Of a stretch of DNA of 64,000 nucleotides, positions 1-64,000 are shown piece by piece. Below the pieces are notes generated by a model, which was not told the DNA's origin, made no database searches, and was given only the letters and a program-made list of their open reading frames with translations. The stretch is from Closterium sp. NIES-65 (Eukaryota; Streptophyta; Zygnematophyceae; Desmidiales; Closteriaceae). A program made the translations under genes and the position numbers. The stretch covers positions 62,001 through 126,000 of the forward strand of contig CANXME010000897.1 in the NCBI GenBank assembly GCA_948144175.1, in the 5' to 3' direction. Position 1 is the first letter of the stretch. Each line of letters opens with the position of its first letter.

Positions 1-2
1 AT

Positions 3-212
3 GAACCCGAGTACGAGATCGAGCGCGTTCTCTCTCATCGGTGCCGCGGTGGCAAGACTCTCGAGTTCCTGATACGCTGGAAGGGATACGACCCCACTGA
101 GGACAGTTGGGTTGCAGAAGCTGATATGGGCAACGCACGCCGTGCTCTCAAGGACTATCTTGTCAAGCAGGGTGTATCTCACGCCACCCAGCTTTGCAGG
201 GGGGACGTGTGA
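3..212 (+). CDS. C-terminal end of Ty3/gypsy chromovirus polyprotein (chromodomain)
   Basis: The frame starting at base 3 is open to a TGA at 210-212 and reads EYEIERVLSHRCRGG, then LEFLIRWKGYDPTEDSWV. This is the aromatic-cage and WKGY signature of a chromodomain. In chromoviruses this module sits at the integrase C-terminus and is thought to steer insertion to modified chromatin. Only the last 69 residues are in the window; integrase and RT would lie to the left. A G-rich tract just before the stop (199-207) resembles the polypurine tract, and the stop codon overlaps the LTR start, as is common in this clade. The domain call is strong; whether the element is active cannot be judged. Confidence 0.8.
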   Translation, partial: EPEYEIERVLSHRCRGGKTLEFLIRWKGYDPTEDSWVAEADMGNARRALKDYLVKQGVSHATQLCRGDV

Positions 213-892
213 GAGTACGACGGCTTATGCCAGCTATGCTTGCTTGCCTTTACTTTATTATGCTATTTCTAGCATAGGATAATTATATGCATGCATGAAT
301 TGCTTGATTTCCTAGGCTAGGTGCTTTCCTATATTTTATTATAGTTATAGCACCGAGCTAGGTTGCGTGCACCGAATTCTGGCTTTTCGGTTGCCACCGA
401 ATTGCCTTCTAACGAATTCGGTAAGGATCTGTTCGGGACGCTTCGCGACCCGCGGAACCTTCGCGTAACACCTGGTTACGGGGCCTTGTGTTGAGCCTAT
501 ATATAGCCTCGTGTTGTACCCAGGTGGACATTCAATTCAATTCAATTCAATTCAATTCGACTTAATTCTCTTTCTCTTTTCTGAACTCGATCCTAGATCC
601 TCACAAAGACCCCCCACATTTTTTTGTGCAATCAATAACAGACCCTTGGGTCTTTTATCCGGGGGATTACGGTATTATTATCTCTGTCATCTACATTCAC
701 CCTGACCTCAGGTCATTCCTTCAGCTGCAAAATTACATGCGATCAACCTTGAGCCGATCCCTTTGCTAAGTCTCATTTGGGATTGTAACAATTGAGATAG
801 AATGGCGACTGCTGCATTGTTGCCGACGTAGTGTTGTTGTAGGCGAATCCGATTAACAACAACTGTTGCTCTCAGGTTGCCGGATCGTCACA
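208..892 (+). repeat. 3' LTR of the Ty3/gypsy chromovirus
   Basis: The proposed boundaries are TGTGAGAGT at 208 and ATCGTCACA ending at 892, giving the inverted TGTGA/TCACA ends typical of LTRs. The left boundary directly follows the chromodomain stop and a G-rich tract. Inside lie a TATATATA box (about 498-505) and a run of ATTCA units (529-558). The partner LTR is outside the window, so length and ends are inferred. Confidence 0.55.
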
Positions 893-2593
893 CGTGGCGC
901 AAATCAGTTGTTATATGGTAGTTTGCTCGTTCCGGATTCGCGATGGTATGATGAACTGAACCGTAGGCGGGTCTCGAACAGCTCACAAATGTTATTCCAG
1001 AAGTTGCAAGTGAACTTTGTTCCCTGTGGCTGATGATTGCGGCTTGTTTCCACTGGAGTCGGACAACGGGTGCGATGAACAGGCGAGCGGTTTTTTCAGC
1101 TCGTGAGATAGGGCAACGTAACTTTATTATAACCCTGTTAAGTGCGCGGTAAATGACGCACGCGCGAAAACCTTCATTTTTATTCGGTGTGAACGGTATG
1201 GGCGCGACGAAGGATGACGAACTCAGATGAATATTACCATTTTAAAGCGCAGATAACCCAGTTGCTTTCGACATTCGCCCAGTTCGGGTTGGGCCAGTCG
1301 GAACTGTCGTTGTAATGTCGGTTGTGCTCCCAATTGTATTTTTATATTGTGGTCGTGCGGTCGCTAAGGTGGAAGGCCCTTCGACAGGTCGTCATGGAAG
1401 ATATCATTCTACTGTTTTAGTAATGTTGCCAAGTCATCTGCTATGTCGGCGAGCAATTTATGCAATTGCTGCTGCCTCCGCTTCTCGAATGTCGACCACG
1501 TACACGTAAGCTACTGCTACTACGGCACATTTTATCGTGATGGCGTTGACATGAACCGACGAAGACTCAACAAGGTCCAATAAGGTAGGGCGTGTTGTTA
1601 CCGTTGACTCGCACAGTGCAGTCGCACGTTGTCCGGTCTATCTGTGGGTTGTGCCGTTGTAGCCAATCACTTCCGAGTAAATTGTCGGTTTCGTCGAGAG
1701 TAGTGGCTACCATTTCGTGTGTGAATGTGAAGTTACCCCCGCAGCAAATCCGAACTCATTCCGCATGTTCTCGTATCGCCAGTGGCATGCGGTCAACCAG
1801 TCTTACGCCAATCTCAGGTAAGCATCGATCCAGTTATAGCTAAGTTTCCATGTAGTAGCGGTGTTGTCATTTCTTTTTTTTCATACCTCCGACATGGCGA
1901 TCGATGCACTCAACTTCTTGCATATAGCCCATCTGCTCAAAATGCGAGGAATCCGTTGTGTAGTATTGTAATGAACCAAGCTGGTGCTAAGTGCGCAACT
2001 TCTGGCAGGCTAAGACTGACGCCGCGATTGGCTCGAATCTCCCTCGCACGATACTGGCTGACCTCCACAACATACGATGGTGCCTTGGGTCTAGAAAGGT
2101 CCTTGCTGTGGTGGTAGAGTCTCGTAGTCACTCGTCTTCATGATGATGACGCGCCACCCGTCCATGGCGGGTCCTCGCAGCAACGACACGACGTAGCAAA
2201 TTAATGTCACTACGGCTTGAGCGACATTGGTGACAGGAGTGCCAACTCATCGTTTGGCATCGTAATGTTGACGCGTTTCTGGGTTCTAGCCGTATTCGTC
2301 GCTCCGGGGTGTATCGTCTCGTGGTCGTCGCGAACTTCGTTATGCGCGACGCCATCACTAGCAGCACTCGTATGTTGTCCCACGCTTTTGTATCGGGATG
2401 TCATGAGTGTTGCCGATGTTATTGTTCCTTGTGTTTATGTCTGTGTTGTTGCGCCAAGTTGATGTCGTTCTTGAGTGACTCGTGTTCGGCCGTGCGTCGC
2501 GATTTCTTCGACGCTTTTGCAAAGTTGGTGTATCAGCTCGCCCAGGCACTCCTGCGAAAGGCTAGTGAGGTCGATGCGATCCGGCCGGCTTAG
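893..2593. other. No recognisable gene
   Basis: Only short ORFs without recognisable motifs occur here on either strand. The stretch may hold the missing 5' part, intron or promoter of root-cap gene A. I could not find a counterpart of the signal-peptide exon seen at 18144. Confidence 0.4.
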
Positions 2594-3288
2594 TTGTTGT
2601 GGTTGCAATCCGGTCGATACGTCGTTCGACTTCAACGGGTTGCCCGACCAGAGCTTCTGCCTCGTCACGCACGCACGAATCCACGTCAACATGCGCATGC
2701 GCGGGTACTACGACGACCGCACGATCGATGCGTCGATCTTGAAGGGCGGCAAGGCGGTGCGCACGTGGATCAAGGAGCTGGGCATTCTGTGGATCGACGC
2801 GGCGGGCGTGAAGCACTCGTTCCGCATGGCGGCGCGCGACGGCAAGGAGATGGCGCGCGGCGCGGGGTACGTGGGGGGGATGGAGTATAACGGCAAGGCG
2901 CTGCCGCTGCTGTCCGTGGGCAGCAAATATACGCTGCCCGGCGGGCTGACGCTGGCGTTCACGGGGTACGAGAAGCAGGGCGGCGGGTTCTTCGACGTGG
3001 ACGCGTACTCGCTGGAGGTGGACGGGCTGATCAAGCTGGACGTGAAGCTGCGGCCCGCGCACCCGCTGCTGCAGACGGACGCGGACGCGCAGACGCACAT
3101 AAACCTGCACTTCGCCAACGTGGAGCGCACCCCCGCCATGCACGGCATCATGGGGCAGACGTACCGCGAGGACCGGCGGAAACGCGCGTTGGAGTACACG
3201 TCGCTGTTGGTGCTGCTGCGGCGGTCGTTCACGGCGGACGGCGTGGAGGGCCGAGGGTACCTGGACGGCGAGGTGAAGGACTACCGCA
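2594..3288 (+). pseudogene. Root-cap-domain protein gene A, main exon, interrupted by Copia-A
   Basis: The open frame reads CCGCNPVDTSFDFNG, then FCLVTHARIHVNM, a VERTPAMHGIMGQTYRE block and GYLDGEVKDYR. The order FDFNG / FCLV...IHVNM / HGxxGQTYR / late ADCLYTAF matches the Root_cap (PF06830) family, which are secreted or LEA-related proteins of unclear function. The frame is cut at codon R by Copia-A; bases 3284-3288 are the target duplication CCGCA. The missing end (15826-15920) lies on the far side of the insertion. A possible acceptor is TTAG just before 2594. No signal-peptide exon was found upstream, so the 5' end is unknown. Copy B at 27883 and 30131 supports the reading frame. Confidence 0.7.
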
Positions 3289-3841
3289 TGTTGGAGGGAA
3301 ACGGTGGTGGGGCAGTGGTATGCCCCCAACCCACCGAGGGCACTTCGGTGCCTTCGATCCCTTTGACTAGAGATCGGTGGGGTGGCACCGATTGACTTCG
3401 GGAGACTCACCCTTCGGTGCCACGTGGCGGCACCATATTCCAACCTTGGAGTTGAAGTCACATTCGGTGTGTTCGGTGAAATTCGGTGGCCGAATTTCAC
3501 CCAACCGAAATTGTTACACGCGGCGCACTAGCGACACGAAATGTAGCGACTCGATGTTACACATGCGGTTCGATGTAATTGAGTTGCTATAAATTGTGAT
3601 TACTTTGTATGCATGAGACATATTGAAATCCTGAATCATCTTGTACATGGTCCATTCGAACCAAAATTCCAGAGAGGTCTATCCTTGCTTCTAAGAGCAC
3701 TAGCAATCACGTGAATGCCAATATCTCGGCGTATACTTGGGCGATTGACGTGTTTGACGGCTCGTTGGAAAGCCGACGCTGTGCTCTATCATTTAGCACA
3801 ACTTAGAGTTCCTGCCAACCAGAGGACACGCCTCTATATCA
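3289..3841 (+). repeat. Copia-A 5' LTR
   Basis: The LTR starts TGTTGGAGGG and ends CTCTATATCA, one base before the primer site. It matches 7893-8120 plus 15497-15820, which together form the 3' LTR. Confidence 0.9.
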
Positions 3842-3842
3842 G

Positions 3843-3858
3843 TGGTATCAGAGCTGGT
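3843..3858 (+). promoter_or_regulatory. Copia-A primer binding site
   Basis: TGGTATCAGAGCTGGT one base after the LTR is the common plant copia primer site, complementary to the 3' end of initiator methionine tRNA. Confidence 0.8.
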
Positions 3859-3891
3859 CGGTAGAGTCTACGTGCGCGACTTGTAGCAAGC

Positions 3892-6253
3892 ATGATGACG
3901 TCAAGCGAAACCTCCGGCACTTCCTTAGGTGGTGTCATCTCGAATCCCGGCAAACCCTGGACAAACGCGACGGTGTTCAACACGTCGGCGGTTCCGATTT
4001 TCACGGGACAAAACTACTCCGCGTGGAAATTTAAGTTTCAAGTGCTCATGATGGAACGGGGACTTTGGGGTCTCTTCGACGGAACGGAGAAAAGGCCGGT
4101 CAACGAGGACGAGATCGCGGCATGGAAGAAGAAGGACCAAAAGGCATTCGCAACGTTGATTTCGCGCATCGGCATAAACCTCGTGAGTTCGGTGCGCACG
4201 TGCATCAAGCTCGAAGCGTCGGCGCATGAAGCATGGAAGCGGCTCGACGATGCACGTGAACAAGACTCTCCACGGCAAGATCCTAGCCCGAAATGCGTTC
4301 TACACGGTGAAGTTACGCGCGGGCGAATCGATGCACGAGTATGCGACTCGTGTGGAGGAACTCGGGGAAACGTTCATGGACCTCGGTGGAATGGTCACGG
4401 AGGAGGATTGGATTCTCACCTTGCTTTGCGGCCTTCCGGAAGAGTGGTCGACGGTGATTACGACACTCGATAGCGTGCAAAACACTTGGACGAAGGAAAT
4501 GGTGGTCGGTCGGCTTCTCCATGAAGAATCGCGACGCCGACAATTCGCTAACGAGAGCGTCGAGACCGCCATGTTCTCCGGAGGGAGCTCCGGAAAGAAG
4601 TCCAAGTGGAGCAAGGGTGAGGCGAAGAAGTCGTCCGGTGGAAACGAGCGCGGCAAAGGCAACGCATCGAACGGTTTGAGCAAGTGCCACTATTGTCGCA
4701 AAGCGGGACATTTTTGCCGTGAATGTCAGAAGCGGCCGAGCGATTGGACTCAATCGAAGGCGCGGAACCAAGAGGGCAACGCGTACACGGCATCCGGCGA
4801 GGCGGATGATTCAACGGAGTCGCTCGTTTTGTTGGCCGGTGACGGGATCAACTCTTCAAACGACGCGTGGTTCCTCGACACCGGTGCAACACAACACATG
4901 ACGCACTCGGCGTCGCTCCTCAACAACATCGGTGCTCCGGGAGACGTTAAGCGCGTCGTCTTCGGGAATGACAAATTGCTACCGGTGGTTGGAGTTGGGA
5001 GTACGCGTCTCATCGTCGATAGCGGGCCGGTGGACATCACGAACGTTCTTCACGTCCCGGGATTGAAGGTGAATCTACTCTCCGTCACTCAACTCGTGAA
5101 GAAGGACGTGAAGGTCACCATCGATGGCGCGAAGATGAACCTCTTTTGGAAGGGGAAGCAATTCGCGCAAAGCGTTCTCAACGGACAACTCTACCAACTC
5201 AAGACGCATCTGAATACGGCCTCATCCAACGTGGCGCACGGCTCCAAGGCGACTCTCAAGATGTGGCATAATCGGCTTGCGCACGCCAACTACGACTCGG
5301 TCAAGGAGTTGGCCAACAAAGGACTTGCGAAGGGATTTGACGTGATCGCCGGCAACGACGAGAAGGGCGTGTGCGCGGCGTGTGTCGAAGAAAAAATGGC
5401 TCGCAAGCCATTTGGTAGCCGTACCTCACCCCTCGCTAAGGACCCGCTTGCGCTTGTTCACATGGACGTGTGTGGACCGATGCGGCATGCATCAAAGGGA
5501 GGAGCGCGGTTCCTCTTAGTGATGCTCGACGACGTAACGCGGATGTGTTGGACCCGGCTCTTGAAGGCTAAAGGAGATGCGGCCAAGGCGATTCAAGAGT
5601 GGGCGCTCGACGTTTGCGACAACGGCAAGAAGCGGATCAAGTGCATTCGCACCGATGGTGGCGGCGAATTTGTGAACAACGAGCTTGAAAAATGGATGAA
5701 AAGCAAGGGCATTAGGCACGACGTCACGACACCCTACACACCCCAACAAAACGGAGCGGCGGAACGACTCAACCGCACCTTGGTGGAGGCCGTCCGTTCA
5801 CTTCTTCAACACTCCAAGCTTGGGAACGAGTGGTGGGGAGAGGCGAGTGCGCTAGCGGCATGGATTCGTAATCGTGTGCCAACAAAGGTGCTACCGGGAA
5901 CGACTCCGTTCGAAGCATGGACCGGAACGAAGCCGAACCTATACCGCCTACTCACCTTTGGGTGCCTTTGCTACTACCATGTACCGGATCCACTTCGCCA
6001 CAAGTTGCAACCGAAAGCTCGTGCGGCGATCTACTCGGGAATTGCGGCGAACGAGCGTGCATGGCGAGTGTGGGATTTGGATGAAAAACGCGTCGTCACG
6101 TCTCGGGATGTGATCTTCGACGAAGCCAAGTTCCCGACAACGGAGAAACAAACGCCGCAACTCACCGTCGTCCTTCCCGCACGAGAGGAGGATGAAGTGG
6201 TGGAGGTTCCACCGCACGTGCAGAAGGGACGCGGTCCCTACCATTGGCGTTAA
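3892..6253 (+). pseudogene. Copia-A gag-protease-integrase, frameshifted
   Basis: The first frame (ATG 3892) gives a gag N-terminus with FTGQNYSAWKFKFQVLM. Near 4258 the homologous reading continues in the +1 frame (HVNKTLHGKILARNAF), so a frameshift breaks gag. Next come a zinc knuckle CHYCRKAGHFCREC (about 4685-4726, CX2CX4HX4C), the aspartic protease motif WFLDTGATQHM (about 4868), the GAG-pre-integrase LAHANY region and the integrase core with HMDVCGPM, RTDGGGEF and TPQQNGAAERL. The frame stops at 6253, where a second frameshift separates it from RT. Copia families make one polyprotein, so these breaks are inactivating. Confidence 0.88.
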
Positions 6254-7871
6254 CTCGCGGGCGTCGTACACCTCGCCCCAACACGAGGTTAACCGACTAT
6301 GCTACGGTTGCCGTTGGGGAGTTCGATGAGGAGAGTGCGGCACTTTGCCTAGCGACCATCGGCGACGATAACCCACGCACCCACAAGGAGACTTTGGCTT
6401 CACCGGATGCACCGCTATGGAAGAAATCAATGGAGAGGGAGTTAGCATCCATCAAGGAGAACGATGTTTTCGAGCTCGTCGACCCGCCGAAGGGTGCCTA
6501 CTTGGTGGGATGCAAGTGGGTGCTTAGGAAGAAATTGGGAGCCGATGGAAGTGTCGAACGCTACAAGGCACGGCTTGTGGCGCAAGGGTACACTCAACGG
6601 GAGGGGGAGCACTATTGTGAGATCTTCGCTCCCGTTTCGAAGGCCTCCACTCTTCGGGTGTTGCTCGCGCTAGCGGCATCTCTCAACCTTGAGGTGGAAC
6701 AATTGGACGTTTGCACCGCCTTCCTCTACGGGCTTCTCATGGAAGAAGTCTACATGCGGCAACCCCCGGGGTACGATGATGGTAGCGGACGGGTATGGAA
6801 GCTCAAGCGTACCCTCTATGGCTTGAAGCAAAGCCCACGCGGATGGTACAAGCGCATCGACGACTTTCTTCTTCAACACGGCTTCGCGCGTAGCGTGTGT
6901 GATAGCGCTTTGTACGTGTTGAAGTAGGGGGAGAAGCAATTGGTGCTTTTGCTCTACGTCGATGACCTCCTTCTAGGCTAGGGGCGGAGTTCGCCATGAG
7001 GGACTTGGGACCGGTGACGTACTACCTCGGGATGCACGTGGACCGCGACCGCGCGAACGGGACCATTCACCTCCACCAAGAGAAATATGTGCAAGGGGTT
7101 GTGGAGCGCTTCGGCATGGGTAATAGCAACCCGGTGGGGACGCCACTAGATACGGGATTTTCTTGCCTCCCGGGAGAGGAAGAATCCGCCCTCGACAAAG
7201 CCGAAGGGAAGCGGTTTCATTCGCTAGTCGGCTCACTCATGTATGCCGCCGTTTCCACCCGTCCCGACCTCTCATACGCCGCCGGGGTACTTGGACGAGC
7301 CGTAAGCAACCCTCATACCAAGCATGTGCGTGCGGGAGGACGTGTTGTACGCTACCTCCAAGGCACACCCAACTTGGGAATCGTATATGAAGCCGGTCCA
7401 ATCGTGCTTAAGGGCTACACCGATTCGGATTATGCCGGTGATCAAAGCAAGCGCAACAGTACCGGCGAGTACGTCTTCACCTTGCTTGGGGGAGCCGTGA
7501 GTTGGCAAAGCAAGTTGCAACCAACCGTGGCTCTAAGCACAACGGAAGCGAAGTATATGGCACTCACTCAAGGAGCCATGGAGGCAATATGGCTACGGCG
7601 CCTTCTAGCGGAGCTTAGGCATCCTCAAGCCGACCCAACTCCTCTCCTTTGTGACAACCAAGCGGCCATAAACCTCACTCACAATGCCGTCCTTCACGGG
7701 CGTACCAAGCACATTGAGGTGAAGCATCACTTCATTCGTGAGGTGGTCGAGAAAGGTGAGGTCAAGGTCACATACATAAGCACCAAGGCGCAACCCGCGG
7801 ATTTCCTCACTAAAACACTCCCTAAGGATTCATTCCGTGCATGCCGTGAGCGTGTTGGTATAAACACCTAG
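6244..7871 (+). pseudogene. Copia-A reverse transcriptase-RNase H, broken by stops
   Basis: The RT frame starts about 6244 and contains WVLRKKLGADGSVERYKARLVAQGYTQ in two runs, ASTLRVLLALAA, DVCTAFLYG and TLYGLKQSPRGWY. TAG at 6925 precedes the catalytic LLYVDDLLLG (YVDD at 6955-6966), which is followed by another TAG. Part of the fingers/palm after YVDD is missing. RNase H resumes at 6996 (MRDLGPVTYYLGMHV to STKAQPADFLTKTLP, end 7871) with YTDSDYAGD and LLCDNQAAI motifs. A purine tract GCAAGGGGGA at 7882 primes plus-strand synthesis next to the 3' LTR. Confidence 0.88.
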
Positions 7872-7892
7872 TGGCTTGGGTGCAAGGGGGAG

Positions 7893-8121
7893 TGTTGGAG
7901 GGAAACGGTGGTGGGGCGGTGGTATGCCCCCAACCCACCGAGGGCACTTCGGTGCCTTCGATCCCTTTGACTAGAGATCGGTGGGGTGGCACCGATTGAC
8001 TTCGGGAGACTCACCCTTCGGTGCCACGTGGCGGCACCATATTCCAACCTTGGAGTTGAAGTCACATTCGGTGTGTTCGGTGAAATTCGGTGGCCGAATT
8101 TCACCCAACCGAAATTGTTAC
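7893..8121 (+). repeat. Copia-A 3' LTR, left part
   Basis: This repeats 3289-3516 almost exactly and stops at GTTAC (8117-8121), the target site of Copia-B. The remainder is at 15492-15820. Confidence 0.9.
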
Positions 8122-8439
8122 TGTCAGAACATTATAGCTTATGCTTTTGTGTAGGCTGTAGTGGGGTAGCCCATATGGGGTACAACCCAATCAGGGTTAG
8201 TACTTGTACCCAACTGTTTCATAGTTCATTCATTCTCATTCACATTTTCTCATGGTATCGAGCAGGTTCCCCCGTGGAAACTGTGCCTAGGGCCCACCAC
8301 ATCGACCTTTTTTTCCTGCCCGAAGCGCGCTCCGCACGAGTCGCACTTCGTCGAGCCGCCCTAGCGGCCCTTTCCCCTAGCGGCCCCGCCGCACGTCGCC
8401 TCGGCCCCGCCGCCCGTCGCTTCGGTCCCGCCGCCCGTC

Positions 8440-9050
8440 GTCGCGGCCCCGCCGCCCTACCTAGCGGCCCCGCCGCCCTACCTCGCGGCCCCGCCGCCCT
8501 GCCTCGCGGCCCCGCCGCCCTACCTCGCGGCCCCGCCGCCCTACCTCGCGGCCCCGCCGCCCTACCTCGCGGCCCCGCCGCCCTACCTCTCGGCCCCGCC
8601 GCCCTACCTCGCGGCCCCGCCGCCCTACCTCGCGACCCCGCCGCTCTACCTCGCGGCCCCGTCGCCCTACCTCGCGGCCCCGCCGCCCTGCTCAGCGGCC
8701 TCGCCGCCCTTCTGCACCGGCCCTGCCGCCCTACTCCTGCGGCCCCGTCGCCCTACTCCTGCGGCCCCGCCGCCCTACTCCTGCGGCCCCGCCGCCCTAC
8801 TCCTACGGCCCCGCCGCCCTACTCCTGTGGCCCCGCCGCCCTACTCAGCGGCCCCGCCACCGTTCACCAGCGGCCCTGCCGCCCTACACCGCCCGCGCCG
8901 CCCGAGCTGCCAGAACAGCCCGAGCCGCCCGAGCCGCCCGAGCCACCCGAGCCGCCCGAGTCGCCCGAGCCGCCCGAGCCGCCTGAGCCGCCTGAGCCGC
9001 CCGAGCCGCCCGAGCCGCCTGCTCAGCCGAGTCGCCGGTGCCGCGGAGCC
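8440..9050 (+). repeat. GC-rich tandem repeats in the Copia-B leader
   Basis: A 21-bp unit, roughly CGGCCCCGCCGCCCTACCTCG, is repeated about a dozen times (about 8440-8700). It is followed by looser CCGCCCTACTCCTG units and then a GAGCCGCCC array (about 8910-9030). The tract lies between the primer site and gag, in the untranslated leader. It is open in one frame (Pro/Ala/Gly-rich) but has no codon-like constraint. Equivalent low-complexity leaders occur in Copia-D and Copia-E. Confidence 0.8.
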
Positions 9051-9195
9051 GCAGTCGCTACTGTGCCGTCCGAGCAGCCGTGTTGCCGGGTTACTGCACT
9101 AATCAGCTGCCCGACTTGCCCTGTCTGGTGAGACCAGCACTTCTGTCACGGCACTACCCCTCTCCTACAGTTGGTCTCGCTAGTCTACTGTTGTC

Positions 9196-12100
9196 ATGGC
9201 TTCCCCTAGTGTTCTCGCTTTTGACGCTGAGGGTCAAGCCATTGACTTTGAGGTTTGGGTAGATGACCTGCAGCTCTTCTTACAGTGCGATAGGGCAGAC
9301 GGTCTCTCCCTCTTTGACATCACCTCTGGCGCCTCTCCTGCCTCTGCTGCTGATGCTGACCCCACTGTTCGCTCCCAGTGGGCCACGCGCGATGCTGCTG
9401 CACGTCTTGCTGTGCGTCGCCACCTGCCTACCTCTGAGCGCGCGCACTTTAGTCAGTACAAGAGTGCTCACACCTTATACGACACTGTAGTTGCGCGCTA
9501 CTCTTCCCCTGCCACTGCTGTACTAAGCCGCCTCATGCTACCGTACCTCTTTCCTGACCTTGCTGCCTTTCCCATAGTCGCTGACATCGTTACGCACCTC
9601 CGCACTAGTGACACTCGCTACCGCGCCGCACTTCCTGCTGAGTTCTGCGCCAAGAATCCCTCCCCCATGTACATCACTCTCTATTATATCGTCACTCGCC
9701 TTCCTGACTCCCTTCGCGTAGTCAGGGACCACTTCCTCTCAGTCTGTCCCACCACTCTCACTGTTGACCTCCTAGAGAAGGCTCTCCTAGCAGCGAAGAA
9801 GAGCATAGTCGCTGTAGGAGCCTCTCGTGGTGACCCTCGCACCCCCATCTTTGAGGGGTGTTCCCCTTCCCCCCTGTTGCCCTCTGTCGCCTCTGCTGCT
9901 GCGGCCGACCTCGTTGGTCTTGAGTCGGTCGGTGCGGCGTCTGCCCCTAGCGGGAGACGCCGCTCTGGCAAGGGCAAGGGGGGCAAGGGCGCGGGTGGGG
10001 CTAGCGGGGGTGGTGGAGGTGGCGGTGGGGGCGGCGGGGGGAGTGGGGGTGGCGGTGGGAGTGGTGCCGGGGGTGGAGGTGGCGGTGGCAGCGGCGGAGG
10101 CGGAGGCGGCGGTGGCAGTAGCGGTGGGAACGGAGGCGGCGGTGGCGGCGGAGGTGGAGGCGTCGGTGGTGGAGGAGGTGGAGCTGGTCGAGGTGGTACT
10201 TCTCAGCGGAGCGGCTCCGGGAGTGGTCAGCGCCAGCAGCAGCAGCAGCAGCAGCACCGTTCTCGGGACATCCCCCCTCCTCAGCAGCTCTGTGAGTGGT
10301 ACACGCAGCGTCAGCGTGGTGAGGGTTTTGGCCCGTGCACCTACGTCCTCCGCTACGGCGACCGCGCGGGTGAGCAGTGTGGGTAAGCTCACCCCACCCA
10401 GCGCTGCTTTGGCCGCCTGACGGACGCTTGGCGTCAGTAGTTCCCGGAGGCTAGTGACATCCCCCGCTGGGGAGAGCTGTCTAGGGCAGGCGTAGCTATC
10501 TTTGATCTTGACTTTGATGCTATCCTTGCTGCCATGTATGCTGTGAACATTAGTGATGAGGGTGACTGTTACCGGTGTTTCCCGCCCGACCCGGGCATTG
10601 GTACTGCTGCTCTAGGTACTGGTGAGGCTGCTACTCTAGGTGCCAGTGCGTCCGCGCCCTCAGGTGCTGGTGAGTCTGCACTCTCAGGTACCACGTCGGC
10701 TTCGGCCTCCCTCACCTTCACACTTGACTCAGGGGCTTCTCGCTCCTTCTTTCGAGACCGCACCACACTCACGCCGCTTGGTCGGCCAGTTGCAGTCTCC
10801 CTAGCAGACCCCTCTTGGGGTCCTGTCCTCTCTCACTTCTCCACTGTCCTCCCGTGTCCGGCTGCCCCCTCTGGCACCTTGTCTTGTCTTTACCTCCCCT
10901 CGTTCTCTACAAACTTGGTGAGTGGTGCTGACCTGCAGGATACGGGGGTTCACCAGTTCACTCCTGTGAGTCAGCGGGTGACCCACTGCACGGACGCTCG
11001 GACAGGCCGACACTTGGCCACGTTTACACGTCGGCCGGGGTCGAGCCTGTACACATTGACCACTGAGTCTCCTCCAGTCACTGCGTCTGGTCATGTAGCT
11101 GCGTCGGGTCAGGTGTTTGCTGCAGCGTCCAGGTCTGGTCCTGAGTCTGCCCCCTGCTCGTGTCGCCTCCTGTCTCATGAGACTCTCCTCTGGCACCACC
11201 GTCTTGGTCACCCCTCCCTGCCTCGTCTCCAAGGCATGGCTTCCCATGTCCTTGTCTCTGGTCTTCCCCGGTCCCTCCCTCCCCATCCTCTTGGGCCTGG
11301 TCCTTCCTGTGTCCCCTGTGTTGAGGGGCGGCTCCGAGCTGCCCCTCACTCCTCTCAGTTTCCCCCGACAGAGGCCCCGCTGCAGACGCTTCACATGGAC
11401 GTGTGGGGCCCGGCCCGCGTCCGTGGACAGGGTCACGAGCGCTACTTCCTGCTGGTGGTTGACGACTACTCGCGTTACACCACAGTCTTCCCCTTGCGCA
11501 GCAAGGGTGATGTCGCTGAGGTGTTGATCGACTGGATCCGCGCAGCTCGTCTCCAGCTCAGGAGGAGCTTCGGCTCGGACTTTCCTGTTCTGCGTCTGCA
11601 CTCTGACCGAGGCGGAGAGTTCTCCTCTGGCCTTCTGCGAGCCTACTGTCGTGCGCGAGGCATCCGCCAGACCTTTACGCTTCCGGACTCTCCACAGCAA
11701 AATGGGATTGCTGAGCGCCGCATTGGCATGGTCATGGACGTCGCTCGTACGTCCATGATGCATGCGGCTGCCCCCCATTTTCTGTGGCCGTTTGCGGTTC
11801 GGTACGCGGCGCATCAGATCAACCTTCACCCCAGGGTCTCCAGACCGGAGACCTCCCCAGCCTTGCTGTGGAAGGGGAAGGTCGGCGATGCGTCTGCGTT
11901 CCGTGTCTGGGGATCTCGGGCGTTTGTCCGCGACTTGTCTGCGGACAAGCTGTCCCCTCGTGCTGCTCCCTGGTTCTTCCTTGGCTTCCCCCCTGACGCC
12001 CCAGGGTGGCAGTTCTACCACCCCACCTCTCGTCGTGTTCTGTCCTCCCATGACGTCACATTCGACGACTCAGTACCCTACTACCGCCTCTTCCCCTACC

Positions 12101-15100
12101 GCACTCCTTCCCTCCCCCCGCCACCGCACTTCCTTGTGCCAAGTCCCCCCCCGGTAGACCCCCTCCCCCCTCAGGGTCCTGCCCCTTCAGGTGTGTCCCA
12201 GGTAGATGCAGTCGAGCCGGTCTTGGTTGCTGGTGACTCTGGTACTGCTGCGGGTGCTAAGCCTGGGGGTGCTGACTCTGGGGGTGCTGCGCGCATGGGT
12301 GCTGAGCCTGGGGGGGCAGCGTCTGGGGGTGCTGCGACTGGGGGTGCTGAGCCTGGGGGTGATGAGCCTGGTGGTGCTACGACTGGGGGTGCTGAGCCTG
12401 GGGGTGCTACGACTGGGGGTGCTGAGCCTGGGGGTCCTTCGCCTGGGGGTGCTGCGTCTGGAGCTGCTGAGCCTGAGGGTGCTGAGACTGGAGCTACTGA
12501 GCCTGGGGGTGCGGAGCCCGCGGCCGCTGGACCTGCTCGTGTGGCGTCTGGCGGTGTTGGGCCTGCTGGTTCTCCGGGTGCTTCGTCTCGGCGGGAGCCA
12601 CTCTCTCCACAGGAGCTGCACGAGTGGTTTGCCCGGCGCTGGAGGCGTATTACTAGAGCTGGTGCTTCTTCGGCTGCTCAGGGTGCTGGTGCCACCGGTC
12701 TCGGAGGTGCTCGTCCTGCGAGTGCTACTGGAGTCGGAGCTACTGAGGGTGTTGGCGCTGAGGCTACTGCTTTCAGTCCTGGCGGCGGTCCTGCTGCGGG
12801 TGCTGCTGGTGCTGCTGGAGGTACTGGAGCTGGAGGTGCTGTTGACGCTGGTGCTGCCGCTGGGGGTGCTGGTGCTGTCCTTGCTGTGTCTGGAGTCGCC
12901 GCGCGGCCTCGGCCGTTCTTTGTTCCGCTCCTTCAGCAGGTTTTTGGTCTTCCTCCTCCCTTAGAGTGTCCACCGCCTGTCTAGTCGCAGTCACAGTTAC
13001 CGCCGGCCTCCCCACTGCCTTCTCCTTCTCCGTACACTGGTCCTAGTGGAGGTCTTGCTGAGCGTCGTGAGCCTGCGTCTCGTCCTGCGTCGCCTGTTCG
13101 TGCTGCTCGCACTAGTGGTCGCAGTTCGCGTCAGCGTCCTCCTCCTGTCCCTGGCACGCACCGGATTTCTCTGCGTCCGTCCACTGCTCCTCTGCGTGCC
13201 CTTTTGCCCTCTCCTCATGAGTCCTCTCTTCCTGTGCTTGCCGACCCTGAGTCGGACTCTCTTCGTGCTGCCAGTCCTACTGTCACGCGTCTCCTTGCTA
13301 CTGTCGTCACTGACCCCTCCTTTGAGTCCACTGCTGCGTCTGCTGTTGTTGCTGAGCTCGTCGACTTTGCTGCTCGCTGTCGTCTAGACTACGCTGCTTG
13401 TCTTGTTGCTGAGTCTGCGTCTGTCTGTCTTCCGTCCGTCGGGGGTGAGTGTGCTCTTGGCACGGACGTCCTTGAGGATAGGCAGGAGGAGTTCCAGTGT
13501 CTGGCTGCTGCTTCATCTCATCTCGCGTCCGTACTGCTTACCCCTGAGGGAGACCCGGATGCACTAGATATCCCGACTCCGCGCTCTTACGCGGAGGCCG
13601 TAGAGGGTCCCTACTCCTCTCAGTGGCAGGCAGCTATGGATGCAGAGATGGCTTCCTGGAAGTCCAAAGGCACCTACGTTGACGCGGTTCCCCCTTCTGG
13701 GGCGAACATCGTCAGTGGCATGTGGATCTTCAGGGTGAAGCGGCCGCCGAGCTCTCCACCTGTCTTCAAGGCGCGGTACGTGGCTCGTGGCTTCAGTCAG
13801 CGACAGGGAGTTGACTACTTTCAGACCTTCTCTCCCACCCCAAAGATGACCACTCTTCGGGTGCTGCTACACGTAGCCGCTCAGCGTGACTACGAGCTTC
13901 ACTCCCTTGAGTTCAGCACTGCTTTCCTGCAGGGTAGCCTGCACAAGGAGATCTGGTTGCGCCGTCCACTTGGCTTCTTTGGGACTTTCCCTCCTGGCAC
14001 CCAGTGGAGCCTCCGACGGCCAGTCTACGGTCTCCGCCAGGCACCGCGCGAGTGGCACGACACACTGAGCACTACACTTGCGGCTCTTGGGTTTGCTCCC
14101 TCTACTGCTGACCCGTCGCTGTTTCTACGCACCGACACCTCTCTGCCGCCGTTCTACATCCTCGTGTACGTCGACGACTTTGTCTTTGCCACAGCTAACA
14201 CTGCTGGACTCGCCCACGTGAAGTCAGAGCTGCAGAAGAGACACACGTGCACAGACCTGGGTGAACTGCGCAGCTACCTTGGCTTGCAGATCACCCGGGA
14301 CAGAGCACGCCGCACCATTACCCTGACTCAGTCACACATGGTGCAGCAGGTCCTTCAGCGCTTCGGCTTCACGTACTCCTCGCCTGAGGCCACTCCTCTG
14401 TCTACTCGCCACTCGCTCTCAGCTCTGCCTTCGGATGAGTCCGTAGAGTGGAGTGGCCCGTACCCAGAGCTTGTTGGCTGCCTCATGTACCTGATGACCT
14501 GCACACGACCTGATCTTGCATACCCTCTTAGCATTCTTGCACGCTATGTTGCTCCCGGGAGATACAGACCAGAGCACATGGCTGCAGCGAAGAGGGTGTT
14601 GCGCTACTTGTGCAGTACGTCGGGCATGGGGCTAGTGCTTGGAGGGCGGAGTCCAGTGGTCCTCACTGGGCACGCGGACGCTTCTTGGGCAGACGACCAG
14701 GCTACGCAGCGGTCGTCACAGGGTTACACCTTCAGCCTTGGTTCCGGCTCTGTTTCGTGGCGGGCTACCTGCTCGTCTTCTGTTCTCGGCTTCAGTTGTG
14801 AGGCTGAGATCTACGCCGGGGCCATGGCTGCACAAGAGCTTCGCTGGCTCACCTACCTGCTGATTGACCTCGGAGAGCCGCCTCGTTCTCCTCCAGTGCT
14901 GTATGTAGACAACAAGGCCATGCTGGCCTTGTGTCGAGAGCAGAGACTGGAGCACAGAACGAAGCACATTGCTCTTCGCTACTTCCTTGCTTGTGAGCTG
15001 CAGCAGCGTGGTCAGTTGCGTCTTGCGTACGTGGCCTCTGAGGCCAACACTGCTGATATCTTCACCAAGGCACTTGCGCCTTGTGATCATCAGCGCTTCT

Positions 15101-15150
15101 GTACTCAGCTTGGTCTTGTGCCTGTCTTGCCTCACTTGCTCACCTCTTGA
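9196..15150 (+). pseudogene. Copia-B gag-pol polyprotein with nonsense codons
   Basis: The frame opens at MASPSVLAFDAEG (9196), a start shared by sister elements. Gag ends in a very long glycine tract (about 9995-10190). Stops interrupt the single frame at 10384 (TAA), 10438 (TAG) and 12982 (TAG). Downstream are protease FTLDSGASRSFF (about 10720), WHHRLGHPSLPRL, integrase LHMDVWGPARV / HSDRGGEF / PQQNGIAERR (about 11390-11730), a GGAEPGGA-type repeat linker (12240-12530), RT with YVDD at 14167-14178, and RNase H with HADASWADD and TADIFTKAL near 15060. Apart from the stops the frame is undamaged. Confidence 0.9.
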
Positions 15151-15491
15151 CCTTGCTTGTACAGTTACATATATATACACCTGCTCTTGCTTGTCTAGCT
15201 TTCTATATATATGTTCTCATGCATGTGAACTGGCCTTGTGGCCTTGAACTTGTGCTCGGAATGTGTGGTGACTTTGTGATCCACCCTGAGCTTGCTTTGC
15301 TTTACTTTGCTTGACTGGTCTTGTGACCGCTTGTTCTCCCCCACATTGCCTATGGGGGTGTGTCAGAACATTATAGCTTATGCTTTTGTGTAGGCTGTAG
15401 TGGGGTAGCCCATATGGGGTACAACCCAATTAGGGTTAGTACTTGTACCCAACTGTTTCATAGTTCATTCATTCTCGTTCACATTTTCTCA

Positions 15492-15820
15492 GTTACACGC
15501 GGCGCACAATCGACACGAAATGTAGCGACTCGATGTTACACATGTGGTTCGATGTAATTGAGTTGCTATAAATTGTGATTACTTTGTATGCATGAGACAT
15601 ATTGAAATCCTGAATCATCTTGTACATGGTCCATTCGAACCAAAATTCCAGAGAGGTCTATCCTTGCTTCTAAGAGCACTAGCAATCACGTGAATGCCAA
15701 TATCTCGGCGTATACTTGGGCGATTGACGTGTTTGACGGCTCGTTGGAAAGCCGACGCTGTGCTCTATCATTTAGTACAACTTAGAGTCCCTGCCATTTA
15801 GAGGACACGCCTCTACATCA
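15492..15820 (+). repeat. Copia-A 3' LTR, right part
   Basis: This continues the LTR split at 8121, beginning with the duplicated GTTAC and matching 3512-3841. It ends CTCTACATCA before the CCGCA duplication. Confidence 0.9.
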
Positions 15821-15825
15821 CCGCA

Positions 15826-15920
15826 CGTCCAGCGTCATGTCCGCCGACTGCCTCTACACGGCGTTCGACGGCCACACACTACCACCCATCAACGAGGCCA
15901 ACGGCCAGCTATTGGCGTAA
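15826..15920 (+). pseudogene. Root-cap gene A, C-terminal end
   Basis: Reading on from the CCGCA duplication gives TSSVMSADCLYTAF, then a GHTLPPINEANG block and a TAA at 15918. It continues EVKDYR at 3283 and is nearly identical to the end of copy B (30340-30449). The ADCLYTAF motif corresponds to the conserved DC...F end of Root_cap domains. Confidence 0.75.
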
Positions 15921-18143
15921 CGACAAGGAGAAATAATGCCATAATCATGAATTTTCCAGCTTGGGTTGGTCGGTCACTCTTGTGATCCTTAATATAGTTG
16001 TAGAACAACTTTATGCTTTGAAGGCTCAAGTATCGTGGGCAATCAGTGGGCAATTATCACCGTCTCCGTCCCGATTTGTCTTACGTCCGACGTCAGGGCG
16101 CAGGAGGATTTGTAAAAATGTATTTGTTTGACTACTAGCTTTGCTTCCTTCTCGCTGAAGCTTGTGATAACTTTTACCATGGTGTGAGGTCTCTACCAAC
16201 AGTATCTGAACAAGTGAAGCAGGTATGCTTTATCACGACAGGAACATGAATCACTTGGTCGGATCAGATGGATGAGATGGCCCTGCTGGCTGTTTGGCTA
16301 TTGGAATGATTTTGAGTTCGAGCAACGCTATGCTTCAGCTGGGATGGGATGGGAGGCTGGGATGGGCGCTGCGATCGAATAAGACTTTTTGGAATTTGAA
16401 ATGGGATGTGATGAAATGGAAGAGATGGAGTAGAATTGGAAGGGATTTGATTGGATGGATGGGATTGGCTGGGATATTGAAGCACAGCACTGTCGCAACA
16501 CCCGAATAGACACTGCGGCTCGACGGGTGGCGGGCGGGACGAGTGGGTATGTGACGAGTTGAGAGATAGAAGGGGATGGGATGGGATGTTTTGGGGTTGA
16601 ATGTGTGATCAGATGGGATGGAATGAGATGCATTCAGAGTGGTGCAGTGTGGAGTTACCACCAGAAATGCGCCTCGTCAACTGCTTGACTCGCAGCTGAC
16701 GGGCGGTGAAAATGGAACCAGTCCATGTCCTCAACACGACAATGGCTACTGCATGCACGAAGAGCCGAACCTGCACCCCGTACCGCACTCCACATAGTAG
16801 AGATGGCATTTTGTTCCGACCGAGGAGAGGCTGGTGGGGTGAGGGGGAGGGGATAAAATTGGCTACGTGGACACCCGACCAGACAAACTCTTTGCCCTTG
16901 CGTCGCCACAGGTGTACATGTGAGATGGTGAGTGGAGGTCCTGGTTGGGATCGAGGACGACATGGAAATGGGACAGCTATTTGTCTGAAAGAGTAGCCTC
17001 CATGATACTTTATAGTCAATGCTGAATGTCATTTCAGACGTCAAGCTATGGCCAATAACTGTTGAGAATAGGAGGCTATGTAAAGCCTAGGGTTGAGGCT
17101 TAGGAAAGTAGCGAGAGGAAATGCAAGCCAAAAAGAGGGCTTCACTAATGAGAATAGCAAGTACAAATAGGTAAACAGCAACACAAGAAGGTGCACCACC
17201 AAAAATGATGCAATATCTACACTACAACTGCAAACGATTAAATAAAATATGTAAACATATTTTGACAATAACGAGGTAACGAAAGGGCCAAACTAGAACC
17301 TTTTTCAACCGTAGCAAAAAGCGGCACAATCTCTAGAATCCCCTACAGTGAAACTAGTGGGTAGTTGACGGCTTCGGCGAACTGTTAAAGCCAGGGTCTT
17401 AAGTAAGCTAAGGAGCCGTCAACTGCAAAGCAGTTGACGCTAGGTTACCTAGTTATTGCCGACAAAGTTATTTCTGGTTGGGTTGAAAAATCAGCTTGCG
17501 ACACACCCCAGAAGCGACTTTCGATGAGTTGGGGGCATTTTAGGTTTGGCTCCGAACCAAGTTTCCAAACCTAGAAGGTTCCGGTACACCCAACGATTTG
17601 CGTTCACTTCGCACCCCTCGCTTCTCCCCACTTCAAACCTTTCACCTCGCCAACCAATCGCAGCCCAACTTTCACTAGCAACTGCAAAACACTTGTAGTA
17701 CTTGAGACCCTGGCTTTAAGAACCGATCTAGAACGTCGTCCTTGCCACAGGATTGATTGACCCAATGGGACCATTCCCAAATTGACAAGGAAATTCGCCT
17801 CACCATCCTTTCAAACAAGGAGATAGGAATCCGTCGACAACGGGAGTATGGCGCAACATAGTTCCCTGAATCGTCACACATAAATGCGCTCAACTCGAAC
17901 ACCACTATCATCAGACGAATCACTCCTTCCTCGATTTACCAGCAATTCACAGTATATTTTGCAGCACGGCCCTTCTATCATTTCCTGCTTAACCATCTGC
18001 GGAGCTGATCACATCTACAAGTACTTCCAATTTCTCATCTCCGAGACCTATATTAATAGTAGTCAGCTTTTCCACTTTCACTCCTTCAAAACTTTGACCG
18101 CTCCTCGCCCCCATTCTTGTGCGTTGAACACATTTTACTCGTC
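15921..18143. other. Intergenic, no gene recognised
   Basis: This is mostly unique-looking sequence with scattered short ORFs. A GATGGGATGG-rich stretch (16290-16630) and a TCAACTGCTTGACTCGC segment (about 16680) weakly resemble sequence downstream of copy B (30940-31200), so the gene duplication may have included the 3' flank. An inverted-repeat pair and a hairpin near 17400-17720 are listed separately. Confidence 0.4.
17385..17719. repeat. Inverted-repeat pair, possible small MITE
   Basis: TTAAAGCCAGGGTCTTAAGTA at 17385-17405 reappears inverted, with one mismatch, at 17699-17719. Both outer ends carry TTAA, which could be a target duplication. Inside, CGTCAACTGC-AAA-GCAGTTGACG (17417-17439) is a perfect hairpin. 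There is no ORF. A non-autonomous DNA element about 335 bp long is the simplest reading. Confidence 0.4.
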
Positions 18144-18508
18144 ATGTTGAGATTCAGAGTGCTCCTTGCGATCGTGCTGGGGCTGGCAGTGCAGTGGTAT
18201 GTCGCCGCCGCAGCCGGAGGATTGACGAGCACCACCACGACCGGAGGGACGGGTAGCAACAGCCCCACGGGCGATCCGTGCGTACCGGCGCAGAACATCA
18301 CGTGCTCCACTGCGTGCAACTCGGGCAACGCCGGTGTGTACTCGCGCTACTCGCTCCCCGTGTTTCTGCAGAATGCGACGTGTCCGCTAGAGTACAACAA
18401 CGCCATCAGCACAAGCCGCCTGTACTGCTACGACGGCAAGAGCCTGCCTGCGTGTTGCAACAAGTGCATCATTCGTCGCACGTGCTCCTACTGGCAATTT
18501 TACCAACA
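18144..18508 (+). CDS. Signal-peptide, cysteine-rich first exon, probably of root-cap gene B
   Basis: ATG at 18144 opens a hydrophobic leader (MLRFRVLLAIVLGLAVQW) with small residues AAAAGG after it, a good secretory signal. A Thr/Gly-rich linker and an eight- to ten-cysteine segment follow (DPCVPAQNITCSTACNSG to CNKCIIRRTCSYW). Root_cap proteins have this kind of Cys-rich N-terminus before the conserved domain. The frame ends at ACA|GTGAGT, a good donor at 18509. The next matching exon lies 9 kb away beyond Copia-C. The link to copy B rests on family architecture and order only. An upstream in-frame ATG at 18117 would spoil the signal peptide less than expected but adds charged residues. Confidence 0.55.
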
Positions 18509-19330
18509 GTGAGTAACCTCAGACGACCACCTTCAACCAACTCGGAAATCTATCATCGCGGAAAAGCCAAGTGTGAAAAGTCACAGAAATGTGACTTTTC
18601 CGTGACATTTTTGCGTTACGGAAAAGTCATGGTTGGAAGTGCCAAGAATTGAAGTCACGGAAATGTCACGTTAAAGTATCGAAATTTCGTACAGAGAGTC
18701 CTAGAAATGTGCCTGGTGAAGTGATGTTCTCGTCACTTTTCTGTTTCCCATGCCATGTGGCCAAGTGGCGTTACATCTTTCCAGATATTTTGCCAGGCGT
18801 ACATGTTGGAGATTGGCCGAGATGGACCAATCAAATGTCAGTGATGGGTGTGCCAGAACGTAATTTGATTGGCTAGCGATTTTGACGAGCGACCGCATGT
18901 CAGACATGAAACACAGCATGTTCGCACGTCGAAAATTCAGGATAGCACAATCGGGACGTCCATTGGCGTTTTGCAATATGCTTCATTATTCAAAACGTAC
19001 ATAACAACCGTACGTGTGCACAACTGCACGTCCATATGGACAAATAGCTAACACGCTCTAAATTTTAGCCTAGTTAAGAAGTATAAAGCCTAGATGGTCG
19101 GACGGAACCTAACAAAATCAACAACTTAAATATTGGAACGGTTTGGTGCCTGCATAATAAACGCCGAACATTAAGGAACCTGCAATCATGACAACAGCAA
19201 AAGATCGTGACACGTGAGAAAAAGAAAAAGGCAACAACGTGAACAGGTCGAAGAATAAAACGAGCGACGGTGTGACAGATCCATATGCAAAAATCGTGAC
19301 ACTTACACCATTTACTCACCATGCGCAGCT
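18509..19330. other. Intron-like sequence with hairpin-rich non-coding repeats
   Basis: GAAAAGTCACA-GAAA-TGTGACTTTTC (about 18577-18602) is an inverted repeat followed by further GTCACG/CGTGAC motifs. Similar GTCAC-rich motifs recur at 27735-27800, so this may be a decayed DNA element family. No coding signal was seen. Confidence 0.35.
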
Positions 19331-19343
19331 CCACCGCTCCCTC

Positions 19344-19956
19344 ACACGCCAAAGGCCGTGGTGAATAGATCCTCGAGCGAGCCGGTCTGCTCGACGTGCT
19401 CCCGCTGCAGAACGGTGATGCAGTGCGCGCAGCGTACAGTGGAGAGGCGGTAGGCGTGAATGGAGCGTGGTGCGAAAGCCCATGAGTACATCGAGCGCCG
19501 CCTGCAACGCCTGCTCACTCTCCGTCCAACGCCGACGTCGACTCGTCCAGAAGCAACACCCTCAGATTCCGCAAAATCGCGCGCCCAATCGCCACGCGCT
19601 GCTTCTTCCCCCCCGGACAGCTGCGAGCCTCGCTCCCCCACCTGCGTCTCGTAGCCCTGCGGCTTAAGGGGGAGTGCAAGGAGGGAAGAGAGCGGCAAGG
19701 ATGGGAGTGAGAGCTCGGGGCACGGGAGGCGGAAACGGAGGGTAAGGGGAAACGGAAAGCAGTTTGAGGAGCAGGGGTAAGAGGGAGAGACAGATGGCGG
19801 AAGAGAGATGGACGAAGGAGAGGCGCGAGCGCACTTACGTCGGCCAGGGAGGATGTGGCGAGGCTGAAGCGCTGGAAGATGGGCACGTCCGGGCGCGAGG
19901 GGTACGCAAAGGTCACCTCGTGCAGCTCCAGCGCTCCCTCACACGCCCGGCGAACC
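19344..19956 (-). pseudogene. ABCB-type ABC transporter nucleotide-binding-domain fragment
   Basis: On the minus strand an exon at 19839-19956 reads [18 protein letters not shown], then QRFSLATSS, with acceptor TTTCAG and donor GTAAG. A second block (19664 down to 19344) reads [18 protein letters not shown], then [26 protein letters not shown] and, in another frame, YRLSTVRCAHCITVLQ. These are the A-loop strand, Q-loop region, signature LSGG, Walker B and the H-loop of ABCB exporters. The Walker A exon is absent, the frame breaks after DGE, and the H-loop His is Tyr. It is a dead fragment lying inside the space of root-cap gene B. Confidence 0.75.
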
Positions 19957-20104
19957 CTGAAAATCTATGGGGAATGGAGGTGGGAGGGGAGGGCAGAAAC
20001 AGAGGGAGATAGACACATGGAGGGGGGTAGATTGGGAGTGAGATAAGGAGTCGCGAGTGGGTGTATATGCGAAAAAAAGCATAGAGGACCCGAAGTGTAG
20101 GGAC

Positions 20105-23100
20105 TGTCAAACATCATATATGTATTATTGTTGTGTAGGCTATAGTGGGTTAGCCTTTAAGGGGTACACAACTCTAGGGTTTCATACTTGTACTCCAATG
20201 TTTCATAGTTCAATCACTTCTGGATTCTGACATGGTATTAAGAGCTTAGGTTCTAGACCTAAGGGCCCACCGTTCCGCTAGAGGTGCCCTCGTGCGCCCC
20301 ATTTTTTTAGCGCCCTCGTGCGCCTCTCCCCTAGTGCGAACTCGTGCGCTCTCCTCTCATGCTGCCCGTGTGCAGCCCGCTAGCAGCCCGAGCGCGGCCT
20401 CGTCGTTTTAGCGTGCATAGGAAAACCGCCGCCTAGGGCGGCCCGATTTTTTTTTTTTTCTCGCGAGCCCCAGCAGGCCGTCGCCCGTAGGCCCCGCTCG
20501 CCCCTAGGCCGACGCGGGACCCTCAGCCGCCCGCCCGCAGGTCGCAGCCAGCGCGCCCAGAGCGTCGCAGCCCCGCCCGTAGGCCGCCGCGACGCTCCTC
20601 TAGGCCGCCGCCCGCGCACTAGTCAGGCCTACGCACAGCCGCAGCCCGCCCACTACAGCCGCCCACACGCACGCCCCTCGTCACGCACCGCCGCGTAGCC
20701 CAGCCCGAGCCGAGCCGCGCCACCCGAACCGAGCCGCGCCGCCGAACCGAGCCGCGCCGCCCGAACCGAGCCGCGCCGCCCGACCTGAGCCGCGCCGCCC
20801 TACTGTGCCCCACCTGCAGCAACTCCTTTTCCTGTTCCTGTCGTACTACTGCTTCAACTGCTACTGCTACTACTGCTACTGTTCCTACTGCTACTGCTGC
20901 CACTATGGCCACTCCCTCTATTCTCACCTTTGACGCTGAGGGCCGCCCGATTAAGTTTGAAGTTTGGTTAGATGACCTCCACCTGTTCCTCCAAATCACT
21001 GCCAAGGACGATGTCTCCCTGTATGACCACACGTCAGGCGCTGCTCCCGCACCTCCCGCTACTGCTGACAGTACTGCTCACTCCCAATGGCAGACCCGTG
21101 ATGCTCACGCCCGCCTAGCCGTTCGCAGCCACCTGTCGTTAGATGAGCGCGAGCACTTCGGCCAGCATAAGACCGCTAAGGAGCTGTACGATGCAGTAGT
21201 CGCGCGCTACTCCTCCCCTGCCACTGCTGCTATAGGCCGTCTCTCACTACCCTACCTCTTCCCCGACCTGTCCGCCTTTGCCACTGTAGCTGACCTCATC
21301 ACCCACCTCCGTACCAGTGACCTCCGCTACCGTGCCGCACTCCCCCCAGATTTCCTCGCCAAGAACCCCCCCCCGATGTACCTCACACTGTACCACCTTG
21401 TCACCCTCCTCCCTGACTCCCTTAGCACAGTCAGGGACCAGTTTCTCGCCCTCTCCCCCACTGACCTCACTGTCGACCTCCTCGAGAAGGAACTCCTAGC
21501 AGCTGAGAAGGGCATTGTAGCTGTAGGTGCCTCTCGTGGTGACCCCCGCACCCCCTTCTTTGAGGGGTGCTCCCCCTCCCCCCTCCTCCCCTCCATTGCA
21601 TCTGCTGCTGCTGTTGACTTCCTCGGAGCTGAGGGGGTCGGGGCCGCGTCAGCTCCTAGTGGGAGGCGCAAGGGCGGCAGGGGCAAGGGGGGCAGGGGTG
21701 GTGGAGGTGGAGGCGGGGGCGGCGGCGGTGGAGGGGGTGGGGGGGGCGGGGGTGGTGGCAGAAGTGGGAGTGGCGCGGGTAGTGGGGGGTCAGTGGCGGC
21801 ACAGGGGGCAGTGGCGGCGGAGGTGGTGGGGGTGGTGGGGGCGGTGGTGGCAGTGGTGGCGGCAGTGGAGCGGGTGGCAGGCGCGGTGGAGCGGTGCAAC
21901 GTGGGGGGTTCGACGGTGGCCAGAGGCAGCAGCAGCAGCTTCCCGGCGAAACTCCCTCGCCCCAGCAGCTCCGTGAGTGGTACTCTCAGCGTGGGGGGTC
22001 TGGGGGTGGAGGTACCTGCCCGTACGTCATCCGCACAGGTGACCGCACTAGCCAGACTTGTGGGAAGTTTCACACGGCGCAGCGCTGTTTCTTTTGCCTC
22101 GATGACGCCTGGCGCGAGCAGTTCCCTGACGCCTCTGAGCTGCCCCGCTGGGCTGATCTGCTTAAGAAGGGAATTGATATATTTGCTCTTGATTATGATG
22201 CTATCCTTGCTGCTATGTATGCATTGACTATTAGTATTGAGGGTGATTGTTATCTGAGTGTACCGCCCGACCCAGGTATTGGGACCGGTGAGGCTGCAGC
22301 TCTAGGTGCTAGTGCGTCTACTGCTCCAGGTCCTGGTGAGGGTGCTGCCTTAAGTGCTAGTGCGTCTGCTGGTACCGCACCTACTGAGGCACTGCACACC
22401 TTCACACTGGACTCAGGTGCTTCCCGCTGTTTCTTTCGCGACCGCACTGCCCTAGAGCAGCTCCCTAGACCGGTTGCTGTCTCCCTAGCTGACCCCTCAG
22501 GGGGTCCGGTCCTTGCGACCTCCACCACTGCCCTCCCTTGTCCTGCTGTCCCGTCTGGCACGCTGTCGGGCCTCTACCTCCCCTCGTTCTCTACGAACTT
22601 GGTGGCAAGTTCCGCGCTCCAGGACGCAGGTGTTCTACAGTTCACCCCGACCTACGAGCGTGTGACGCACTGCACGTGTGCCCGGACGGGTCGTCACCTG
22701 GCTACCTTCACTCGGCAGCCGGGGTCGGACTTGTACACACTGACCACTGAGTCCCCTCAGGTAGCTGCGTCTGCGTCTGCGTCAAGTCAGCTGTTAGCCC
22801 CCTGCTCGTGTCGCTCCCTGTAGCACAGGACTGTCCTCCGGCACCACTGCCTTGGTCACCCGTCAGTGTAGCGCCTTCGCGGCATGCACTCCAGGTACCT
22901 TGTCTCTGGTCTTCCCAGAGTTCTCCCTCCCCTACCACCCTCGCCTGCTCCTCCCTGTCTTCCCTGTGTCGAGGGGCAACAGCGCGCCGCTCCTCACTCC
23001 TCCTCGTTCCCTCCCACAGAGGCTCCCCTGCAGACTCTCCACCTAGACGAGTGAGGCCCCGCCCGCGTTCAGGGACAGGGCCACGAGCGGTACTTTCTGC

Positions 23101-26100
23101 TGGTTGTCGACGACTACACGCGCTACACCACGGTCTTCCCCTTGCGTACCAAGGGTGAGGTCCCTGATGTTTTGATCCCCTGGATCCGCGCTGCTCGTCT
23201 CCAGCTCCGCCAGAGGTTCCAGTCAGACTTTCTTGTCCTACGTCTGCAATCTGACAGAGGTGGCGAGTTTTCCTCTGACCTCCTGGCAGCCTACTGTGCG
23301 GAGCACGGCATCCGCCAGACGTTCACTCTCCCGGCCTCTCCGCAACAGAATGGGGTTGCTGAGCGCCGCATTGGTCTTGTCATGGAGGTCGCTCGTACCT
23401 CCATGATCCATGCGGCTGCCCCCCATTTCATGTGGCCGTTTGCAGTGCCATACGCCGCGCGTTCGCTCAACCTCTGGCAACGAGTCTCTGTTCCAGAAAC
23501 CTCGCCTACCCTGCGTTGGACGGGGGAGGTTGGTGATGCGTCGGTGTTCCGCGTCTGGGGATGTCGAGCCTTTATCCGCGATACGTCCGCGGACAAGCTC
23601 TCCTCCTGTGCCGTTCCCTGTGTCTTCCTTGGCTTTGTCCCTGACGCGCCTGGCTGGCAGTTTTACCACCCCGCCTCGCGCCGGGTCTTCGCCTCTCAGG
23701 ACGTCACCTTTGACAAGTCGGTACCCTTTTACCGTCTCTTCCCCTACCGCACTACCCCGCTCCCCCCCCCACCGCTCTTCCTCACCCCAGGTGTCCCATC
23801 GGTAGACCCCCTCCCTCCCCAGGGTGCTGCTCCCTCAGGTGTTTCCCAGGTAGACCTGGTCGAGCCTGTCGAGGTAGCCGTTGACTCTGGTCCTGCGCGA
23901 GGTACTGAGTGTGCTGAGCCTGGTGGTGCTGGGTCTGGGGGCACTGAGCCTGTGGGTGCGGAGACTGGGGGTGCTGAGCCTGGGGGTGCGGAGACTGGGG
24001 GTGCTGAGCTCTGCCGCAGCCAAAGCCTCCCTCCCCTCGCCGGCTACGTGAGTGGTATGCTCGGCGCTGCAGCCTCTGGAGTGGAGCTCCTAGCGTTGAG
24101 GTCCCGCCGGCTGGAGGCCCTGCTCCTGGAGGTGCTGCTGGTCCTACTGGAGGTCCTGGAGCTGGAGGTTATGGAGCTGCTGGAGGTTCTGGAGCTGCTG
24201 GAGGTTCTGGAGCTGCTGGAGGTGCTGCCGGTGCTGGTGGAGGCTCTGGAGCTGCCGGAGGTGCTGCTGGTGCTGGTTCGGCTGGAGGTTCTGGTGCTGT
24301 CTCTGCTGCTTCTGGGGGCACTTCACGGCCGCTGTCGTACTTCGTTCCGCTCCTTCAGCAGGTTCTTGGTCAGCCGCCTCCTCCTAGTCCTCCTCCCTCC
24401 TTAGAGTGTCCTCCGCCTGTCCAATCGCAGTCCCAGCTCCCGCCTGCCTCGCCACTTCCTGGTCCTTCTCCCTACACTGGTCCTACAAGCGGTCTTACAG
24501 AGCGTCGTGAGCCTGAGTCTCGTCCTATGTCGCCTGTGCCGCGTCCTGTATCACCTGTTCGTGCTGCTCGCACTGGTCGCCGTGGTCAGCGTGAGCGTCC
24601 TCCACCTGTGCCTGGCACACACTTTATGACTCTGCGTCCTTCCATTGCTCCACAGCGTGTCCCTTTGCCGTCTCCTCCTGAGTCCTCTCTTCCTGTCCTT
24701 GCTGACCCGGAGTCTGATTCTCTTCGTGCTGCCAGTCCTGCTGTCACGCGTCTACTGGCCACTGCTGTCACTGATCATTCCTTTGAGTCTGCTGCTGCGT
24801 CTGCCCTAGTTGCTGAGCTTGTCGACTTTGCTGCTCGCTTTCGTCTAGACTACGCTGCGAGTCTTGTTGCTGAGTCTAAGTCTATCTGACCTCCGTCCGT
24901 CGGGGGTGAGTCTGCTCTAGGCACGGACGTCCTTGAGGACAGGCAGGAGGACCTTGAGTGTCTTGCAGCCGCTGCGCCTCATCTCGTTTCCATGCTGATT
25001 GCCCCTGAGGGAGACCCGGATGCTCCAGACATCCCGACCCCGCGCTCTTATACTGAGGCGATCGCGGGTGAGTACTCCTCTCAGTGGCTGTCAGCCATGG
25101 ACGCAGAGATGGCATCCCGGAAGTCCACTGGCATTTACGTTGACGAGGTTCCCCCTCCTGGGGCGAACATCGTCAGTGGCATGTGGATTTTCAGGGTGAA
25201 GCGGCCGCCGGGCTCTCCGCCTGTCTTCAAGGCTCGTTACGTTGCTCGAGGCTTCAGTCAGCGAGAGGGAGTAGACTTCTTTCAGACCTTCTCCCCCACC
25301 CCGAAGATGACCACTCTTCGCATGCTACTGCACGTTGCTGCTCAGCGTGGCTACGAGCTTCACTCTCTTCACTTCAACACAGCTTTCTTGCAGGGCAGCC
25401 TGCACGAGGAGATCTGGCTGCGCCGCCCTCCTGGCTTCACTGGGTCGTTTCCTCCTGGTACCCAGTGGAGCCTCCGGCGGCCGGTCTACGGTCTCCGCCA
25501 GGCGCCACGTGAGTGGCACGACACACTGAGGACTACTCTTGCGGCACTTGGGTTCGCGCCCTCTACTGCTGACCCATCGCTGTTTCTGCGCACCGACACT
25601 TCACTGCCGCCGTTCGACATCCTCGTGTACGTCGACGACTTGGTCTTTGCCACTGCTGACACTGATGCTCTCGCCCACGTGAAGTTGGAGCTGCAGAAGA
25701 GACACACGTGCACATACCTGGGTGAACTGCGCAGCTACCTTGGCTTGCATATCACCCGGGACAGAGCACGCCGCACCATCACACTGACTCAGTCCCACAT
25801 TGTGCAGCAGGTCCTTCAGCGCTTCGGCTTCACCTGGTCCTCAGCACAGGCCACTCCTCTGGCTATAGGTCACTCGCTCTCAGCTCTGCTTTCGGATGAG
25901 TCCGTAGAGCCGAGTGGTCCTTACCCAGAGCTAGTTGGTTGCCTCATGTACCTGATGACTTGCACTCGTCCTGCCCTAGCATACCCTCTTGGCCTTCTGG
26001 CCTGCTATGTGGCTCCTGGCAGGCACCGAAAGGTGCACTGGGATGCTGCAAAGAGGGTATTGCGCTACTTGTGCAGTACATCGGGCATGGGGCTCGTGCT

Positions 26101-26961
26101 TGGAGGAGGGAGCTCAGATGTTCTCACTGGGCACTCAGACGCTTCTTGGGTTGACGACCAGGCTACTCAGCGGTCGTCACAGGGTTACACCTTCAGCCTT
26201 GGCTCTGGTTCAGTTTCTAGGCATTCTACTTGCTTGTCTTCTGTTCTCAGCTCCAGTTGTGAGGCTGAGATCTCGCCACAGCCATGGCTGCACAGGAGCT
26301 ACGCTGGCTCACCTACCTGCTGACCGACTTGGGAGAGCGGCCTAGTTCTCCTCCAGTGCTGTACGTCGACAACAAGGTTGTCATTGCCTTGTGTGAGGAG
26401 CACAGACTGGAGCACAGAACGAAGCACATTGCTCTCCGTTACTTCCTGGCTCGAGAGCTGCAGCAGCACGGTCAGCTTCGTCTGCGTTACGTGGCCACTC
26501 AGGCCAACACCGCTGATATATTCACCAAGGCACTTTAGCCTGGTGATCATCAGCGCTTCTGCACTATGCTGGGGCTGGTGCCCACTTTTCCTCACTTACT
26601 GTAGGCTTTGCCTGTACTGTGATCTCTATATATATATACCTGCCTGTTTGCTTTGCTAGGTTGAGATCACCTTGCTGTTTGTGTTGCATATATCCCTCTG
26701 CATGTGAACTGGCCCTGAGGCCCTCTGCTTGTGCTCAGAGTGTGTGGTGACGTTGTGATCCACCCTGAGCTTGTTTGCCTTTCTTGACTGGTCTTGTGAC
26801 CCCTTGCTCTCCCCCACTTTGCCTATGGGGGTGTGTCAAACATCGTATATGTGTTATTGCTGTGTAGGCTATAGTGGGTTAGCCTTTAAGGGGTACACAA
26901 CTCTAGGGTTTCATACTTGTACTCCAATGTTCCATAGTTCAATCACTTCTGGATTCTGATA
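20105..26961 (+). mobile_element. Copia-C LTR retrotransposon, decayed
   Basis: The 5' LTR is 20105-20232 (TGTCAAACAT to TTCTGACA) and the 3' LTR 26834-26961 (ending TTCTGATA, one mutated base). The target duplication is GGGAC (20100-20104 and 26962-26966). The LTRs are 128 bp and differ at five positions, making this the oldest of the four complete plus-strand elements. Primer site TGGTATTAAGAGC starts at 20233. The 3' untranslated region ends CCTATGGGGGTG as in B. Confidence 0.92.
20905..26538 (+). pseudogene. Copia-C gag-pol remnants
   Basis: Gag starts MATPSILTFDAEGRPIKF (20905). A frameshift in the glycine tract (about 21780-21900) moves the reading to another frame, which contains the knuckle-like CGKFHTAQRCFF, protease FTLDSGASRCFF (about 22398) and then a stop at 22821. 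Integrase resumes at 23142 (LQSDRGGEFSSD, PQQNGVAERR). RT is at 24992-26323 with YVDD at 25628-25639, and RNase H finishes at 26284-26538 in yet another frame. At least three frame changes and several stops make it defunct. Confidence 0.88.
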
Positions 26962-26966
26962 GGGAC

Positions 26967-27882
26967 CAGGATCGCAAGCTAGCTACACAAATTGCTAGCC
27001 CCTAGTAGTGGATGTAACATATTGGCGATGGCGAAATACTTAAAAGCGGAGCGCTTGAAAAGAGGTACAAAGAGCGAGGAGGGTGCCTAGATCTTCAGGA
27101 GAGCGTGGTTAGGAGGGAGGACAAAGAACTAGGCGATCTAAACTAACTGCTGAGAACGTGGGAGGCAGAGCATTTGTACGACGGGGTGGGGAGCGGGTGG
27201 AGGGGGGGGAGGGGGATGAGGGGTTGAGGGTAATTTGAGGTTCGGTATGCTGATGTGTGGATAAGGGAGGCTGTGAGTGTTGATTCTGTTTTTGTTCCTG
27301 CAACGATTGGTTCGAACAATTCGCTAGGCTCGGCTGAGTCGATTAGGAGATATGGGTGGTTACCACAGGTGTGATGTGGCACGTTCTGTATTTTAGGTTG
27401 GGGTGATCTACTGGGCTTGGCGTAGCTGTGATTGGTTGGCTTTCTTCACTTCCCATGCTTACGTGTACATTTGACGCTGTACTTGTACGGGAAATTTTGA
27501 TTCATGTTTTCACGATGTCAACGACATTTGTTGCCTCGTTTTCCCTCTCCTCGCTAGCTGTCATGTGGGTTCGTCAGTTTCGTGAGAAATACTCACAGAC
27601 TTGGTTTGGTGAACTCTGTCAGCAACTTAATGATGAATAGCATACAATCGCTCTGAACCACTCTTTATTTCGGATCCAACCAGCCTACTCGAACTTTTTT
27701 GCGGCTAACAGCTTTGCGTGACTGAAATGTTTATGTTGCGTGACTTTTCTGTCACGGATGTGTCCTACGAAAATGTGACATTACCGTCACGTTTTCTCTG
27801 GGATGTTTTGTATGTGTTCAAGGACGTTCTGTACGCTTTTTCGTAGAAAAACCTACGGGAGCCAAAATTATGCGTTCGACTT
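26967..27882. other. No gene recognised
   Basis: Unique-looking sequence between Copia-C and the copy B middle fragment. A GTGAC/GTCAC-rich patch at 27715-27810 resembles 18577-18720. Confidence 0.35.
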
Positions 27883-28127
27883 TTCCGCATGGCGGCGCGC
27901 GACGGCAACGAGATGGCGCGCGGCGCGGGGTACTTGGGGGAGATGGAGTTTGACGGCAAGGCGCTGCCACTGCTGTCCGTGGGCAGCAAATATACGCTGC
28001 CCGGCGGGCTGACGCTGGCGTTCACGGGGTACGAGAAGCAGGGTGGCGGGTTCTTCGACGTGGACGCGTACTCGCTGGAGGTGGACAGGTTGATCAAGCT
28101 GGACGTGAAGCTGCGGCCCGCGCATCC
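27883..28127 (+). pseudogene. Root-cap gene B, middle fragment
   Basis: From TTCCGCATGGCGG onward the frame matches copy A (2820-3064): FRMAARDGNEMARGAGYL, then PLLSVGSKYTLPGG, GYEKQGGGFFDVDAY and LDVKLRPAHP. The roughly 190 bases that precede this in copy A (FDFNG to KHS) are absent, so the fragment has an unexplained left break. On the right it is interrupted at RPAHP by a 2-kb terminal-inverted-repeat element. Differences from copy A are few and mostly silent, suggesting recent duplication or past function. Confidence 0.75.
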
Positions 28128-30130
28128 GCATCGCGAAAAAGGGCTCGCCATAAAGCTGCGGGAATGTTGCAAAAATGATACTTTTTGGATACCTTGGTTT
28201 TGCAACTTTCCAGTTATGGTCAAATGTTGCTGAGATCGTGGTTGCGGAAAAGTTGCGAAAAAGTTGCATTCCTGCAACTTTCCCGCAACACAACCGCAAC
28301 TTATCGGACAATCTTTGGACACGTTGCGTATACATTTCAGTCACATGTATGCAGTTTCACCACCTGCCGCGTGGCCTGCGCACAGTTTCGACTTCGAAGT
28401 GTACGTACGCTGGTACGTACGTGAAGATTTTTTGCCACGTAAGCAAAGATATTTGTGCCAGGTGTCATTCTCGATATGTGTACGGCAACTTGCCATGTGG
28501 ACCAATCAGACATGACCTTTAAGTGTGCGAAGCTTGATTTCTACAAGCCGCCGTTTTGCCTGAACTGCACAAGCGGAGATTTCGTTTCACTGGCTGATTG
28601 TTATTGCTAATTTCTATGTATACATTCGTCTGCAACACAATATTTGTGACATTTGCGTACATACTTCTGAAGTATACACTTTGCGATAACACAGCAGAAC
28701 AACGAACACAGCTAGACCCAAGTATTTAAACGTAGCTAAACATCTTATATGAAGGGCACACATGGCGAAAAAATGTGTCGTTTTAACGCCTGCAAACAAA
28801 ACAATGACATAACGTTAAGACTTTGGTTAGTCATGTGCTTGTTCCCCACCTCAGTGACTTACCACCAGCGGGCCTTCACCGTCACTCATAACATTGCCTT
28901 ATATATGCTTGAGAGCTTCTGGGTATTGTTCAAACGCCTGGAAACATCTATTGACTTCCATGAACCCTGCAGGGGCGGGGAAAAAAGGAACTTACAAGCC
29001 ATCGCGACAGATCTGCACACATATCGGCAAGATACGAACAGATCGATTGCTCCCGAAGCATAACCCGTGAGAATAGATGAACGAGTTACAACCTAAGGCA
29101 CACGCACGGGAAAATGATAGCTTGGTTACGAGTTACAAAAAGCATGTGTAGCACACCTTTCGGCGCTTTTCGCGCGGAACCCGGCGATTCCGTTACTAGT
29201 CGCTGGTGCCACGTTCTCCGCCTGTAGAAAACGTTGCTGTGTAATCTGTAAAAGGATAGGGGAGGATTCGCAAGGGCCAAATTGATAACATGGGTCTGAG
29301 TTACAAGCTGTGGTAATAAAATGCAATAACACGTAGAAGTGATGTGGTCTTTAGGTAGACGCTAATTGTGCTAAGAGGACACTCAGAGGCAGGAGATGTG
29401 AAGAACCTTAGTCAGTTGTGTGAAAATGAGGCAGGTGACGGGTGTTTGGTCGGGAGAGAGTCATGCGCAGAGTGAGGGTAAGAAAGATAGATGCTTCTAG
29501 AGCTTGGAGGTGTGCTGAAGTGTCGTCAAAATATGCCGTTGATTTTTGCTGCAGGCAAGAGCACCCCAGTGATTGGTTAGTAAAAAATCATTAGGTTCGA
29601 CCACTTTGTTACGGGTTAGCTGAACCTTGGTCCGTGGAAGCCACGTCAGTACCCGAAATCTGAACACTTAGCACTGATTGGGTGTGACTGTGAACCCTTG
29701 TGCCTGTTGCCAGCTCCGATTCCTGGTTGAACCTTGGCGACGGTCGTGCGGTCTGTATCCACGTTACCGTGTTCGCAACTTTCGAGAATGCTAACCTAAT
29801 TTGTGCCAAGTGTTCATCTATCGGACACCTGCAGTTTCACAGCAAGGGAGACTCCCACATTTTGGTCATGACCAGGTGTGCTGTTCGGTGCCGAGGTGTC
29901 GAATTTGATGCTAGAAATATGCGGTCTGAGAAACCCACGAATCCGAAAATCACGCCTCGGGTTACCCACGTATCCAAAATTCGCGGCTCGGTTACCCCGT
30001 GTATCCTAAGTTTGTGTGAGTTGCTTTTTTCAGTCTATGCTTTTTGGATACATTCAGGATACAAGTCAGCAACTTTCCTGCAGCTTTCAGACTTTAACTC
30101 GAAAATTGGCCAAACCCTTTTTCGCGATGC
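28128..30130. mobile_element. Terminal-inverted-repeat DNA element splitting root-cap gene B
   Basis: The left end GCATCGCGAAAAAGGG (28128-28143) reappears inverted at 30115-30130. Removing the span joins RPAHP to LLQTKADAQ, exactly as in uninterrupted copy A. Subterminal AAAGCTGCRGGAAWGTTGC is also inverted at both ends. The target duplication is at most CG (2 bp) or none, so the superfamily is unclear. Internal GTTGC/GCAAC repeats occur and I see no transposase, so it is probably non-autonomous. Confidence 0.7.
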
Positions 30131-30449
30131 GCTGCTGCAGACGAAGGCGGACGCGCAGACGCACATCAACCTGCACTTCGCGAGCGTGGAGCGCACCCCC
30201 GCCATGCACGGCATCATGGGGCAGACGTACCGCGAGGGCCGGCGGAAACGCGCGTTGGAGTACACGTCGCTGTCGGTACTGCTGCGGCGGTCGTTCGCGG
30301 CGGACGGCGTGGAGGGCCGAGGGTACCTGGACGGCGAGGTGAAGGACTACCGAACGTCCAGCGTCATGTCCGCCGACTGCCTCTACACCGCGTTCGACGG
30401 CCACACGCTACCACCCATCAACGAGGCCAACGGCGTGCTCGTGGTGTGA
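30131..30449 (+). pseudogene. Root-cap gene B, C-terminal fragment
   Basis: The frame reads LLQTKADAQTHINLHFAS, VERTPAMHGIMGQTYREG, RGYLDGEVKDYRTSS and ADCLYTAFDGHTLPP, ending TGA at 30447. It contains the conserved HGxxGQTYR and ADC motifs of Root_cap. It shows what copy A looked like before Copia-A inserted. Confidence 0.78.
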
Positions 30450-32034
30450 TTCCTGGGGTATTTAGTAAGATTTAATACATGGATGGACGTTTGGAGTGCT
30501 TGATCGCTGTGGTGTTCAGTCCTAAGTTCCTTTTTTTCACGGCCCCAGGGTGGGAGCCTTTCTGTGTTGCGTTGGTCGTCAATAATGACTGTACGTCAAG
30601 ATATAATTCTGTGATGATTCCTTACCCCAACTCAGGAAACTCAAAGTTTGACTGAATTGTGTCAGTTTTGGACATTGGCTGATTTTCTCTCGACGCTAAT
30701 GTGCTTAGACCTTGTAGGCAATGTCGTAGACACAACGCGTTATCTCCATTATGTGTGAGGTCGCTTAACCTGATTCAAGTATGTATGATCATCCAGTCGT
30801 CTTGCTTCTCTATGGCGGAAGCAGTAGGATTTTTGTGGTCTGATTAGAAGGCGTCTACCCTGTTGGCCTCGTTATCAATTCCTACTCATCATTGGGCCTC
30901 TCAGCTCAGTACCATCGCGCTTTGGCTGGATGACCACGGTGGGATGGGATGGTTTCGAGCAGTGGCGGCGGCGGCGCTGATAGGCGAATCGCCGCCACGA
31001 GCATCTCAGACAGGAGGGGACGAAGTGATATGTGATAGGATGGTAGGTTGGGACTGGTTGGGATGGGTTGACGTGGGATCGATTGGATGTGAGCGGAGTT
31101 GCTCGTCATCAGGTCTGTCAACTCATTGACTCGCGAATTGACAGTTACGGCTGTCACGACAACAAATGAGCAACCCCGCCCCCGCACCGCACCGCACCCG
31201 ACCAGGGGTTGCTGGCTTGTTTCTTGGTCAGTGCTTGGTTGTTTTTTTGTCTGCTGCCAGGCTGGTTGAGGTTGATGAGTGAAATGAAATGAAAATGAAA
31301 TGCTTCGACTGGAGCATCCCCTCTCCAACCTCTAGCTTTTAGTGATTTCCTTCAAATATAGGTTCTGATTCTAGGCCCAGCCACCTGGGCAGCCCCAGAG
31401 GTATATTCAACGGTTGGGATTAGCCCGGCCCTAATTTGGTTACCTCCCTGCTGTTGTTCAGCCCCAATGTGATTTTTTCCCAACCCACAAGCCCATGTCG
31501 TCCCACACCCCAACCAGGTGTCCACGCTCACATTCGTAGGCAGAATGTGCTTATATGGGAAAGTGGGTTTACATTCCCTCTCCATAGCAGCAGTTGACAA
31601 GCACAACTTACGGTAGCAAGACATATTCTGAAGGTAACTTAGGGAATACACCATTGACATCCTTCCCCACAACCAGTCTAAATTGGGAACACGCAATCAC
31701 ACAATCTTCGTAAGTCTCGATGGGCACTCTTTGATGATCGAGAAGATGAGTCTTGCTTCCGAAGTCACTACCAACACACCACCAGTCCGCTGCAGCGCTG
31801 CTGCAACCCAACTCCACCACACCCCACACCTAGACACCTACAAAAGATCACATGTGCAAAATATCTGTGCTGCCATCACTCTGGTTAGGGGTCAGCAGCA
31901 GCACAAACTTACCTACCACCAGGGCCTACCCGTAACCTGACTTGTTGAATTGCTGCTGCCGCCGCCAATCCACAGGAGTATCAGCAACACCTCTACCATC
32001 AAAACAAGCACTGGTACCACTACCACTACCACTG
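30450..32034. other. Intergenic, no gene recognised
   Basis: Separates root-cap copy B from the 3' end of the ANKRD13-like gene. GGGATGGGATGG motifs near 30945 and a TCAACTCATTGACTCGC stretch near 31117 echo the region downstream of copy A. The final part presumably holds the 3' untranslated region of the minus-strand gene. Confidence 0.4.
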
Positions 32035-32977
32035 CTAACCACCACCACCGCCACCAGCACTAGCACCAGCAGCACCAGCAGCGTCAGCAGCAGCAGCAGC
32101 AGCACTAGCACAACCACCACCAGCAGTAGCACCGGCAGCAGCACCACCACCACCACCAGCGCCAGCACTGGAGCTGCTGCTACCAGCAGCACCTGCCTTC
32201 CCTCCCTCTTTCTTCGCCCTAGCAGCAGCCCTAGCTCGGCGCCTCTTCTCTCTCTCCCTCCGCTTCCTCTCCTTCAGGTCAACCCACTTGTACTCCTCTG
32301 GAATGACAAAAGGATCAACAGCCCAATTATCCTCTTTCTCTCCTGCCCCCCCTCCTCCTCCTCCTCCTCCTCCTGCTCCTGCTGATGATGAAGCCCCTTT
32401 TTCCCCAGTGCCCTCCCCGCCACTGCTCCCCCCCTCTCCCCCACCCTTCCTCCTAGCCCATCCAAACCACGACCTCTTCCCTCCTTTTCTCCCACCCTCT
32501 CCTCCCCCTCCTCCTGCTCCTCCTCCTGATCCACCCCCCACATCCCTCTCCGGACTAGCAGTAGGAGTGTGAAACTCGTCTCCCTCCTCCCCACCCTCCT
32601 CCCCATCCCCCTCCTTCCCGCCTCTCCCATTCCGCCCTTTCCCCTCCCCTTCCTCCTCATCCTCCTCGCCCTCCCCATCCCACTCTGCATCCTCCTGAGC
32701 AAGAGCAAAGGCTTCTGGCAGAGGGGCGGGAGCGGCTCTGAACTCCTCGAATTTGGAAAAGGTGACAGACACGCGGACAGTGGGAACAACTGGTATGGCC
32801 ACCTGTAGACAGGGAGGAAGGGGAGACCCGGAGGAGGGGTGTGTGTTTGAGACACCTCAACAGCAGGCTTCTGAAAGAGGTGCGGTCGCAGCTCCAAATA
32901 TTTCCACTTTGGATAGAAGGTGACAGACACATGGACAGTGGAAACCACTGGTATGGCCACCTGTAGACAGGGAGGAG

Positions 32978-33032
<55 letters not shown>

Positions 33033-36000
33033 TTCGTGGGGAGGACGAGGGGAAGGGGAGGGGGAAGGGGGAATGGGATGGGGGTGGGGGAACGGGAGGG
33101 GAAATGGGGAAGTTGCAGAGTGCAAAAGGTGGTAGGAGAGTTGCATCAAGCTGCCTTAAGAAATGGATTTTGGAAAACGTGAGAGACACACAGAAACGTG
33201 AGAGAAACGTGAGGCGCCACTGGACTGGTCACATGTCTGTCGACATGTAGGAGGAGAAGACCGGGAGATGGGTTGGATATTGAGATGGGGATGGGGGAGG
33301 GGGGCTGGGGCTACACACACGTGGACAGTAGGCAGCACGAGCGGAAGAAAGCATTTTGGGTCGGGATTCTAATCGACAAAAGAAATGGCTGGTAGTCAGA
33401 GTGGGGGGTGGAAGGAAAGGGGAATAAGGCCGAGGTGAAAGGGAAGCGGGAGGGAAAGGGGGAGGGGGGGAAGTGGGGAGGGCGAAAGCAGGCCATGCAC
33501 CGCGCCTATACATGTTTTGAGACGTCTCAAAACATCTCTTTTATCGGGTGGGGAGGGCGAAAGCGGGCCATGCACCGCGCCTATACATCCCAAAACCCAT
33601 AGCGTCCATTCACCATGGCCCATTCCCACCAGCAGCACCCAGCAGCACCCACCTCACGGGCACCATCCCCGGTGGCAATTTCATGGTGAGAAATTCCTTC
33701 AACCGCTGCACCGCCTTCACTCGGTTCGATAGCAGGTCCAGCAGCGGCAGCAACTCCTTCATATCCAGAGGGAAATCCCTCGTCATCCACAGCACAGGTA
33801 CCGACCAGCACCGACAAGCACCCAGCAGCACCTTCCATCACCAACCATCACCTACCTTCACAGGGACCATCCCTGGGGGCAGCTTCATCGTAAGTAGCTC
33901 TTTCAACCGCTGCACCGCCTTCACTCGGTTTGAGAGAAGATCTAGCAGCGGCAGTAGCTCCTTCATATCCAGAGGAAAATCCCTCGTCATCCACAGCACA
34001 GGCTTCAGCCCCCGCCGATACTCACTCTCCCCTTCCTTCTCCGCGTATTCCTCCCCCTCTACCCCTCCCTCCCCCCCTCCCCCGCCCTGGCCGCTTCTCC
34101 CCGTGCTTCTCCCCTCGCCCTTCTCTCGTTTGCTGCCTTTCCCCGCACCCCCCTCCTCGTCCCTGCTGTCTCTCTCGCGGTCTGAGAAGCTTCGTGAGAG
34201 TTTTCTTTCCAGCTGCCGCTTGCTCTCTTTGGACTCTTCTTGCAACTCACTGTCACTCTCCACCTCCCTCTCCTCGCCTCCCATCCCCCCTCCCCCCCCC
34301 TCCCCCTCCTCCTCTCCCTCCCCCCCCTCCGCCTTCATTGTTTTTCCGCCTGGAAAACCAGCCTCCCCTTTTAGACCCCTCTGCACTCCCATCCTTTTCC
34401 TCATCCTTCTGCTTCTCCTTTTTCTTCTTGTCCTTATCCTTTTTTCCCCCCAACCACCCTCTCCTTCCCCCCCCATCCTCCTCCACCTCCCTCCCTGCAC
34501 TTGCCTCACTTTCCCCTCCCCTCTCCTTCCCCTTCCCACCTGCCTTTGAGCCCTTCCCTCCCTCAATCTGCTTCTCCCGCTCCTCCTGCCTCCCCTCCTC
34601 CCCCTCCTCGTCCTCCTCCTCCCCCATCCCTTCCACCTGAGCCAAAGCAGCTTTCAGCTGAGCCCTTTCCTCCTCTGTCAGTATACCGTTATAATCCTCC
34701 TCTTCCTCCTCCACTATCCCCTCTCCCCCCTCCCCTCCCTCGCCCTCCTCCTCCGCCGCTCCCTTCCCAGCATCCCCACCCTTCCCCTCCTTCCCCTCCT
34801 TCTCCTTCCCACCACTCCCCTTCTCCCCTCCCGCTTTCACCTCCTCTTTCCCTTTCCCTCCTTTCCCACCCCCTTTCCCACCACCCTTCCCTCCTCCATC
34901 CTCCCCTTCCTTCCCACTCCCCCCTTTCCCCGCTCCGCCCCTCCCCTTGACCTTCCCAGCCCCTTCCCCTAAAAACTCCTCATCTGTCATCGCGCCAGGC
35001 ACCTGTCTCGATCGAAACATGAAATGCACGTGCTGCATCTCATAAAGCATTGCCCTGTGCCCCGCAACTGTCTCCACCTTAGGCAACCCCCGCCAGGACA
35101 ACACCTGAGAGAGCTCCGCTTGCGAAACATCGATCCCCGCCTTGTACACGTTCGTCATGAACAGCGACTGCACCTCTGCTTTTAATTCGGCGTCGGTGGG
35201 AATCGAACCCGCGGCTTCAAGAGCGTCAAACGCCTCCTTGCGCTCGTGCTTCAGCACCAGCAGGGTGCCGGCTTTCAGCTTCCCATCTGGGCTGGGAGCG
35301 CCCATGAAGATCAGGCTCTGTGGCTTGCGCTTCACCCTGATGGAGGGAGCGATGCGGGGCGGGGAGGGGAGCAAGGATCCGATTCTTAGGTGCCTGAGAC
35401 ACAGGCTAGGCTAGGCTGGGAGCGCCCATGAAGATCAGGCTCTGTGGCTTGCGCTTCACCCTGGGGGGGGGAACGAAGGGAAGAGGAGGTGGGAAGGGGG
35501 GGAGAGGGTGAGGGGGGGGGGGGAGAAAGGATCTGGTTTTGGATCGCCGCAAAGACAGGATGGGAGCGCCCCTGAAGATCAGATCATGTGGCTTGCGCCT
35601 TGCGCTTCACCCTGGGGGTGGGAGAAGAGGTGGGGTGGGGGGAGTGGGGAGGGGAGGGAAGAGAGCGGGGAAGGGAGGGAAGGGTGGGAAAGAGCAGGGA
35701 TCAGTGTTGAGGCGCCTCAAAAGAAGGCAGGGCTGCCATGAAGATCAGGCTCTGTGGCTAGCGCTTCACCCAGCGGGGGAGTGAGACGAGGCGGCGGCGG
35801 GGGAGGTGGGGAGGAGAAGGAGCAGCAGCTAGATTTTACCAGCTCAACAGACACACAAACCTGAACCCGTCGAACCCCGCCAGGCCAGGGTCATGTCAGC
35901 CCTGAGCCGGGGTCCACGCTTCCAGATGCGGTAGGTGTCGCTGGGAGCGATTCTCGAGACGAAGGGAATGACGGAGGACTCAAAGGACCACGCGACCTCC

Positions 36001-37680
36001 ATGTAGAAGTCACGCACGCATGCTTGCAGTCGCAGAACCAGCCTCAATAGCAGCCTCAGTACCAGCTTTGGAACAGCCTCGGAACTTACCTGAGAGCTAG
36101 CTTTGGAACCAGAGCCAACACAGGCTCGGAACTAGCCTTGATGAGCTAGAATCAATCAAGCAGCTGAGCACACATACCTGAATCCATCAAAGCCTGCAAG
36201 AGTCATGTCGGCTCTGAGCCTTGGCCCGCGCTTCCAAATCCGGTAGGTGTCGCTGGGAGCGATCCTCGAGACGAAGGGGATGACGGAGGACTCGAAGGAC
36301 CACGTGACCTCCATGTAAAAGTCGCGCATGCGCGTGAGGATGGCTGCGAGGGCGGGCAGGCGGCGCATGTAGCGCGCCCACACCTGCACCCCACTGTGGC
36401 GCAGGATGGCCGTGGCTATGACCTCGTCCCGCGTGCACACCGCCTCCTGGATGGCCGTCCAGCCGCCTCCGTTCTGGGAGGAGGGGAGGGGAGGGGAAGG
36501 GGAGTGGGCGGGCGGGGAAATGGGAAGGAGAGGGGGAAGGGGGAAGGGGAAGGAGAAAGGGGGACGGGGAAGGGAAAAAAGGGGAAGGGGAAAGGGGGAA
36601 GGGGAAGGGGTGGAACAGAGGGTAATTCTGAGTGAGGTGAAATAGGCGCTGCTGGTTTTTGCGTCGACTCAAAAGTCAGTTCTGAGTGAGGTGAAATAGG
36701 CGCTGCTGGTTTTTGAGTCGACTCAAAAGTCAGTTCTGAGTGAGGTGAAATAGACGCTGCTGGTTGGGAGAGGTGGGCGGGCAGGCGGCGGATGTGTCGC
36801 ACCCACACCTGCCCGCCGCTGCGGCGCAGGATGGCTATAACCTTAAATAACCATCTCCCGTTCTAACCAATCCGTATCATTGCTAGTCAATGGTGCTTGC
36901 ATTGCATGACAGACAGATAGAGCAGAAGCGCTTGCTCACCGCTTGTGAGACACCCACCCCCCTACCCCCCCCCCCCCCCTTCCCCCCCCCCGACATCCCA
37001 ACATTCCATCAACCCCCTGACCCCGACCGAACCCTCCTTGCCCCCATCCCTTGGTCCCATCCCTCCCCATCCTTCCCCCTCCTCCCCTTTTCCCCCTTTT
37101 CCTCCTTTTTCCCCCTTCCCCCACTTCCCCCCGGCCCAAGCAGCACACGTGTCATCCCAGCATCATCCCACCAACACCAGCGGCGCACCTGGAGGCTGAC
37201 GTCAGCGCCAGCCTGGACCAATAGCTCCACGGCGGCCCTATCACCGAGCCGCACCGCCAGGCACAGCGGCGACTCCTTGTGCGGCACGTCGCGCCGATCC
37301 AGCGTGCGCTGCGCCACGTCAGCCTGGACCTCCGCAGCCAATGACTGCTCCTCGGTCTTGATACTCCCCGGAATCGGCGGGCGCGGGACCGACGCGAGAA
37401 TGCGCCTTAAAGCGTGGTAATCGCGCTGCAGGATCGCCGTGTGGATGGGGCTGTGAGAATAGTCCTGGATATTAATATTCGCGACGGCGCGCACCGTCGC
37501 GGCGGCGAGCGCCTCGGTCGACATGGAGCTGCCGGAAGAGCCCCCGCAGTGATTGGCGCCGGGTTTTGCGGCGGCGACGCGATTCGAAGTGTGAGACGCA
37601 CGGGGATGATCCGAATTAGTAGCCGCCGCATTGGCCGCTGTTGGCGTAGGCTGCGGAGGGGGGTCTTCGGAAAGAGGCAT
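32035..37680 (-). CDS. ANKRD13-like ankyrin repeat / GPCR-chaperone domain protein
   Basis: Four exons are joined by GT-AG junctions with matching phases: 37189-37680, 36178-36473, 33856-35336 and 32035-32802 (TAG). Exon 1 carries ankyrin motifs (SHSPIHTAILQRDYHALR; SPLCLAVRLGDRAAVELL). Exon 2 has the GPCR-chaperone (PF11904) core: MRDFYMEVTWSFESSVIP and APSDTYRIWKRGPRLRAD. Exon 3 has ADMTLA..., PQSLIFMG, RQVPGAMTDEE, ILTEEERAQLKAAL and RGLKPVLWMTRDFPL. Exon 4 has VAIPVVPTVRVSVTFSKF and DPFVIPEEYKWVDLKERK. The order matches plant ANKRD13 proteins, which are related to animal ANKRD13 ubiquitin-binding/ER chaperone proteins. At about 1010 aa it is longer than the roughly 600-aa plant homologues because of Gly/Glu-rich inserts. 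A one-base frame shift lies in G-runs near 34280-34330. The start at 37680 is the first in-frame ATG; a later ATG near 37521 is possible. Confidence 0.85.
32803..33855 (-). repeat. ANKRD13-like intron 3 with ghost exon ends and microsatellite
   Basis: 33657-33805 is a partial copy of the last ~145 bases of exon 3, including a donor-like GTGGGT; it encodes LWMTRDFPLDMKELLPLL. 32864-32966 copies the first ~100 bases of exon 4 with its acceptor. Fainter echoes occur at 33155-33225 and 33300-33350. A (TG)n run occupies about 32979-33030, and a TTTTGAG/CTCAAAA palindrome lies at 33512-33535. Confidence 0.75.
35337..36177 (-). repeat. ANKRD13-like intron 2 with four ghost exon ends
   Basis: 35857-36018 copies the end of exon 2 (RDFYMEVAWSFESSVIP and IWKRGPRLRADMTLA) including the junction. 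35416-35472, 35560-35616 and 35733-35775 each copy the first bases of exon 3 (minus-strand reading of GGTGAAGCGCAAGCCACAG) with the acceptor. Palindromic or near-palindromic seams lie at 35385-35398 and 35707-35720. Confidence 0.78.
36474..37188 (-). repeat. ANKRD13-like intron 1 with repeated units
   Basis: A unit TTCTGAGTGAGGTGAAATAG plus GCGCTGCTGG occurs three times (36626-36765), separated by TTTTGAGTCGACTCAAAA-type palindromes (36656-36674, 36711-36728). 36777-36840 echoes an internal part of exon 2 (RRLP...LRR...ILRH region). Long C-runs lie near 36960-36990. Confidence 0.7.
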
Positions 37681-38839
37681 GGCTGCTACCGCGGAATGGC
37701 TGATGTTGAAGCAACCAAAGCAGAACTACACGTAGGATTACACGAGTTGGGTTGACGAAACTGGTTCTGTCGTCGTCGCCTGGTCAGGCGACGGTCGGCC
37801 GTCGCCTCGATTTTTCGCCTTTCGTATGTCTGATACTCCTACTACATAATTCACAGAGCTAGAGACAGCAGAGCGGTAAGGCGAGTAGCTGACAAATTAT
37901 GACGGATAAAAATGTAGCGGTAACGCTAACGGTCGAAACGTCACGTCACGTTGACTTCTCAGGACATTTCACCCAGCCCTGGCCCTGGAACGCAACCGCA
38001 ATTATCGCATCGCAACGCAAGCTTCCTCTAACTTCCTCCCCCTCGCAGTCTAAAACTACAACGGAGATCACGCCCGTGATTGCGCGAAACGCGGGAGCAA
38101 AGCAAGGCGGAAACGGTGCAGCAAAGCAAGTAGGTAAGAGTCAGACACGTCAGTTCAGTCAGTGTGGGATGGAATGGAAGTGCCAGCAACTTACAGGACG
38201 GGACAGGTCACTCAGGGAGTCAGGATTCACAAGTCACGACACGGGAGTCTAGGCTGCGACTGATGCTGAACAGTGTGCTGATAAAGAGGCGTCCAAGCCA
38301 AGCCATGTGTGGACTTAAATTCACACACTTTACCACGGTTTTTAGTTCGTTTTCTTGCGGTCTGACGTGGTAGCATGCAGCTACCATGGTTCACCATTTG
38401 GAAACGTGCTGAACCGCACTGTACGATCACTGCAACCAACGCGCACAACCACCCCGTGACGTGCTGGAGCCCACAGGCCTACAAATATTCGAAATATTGG
38501 GCAAGCACCCTTCGAAAATAGTATAGCACCGTACACCTATGTCCTTTACTTTTTACACGAAATATCCTTCAAGACTCTTCTTCAGCAAGCTTCACAATCA
38601 CAAGAGAGGACAGTGCCAAGAGCATTCAATTGATGGTTTTTCTAAACCACTTGAACAAGCACTGAGAGTATATGGTACTTCAAGATAAACCGAGTCCCTA
38701 TCACATCCTCCACACCAGGTATCAGTCATACGCCCATGTCATGGCCCACTAAAAAAACCGGATCGCCATGTACTGTAACAAACCACTGTTTCAAACCCCG
38801 TATGCTCTGCCCAATCCCCTAATACCCTCCCCTCCACCA
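37681..38839. other. Intergenic between TPLATE 3' end and the ANKRD13-like start
   Basis: About 1.16 kb. It should hold the TPLATE 3' untranslated region and the promoter of the downstream gene. No TATA box or further gene could be recognised with confidence. Confidence 0.45.
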
Positions 38840-41006
38840 CTACGAAATCACCAGCTTCTGCTGCTCCCTCAGCGCATTCCACTCCTGCAGCACCGCCAGC
38901 TGGAGCGCATGCTCCTCCTCGGGAATCACCGGGATTTCCGGTGCCTCCTCTCCCTCAGCAGGCGCGGGTTCAAACATGCCGGGTAGGGGGATGCTCTTGG
39001 AGGCGGGGCGCACGGCGGAGCTGAGGAGCTCGAGAGACTCGTCGTGGCGCTTCTTCTTTGTGGCTGTGAACGCTGCTAGCTCCTCCTCACTCACTGCCCG
39101 TATGGCCCCGCCTGGGGATGGCGGGATGGCGAGGGGTGAGAATGTGTGTGTGTACGGGAGGGCCGGGAGGAGGGGAAGGAGGGGAAGGAGGGAATTGGGG
39201 GAGGGGGGAAGGAGAGTGGGAGCAAGGATGAGATGGTTTGGTGGGACTGTGTGGTCATCCAGCCTTCACTGGACAGCGGAGGAAATCCCCAAAACCACTT
39301 CTCTCTCGTCCCAACTAATTAAGCGCAGCAGCACAAAGCACAAAGGATTGGGAGTGAAATCATGAGGAGCAGGAGTAACAAAGGAATGGCATGTAAGAGC
39401 CAAGCACTCGGTACCTGTGAGGTCATTCAGCCACTCCTGGGGCCCAGCTAGGATCTCATTGACAACGTGTGGAGAAAGGAGGAGAAAGGATCATGCGCAC
39501 GACCCTTCAGAGAGCAGCGTGCGAGGACCAAACCAAGCCAAGCATAACTGCGAACCAATCAGGACTGCTTTACCTGTGAGGTCATCCAGCCACACCTGCG
39601 GGGCCGCTAGGATCTCGTTGACGACGCGGGGGGAGGAGGAGCGCAGCACAGACGACCAACCTAGTGCACTCTCACCAACACAGTGGGTCGAATGTAGGGA
39701 CCAGACCAGGCCGCACGCGTACCTGTGAGGTCATCGAGCCACTCCTGGGGGGCCGCTAGGATCTCGTTGACGACGTGTGGGGATGAGGAGCGCAGCACGA
39801 AGCGGCAGAACATGGTGGTGGAGTCGGCTGCAAAGCCGCCGTCGCTCGCAATGTCACTCGTGCCGAACACTATTATGGCCAGCGTGTCTCCGAACCATGT
39901 CTTGGCCGCATAGAACACCTGGGGAGGTGGGGGGGAGCGGAGAGGGGGAAAAGAGGAGGGGGACAGGGAGAATGAGCGGCCTTTAAGGTACCTATAGTGC
40001 GGAACACCGGGGGAGGGAGCGAGGCAAGGCAGCAAGCGAGCAGGGCTGGGAAGGTGCGTGTGGGGAGGAGGAGCGCAGCACGAAGCGGCAGAACATGGTG
40101 GTGGAGTCGGCTGCAAAGCCGCCGTCGCTCGCAATGTCACTCGTGCCGAACACTATGATGGCCAGCGTGTCTCCGAACCATGTCTTGGCCGCATAGAACA
40201 CCTCGGAGAGAGGAAGCGGGGAGAAGGGTAGTGGAGGGGAGGAGGGAGGGTCAATGGTGTGAGCAAGACTGTGGACACATACCTATTACCTGGAAGCCTC
40301 AACACACCACCAGCACACATGCACACATACCTGGAAGCCCGCACGATTGCTGATGAGATGCGTGGCGACTTTGAAAACAGGGCGAGAGTCAATGGCGCGC
40401 AGCCCTGCTAGCAGCCTTCACCCAAGTACAGAGCCTCAACACACACCACGCCCACACGCCACCCGCACACACATACCTGGAAGCATCAACACACCACCAG
40501 CACACATGCACACATACCTGGGAGCCTCAACACACCACCAGCACACATGCACACATACCTGGAAGCATCAACACACCACCAGCACACATGCACACATACC
40601 TGGAAGCATCAACACACCACCAGCACACATGCACACATACCTGGAAGCATCAACACACCACCAGCACACATGCACACATACCTGGGAGCCTCAACACACC
40701 ACCAGCACACATGCACCAGGGAGCCTGCGCGGCTGCGTTTTTTCTAGTCGACTCAAAAGTCCGCGCGGCTGCGGGTGAGATGTGAGGCGATTCTGAAGAC
40801 GGGACGAGAGTCAATGCCACGCAGCCCTGCGAGCTACCTGCGGATGCCCACGAGAACACTGCCAAGTGTAACCCTCTCAGGCCTTGCCATACCACCACTT
40901 TCACTTCACACTTTCTCTGTAATACACCAAAACCTGTCATCACGTAGTGAGTGAATCCCACGCGCGCCGTTTATGAAATCCACGCAGCATTCACCCAGGT
41001 ACAGAG

Positions 41007-41071
<65 letters not shown>

Positions 41072-44000
41072 GCCCACACACCACCACCCACACACACACA
41101 TGTATACTTGGAAGCCCGCACGGCTGCGAATGAGATGCGAGGCGACTTTGAAGACGGGGCGAGAGTCAATAGCGCGCAGCCCTGCTAGCAGCCTTCACCC
41201 ACGTACAGAGCCTCAACACACACCACCCGCATGTACCTGGAAGCCCGCACGACTGCGGATGAGATGCGAGGCGACTTTGAAAACAGGGCGTGAGTCAATG
41301 GCGCGCAGCCCTGCGAGCAGCCTCCTGATGCCGACGTCGTCGGAGGAGAGGACGAGCGAGGAGTGCGTTGAGTCGTAGAGGTAGGCGCCTGTGTGCTCAC
41401 CCACTGCTGGCAGGCTTGGTAGCACTCGGAAGAACTCCACTGGCGAGCACCTGAGGATGGGGAGGGGAGAAGGAGGGGGAGAGGGAGAGGGAGAGGGAGA
41501 AGAGGGGGGAGGGGAGGGAGGAAGAAAAGGGGAAGGACGGGTGGGGGTTGGATGGGAGGGGGACGGATGACGTGTGAGAGGGTAAGAAGGGACATGAGCC
41601 TGGAAGGGAAGGGGGGCGGAGGGGGGGGGACGGAGGGTACAAGAGGAGTGTGTTGAATTGTAGAGGTAGGTTCCTGTGTGCTTGCCCACTGCTGGCAGGC
41701 TGGGCAGCACTCAAAAACTGTCTCACATGAACACGCACCCAACCACCCACCCACCCACCCACCCACCCACACGCATCTGTGCGGTCTGTAAGCGGCACAC
41801 GGTAGGGCACACACCGCAGCCTTACACACGCAGGTATTGAGGCACCTCAAAACATGTCTCACAGGCGCACACGCCCACCCACCCACACGCACCTGTATGG
41901 CACGAGCAGGTCAGTAAGCGGCACACGGTACGGCACACACCGCAGCCTCACAGGCGGCCGCACAGGCCCACTCGCCGCACCCCCTTCCCCCTCACTCCCA
42001 CTCGTCCTCCTCCTCCTCCCCAACCCCCCAATCCCACCTCCTCCTCCCCCTCCCCCCTCCTCATCCTCCAAACTCAGCCTAGTTATATCCGCTATCCCTG
42101 CTCCTGCTCCTCCTCCCCCGGGGCTATTATGTGAGGAGCGGCGGTTGTTGGTGGAGCGGGGGCCAGGGAGAGTGCCGTGATAGAAGAGCATGTGGAGCTG
42201 CAAGGCGTTGCGCTGGAAGCGGGTCACAGAGACTGTCACGTCGGAATATATCGGCTCCTGTGAGGGGAGGGAGACGTAGTGAGCAGAGCCGCGGGAGAGC
42301 AGTGAGAAGGCATGGGAAGAGATAGAAGAGCATGTGGAGCTGCAAGGCGTTGCGCTGGAAGCGGGTCACAGAGACTTTCACATCTGAGTACATTGGCTCT
42401 TGTGAGGGAAGGGGTGTGGTGGAGAGGGGAGAGCGGTGGGAGAGCGGTGGGAGAGAGAATAGGTCGAGCTGCACGAGCATGTGGAGCTGTAAGGCGTTGC
42501 GCTGAAAGCGGGTCACAGAGACTGTGACGTGACGTCCGAATCGATAGGCTCTTGTGAGGGAACGGCGATGATTGGGAGAGCTGTGAGCAAGAAAAAAACA
42601 CGGGAAAAGGATAGGAGAGCGGGGGCCAGGCGGGAGCCAGGAAGAGGGCCTTGATAGAAGAGCATGTGGCGCAGCAAGGCGCTGCGCTGAAAGCGGGTCA
42701 CGTCGAAATGTGTTGGCTCCTGTGAAAGGTGGGGAGTAGAATAGTGAAAGCGCTGGGGAAGAGAGCATGAGCAGAGATGTGAGGAGCGTATGGAGCAGCA
42801 GGAGAGCAGCAGGAGAGCAGCAGGGGAGTTGAGAGAGTGGCATCCAAGCTACTGGGCTGGGGAGATTACTGCTGCACTACTCTCCTGTGGCTAACAGTCC
42901 TCCCAGCTTGCAGCCACACGTGCCGTGCTCACGTCCCCCTTTCCCCTTCCATTCCCCACCCCTGTAGCACCACCATTGGCTTGTGACAGTCGACCCAACA
43001 CAACGAGAAAAGCACAAGCCCACCTGTGGCTGCAAGCGGTTTAGTTAGACGGCGAGTGGCGCGAGGCGCCCCATCCATGAATATGATATTTGAGTCGACT
43101 CAAAAATCATCCATGAATATGAGAGCACCCAGCAGCCCCACATGCACGTCCCTCCTCCCCCCTCCCCCCTCTCCCTCCCCCTAGCACCACGGATGATTTC
43201 TGAGTCATTCAGAGGGAACAAGCTCACCTGTGGCTGCAAGCGGTTGAGCCTGCGAGTGGCCCGAGGCACCCCATCCATGAATCTCAGAGCACCCAGCAGC
43301 CCCACGTGCACGTCCACCCGCGGCAGCACCACCTCTGTCATATTTAGCACCTGATGGGAGTGGTATGTATGGGAGGAGGGGCAGCAGTAGGAGAGACGAG
43401 TTAACAGTGTTTGACTGAACTTTGAACCCTAAAAGACACCTTTGGGAGCACCCAGCAGATCCCAGCAGCCCCATGTGCACGTCCCCCCGCGGTAGCACCA
43501 CTTCCGCTATGTTCAACACCTGGTACGAGTGGTATGTAGGGGACGAGAGAAGGGGGAAGGACAGAACTGTTTGAATTCTAGAGGTAACCCCCAGCCCCTA
43601 GAATCCCCAGCAGACGACTTTTGAGACGTCTCAAAAGTCGTCTAGAGGTAACCCCCAGCCCCTAGAATCCCCAGCAGACGACTTTTGAGACGTCTCAAAA
43701 GTCGTCTAGAGGTAACCCCCAGCCCCTAGAATCCCCAGCAGACGACTTTTGAGACGTCTCAAAAGTCGTCTAGAGGTAACCCCCAGCCCCTAGAATCCCC
43801 AGCAGCAATACCCCGGCATGCATGCACCCTCTCTCACCTTCACGCTCACAGTCACCCTCCTCTCTGTCATGGCCGACAGATGAAACACCTCAACATACGC
43901 CAAGTCACTGCACTGCTGTTCCCCCTCACTCTATTCCCACTGGCGCAAAAACCTCCTACCGTCCGGACTTTTAAGGCACCTAAACACAACTCACCTTCAC

Positions 44001-47000
44001 GCTCACAGTCACCCTCCTCTCCGTCATCGCCGACACATCAAATGCCTCAACATACGCCAAGTAACTGCACTGCTCCTTGTGATGCTAGTCGCCACTGGCG
44101 CCAACACCTACCTACCTACCATCTGAACTAATGAGGCACCTGAGAGAAACTGACCTTCACACTGAGAGTAACCCGCCTCTCATTCATGGCTGACAGATGA
44201 AACGCCTCAACATACGCCAAGTCACTGCTCCCAGTAATACTAATCGCGGCCGGCGCCGAAACCTGCCGCCCCGCCGCAATCCCTGACGAAGCACCCGCAA
44301 TCCCCGCCATGCCTCCTCCGGGGATTAAAGCCGGGTCGAGCCCTTGGTCCTCCTGCTGCTGCTGCAGCTGCCTCTGTAGCAGCTCGTCAGGAGAGGCGGA
44401 CGGGGCTGAGAGGTCCGAGACGGCGGATTTAACGAGGGACTCGAGCTTCCGGTCCTGCGCTGCGGCTGCGCTGTTGTAGAGGACTGAGAGGCGGTGGTGC
44501 GAGAAGGGGTACTCGCCCGTTGCTCCCATGCGCACTGCCCACCTGTGGAGGGGGGAACGGGGAGCAGGGAAGGGGAGGGAGAGAGGGAGTGACAGGAGAA
44601 AAGGGAGCGCGGAGAAACGGCAGAGGGGCGAAAGGGAGAGGTCTGAGACAAGGGACTCGAGCTTCCGGTCCTGCGCTGCTGCTCTGTTGTAGAGGACGGA
44701 TAGGCGATGGTGGGAGAAGGGGTACTCGCCCGTTGCTCCCATGCGCACTGCCCACCTGTGGATGAGGGGTGGGGAGAAGAGGTGGCGGGAGAGATAGAGG
44801 GTGAGTGGAAGAGAGCGAGGGGGGGGGAGTGGGAGGGGGGAGTGAGCGTGGAGAGGGGGAATGAGAGAGGAGAGAGAGGGTGCGGAAGGAGGTATTGACA
44901 TGGAAAGGAAAGGAGTAGAAAGCAGGTCCCACCAGATGTGTGCACTGAACCACATACGTGGTGCACCATATACGAAGCTGTGTCGCATACCCACACACCC
45001 CAAGCCAACCCATCCTCCCAATCCATCTCTGAGGCGCCTCAAAAACACACCAGACGTACTCACACTCCACATATCCCCCCAGGATATGGTGCACATAAGC
45101 CAGGGACTGCATAATACTGAGACAACCCTTCTCCCAAACACCTCAAAACCCCCCTTCGCCCAACACCCTCACACTTTCCTCTCGCCCCCCAGCAGCACCA
45201 CTCACGTGCGGTCGGGGAAGTGGTGCACATAAGCCAGAGACTGCAGGATGCTGCGGCAGCGGTGGCGAGTGGCACTATCCACGAGCCCTGGCGCCGACTG
45301 CAACTCCTCCACCTCCCGACACACCAGCGCTGCTGCCCTGAAGCTCCTCGCGCCCAGATGCAGCGCGCACACCAGAATCGCCTGCACCTCCTGCAACCGG
45401 TTCCCACTCATCGCCACCGCTGCCGCACCCCCTCCTCCCCCTCCTCCGCCTCCCCCGTCCCCAGCAACCACGTCCGCGAGCATGGTTCCGGTGGCGTCGT
45501 CGGGAGAAAAGAGGATGCGGTGGAAGAGGGAGGTGAGGATGGTGACTGGGTCTTTTGGGTCGTCTGGGAAGAGAGGCTCTGGGCCTGAGAAGGACATGTG
45601 CTCCGCTAGCACCCATAGGAGCCGCACGCGCAGGGTGGAGGAGGAGAGCTGCGGTGTGATTGAAGAGGGTTGGGAAGAGGAAGGGAAGTGGGAAGGTTGA
45701 GTGAAGGAAGGGGAGGAGAGAGAGGCTCCGGGCCTGCGAAGGACTTTTGCTCCGCTAGCACCCACAGGAGCCGCACGCGCAGGGTGGAGGAGGAGAGCTG
45801 GAGTGTAACGGGGTGGGGGAATAGGGCGGGGGAGAGTGGGGCAGTGGAAGGTTTAGTGAAGAGAGGGGAGGAGAGAGGGGGTCCAGGGCCTGAGTATTAC
45901 AGGTGTTCCAAGTTGGTTTTTGATTTTTTTTCAAAAACAAACTATTTTGAAAAGCCAACCGGGCCTGAGAAATACAGGTGTTGCATGCCAAACCAGAGGA
46001 GACGCAGTCGCAGGGTGGAAGAGGAGAGCTGTGATGCACGGGGATTGGCGGGAGATGGGGAGGAAGCTCTCGACCGCTCTCAACCCCATCCCAACCCACC
46101 TCTTTTGCGTCTTCCAGTAGCTGTCTCTGCAGCGTGTACAGTCGCTGCTCCGCCCGAATCTGCTCCGGAGTAGCCCCATCCTTGGCACTCTTCACCCCGC
46201 TCGCAGTGTTATACACTTGGCACAGCCGCACCAGCAGCCGAAGGTAACAGTCCACAGCATACGTCCGCCCGCCACACTGCCACCGCACGCACGCCCTACA
46301 CACCTCCACCACCTCTAGTGCCGTCTGCCCCCACGCCTCCCACCCTCCAGATGAAGCCTCCCCGGATACCACTGCTGCTAGGGACCCCCCTCTGCCTGCC
46401 GCGGCAGCAGCAAAGGAGAACCCAGCTCCTGACTCCGCGCCGTAGCCTTCTATACCTCCCCCGCCGAACCCTCCTGCTAACCCGCTCCCCATGCCTCCCG
46501 CGCCCCCCGCTCCCCCTGCGCCGAACCCTCCCCCGCCTGCGCCTGCCCCGCCTGCTCCTCCGCCTACTCCCCCGCCCCCGCTCCCACTCGCCAGCTGAAA
46601 CGCACTCTCTACCAAACACGCCAGAAGCTCCTCTCTAAACAGCCCACTATCAACGTTCGGCACTACTGGCAGCGCCAGTTCGTCTTTAATCTGCGGGTCG
46701 TCAAAGAGGGAAGAGACGTCCGTGCCTGCGACGGGTCTCTGGCCCCTGCGCGCCGATTCCTTTGAGAAAAGATCCACGCAGAGAGCAGCGCGGCAGATGC
46801 TCGCTAGGGCAACCATACGATCCGCTTCGGCTCTCAACCCTCGGACCATCAGCAACAGCCGTTTGAAGAGTGCCGCCTGCGTGTGTATGTCCAGGAGAGG
46901 GAGGTTCGACACCACGGCTTTAACTATCGCCTCTCGTCCCGCTGAGTACTCCTGCCGATCCCACAACGAGAGGAACGCAGTCACAGGCCCGGTCGCCCAC

Positions 47001-47235
47001 TCCGGTTTCCCCCCAGGCACGGCCGCGAGAGCGAGAATCTGCAAGCCCACTTCGAAGACTATGGATGGGTCTAGAGAGGCGAGGTACGGTGAGAGGTGCG
47101 TGACTATATCTGCCACGCCGAGCATGCGCTCTGTGTTCACCAGGTCTTTCCGCTCCTCTGCGGCTGCTGCGGCTGTTTCTGACGACACCGTCGTAGCGAG
47201 TGCAGTGGAGGACGAGGAGGAGCGACGTGATCCCA

Positions 47236-47280
<45 letters not shown>

Positions 47281-48454
47281 CCTCCTCCTTGCCCTTTCCA
47301 TTCCTGCTGTCTCTCTTTGATCCTCCTCCTCCTCCTCCTCCTGCTGACGATGCTTTCTTGTCCTTGCCCATTCTCTTTGCGTCCTTCCCGTCCCCTTTTT
47401 CTTTGCCAGAGCCACTATCGGCAACAGAATCTCCCAGAGCAAGCCCGCCAATCCCGCCCAACCCACTACTTTCGCCCTCTCCTCCTCTCCCCCCGCCAAC
47501 ACCGCCGAAATCCCCCAGGCCTAGCAAATCATCCCCGAATCCACCTAAACCGGTGCCACCATCACCGGTAGCACCCACGGAAACGGCGCTGCTTCGTCTC
47601 CTCCTCGCGCCTTCTTCCTTAGGATTCAACATCATTCTCAGATCATCTACCAGCCCCGTCGCAAACGCCCGCGCGGCGTAGGCAAGCGGATAGATCGACG
47701 AGCGGAACGCTTCTGGAGTGAGTAACCCCGCACGCGCGATTAGCATGTCCCGCTTCCCCCAGACTAGCCCGGTCAGCGCAACCACCAGCTGCGCGCGCAC
47801 CGCGGCGGAAGATTCCGTCGGAACGAGCCGTTGCGCCGCGATTCTGCTCATTTTTTTCGTGGCGAATTCTGAAAATAGACGGCCCACGGCGTCGAAAGCT
47901 GCGGCTGCGACTATATCGGAAGGGTCTAACATCGAAAGGCCGATCTGGCGCCACCAGAGCGAGACGCGGTCTAGGAGGGAAACGGACTGCGCACAGAGAT
48001 TAATTACGTCGTCGCGTAGGAGAAGCGTTCCGAGGGAGTCCATCGCGGCTTGTCTTAATCCCACGTGGTCGTGGACGATGCAGTTAGAGAGCTCCTTAGA
48101 GTGATCATCTAGGAACTTCCCGACCCGCCAGCCCGGAAGCGCGACGACGAAGCGCAGCGCGGCAGCGGTGACGTCAGGATCCGGGCAGCTGAAATCATTG
48201 TGCATGCCCCGGCACACCACGTCCCAGTCGTCGTCCGTTAAGTGGCCCGCGGTGCGGAGAGCATCGTACGCGAGCTGCTTACTAACGGCGTTTGCGCTGC
48301 CGGCGATTAACTCCGTGCAGAGAAGCGACGCGAGACACGATACGTCCTTACCGCCGGCTGCTAACTGCAAGGCGACTAGGATGGCGGACGTCTGCCGGCT
48401 GACGTCGTTAGATATTATGTCGCCGCGAATGGCTTGAAATATGACCTGATCCAT
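38840..48454 (-). CDS. TPLATE: TPLATE, large adaptor subunit of the TPLATE (TSET) endocytic complex
   Basis: Eight exons with consistent phases and GT-AG ends: 46100-48454, 45206-45648, 44155-44542, 43228-43350, 41893-42257, 41237-41450, 39723-39918 and 38840-39111 (TAG). Together they encode about 1451 residues, against roughly 1180 in Arabidopsis. Exon 1 holds the adaptin-like helical solenoid (SNDVSRQTSAILVALQ; DPDVTAAALRFVVALPGW; SLLDRVSLWWRQIGLSML; GREAIVKAVV) with inserted Gly/Ser/Lys-rich tracts. Later exons hold LQEVQAILVCALHLGAR, TGEYPFSHHRLSVLYN, SDLAYVEAFHLSAMNERR, VDVHVGLLGALRFMDG, CVPYRVPLTDLLVPY, SPVEFFRVLPSLPAV, FYAAKTWFGDTLAIIVFG and the C-terminal HALQLAVLQEWNALRE. These match TPLATE in order. 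The protein acts at the plasma membrane in clathrin-mediated endocytosis. The start is the first ATG of the conserved N-terminus. Confidence 0.92.
39112..39722 (-). repeat. TPLATE intron 7 with two ghost copies of the exon 7 end
   Basis: 39412-39475 and 39571-39648 each repeat the last ~60 bases of exon 7 with the donor (plus-strand reading CCTGTGAGGTCATYCAGCCA). The true junction is at 39718-39723. The copies are diverged and stop partway into the exon. Confidence 0.75.
39919..41236 (-). repeat. TPLATE intron 6 with ghost exon ends and a splice-donor minisatellite
   Basis: 40063-40202 is a nearly identical copy of most of exon 7 with its acceptor; I see one silent change in about 135 bases. 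Copies of the exon 6 end with donor lie at about 40330-40430, 40758-40840 and 41104-41195. Between them are a 41-bp tandem array (40470-40716) and a (CA)n run (41011-41070). Confidence 0.78.
40470..40716 (-). repeat. 41-bp minisatellite containing the exon 6 splice donor
   Basis: Six tandem units begin at 40470, 40511, 40552, 40593, 40634 and 40675. Each contains, on the minus strand, GCTTCCAG|GTATGTGTG (or GCTCCCAG|GTATGTGTG), matching the end of exon 6 (GGCTTCCAG|GTAC). The rest of the unit is CA-rich (plus strand). Confidence 0.8.
41451..41892 (-). repeat. TPLATE intron 5 with ghost copies of both flanking exons
   Basis: 41640-41715 copies part of exon 6 (LPSLPAVGKHTGTYLYNST). 41766-41830 copies the end of exon 5 (PYRVPLTD region) with its donor. 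A palindromic seam ATTGAGGCACCTCAAAA is at 41836-41852, next to a short CCCA tandem. Confidence 0.75.
42258..43227 (-). repeat. TPLATE intron 4 with ghost exon ends
   Basis: Three copies of the start of exon 5 with acceptor lie at about 42320-42405, 42470-42560 and 42655-42725 (each encodes VTRFQRNALQLHML or a close variant). A copy of the end of exon 4 with donor is at 43020-43085, and its seam palindrome is at 43084-43109. Confidence 0.78.
43351..44154 (-). repeat. TPLATE intron 3 with ghost exon ends
   Basis: 43836-43905 and 43990-44068 copy the end of exon 3 with donor; they read YVE(V/A)FHLSAMTERRVTVSVK and a close relative. 43440-43522 copies the start of exon 4 (LNIAEVVLPRGDVHMGLLG). 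Near-palindromic seams are at 43967-43985 and 44131-44145. Confidence 0.78.
43579..43805. repeat. 64-bp tandem repeat with a perfect 32-bp palindrome in each unit
   Basis: The unit CTAGAGGTAACCCCCAGCCC, then CTAGAATCCCCAGCAGA, repeats with period 64. The joints at 43612-43643, 43676-43707 and 43740-43771 are perfect palindromes: half-site AGACGACTTTTGAGAC followed by its reverse complement. The units appear identical. Confidence 0.9.
44543..45205 (-). repeat. TPLATE intron 2 with ghost copies of both flanking exons
   Basis: 44640-44760 copies the first ~115 bases of exon 3 with acceptor, with five silent changes, one replacement and one in-frame codon deletion. 45057-45118 copies the end of exon 2 (QSLAYVHH) with a donor. 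A TGAGGCGCCTCA palindrome lies at 45030-45041. Confidence 0.78.
45649..46099 (-). repeat. TPLATE intron 1 with two ghost copies of the exon 2 start
   Basis: 45721-45800 and 45955-46031 repeat the first ~80 bases of exon 2 (SSTLRVRLLWVLAE) with acceptor-like AG. A hairpin-like A/T-rich stretch (45912-45958) sits at the seam. Confidence 0.75.
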
Positions 48455-49275
48455 GGCAGGTGCGGTAAATATTAAGACGCGAAAGAGGTATTTTTTTGGC
48501 GGCTATCAAAGTCGCCGGCGTCGTCGCCGTCTCCGCCGCTGCAGGTGGCTAATCGACGAAACACTACGCCCTACTTGGGCTAGCGAGGATATTGATGGGA
48601 CTGGCCGCAATCTAGGGCAAAATCGACGCCCAGTATAGTGGGAACCGGAGATTCCGATCGAATTTCAGCAGCGGGAGGAACGGCATGCTCCTTTAAAAAC
48701 TTACGTAGCTACTAGGCGGCGCGACCCCTCAGTACGATCCAGCCATGGATGGTCCTCCTAGTACCGTAACTCTACCCGCCCTGAGCAAGGTGATTCTTTT
48801 CAGATTTCCAGATTTCAGCTAGGCAGTGAGGGCACCCTGCGAGGTACAATCTTGAGGGACCACCCGCATCGATTGTGTCGGCTCGCCAGAACAGATAAGA
48901 GAGCACGTGGGTAGTGTATGTGAAGGAAATCTTCACATATTGTGATGTATAAGCTGAAAAAAAAACATATTTAGCTCCCCAGGTCATTTACATATGATGG
49001 AAAGTGTAAGAATATCAGCCCATCAATTCAGATTCTTAAAATAATCAAAATATCGGTATCTGGAATATATCTTCGTTACATTGATTATCCCTGATAAATA
49101 ATAACATATGTAATATATCGATTGTCACAATTAGTATAGTCTGGATGTGATCATCATTTTTTTAGGTGAAAATGCATTATACAACGTACAACGCAAAACA
49201 CCGTCGGTCGTAACCGGAGCTAGAGGGCATAGGTAGTGTATACCGTACCCTCGCAGAAATCTACGGAGGCTTATA
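48455..49275. other. Upstream region of TPLATE
   Basis: About 820 bases between the TPLATE ATG and Copia-D. It presumably contains the TPLATE promoter and 5' untranslated region. The distal half (48960-49160) is AT-rich, unlike the surroundings. I see no defined promoter element and no gene. Confidence 0.4.
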
Positions 49276-49494
49276 TGTCAAATGTTGTAGCCTGTAGTGA
49301 GGTTTGTCTTAGGGGGTACAGAAGTTAGGGTTTGTCATATGTACCCCAACCAACATCAATGGACAGACCATTCCTCATTCTGACATGGTATCAGCTAGGT
49401 TAGGATCCTGTGGGATCCCGTTCCTCCGTTCTCCGTTCGTACCTCCCGAGCCTGATCCTACCTCTCGTTCGTACCAGTTCCGTTGTTACCGAGC

Positions 49495-50100
49495 CTAGCG
49501 CCCTTTCCCCCGTCGCTTAGCGCCCTTTCTCCCCGTCGCCTAGCGCCCCCCCCCCCCCCCCCCCGTCGCGTCGCGCCCTTTCCCCCCCCCCGTCACGCCC
49601 TTTCCCCCCGTCGCGTCGCGCCCGTTCCCCCCGTCGCGTCGCACGCGTTCCCCCCGTCGCGTCGTGCCCGCCTGTTCCCCCCCCGTCCCGTCGCCCTGTC
49701 CCATCGCGTCGCCCTACCCCGTCCCGTCACCCTGTCCCGTCTCGTCGCCCTGTCCCGTCGCGTCGCCCTACCCCGTCGCGTCGCCCTGCCCCGTCCCGTC
49801 GCCCTGCCCCGTCGCGTCGCCCTGTCCCGTCGCGTCGCCCTGCCCCGTCGCGTCGCTCGCGCCCTTTCCCCCGTCGCGTCGCCCTGCCCTACGCCCTGGC
49901 CCGTCGCCCTGCCCTAAGCCCTGGCCCGTCGCCCTACCCTAGGCCCTGGCCCGTCGCCCTCCCTAAGTCCTGGCCCGTCGCCCTACCCTAGGCCCTGGCC
50001 CGTCGCCCTACCCTAGGCCCTGGCCCGTCGACCTACCCTAGGCCCTGGCCCGTTGCCCTACCCTACGTACTGGCCCGTCGCTCTAGCCCGCTCTTCCGCT
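49495..50100 (+). repeat. Copia-D leader: CCCGTCGCGTCG-type repeats and poly-C
   Basis: Degenerate tandem units such as CCCGTCGCGTCGCCCTG and CTAGGCCCTGGCCCGTCGCC fill the region between primer site and gag. A long C-run sits near 49548-49564. It is non-coding leader sequence analogous in position to those in Copia-B and Copia-E but with different units. Confidence 0.75.
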
Positions 50101-50161
50101 GCGACTGAGTCCTCTTCCCCCCCGGTTGTTACTCGCCTGTTCGTTCGCTTTAGTCCTCACT

Positions 50162-53100
50162 ATGGCGACTCCGCGAGTTCTTCGTTTCTACGCTGACGGT
50201 AGACCCCTTGACTTTTCCGTCTGGCTTCTTCGCGCTCGCCGTCTGTTAGAGAGTCAGGTCCAGGGGGGCGAGACCCTCTGGTCACACGCTACTGGTGACC
50301 TCCCTGAGCCCCCCGAGCCTACAGCTTTAGGCCCTGCTCCTGACGACGCTGCTACGGCTCGCTTTGCCCGTCAGCGCGCTGACCGGACGGCTTGGACGTC
50401 GCGTGACGCTGCGGCCTGCATCGCACTCAGCAGCCTCCTCCCTGAGTCCGAGGAGGTCCACTTTACTCAGGTTCGCACCGCTGCTGCGTACCTCACTGCG
50501 ATTAAGGCCCGCTACTCTACTCCCGCTACTGTCTCTCTTGGCCGTCTTTTCCTCCCGTTCCTGTTTCCTGATCTTGCCTCGTTTGAGCGCTCTGCTGACT
50601 TGATCGCTCACCTCCGCTCGCTCGACGCTAGTTACCGCGCTGCTTGCACTGAGGCACAGCTTACACTGCTTCCTCCCCCCATGGCGATCACTGTCTATTT
50701 CATCGCCACTAGCCTCCCTGACCGCCTTGCCTCCGTTCGTGACGCGCTTCTGCTGAAGCAACCTAGTGAGCTGACTATCGAGGTCCTTGAGTCTGCACTC
50801 AAGGACGTCGAGAGCAACCTTCGTTCGGTAGCTGCCGCCTCTGGTACTGTGTCCCCCCCACTCTTCCACGGGTGCACAGTCCCGCAGTTACCCACCTTCA
50901 CTGCCTCTCTTGCCACTGCCGCTACTGACGCGACTGCGGCTGCTGTTACGACTGCGTCGCGGTCCCGCGGCAGGGGGGGCAAGAAAGGTGGTTCTGGTGG
51001 AGGTGGAGGCGGAGGTAGCGGAGGTAGTGGGGGTGCTGTTGCGACTGGGGGTGGTGGGAGTGCAGCGTCTGGAGAGACCCCTCGTGCAGCGGCTGGTGAC
51101 TCCACTGCACCTGCTGGTGGCGGCGACCCCCGAGCTCGTCAGTCGCCTCCTGTACTGCCGGCCCCGCTAGGTGGAGCAGCGGCGTGGTACCAGGCTCAGC
51201 GTCAGCAGCACCTTCAGCAGCAGCAGCAGCCCCTTTCCTCCCAGCAGCCTCAGCAGCAGCAGCGTCAGCAGCTGGCTCCGGGGTCGGGGCTGCGTCAGCC
51301 CCAGCGCGGTGCGGCTTACCCTCCCTGCCCCTACCAGGTTCAGACAGGTCCTCGTCGGGGCCACCCTTGTGGCCGCTTTCACCCCCCTGGTCAGTGCTTT
51401 GCTCAGCTCACTGACACGGTCCGGTTGACCTACGGGGTTGGCGGTCCTGCTCCTGACTGGCTTCCTCTGGTTCAGCGCTACGGCTTCGCTCTGTGGGGCA
51501 TGTCTGCTGAGCAGTTAGTTGATCTGATTAGTGCTCCTCATGCTATGTATCCTGTTGTTGACTCTAGTGTTTCTGACTCTGTTTACTCTGGTGTTGTTAG
51601 CTTAGGTGCTAGTCTTGCTCAGTTGCCTGTTGCTAGTGTAGGTACTTGTGTAGACTCTAGACCAGCGACTACCTCAGGGGACGCTTCGCTGTCGTTCACA
51701 CTGGACTCTGGAGCCTCCCACTGCTTCTTCCGGGACAGCACGACACTTACACCACTTCCTGCGCCTGTTTCTGTAGCGTTGGGTGATCCCACTACGGGAC
51801 CAGTCACTGCCCGTCACACTACCACTTTACCGTGTCCTGCTGCTCCCTCCGGGTCTCTCACTGGGTTTCACGTCCCCTCGTTCTCCCGGAACTTGGTGGG
51901 CGTGCGACCCCTCGTGAGTCAGCACGTGGGTGTGTGGTTTGAGCCTTCTGGAGAGACTGCGGTGTGTGTTGACGGAGACTCTTACCAGCCTCTTGCTACC
52001 TTTACTGCTGAGCCGGGCTCGGGTCTCTACACTCTTCACACTGGCCCGCGTGCGCCGCAGCAGCAGCCGCAGCAGCAGCAGCAGCCGCAGCCGCAGCAGC
52101 AGCAGCAGCAGCACCAGCGGCCGCACCAGCAGCCCCCCCTACTGCCACTGCCCCCGGTTCCCCCCCCCGTTCGGGTCCCCGTGTCTCACCAGGTTGCTTC
52201 GTCCCCCCAGGTGTCTGTGTCGTGTCAGGTTCCTTCGTCTGCTCCAGTCGCTGCGTCGTGCTCCTGCCGGTCGCTTGCCCACCCCACCGTTCTGTGGCAC
52301 CACCGGATGGGGCACCCGTCCCTTCCTTGTCTGCGCGCTATGTCTAGTCAGCATCTTGTCCTAGGCCTCCCACGTGTCTTGCCGTCGCTGCCGCCTTCGC
52401 TTGCGCCGCCGTGTCGTCCCTGCGTCGAGGGTAGGCTGCGCGCCACCCCTCACTCCTCCTCCCTTCGTCCGGCCACCGAGCCTTTTGAGACGCTTCACTT
52501 GGACGTCTGGGGCCCCGCCCCTCGTCTAGGCCCTGAGCGTGAGCGTTACTTTCTGGTGGTCGTTGACGACTTCTCCCGCTACACCACAGTGTTCCCACTG
52601 GCGAAGAAGTCTGAGGTGACTTCTACGCTGATCAGGTGGTTGCTCACCACCGAGGACACTCGTGGTCGTCGTGTCAGCTGTCTCCACTCCGACCGTGGGG
52701 GTGAGTTTCGCTCCGGCATTCTCGCTGGATTCTGTCGCGAGCAGGGCATTTGTCAGTCCTGGACGCTTCCAGAGTCCCCACAGCAGAATGAGGTTGCTGA
52801 GCGCCGCATAGGCCTGGTCATGGAGATCGCCCGCACCTCCCTGACTCACGCCTGTGCCCCCCATTTTCTGTGGCCCTACGCGGTCAGGTACGCCGCGCAC
52901 CAGCTGAACCTCTGGCCACGTGTCTCTCGACCAGAGGTTTCACCGACCAGTCTTTGGACAGGGTCCCCTGGTGTTGCGTCGCGGTTTCGTGTCTGGGGGT
53001 GCTTGGCTCTTGTCCGCGACACCTCCGCGGACAAGCTCTCGCCTCGTGCCGTCCCCTGTGTCTTCCTTGGTTTCCCTGAGGACTCCTCTGACTTCACCTT

Positions 53101-56100
53101 TTACCACCCTCCCTCTCACCGGTTCTTTGACTCCTGTGACGTCCGTTTCGAGGAGTCCACTCCGTACTACGTCAGGTACCCCAGTCGAGGTCTCCCGGTT
53201 CCTCCTCCCCCCCTCTTCCTGACTGCCGTTCCCCCTCCTGCTCCCCCGGTACAGCCTCCCCCCCCTGGTCCAGCCCCGTCAGGTGTGTCCCAGGCTACCC
53301 CTCCTCCTTCGGTAGCCCCTCCGGTACAGCCTCCCTCCCCACAGTCCTCCTCGCAGCGTGCCGCTGGTGCTAGCTCTCGAGAGGTTGGTGCTGCGCCTGT
53401 TCCTGTACCGGTTTCTGGTTCTGGGGGTGCTGGAGTTGGAGATGGTGTTGGAGCTGGAGGTGGAGCTGGAGTAGGCACTGGAGTTTCTGGTTCTGGGGGT
53501 GCTGGAGTTGGAGCTGGAGTTTCTGGTTCTGGAGTTGGAGCTGACCCGGTGGGTGCAGAGGACTCTTGTCGTCCGGGAGCCGGTGCTGGCCGCGCGGACT
53601 CTGGGGGTGCTCCCTCTGGGGGTGAGGGTGCGCCTGCTTCGGGTTCTGGTGCGCCTGGGTCTGGAGCTGGTGTTAGTGCTGCCTCTGGGGGTGGTGCGCC
53701 TGGTTCTTCGGGGGTTGACTCTGGAGCTGCCGCTGCTTCGGACACTACTCCGCCCCCCCACCCCTACCCGACTAGGCACCAGGCTCGTGTTCGCCGTGCG
53801 CGTGACGAGCAGCTGGAGTTGGAGAGAGAGGAGAGGGAGTTACAGCGGCTGGCGGAGCAGCAGCAGCAGCTCGACCCGCAGGAGCAGCAGTCCCAGCAGC
53901 AGCCGCGTCCGCAGCAGCAGCAGTCGCAGCAGCAGCCACTTCCTCCTCCTGTCTCGGGTCTTCGGGCCCTTGGTCTCCCCTCCCCTTCTCCTCCCTCCTC
54001 CGCCTCTCCTCCTGTCTACGGTCCCACGTTTCCTCCGCCTGACTCCTCCCCCGCTGTTTTCTCTAGTTCTCCGCCTTTGTCCTCTCCTCCTCCGTCTCGT
54101 TCTTGGGCTACTCGTCGCTCCCCTCGTGCTTGTCCCTCGTCTCCTGTTCCCTTCACTGACCTTCGTACTGCCTTACTTTGTTCCAGTCCACCTCGTCCGT
54201 CTCAGTCTGTGCTTCCGTCTCCTCCTGAGTCGGCCCTCACCGTCTCGCTCCCTGCTCCTGTCACTGACTACTACCGCACGTACCGTCCTGTTCTCTCTCG
54301 TGTTCTCGCCTCTCTTGTTACTCACCCTCGTGCCTGTGTGTCCTCTGTGTCTGCTCTTACTGCCGCGGTTACTGACTTTGCCGCTACCCGCCGCCTTGAC
54401 TACGCCACCACACTTGTGGCTGCTCCTCCTACCAGTCCTCTGGCCGTCGGGGGTGTGTCTGCCCTTGGCTGTGACGCCCTAGAGGACAGGCAGTTTGAGC
54501 TAGAGTTCCTGGCGGCCGCTTCCCCTCATCTCTGTGCCATGCTCCTCGCCCCTGAGGGTGACCCCGACGCCCTTGACATTCCGACTCCTCGCACTTACGC
54601 TGAGGCAGTGTCAGGGCCTTGGGCCTCTCAGTGGAGAGCTGCCATGGACGCAGAGATGGCCTCCTACAGATCCACAGGCACCTACGTCGATGAGGTTCCC
54701 CCCCCTGGGGCGAACGTAGTCGACGGCATGTGGATCTACAGGGTGAAGCGGCCACCGGGATCTCCCCCGGTCTTCAAGGCGCGCTACGTGGCTAGAGGTT
54801 TCAGTCAGCGCGAGGGAGTTGACTTCTTTCAGACCTTCGCACCTACCCCGAAGATGACCACTCTTCGGGTGTTACTACACGTAGCAGCACAGAGAGACTA
54901 CGAGTTACACTCTCTCGACTTCTCCACTGCTTTCCTTCAGGGCAGCCTACACGAGGAGGTCTGGTTGCGTCGTCCCTCGGCCTTCACTGGCACTTTCCCT
55001 CCTGGGACCCAGTGGAGGCTGAGGTGACCTGTTTACGGTCTTCGCCAGGCCCCTCGCGAGTGGCACGACACTCTGCGTTCTACCCTCTCTGACCTTGGGT
55101 TCCAGCCGTCTTCTGCCGACCCGTCGCTGTTCGTTCGTCGTGGCTCCACACCGTTCTTTGTTCTGGTCTACGTCGAGGACCTCGTTTTCGCCACTCCGGA
55201 CAGGGTTGCTTTGGCAGACGTGAAGTCCGAACTGCAGAAGAGACACACGTGCACTGATCTTGGTGAGCTGCGCCACTACCTTGGCCTGCAGATCACCAGG
55301 GACAGAGCCGCTCGCACCATTACACTCTCACAGTCACACATGGTGCAGCAGGTCCTTCAGCGGTTCGGGCTTCAGCACTCCACCGTACAGCGCACACATC
55401 TCGCTGTTGACCACAGACTCACTGGTCCCTTTCCTGACGAGCCGTTTGAGCCTAGTGGTCCCTACGCAGAGCTTGTGGGTTGCCTCATGTACCTGATGAC
55501 TTGTACTCGCCCGGACCTCGCCTTCCCTCTCAGCATCCTTGCGCGCTTTGTTGCGCCAGGGAGACACCGTCCTGTTCACTGGACGGCAGCTGTGAGGGTG
55601 GCGAAGTACCTAGCGACTACATCAGGCGTGGGGCTAGTTCTTGGAGGGCAGCAGTCTGTCGTACTCACTGGTCACTGTGACTCCTCTTACGCTGACGACG
55701 CTGAGACTCACAGGTCTACTCAGGGGTACTGTTTCAGTCTGGGTTCTGGAGCTGTTTCCTGGCGTTCCACGCGCTCCTCTTCTGTCTCGACCTCTACAGC
55801 TGAGGCTGAGATTTACGCTGGTGCCATGGCGGCACAGGAGTTGCGGTGGTTGACCTTCTTGCTCGCCGACCTTGGTGAGCGGCCGAGCTCTGCACCGACC
55901 TTGTTTACTGACAACAAGGCGTCGATCCTCCTCTGTCGTGAGCCGCGACTGGAGAGCAGAGTGAAGCACATTCACGTCAGGTACTTTCTTCTGCGAGAGT
56001 TTCAGAGACGTGGACAGGCTTGCTTCGAGTTCGTGGAGTCCGAGGCCAACACTGCAGACATCTTCACCAAGGCGCTTCCGCCTTGTGACCACCAGAGGTG

Positions 56101-56146
56101 TTGTGTGCAGTTAGGCCTTGTTGACACAGGTTCTAGTCATGTGTAG
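50162..56146 (+). pseudogene. Copia-D gag-pol polyprotein, one premature stop
   Basis: ATG 50162 (MATPRVLRFYADGRPLDF) is preferred over the in-frame 50126 because sister elements start MATPS. One frame of 1995 codons runs to TAG 56144, with a single TGA at 55025-55027 where sisters have Arg (LRRPVYGLRQ). The order is gag, C...GHPCGRFHPPGQC (about 51330-51400), protease FTLDSGASHCFF (about 51695), integrase LHLDVWGPAP / HSDRGGEF / PQQNEVAERR, a Gly/Ala/Ser/Gln-rich linker (53360-53950), RT and RNase H (GHCDSSYADD, TADIFTKALP). The catalytic box reads YVED (55169-55180) where the sisters have YVDD, and integrase has E for G in PQQNG. Confidence 0.92.
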
Positions 56147-56508
56147 ACTTGAGTTTATTGCCTGCTTCGTCTGTACACTTGCTATATATACTTGTGATCT
56201 CTTGGACTGGCCTTGTGGCCACTGTTGCTTGTGCTCAGAGTGTGTGGTGACGTTGTGATCCACCCTGAGCTTTGTTTTCTTTTGGACTGGTCTTGTGACC
56301 GTACTCTTTTTGATTTTGCTAGACACCCCTCACTTAGGCTATGGGGGTGTGTCAAATGTTGTAGCCTGTAGTGAGGTTTGTCTTAGGGGGTACAGAAGTT
56401 AGGGTTTGTCATATGTACCCCAACCAACATCAATGGACACACCATTCCTCATTCTGACATTATAGACCAAACGCCTAAAAACTTCAACTTGCCCGCCACA
56501 AAATCTAA

Positions 56509-56656
56509 GGGCGTCTTCCTACGGCCTCATATCAGGAACCCTCGTATCAAGAATGTTGTTTTTGCCTGGTAAAACTAGCGAGAGGTTTTGGGTTTAGGGG
56601 AATTTCTGTGTGAGCCTGATACGAGGTTATCTTGATACGAGGATAGGAACACGCTC
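56509..56656. mobile_element. Tourist-like MITE
   Basis: The ends GGGCGTCTTCCTA and TAGGAACACGCTC are inverted repeats that extend, imperfectly, into CTCRTATCA. The 3-bp TAA on both sides (56506-56508, 56657-56659) fits the PIF/Harbinger target duplication. It is 148 bp with no ORF. Confidence 0.6.
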
Positions 56657-56659
56657 TAA

Positions 56660-57554
56660 CTGTGCCGTTGCCACACTTCAACTCTGGCAGAAACGCCTCG
56701 GTAGGTTCCAGGTTCTGTATCTGTTGCTTCAGCTTGGAAAATTGGCTCCGAGCCTACCCTGCCGTGCCTTGTAAAAAGGTTGGGTTCCAACAGAGAAAAC
56801 CCTGGTTCGAAATTGTTGCCGTGCAGGACTTTGGTGACGGATGTTCAGTCTTGGTCCTTTGGCTCCAAATCTGATTCGCCGAGAGTGGTGGGGTTGGGTT
56901 GGGAGAGCAGAAATTGCCCTGGTTCGAAGTTGCTGCCTAGCACCTGTGCCCCGTACACCAAAGCCTCCTATGGCAGGCAGTTGCGTGAGCTGAATGCTGG
57001 GGGCAGCCCCCACTTTCTGAGGGAAGATAGGAGCAGCTGCATCCGCGACAGAATTTTGAGTAGCTTCACACACCGCAGTCGTAACGTGGCACCATAGCTC
57101 TGTTTCCTCCAGCGACATAGGCTTATCCTGAAAATGTTCTTCCGTAGAATCCACCATGATATGCTTCTTCATGTCAGCATCATATTGTCATAAGTTGTCG
57201 CCAAGAAATATAGAGAAATTTTATTCCTGAGTTGATAGTGAAGCCATTCGGAATATTGGTAGTTCTTGAACTGATATGATCAGAGTCGATTGTTTGGAAC
57301 ATGATCTTGGTTCAGATTCGTAGTTATTCCTTGTCGTGCGTTGCCGTGACAAGCGTGAAGCTCCTTTGAATCGTGAATGATGTAGGAAGGCAGAAAGTGT
57401 TGCACTTGTAGTTCTTCTCGGGAGCCATTTTAAATGTCCTTCACTTTGCGTTTGCTGCAAACAGGATGTATACCCTGTCTTGTCAGAAACCATCGCTGAT
57501 CCGGATTTAGTCGCTCTTGACGGTGGTAATAAACATGTCCGCGGGTAACGAGAC
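56660..57554. other. No gene recognised
   Basis: Contains an imperfect direct repeat (CCTGGTTCGAAATTGTTGCC near 56800 and CCTGGTTCGAAGTTGCTGCC near 56918) but no convincing coding frame or tRNA fold. Confidence 0.35.
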
Positions 57555-57912
57555 TGAGAAGAAACGAGAAATGAATGCACTATGAAAGAGTTGGGTACAA
57601 GTACTAACCCTAATTGGGTTGTACCCCATATAGGCTACCCCACTACAGCCTACACAAAAGCATAAGCTATAATGTTCTGACACACCCCCATAGGCAAAGT
57701 GGGGGAGTACAAGGGGTCACAAGACCAGTCAAGCAAAGCAAAGCAAAGCAAGCTCAGGGTGGATCACAAAGTCACCACACATTCCGAGCACAAGGTCAAG
57801 GCCACAAGGTCAAGGCCACAAGGCCAGTTCACATGCAGGAGTACATATATATATATATAAGGCTAGACAAGCAAGAGCAGGTGTATATATATATGTAACA
57901 GTACAAGCAAGG

Positions 57913-59528
57913 TCAAGAGGTGAGCAAGTGAGGCAAGGCAGGCACAAGACCCAGCTGAGTACAGAAGCGCTGATGATCACAAGGCGCAAGCGCCTTGGTG
58001 AAGATATCAGCAGTGTTGGCCTCAGAGGCCACGTACGCAAGACGCAGCTGACCACGCTGCTGCAGCTCACGAGCAAGGAAGTAGCGGAGAGCAATGTGCT
58101 TCGTTCTGTGCTCCAGTCTCTGCTCTCGACACAAGGCCAGCATGGCCTTGTTGTCTACGTACAGCACTGGAGGAGAACGAGGCGGCTCTCCGAGGTCAGT
58201 CAGCAGGTAGGTGAGCCAGCGAAGCTCCTGTGCAGCCATGGCCCCGGCGTAGATCTCAGCCTCACAACTGGAGCCGAGAACAGAAGACGAGCGGGTAGCC
58301 CGCCACGAAACAGAGCCGGAATCAAGGCTGAAGGTGTAACCCTGTGACGACCGCTGCGTAGCCTGGTCGTCAGCCCAAGAAGCGTCTGCGTGCCCAGTGA
58401 GGACCACTGGACTCTGCCCTCCAAGCACAAGCCCCATGCCTGACGTACTGCACAAGTAGCGCAACACCCTCTTCGCTGCAGCCATGTGCTCCGGTCTGTG
58501 TCTCCCAGGAGCAACATAGCGTGCGAGAATGCTAAGAGGATATGCAAGGTCAGGTCGAGTGCAGGTCATCAGGTACATGAGGCAGCCAACAAGCTCTGGG
58601 TACGGGCCACTCGACTCTACGGACTCATCCGAAGGCAGAGCTGAGAGCGAGTGGCAAGTAGGCAGAGGAGTGGCCTAAGGCGAGGAGTACGTCAAGCCGA
58701 AGCGCTGAAGGACCTGCTGCACCATGTGTGACTGAGTCAGGGTAATGGTGCGGCGTGCTCTGTCCCGGGTGATCTGCAAGCCAAGGTAGCTGCGCAGTTC
58801 ACCCAGGTCTGTGCACGTGTGTCTCTTCTGCAGCTCGGACTTCACGTGGGCGAGTCCAGTAGTGTCAGCTGTGGCAAAGACCAAGTCGTCGACGTACACG
58901 AGGATGTAGAGCGGCGGCAAAGAAGTGTCGGTGCGCAGAAATAGCGACGGGTCGCCAGTAGAGGGAGCAAACCCAAGAGCCGCAAGTGTAGTCCTCAGTG
59001 TGTCGTGCCACTCACGCGGTGCCTGGTGGAGAGCGTAGACTGGCCGCCGGAGGCTCCACTGGGTGCCAGGAGGAAAAGACCCAGTGAAGCCAGGTGGGCG
59101 GCGCAACCAGATCTCCTCGTGCAGGCTGCCCTGCAGGAAAGCTGTGCTGAAGTCAAGAGAGTGAAGCTCGTAGTCACGGTGAGCAGCTATGTGCAGCAGT
59201 ACCCGAAGAGTGGTCATCTTCGGGGTGGGAGAGAAGGTCTGAAAGTAGTCAACTCTCTGCCGCTGACTGAAGCCACGAGCCACGTAACGCGCCTTGAAGA
59301 CAGTCGGAGAACCCGGCGGCCGCTTCACCCTTAAAATCCACATGCCACTGACGATGTTCGCCCCAGGCGAGCAGTGTAGGTGCATGTGGACTTCCAGGAA
59401 GCCATCTCTGCGTCCATAGCTGCCTGCCACTGAGAGGAGTAGGGACCCTCTATCGCCTCCGCGTAAGAGCGCGGAGTCGGGATGTCAAGTGCATCCGGGT
59501 CTCCCTCAGGGGTGAGCAGTACGGACAC
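57913..59528 (-). pseudogene. Copia-E reverse transcriptase and RNase H
   Basis: Reading leftwards: IPTPRSYAEAIEGPYSSQ, then VKRPPGSPTVFKARYVAR, DFSTAFLQGSLHEEIW, VYVDDLVFATAD, LGELRSYLGLQITRDRA, GHADASWADDQ and NTADIFTKAL. A frame change lies near 59370. A TAG near 58672 replaces Glu in SPEATPL. The catalytic YVDD is intact. Confidence 0.85.
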
Positions 59529-59539
59529 GAGATGAGGTG

Positions 59540-59945
59540 AAGCAGCAGCCAGACACTGGAACTCCTCCTGCCTGTCCTCAAGGACGTCCGCGCCAAGGGC
59601 ACACTCACCCCCGACGGACAGAGGACAGACAGACTCAGACTCAGCAACAAGACCGGCGGCGTAGTCTAGGCGACAGCGAGCAGCAAAGTCGACGAGCTCA
59701 GCAACTAGGGCAGACGCAGCAGTGGACTCAAAGGAAGGGTCCTGCTGTTGTCACTGACCCTTCCTTTGAGTCCACTGCTGCGTTTGCCCTAGTTCCTGAG
59801 CTCGTCGACTTTGCTGCTCGCTGTTGCCTAGACTACGCCGCCAGTCTTGTTGCTGAGTCTGAGTCTGTCTGTCCTCCGTCCGTCGGGGGTGAGTGTACCC
59901 TTGGCACGGACGTCCTTGAGGACAGGCACGAGGAGCTAGCAAGGA
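59540..59945. repeat. Inverted repeat at the Copia-E deletion junction
   Basis: The protein-coding stretch FESTAAFALVPELVDF to LEDRHEE is in plus orientation at 59756-59945, while its near-identical partner (minus orientation) occupies about 59555-59750. They meet around a short spacer, CTGCTGTTGTCACTG. To the right, minus-strand protease sequence (LADPSGGPVLAS) resumes at 59945. The roughly 190-bp hairpin therefore replaces the integrase and linker region. Confidence 0.85.
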
Positions 59946-61582
59946 CAGGACCCCCAGAGGGGTCTGCCAGGGAGACTGCAACTGGCCGACCAAGCAGCGT
60001 GAGTGTGGTGCGGTCTCGAAAGAAGGAGCGAGAAGCCCCCGAGTTAAGTGTGAAGGTGTGGGAGGCCGAAGCCGACGCAGTACCTGAGAGTGCAGACTCA
60101 CCAGTACCGGAGGAAGCAGACGCACTAGCACCTAGAGCAGCAGCCTCGCTAGCACCAAGAGCAGCAGCCTCACCAGCACCTAGAGCAGCAGGCTCAATGC
60201 CCGGGTCGGGCGGGAAACACAGGTAACAGTCACCCTCCTCACTAATAGACACAGTATACATAGCAGCAAAAATAGCATCAAAGTCAAGGTCAAAGATAGC
60301 TACCCCTGCCCTAGACAGCTCGCCCCAGCGAGGGATCCCAGTGGCCTCAGGGAACTAGTGACGCCAAGCGTCCGTCAGGCGGCCAAAGCAGCGCTGGGTG
60401 GGGTGCGCACCCCCACACTGCTCACCAGCACGGTCGCCGGTGCGCAGGACGTAGGTGCACGGACCAGTACCCCCACCCCGCTGGCGTGCAGCGTACCACT
60501 CACGGAGCTGCTGAGGGGACAGGGTCTCCCGACTGCGCTGCTGTTGCTGGCGCTGACCACCACCGGAGCCACTTGTCTGCGAAGAGCCACGACCTCCTCC
60601 TCCTCCTCCGCCACTGCCTCCTCCACCTCCGCCACCTCCACTACCTCCGCTCCCATCGCCACCGCCGCCGCCTCCGCCTCCACTGCCGCCACCGACACCT
60701 CCACCCCCGCCACCACCCCCACCGCCACCCCCACTCCCTTCGCCGCCTCCACCACCGCCTCCACCGCCCCCGCTAGCTCCTCCAGCACCCCTGCCCCCCT
60801 TGTCCTTGCCAGAGCGGCGTCTCCCACTAGGGGTAGACGCCGCACCGACCGACTCAAGCCCAACGAGGTCGGCCGCTGCAGCAGAGGCAACAGAGGGCAA
60901 AAGGGGGGAGGGGGAACACCCCTCAAAGATGGGGGTGCCCGGGTCACCACGAGAGGCTCCTACAGCGACTATGCTCTTCTCCGCTGCTAGGAGGGCCTTC
61001 TCGAAGAGGTCAACAGTGAGAATGGTGGGACAGACTGAGAGAAAGTGGTCCCTGACTACGCAAAGGGAGTCAGGGAGGCGGGTGACTATGTAGTAGAGAG
61101 TGATGTACATGGGGGGGGGGGTTCTTGGCGCAGAAGTCAACAAGAAGCGCAGCGCGGTAGCGAGTGTCACTAGTGCGGAGGTGCGTAATGAGGTCAGCGA
61201 CTGTGGGAAAGGCAGCAAGGTCAGGGAAGAGGTACGGTAGCATGAGGCGGCTCAGTGCAGCAGTGGCAGGGGAGGAGTAGCGTGCAACTACAGTGTCGTA
61301 CAAGGTCTGAGCACTCTTGTACTGGCTAAAGTGCGCACGCTCAGATGTAGGCAGGTGGCGACGCACAGCAAGACGTGCAGCAGCATCGCGCGTGGCCCAC
61401 TGTGAGCCGACAGTGGCGTCAGCATCAGCAGCAGGGGCAGGAGAGGCACCAGAGGTGAGGTCAAAGAGAGAGAGACCGTCCGCCCTATCGCACTGTAAGA
61501 AAAGCTGCAGGTCATCTATCCAGACGTCAAAGTCAATGGCCCGACCCTCAGTGTCAAAAGCGAGGACACTAGGGGTAGCCAT
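59946..61582 (-). pseudogene. Copia-E gag and protease region
   Basis: Gag starts MATPSVLAFDTEGRAIDF (61582). An 11-G run (61111-61121) shifts the frame at the KNPPPMY position. Gag continues to the glycine tract and CGGAHPTQRCFGRLTDAW (about 60360). The protease motif reads FTLNSGASRSFF, with Asn where the catalytic Asp should be. The frame then runs into the inversion junction at 59945. Confidence 0.85.
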
Positions 61583-61599
61583 GACAGTAGTAGACTAGC

Positions 61600-62430
61600 A
61601 GCGCGAACAGTAGGGTGAGGGCAGTGTAGTAACAGAGGCGCTGCTCTTACTAGACAGGGCGGCTCGGGCGGCTCGGCTGCAGGGCGACTCGGCGGCTCGG
61701 CAGCTGGGCGGTAGGCGGCTCGGCAGCTGGGCGGCTCGGCGGCTCGGCTGCTGGGCGGCTCGGCGGCTCGGCTGCTGGGCGGCTCGGCGGCTCGGGGGGC
61801 TCGGCTGCTGGGCGGCTCGGCGGCTCTGCTGCTGGGCGGCTCGGTGGGGCCGGAAAGGAGGCGGCGGAAGGGCCGCTGAGAGGGCGGCGTCCGGGGCCGC
61901 TGAGAGGAGGCGGCTGGGCCGCCAAGAGGAGGCAGCGGGGCCGCGGAGAGGAGGCGGCGGGGCCGCGGAGAGGAGGCGGCGGGGCCGCCGAGAGGAGGCG
62001 GCGGGGCCGCCGAGAGGAGGCGGCGGGGCTGCCGAGAGGAGGCGGCGGGGCCGCTTAAAGGAGGCGGCAGGGCCGCTGAAAGGGCGGCGACGAGGCCGCT
62101 GCAAGGGTAGTGGCGGGGCCGCTGAAAGGAGACGGCGGGGCCGCTGAGAAGGGCGGCGACGGGCCGCTGAAGAGGGTGACGACAGAGCCGCAGGAAGGGC
62201 AGCGGCAGGGCCGTGCAAGGGCGGCGACGGGGCCGCTGGTGAAAGGGCGGCGAGGGGGGGGGGGGGCGCAGGGGGAGAGCGGCGACGGGCCGCGAAGGGC
62301 GGCGGATCGGGGCCGCAAGGGCCGCTAGGGGGCCGTGAGGGCGGCTAGGGCGGCGCGACGCGACCGTTAGGGCGGCGCGACGCGACCGCTAGGGCAGCGC
62401 GACGAGGCCGCGAGGGGCCGCTAAGGGCGA
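61600..62430 (-). repeat. Copia-E leader repeats
   Basis: Units such as GGCGGGGCCGCCGAGAGGA (about 61900-62100) and CTGCTGGGCGGCTCGGCGG (61650-61850) are tandemly arranged. This is the reverse-strand counterpart of the Copia-B leader, with the same CGGCC/GCCGC core. Confidence 0.7.
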
Positions 62431-62507
62431 CGCGTGTTAAAATAACTAGCGTGACTTAGGCTTAGGAGCCATGGAAGCTTAGGAGAGAGTTCGAGTTTTA
62501 GGGTGTG

Positions 62508-62645
62508 AGATCAATGTCGAGAAAGTTGAAAGGAGAATGAGTGGTTTCACTAGCAAGAGTTGGGATACAAGTACAACACCCTAAATTGGGCTCTACTCAT
62601 TACAGAGTACCCCACTGCAGGCTAGACAGCAAATACATTCCGACA
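62508..62645 (-). repeat. Short LTR of a different copia family (element F)
   Basis: On the minus strand it begins TGTCGGAATGTATTTGCTGT and contains GTACTTGTATCCCAACTC, resembling but not matching the LTRs of B and E. Immediately to the right lies CACCCCCATAGCCAAAGTGG, the reverse of the conserved CCTATGGGGGTG polypurine end. It is therefore the 3' LTR of an element extending past the window. Its left edge (TGAGATC at 62508) is approximate. Confidence 0.6.
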
Positions 62646-64000
62646 CACCCCCATAGCCAAAGTGGGGAGTAATCAGCACAATGAGCAAGCATAGGGCAAG
62701 AGTTCACAATAGGTAAGTAAGGCTAGAGCTAATCACAGAGGGCAAGTGAGGAGAAGGAGAGACTGTGGGGGAGAGAAGATGGGAGGCGACTGCTGATGCT
62801 GCAGACACACAGACGAGCTGCTGGCTCAGTGGCTACCGGAACAGCGCTCCGGACTACTGGAGTAACTGGCCCCGCGGCTAAAAGTAGCGGCAGACGAGCA
62901 ACGGACCCACGGGCGACTGGCGACTACCGGAGATTGTAGCCTCTGGACTGCTGCTGCTGCAGACGACAAGACTGCTGCCTCCACTCAACCTCCCCCAGCT
63001 GCCCAACACCCCTCTCACACACCCCCTACTCAAACCCTAGCCCTACACCCACAGCACCCCCTTAAACCCTAAACCCCAGACTCCCACACATCCACCCCCC
63101 TCAGCGATAGCTGCAGCAGTGGGAGACGAAGGAGGAGGAGGAGGAGGGGACGGCACGCACAATCGACACCCCCACAACTATCACCCCCACACCCACCCCC
63201 CCACGGCTGCACCGGGTCCAGGAGCGGCTGCTGCAAAGGCCAGGGGCGGCTGCTGCATCGGCGGTTGCTCCAGCGGCTGCTGCTGCTGGGGCGGCTCCTC
63301 CAGTGGCTGCTGCTGCTGGGGCTGCTACTCCAGGGGCTGCTGCTGGGGCGGCTGCTCCCGGGGCTGCTGCTGCTGGGGCGGCTCCAGGGGCTGCTGCTGC
63401 TGGGGTGGCTGCTCCAGGGGCTGCTGCTGCTGGGGCGGCTGCTCCAGTGGCTGCTGCTGCTGGGGCTGCTGCTCCAGGGGCTACTGCTGGGGCGGCTGCT
63501 CCCGGGGCTGCTGCTGCTGGGGCTGCTGCTGCTGCTCCAGGGGCTGCTGCTGCTGGGGTGGCTGCTGCAGTAGCAGCGGCTCCAGGGGCTGCTGCTGCTG
63601 GGGTGGCCGCTCCAGGGGCAGCTGCTGCTGGGGCGGCTGCTCCAATGGCTGCTGCTGCTGGGGCTGCTGCTCCAGGGGCTGCTGCTGGGGCGGCTGCTCC
63701 CGGGGCTGCTGCTGCTGGGGCGGCTCCAGGGGCTGCTGCTGCTGGGGCTGCTGCTCCAGGGGCTGCTGCTGGGGCGGCTGGTCCCGGGGCTGCTGCTGCT
63801 AGGGCTGCTGCTGCTGCTCCAGGGGCTGCTGCTGCTGGGGCGGCTGCTGCAGTAGCGGCTGCTCCAGGGGCTGCTGCTGCTGGGGTGGCCGCTCCTGGGG
63901 CTGCTGCTGCTGGGGCTGCTGCTCCAGGGGCTGCTGTTGCTGGGGCGGCTGGTCCCGGGGCTGCTGCTGCTGGGGCTGCTGCTGGGGCGGCTGCTCCCAG
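62646..64000 (-). mobile_element. Element F interior (partial), Q-rich repeat coding
   Basis: The minus strand of about 63245-64000 is open and encodes PQQQQPLEQPPQQQQPLE-type repeats. The plus strand of the same stretch reads GGC SRGCC-type low complexity and is probably a shadow. Such glutamine-rich linkers occur in Copia-D between integrase and RT. No RT or RNase H could be seen in 62646-63240, where a complete element should have it, so F is probably deleted or non-autonomous. Confidence 0.5.

Follow-up and report, generated by a model that had tools for sequence, protein, structure and literature searches.

Introns can be altered by tandem genomic duplication, in which a short duplication near a splice site leaves the mRNA unchanged. 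In plants, when paired nicks lead to staggered breaks, their repair can also produce tandem duplications, tens to hundreds of bases long; this process is not known to leave a constant palindromic filler. Target-primed reverse transcription of LINEs likewise yields target duplications of variable length, and its two-sided form, twin priming, leads to inverted joints.

Introners represent a further group, which PMC9860276 and PMC7789003 describe as short, numerous elements that have inverted repeats and are accompanied by target duplications in the introns of algae and protists. These target duplications measure 3-9 bp, and 3-5 nt in Amoebophrya (PMC9860276, PMC7789003).

Here we describe introns of the alga Closterium sp. 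NIES-65, analyzed in a stretch of 64,000 nt (the window), which contain partial copies of their flanking exons. These copies, which we call ghosts, resemble the products of tandem genomic duplication in being short duplications near splice sites; they differ in that existing introns are enlarged beside their own splice sites, no new intron being seen, and in that part of the joints is marked by a constant palindrome, TTTTGAG-N4-CTCAAAA. The palindrome in the ghost spacers is the new element here; among open-licence papers, none of the titles and abstract openings surveyed describes it or such exon-end copies. Introns that gather spare exon ends whose splice sites look functional offer alternative splicing its raw material and can mislead gene prediction. 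Found between duplicated flanks in a large fraction of the places inspected, the palindrome would moreover give a dated record of the origin of small duplications and of intron growth in land plants' sister group, with the ghosts acting as fossils of former alleles.

Exon-End Copies in the Introns of Two Genes

The TPLATE gene (38840..48454, minus strand) was modeled from tblastn with P0004 and P0001, splice sites and the open frame, and encodes 1451 amino acids with one terminal stop in eight exons (T1-T8: 48454-46100, 45648-45206, 44542-44155, 43350-43228, 42257-41893, 41450-41237, 39918-39723 and 39111-38840). The ANKRD13-like gene on the same strand (32035..37680), recognized by Pfam ANKRD13_C and tblastn with P0008, has four exons (A1-A4: 37680-37189, 36473-36178, 35336-33856 and 32802-32035); its model is incomplete at A3 because the frame of this exon breaks within low-complexity sequence.

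Ghosts, defined as partial copies of a flanking exon inside an intron, were detected by exon-to-intron blastn (E<=0.01). From 32 rows we kept 27 (E 4.6e-7 to 5e-72) and excluded five weak ones, four from a non-neighboring exon and one of 24 nt from a neighbor. The 27 ghosts occupy all ten introns of the two genes and each has a flanking exon as its source, in agreement with a preliminary description of this DNA that had reported partial neighbor-exon copies in all ten. Of the 27 matches, 19 reach the exon border and eight end before it. The end of exon T1 and the start of exon T8 yielded no ghosts at the blastn threshold used.

All ghosts lie on the minus strand. Intron 1 of TPLATE holds two copies of the T2 start (45719..46031; 46031-45961 and 45806-45719), and intron 2 holds a copy near the T2 end that stops 15 nt short of the border (45087..45119). 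A copy of the T3 start lies at 44648..44762, and two of the T3 end at 43833..44112 (44112-43988 and 43911-43833), with one decayed palindrome per spacer (44129, 43969). Exon T4 is represented by a copy of its start (43461..43522) and by two further ghosts at 43014..43151, one of its middle part (43151-43108) and one of its end (43082-43014), with a palindrome between them (43088-43105). Three copies of the T5 start (42321..42701; 42701-42630, 42560-42475 and 42408-42321) are joined by one near the T5 end (41826-41783), separated from the exon by a palindrome at 41835-41852 (together 41783..41852). For T6 we found one ghost near the start (41643..41712) and three of the end (40328..41194; 41194-41105, 40852-40757 and 40417-40328). 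The ghost of the T7 start (40057..40206) is 98% identical over 150 nt and has its own polypyrimidine tract, with a decayed palindrome in the spacer (39981), and two copies of the T7 end lie at 39411..39649 (39649-39571 and 39475-39411).

The ANKRD13-like gene carries a ghost of the A2 middle (36775..36835) and one of the A2 end (35852..36019). Three copies of the A3 start (35411..35771; 35771-35736, 35598-35558 and 35463-35411) are accompanied by a palindrome at 35705 and decayed ones at 35537 and 35383. A copy of the A3 end lies at 33643..33798, and the ghost of the A4 start (32970-32865) is separated from its exon by a decayed palindrome at 32845-32862 (together 32845..32970). Beyond these two genes, the same contig (C896) carries ghosts in a kinase gene and in a fourth gene.

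Differences between Ghosts and Exons

Changed codons are silent far more often than chance would have it (136 of 209 over all 27 ghosts; 58 expected if changes were random). Ghosts and exons differ at 0.29 per silent site vs 0.05 per replacement site, and dN/dS over the 27 ghosts is about 0.14, not near 1. Strongly silent cases are the A2-end ghost (20 silent among 22 changed codons, dS 1.14, dN 0.017, with a frameshifting insertion of 5 nt) and the A3-end ghost (17 of 18, dS 0.87, dN 0.009, with a 1-nt deletion), both with dN/dS below 0.02; in the T3-start ghost all six changed codons are silent and 3 nt are deleted. The counts by hand in the preliminary description were identical for A3 and in rough agreement for A2 (13 of 14) and T3 (five silent, one replacement and a codon deletion). 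Its claim that the divergence is unlike that of neutral copies stands for the overall silent excess but is not uniform, as several ghosts look neutral, among them T5 42701-42630 (two of eight silent) and A3 35598-35558 (none of four).

Neutral copies beside a fixed exon are ruled out by the 136 silent changes against 58. Neutral copies combined with silent change in the exon lineage would give 91, which the observed number exceeds (z 6.3); many single ghosts fit this model, and the A2-end and A3-end ghosts, the kinase ghost 3795-3664, T6 41194 and T3 44762 each depart from it (P<0.005). The silent-to-replacement count is 17 to 5 for changes that divide the exon from at least two ghosts, a higher share of silent changes than the 28 to 34 among changes confined to a single ghost (Fisher p 0.013). 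Between kinase exon Kb and its ghost, the first 27 nt hold seven of the eight silent changes, a clustering like that of a conversion tract.

Low dN/dS ratios, above all those of the A2-end and A3-end ghosts, are what coding selection on the ghosts would produce, either as alternative exons or as relics of a second gene version. We consider such selection very unlikely. Gap lengths are not divisible by three in eight of ten gap events; in T2 46031 a pair of these events offset each other. A mutually exclusive or alternative exon is complete, has a splice site at either end and keeps its frame intact; all 27 ghosts are partial, and three parallel copies accompany one exon start. The ghost residues also deviate at conserved sites. 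Across 51 amino-acid differences in TPLATE, where codons differing in two ghosts enter twice, another strain, Yama58-4, sides with the exon in 48 and with the ghost in 3. NIES-53 has the exon residue in 34, the ghost residue in 1 and neither in 2, while the respective numbers are 24, 0 and 23 in moss and 21, 1 and 25 in fern, so that in TPLATE the deviant residue is that of the ghost and not of the exon. The earlier proposal that ghosts are a second selected coding version, or were interleaved with one, finds no support in these residues and in the gap lengths. Nor did a search with the A2-end ghost reveal an intact second copy: the best candidates scored comprised the true exon and the ghost itself and nothing else.

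The high divergence at silent sites could alternatively reflect an assembly in which two haplotypes or homeologues were interleaved, and gene copies with a Ks of about 0.35, where the within-strain distribution peaks, do exist in these strains according to PMC10407611. This explanation is very unlikely. The same paper describes haploid cultures and long reads, with a PacBio read N50 of 28-30 kb for assemblies of similar size, and the present genome is, we infer, one of these assemblies; alternation of haplotypes is unlikely because such reads would span these genes whole. Furthermore, in all seven introns with both kinds of ghost, copies of the upstream exon end come first, adjoining the exon they derive from, while those of the downstream exon start come last. 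This order fits separate local duplications, whereas the reverse would be expected if the introns of two haplotypes had been concatenated. The fourth gene, with five copies of one exon start (presumed exon included), and the lack of a third A2 end among the best candidates also argue against an artifact. Of the two alternatives first put forward, a real process is favored.

A Palindrome between Duplicated Flanks

The palindrome comprises 18 nt, and its centers are mostly self-complementary (ACGT, GCGC, TCGA, AATT). In 264 kb scanned at spacings up to 400 nt, TTTTGAG followed by CTCAAAA is enriched only at 4 nt. One subtype occurs at 11,264 exact places in the genome (reversed control 0), many of them in tandem arrays; of 50 listed places, 32 have a neighbor no more than 200 nt away, which leaves 27 separate spots. 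A prokaryote collection of 257 billion bases contains only 27 stretches with the palindrome. Three stretches with it were seen in virus contigs.

Within the window, 13 palindrome-like sites fall in introns and none in exons. The palindrome, whole or decayed, is present in 11 of 27 ghost spacers (p<0.05), five of these being far decayed and individually weak; the other 16 show none at p<0.05, and ghost ends are no closer to palindromes than random intron positions. Its causal role is unproven on both of these counts.

Where examined, the palindrome lies mostly between duplicated DNA, which points to an undescribed route to small duplications. On C896, 15 of 20 perfect cores are abutted by direct repeats (11-105 nt) vs 9 of 264 control positions, and on contig C6 the same is true of 13 of 22 cores (repeats of 28-137 nt) vs 15 of 113. 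Several of the cores counted belong to tandem arrays and are thus not independent events; by the criteria used, 5 of 20 and 9 of 22 cores have no abutting repeat. In intron A3, ATGTTTTGAGACGTCTCAAAACAT (33512..33535) has a 31-nt direct repeat on either side, 1 and 25 nt away, and in intron A1 two palindromes (36657 and 36711; 36657..36728) lie between direct repeats of 31-36 nt. At L011 the palindrome separates two 16-codon copies that end at GT and, in the predicted coding frame, differ by five silent changes only.

Origin of the Duplications

Local duplication, insertion of the palindrome and later replacement of the exon allele together form, in our judgment, the best and a somewhat probable explanation. 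Ghosts would be the decaying products of local duplications of about 30 to 200 bases that happened to span a splice site. Because splicing keeps the outer, complete exon, the copied margin, in many cases including the splice site, can persist harmlessly in the intron. In perhaps four in ten duplications, TTTTGAG-N4-CTCAAAA would have been inserted, presumably at a staggered break, with the target DNA copied on both sides; such an insertion would duplicate tens to more than 100 bases, and wherever the duplicate spans a splice site, an exon end would remain inside the intron.

Ordinary replication slippage or break repair, with the palindrome as a passenger or as a pre-existing hairpin that provoked slippage, is a possible though less favored source. 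The 16 spacers without a clear palindrome, the position of ghost ends, the palindrome-free local repeats common nearby and the tandem arrays with a palindrome in each unit all speak for it; such arrays occur at L031 and at 43577..43805, where palindromes at 43619, 43683 and 43747 lie between identical copies in 64-nt units. Against it stand single sites (L028:1501, L030:1501) of the form copy-palindrome-copy, with no second palindrome directly past the second copy, which match the expectation for insertion, since duplicating a stretch that already held a palindrome should copy the palindrome too. Constant arms at thousands of places also require a common source.

The perfect inverted repeat, the high copy number and the intron location invite comparison with Introners and MITE-like DNA transposons. 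The palindrome has terminal inverted repeats, as MITEs and cut-and-paste transposons do, with arms perfect up to 16 nt in the window, and it shares with Introners short length, abundance, inverted repeats and target duplications in introns (PMC9860276, PMC7789003). Yet the target duplications vary in length from 11 to 137 nt around an 18-nt palindrome, unlike the 3-9 bp that PMC9860276 gives for previously characterized Introner families, and unlike the constant length in cut-and-paste transposition. The insert is barely more than its own inverted repeat, and an Introner is the intron itself, whereas these palindromes lie inside longer introns that use the splice sites of the exons. We regard insertion by either group as unlikely.

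Variable target duplications, and the inverted joints of two-sided priming, are shared with LINE-type insertion, from which the present case differs in that about nine bases to each side are all that is seen, with no element body. The size of the duplicates, tens to hundreds of bases, and the staggered breaks that we postulate recall paired-nick repair in plants. Tentatively, we prefer a route in which a single template serves to extend both 3' ends of the break by TTTTGAGNN, the centers anneal and fill-in doubles the stagger. If such a template-directed tail were added to both staggered ends, mainly in or near genes, it might constitute a novel type of very small insertion, in which an 18-nt palindrome separates duplicates of tens to more than 100 bases. 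Such insertions would have arisen at thousands of places and would continually copy exon ends into introns, where the copies record older exon alleles; we offer this as speculation.

The silent differences are too many for these steps alone and suggest that exons may have been replaced by diverged alleles after the ghosts formed. If the population is hybrid or very diverse, recombination could swap an exon in this way, and PMC10407611 describes recombination between sequences of different origin for strain NIES-4550. Derivation of the ghost from an allele other than the present exon would also fit the silent excess.

Ghosts in Other Gene Regions

Ghosts are absent from some gene regions. No local repeat pair was found in L006 (a UEV-domain gene) or L007, and none of the ten in L004 and L005 is coding-like. 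Among the 74 local repeat pairs tested in nine loci that surround palindromes on contig C6, 17 are coding-like (p<0.05), some pairs being counted twice because loci L029 and L030 overlap.

Exon Copies in the Introns of TPLATE and the ANKRD13-Like Gene

The gene models used comprise eight TPLATE exons (T1-T8) and four exons of the ANKRD13-like gene (A1-A4), one of them incomplete. Comparison of these exons with the ten introns of both genes by blastn returned 32 rows, of which 27 were retained as ghosts, i.e., partial copies of a flanking exon inside an intron; the other five, all weak and four of them matching an exon that is not a neighbour, were left out. All ten introns are occupied, as the preliminary description had proposed. 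Its statement that the copies nearly always adjoin a splice site fits the 19 ghost matches that reach the exon border, whereas eight end before it. Border-reaching ghosts usually retain splice signals, namely GT behind exon ends and, ahead of exon starts, a pyrimidine tract plus an intact or decayed AG. Beyond the border, the intron is far less similar in most of the 26 aligned pairs, even when exonic identity reaches 98%; at the T3 and T6 ends, similarity extends past the border into the intron. In the seven introns with both kinds of ghost, each ghost adjoins its source exon, exon-end copies the upstream one and exon-start copies the downstream one. The frame of exon A3 is lost in low-complexity sequence (34030-34300), so that the model lacks an intron or contains an uncorrected error.

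Divergence and Decay of the Ghosts

Across the ghosts, 136 of 209 changed codons are silent; by the Nei-Gojobori method, 683 codons hold 152.7 silent changes at 523.6 sites and 78.3 replacements at approximately 1525 sites. Plain neutral ghosts would yield 58 silent codons, and neutral ghosts paired with an exon under constraint 91; both models were rejected. The excess is pronounced in the A2-end (20/22 changed codons silent), A3-end (17/18), kinase 3795-3664 (12/13), T6 41194 (8/8) and T3 44762 (6/6) ghosts, but several others look neutral, so that the coding-like divergence noted earlier holds for a part of the set.

This divergence had been attributed to descent from a second, selected coding version of each gene. 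The replacements contradict this: among 51 in TPLATE (including two stops, with shared codons counted per ghost), the Yama58-4 residue equals that of the exon at 48 and that of the ghost at three. The moss protein carries the exon residue at 24 and the ghost residue at none, the fern protein at 21 and one, respectively, and neither residue at the rest. Moreover, eight of ten gap events have lengths indivisible by three, two of these eight cancelling each other. The ghosts are decaying copies and represent no second coding version.

Since the ghosts decay, their replacement rate of about 5% measures their age, and the surplus silent change must be attributed to the exons. Where two or more ghosts permit polarity to be read, changes separating the exon from at least two ghosts are 17 silent and 5 replacing, vs. 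28 and 34 among changes private to one ghost (Fisher p 0.013). Signs of exchange come from kinase exon Kb, where seven of eight silent differences fall in the first 27 nt, and from the three T6 ghosts and their exon, among which two silent sites (CTC/CTA, CCT/CCC) occur in all four combinations. From these sequence patterns we infer that diverged alleles replaced the exons after ghost formation.

Ghosts in Other Genes

In the kinase gene (Pfam) at the start of contig C896, the 1.18 Mb contig that carries the window, ghosts occur in all three intron stretches examined. The gene spanning loci L009/L010, presumably resembling cytosolic 5'-nucleotidase, contains repeated copies of SLWDYTHVVMNYLVG and VLYVGDHIFGDIL. 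An annotation-free test of local repeat pairs found coding-like divergence (p<0.05) in 21 of 191 pairs on contig C896, including 9/28 in the window's gene-bearing part, 3/67 in the ten loci L013-L022 and none of ten in L004 and L005. No local pair was found in L006 (a UEV-domain gene) or L007, and the phenomenon is therefore absent from some gene regions. On contig C6, nine palindrome-centred loci, of which L029 and L030 overlap, gave 17/74. Between the two origins first considered, a real process and assembly alternating between diverged haplotypes, the former prevails: the ghosts are real in several genes of contig C896, probably extend to the second contig and, as far as can be told, are not an artefact. 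Tandem arrays were also observed, one at L003:4190-4475 with units of ~27 nt (the start of kinase exon Kc and its acceptor site) and others with ~62-nt units at three places (L012:8049-9999 with L013:1-1181; L016:6097-7269; L017:5842-7073).

A Palindrome Linked to Duplications

Seven perfect palindromes of 14 nt or longer, built from three or four kinds of base, lie within 32803-46099, and every one is a member of the TTGAG-N4-CTCAA family; the two others in the window do not belong to it. Allowing three mismatches at most, we counted 69 occurrences of the core TTTTGAG-N4-CTCAAAA in 264 kb (the window and L003-L022, L001-L002 being omitted as repeats of the window), vs. 3.6 expected from mononucleotide shuffles. 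At this threshold it is present in eight of the ten introns of the window and in no exon of the two genes. The centres of 20 perfect cores are ACGT (7), TCGA (4), AATT (3), GCGC (3), TCGC (2) and TCAA (1), 17 being self-complementary. The RCGY-centred subtype matches the genome exactly at 11,264 places (reversed control none), a total inflated by arrays: among 50 places listed, 32 have another within 200 nt. A prokaryote collection of 257 billion bases contains 27 stretches with the palindrome.

Direct repeats lie across the core within 300 nt at 53/69 cores, vs. 83/345 random positions. They flank 15 of 20 perfect cores at no more than 20 nt on both sides (9/264 at control positions 150-900 nt away); when two mismatches or fewer are allowed, the figure is 23/44, the repeats measuring 11-105 nt. 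Some of the cores counted belong, as units, to a single array. The corresponding figure for contig C6 is 13/22 vs. 15/113 in the control, with repeats of 28-137 nt. The clearest single copy-palindrome-copy case is L011:6645-6784, where a stretch ending at GT is followed by the palindrome and the same stretch again, with 5/5 differences silent over 16 codons in the inferred frame.

Of the 27 spacers that separate a ghost from its exon or from another ghost, 11 hold a whole or decayed palindrome at p<0.05 (six clear, five far decayed) and 16 none; in the window, ghost ends are no closer to palindromes than random intron positions. A causal role of the palindrome for some ghosts is likely, not proven.

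Proposed Mechanism and Known Systems

The constant arms and mostly self-complementary, variable centre suggest that an identical short sequence was joined to each 3' end and that the two ends subsequently paired via this centre. At a staggered break, such an abortive, two-sided, template-directed extension would insert the palindrome, and fill-in would duplicate the flanks. Loci L028 and L030 (copy-palindrome-copy, without a second palindrome directly behind the second copy) have the form expected. Across a splice site, the outer exon would still be spliced and the duplicated margin become a ghost; entirely within an exon, the protein would be altered and the copy lost. Longer locus-specific arms, about 7-15 nt each side (L003:6263, L036:1501, window 43612-43643), are unexplained by this simple two-end tailing model.

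Cut-and-paste elements make duplications of fixed length; those of LINEs vary in length, but the element body is present. LINE-type or break-repair insertion works somewhat like the Closterium case. Characterized Introners are described as introns themselves, with duplications of 3-9 bp (PMC9860276), and Amoebophrya elements as having direct repeats of 3-5 nt (PMC7789003), whereas the repeats flanking the Closterium palindrome measure 11 to 137 nt. Membership in any of these classes is not shown. The palindrome-duplication link is the more novel part of the finding, and searches of the open-licence literature listed no title or abstract opening that describes the Closterium case.

Genomic Surroundings

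The genome analyzed comprises 874 Mb in 2400 contigs, and 876 Mb is given for NIES-65 (Table 1, PMC10407611). The same source reports haploid Closterium cultures, Canu assemblies from PacBio reads (NIES-64, NIES-65, NIES-4550, NIES-4552), mean intron lengths of 485-554 bp, a Ks peak near 0.35 among gene duplicates and, in the hybrid NIES-4550, recombination between sequences of different origin (PMC10407611). Related long repeats on both sides of the two genes (8374-15493, 20103-26959, 51695-62667), with ~68-93% mutual identity in both orientations, look like transposable elements; their sole palindrome-like match is at 57054, with three mismatches.

TPLATE exon sequence shows 96-99% identity to proteins of strains NIES-53, NIES-67 and Yama58-4. 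Gene prediction seems to trip over these TPLATE introns. The annotated NIES-67 protein (P0002, CLOP_g725) departs from TPLATE sequence once exon 2 ends and has an additional domain, PF08423, which we take to be Rad51; the annotated NIES-53 protein (P0001) apparently runs into intron 5.
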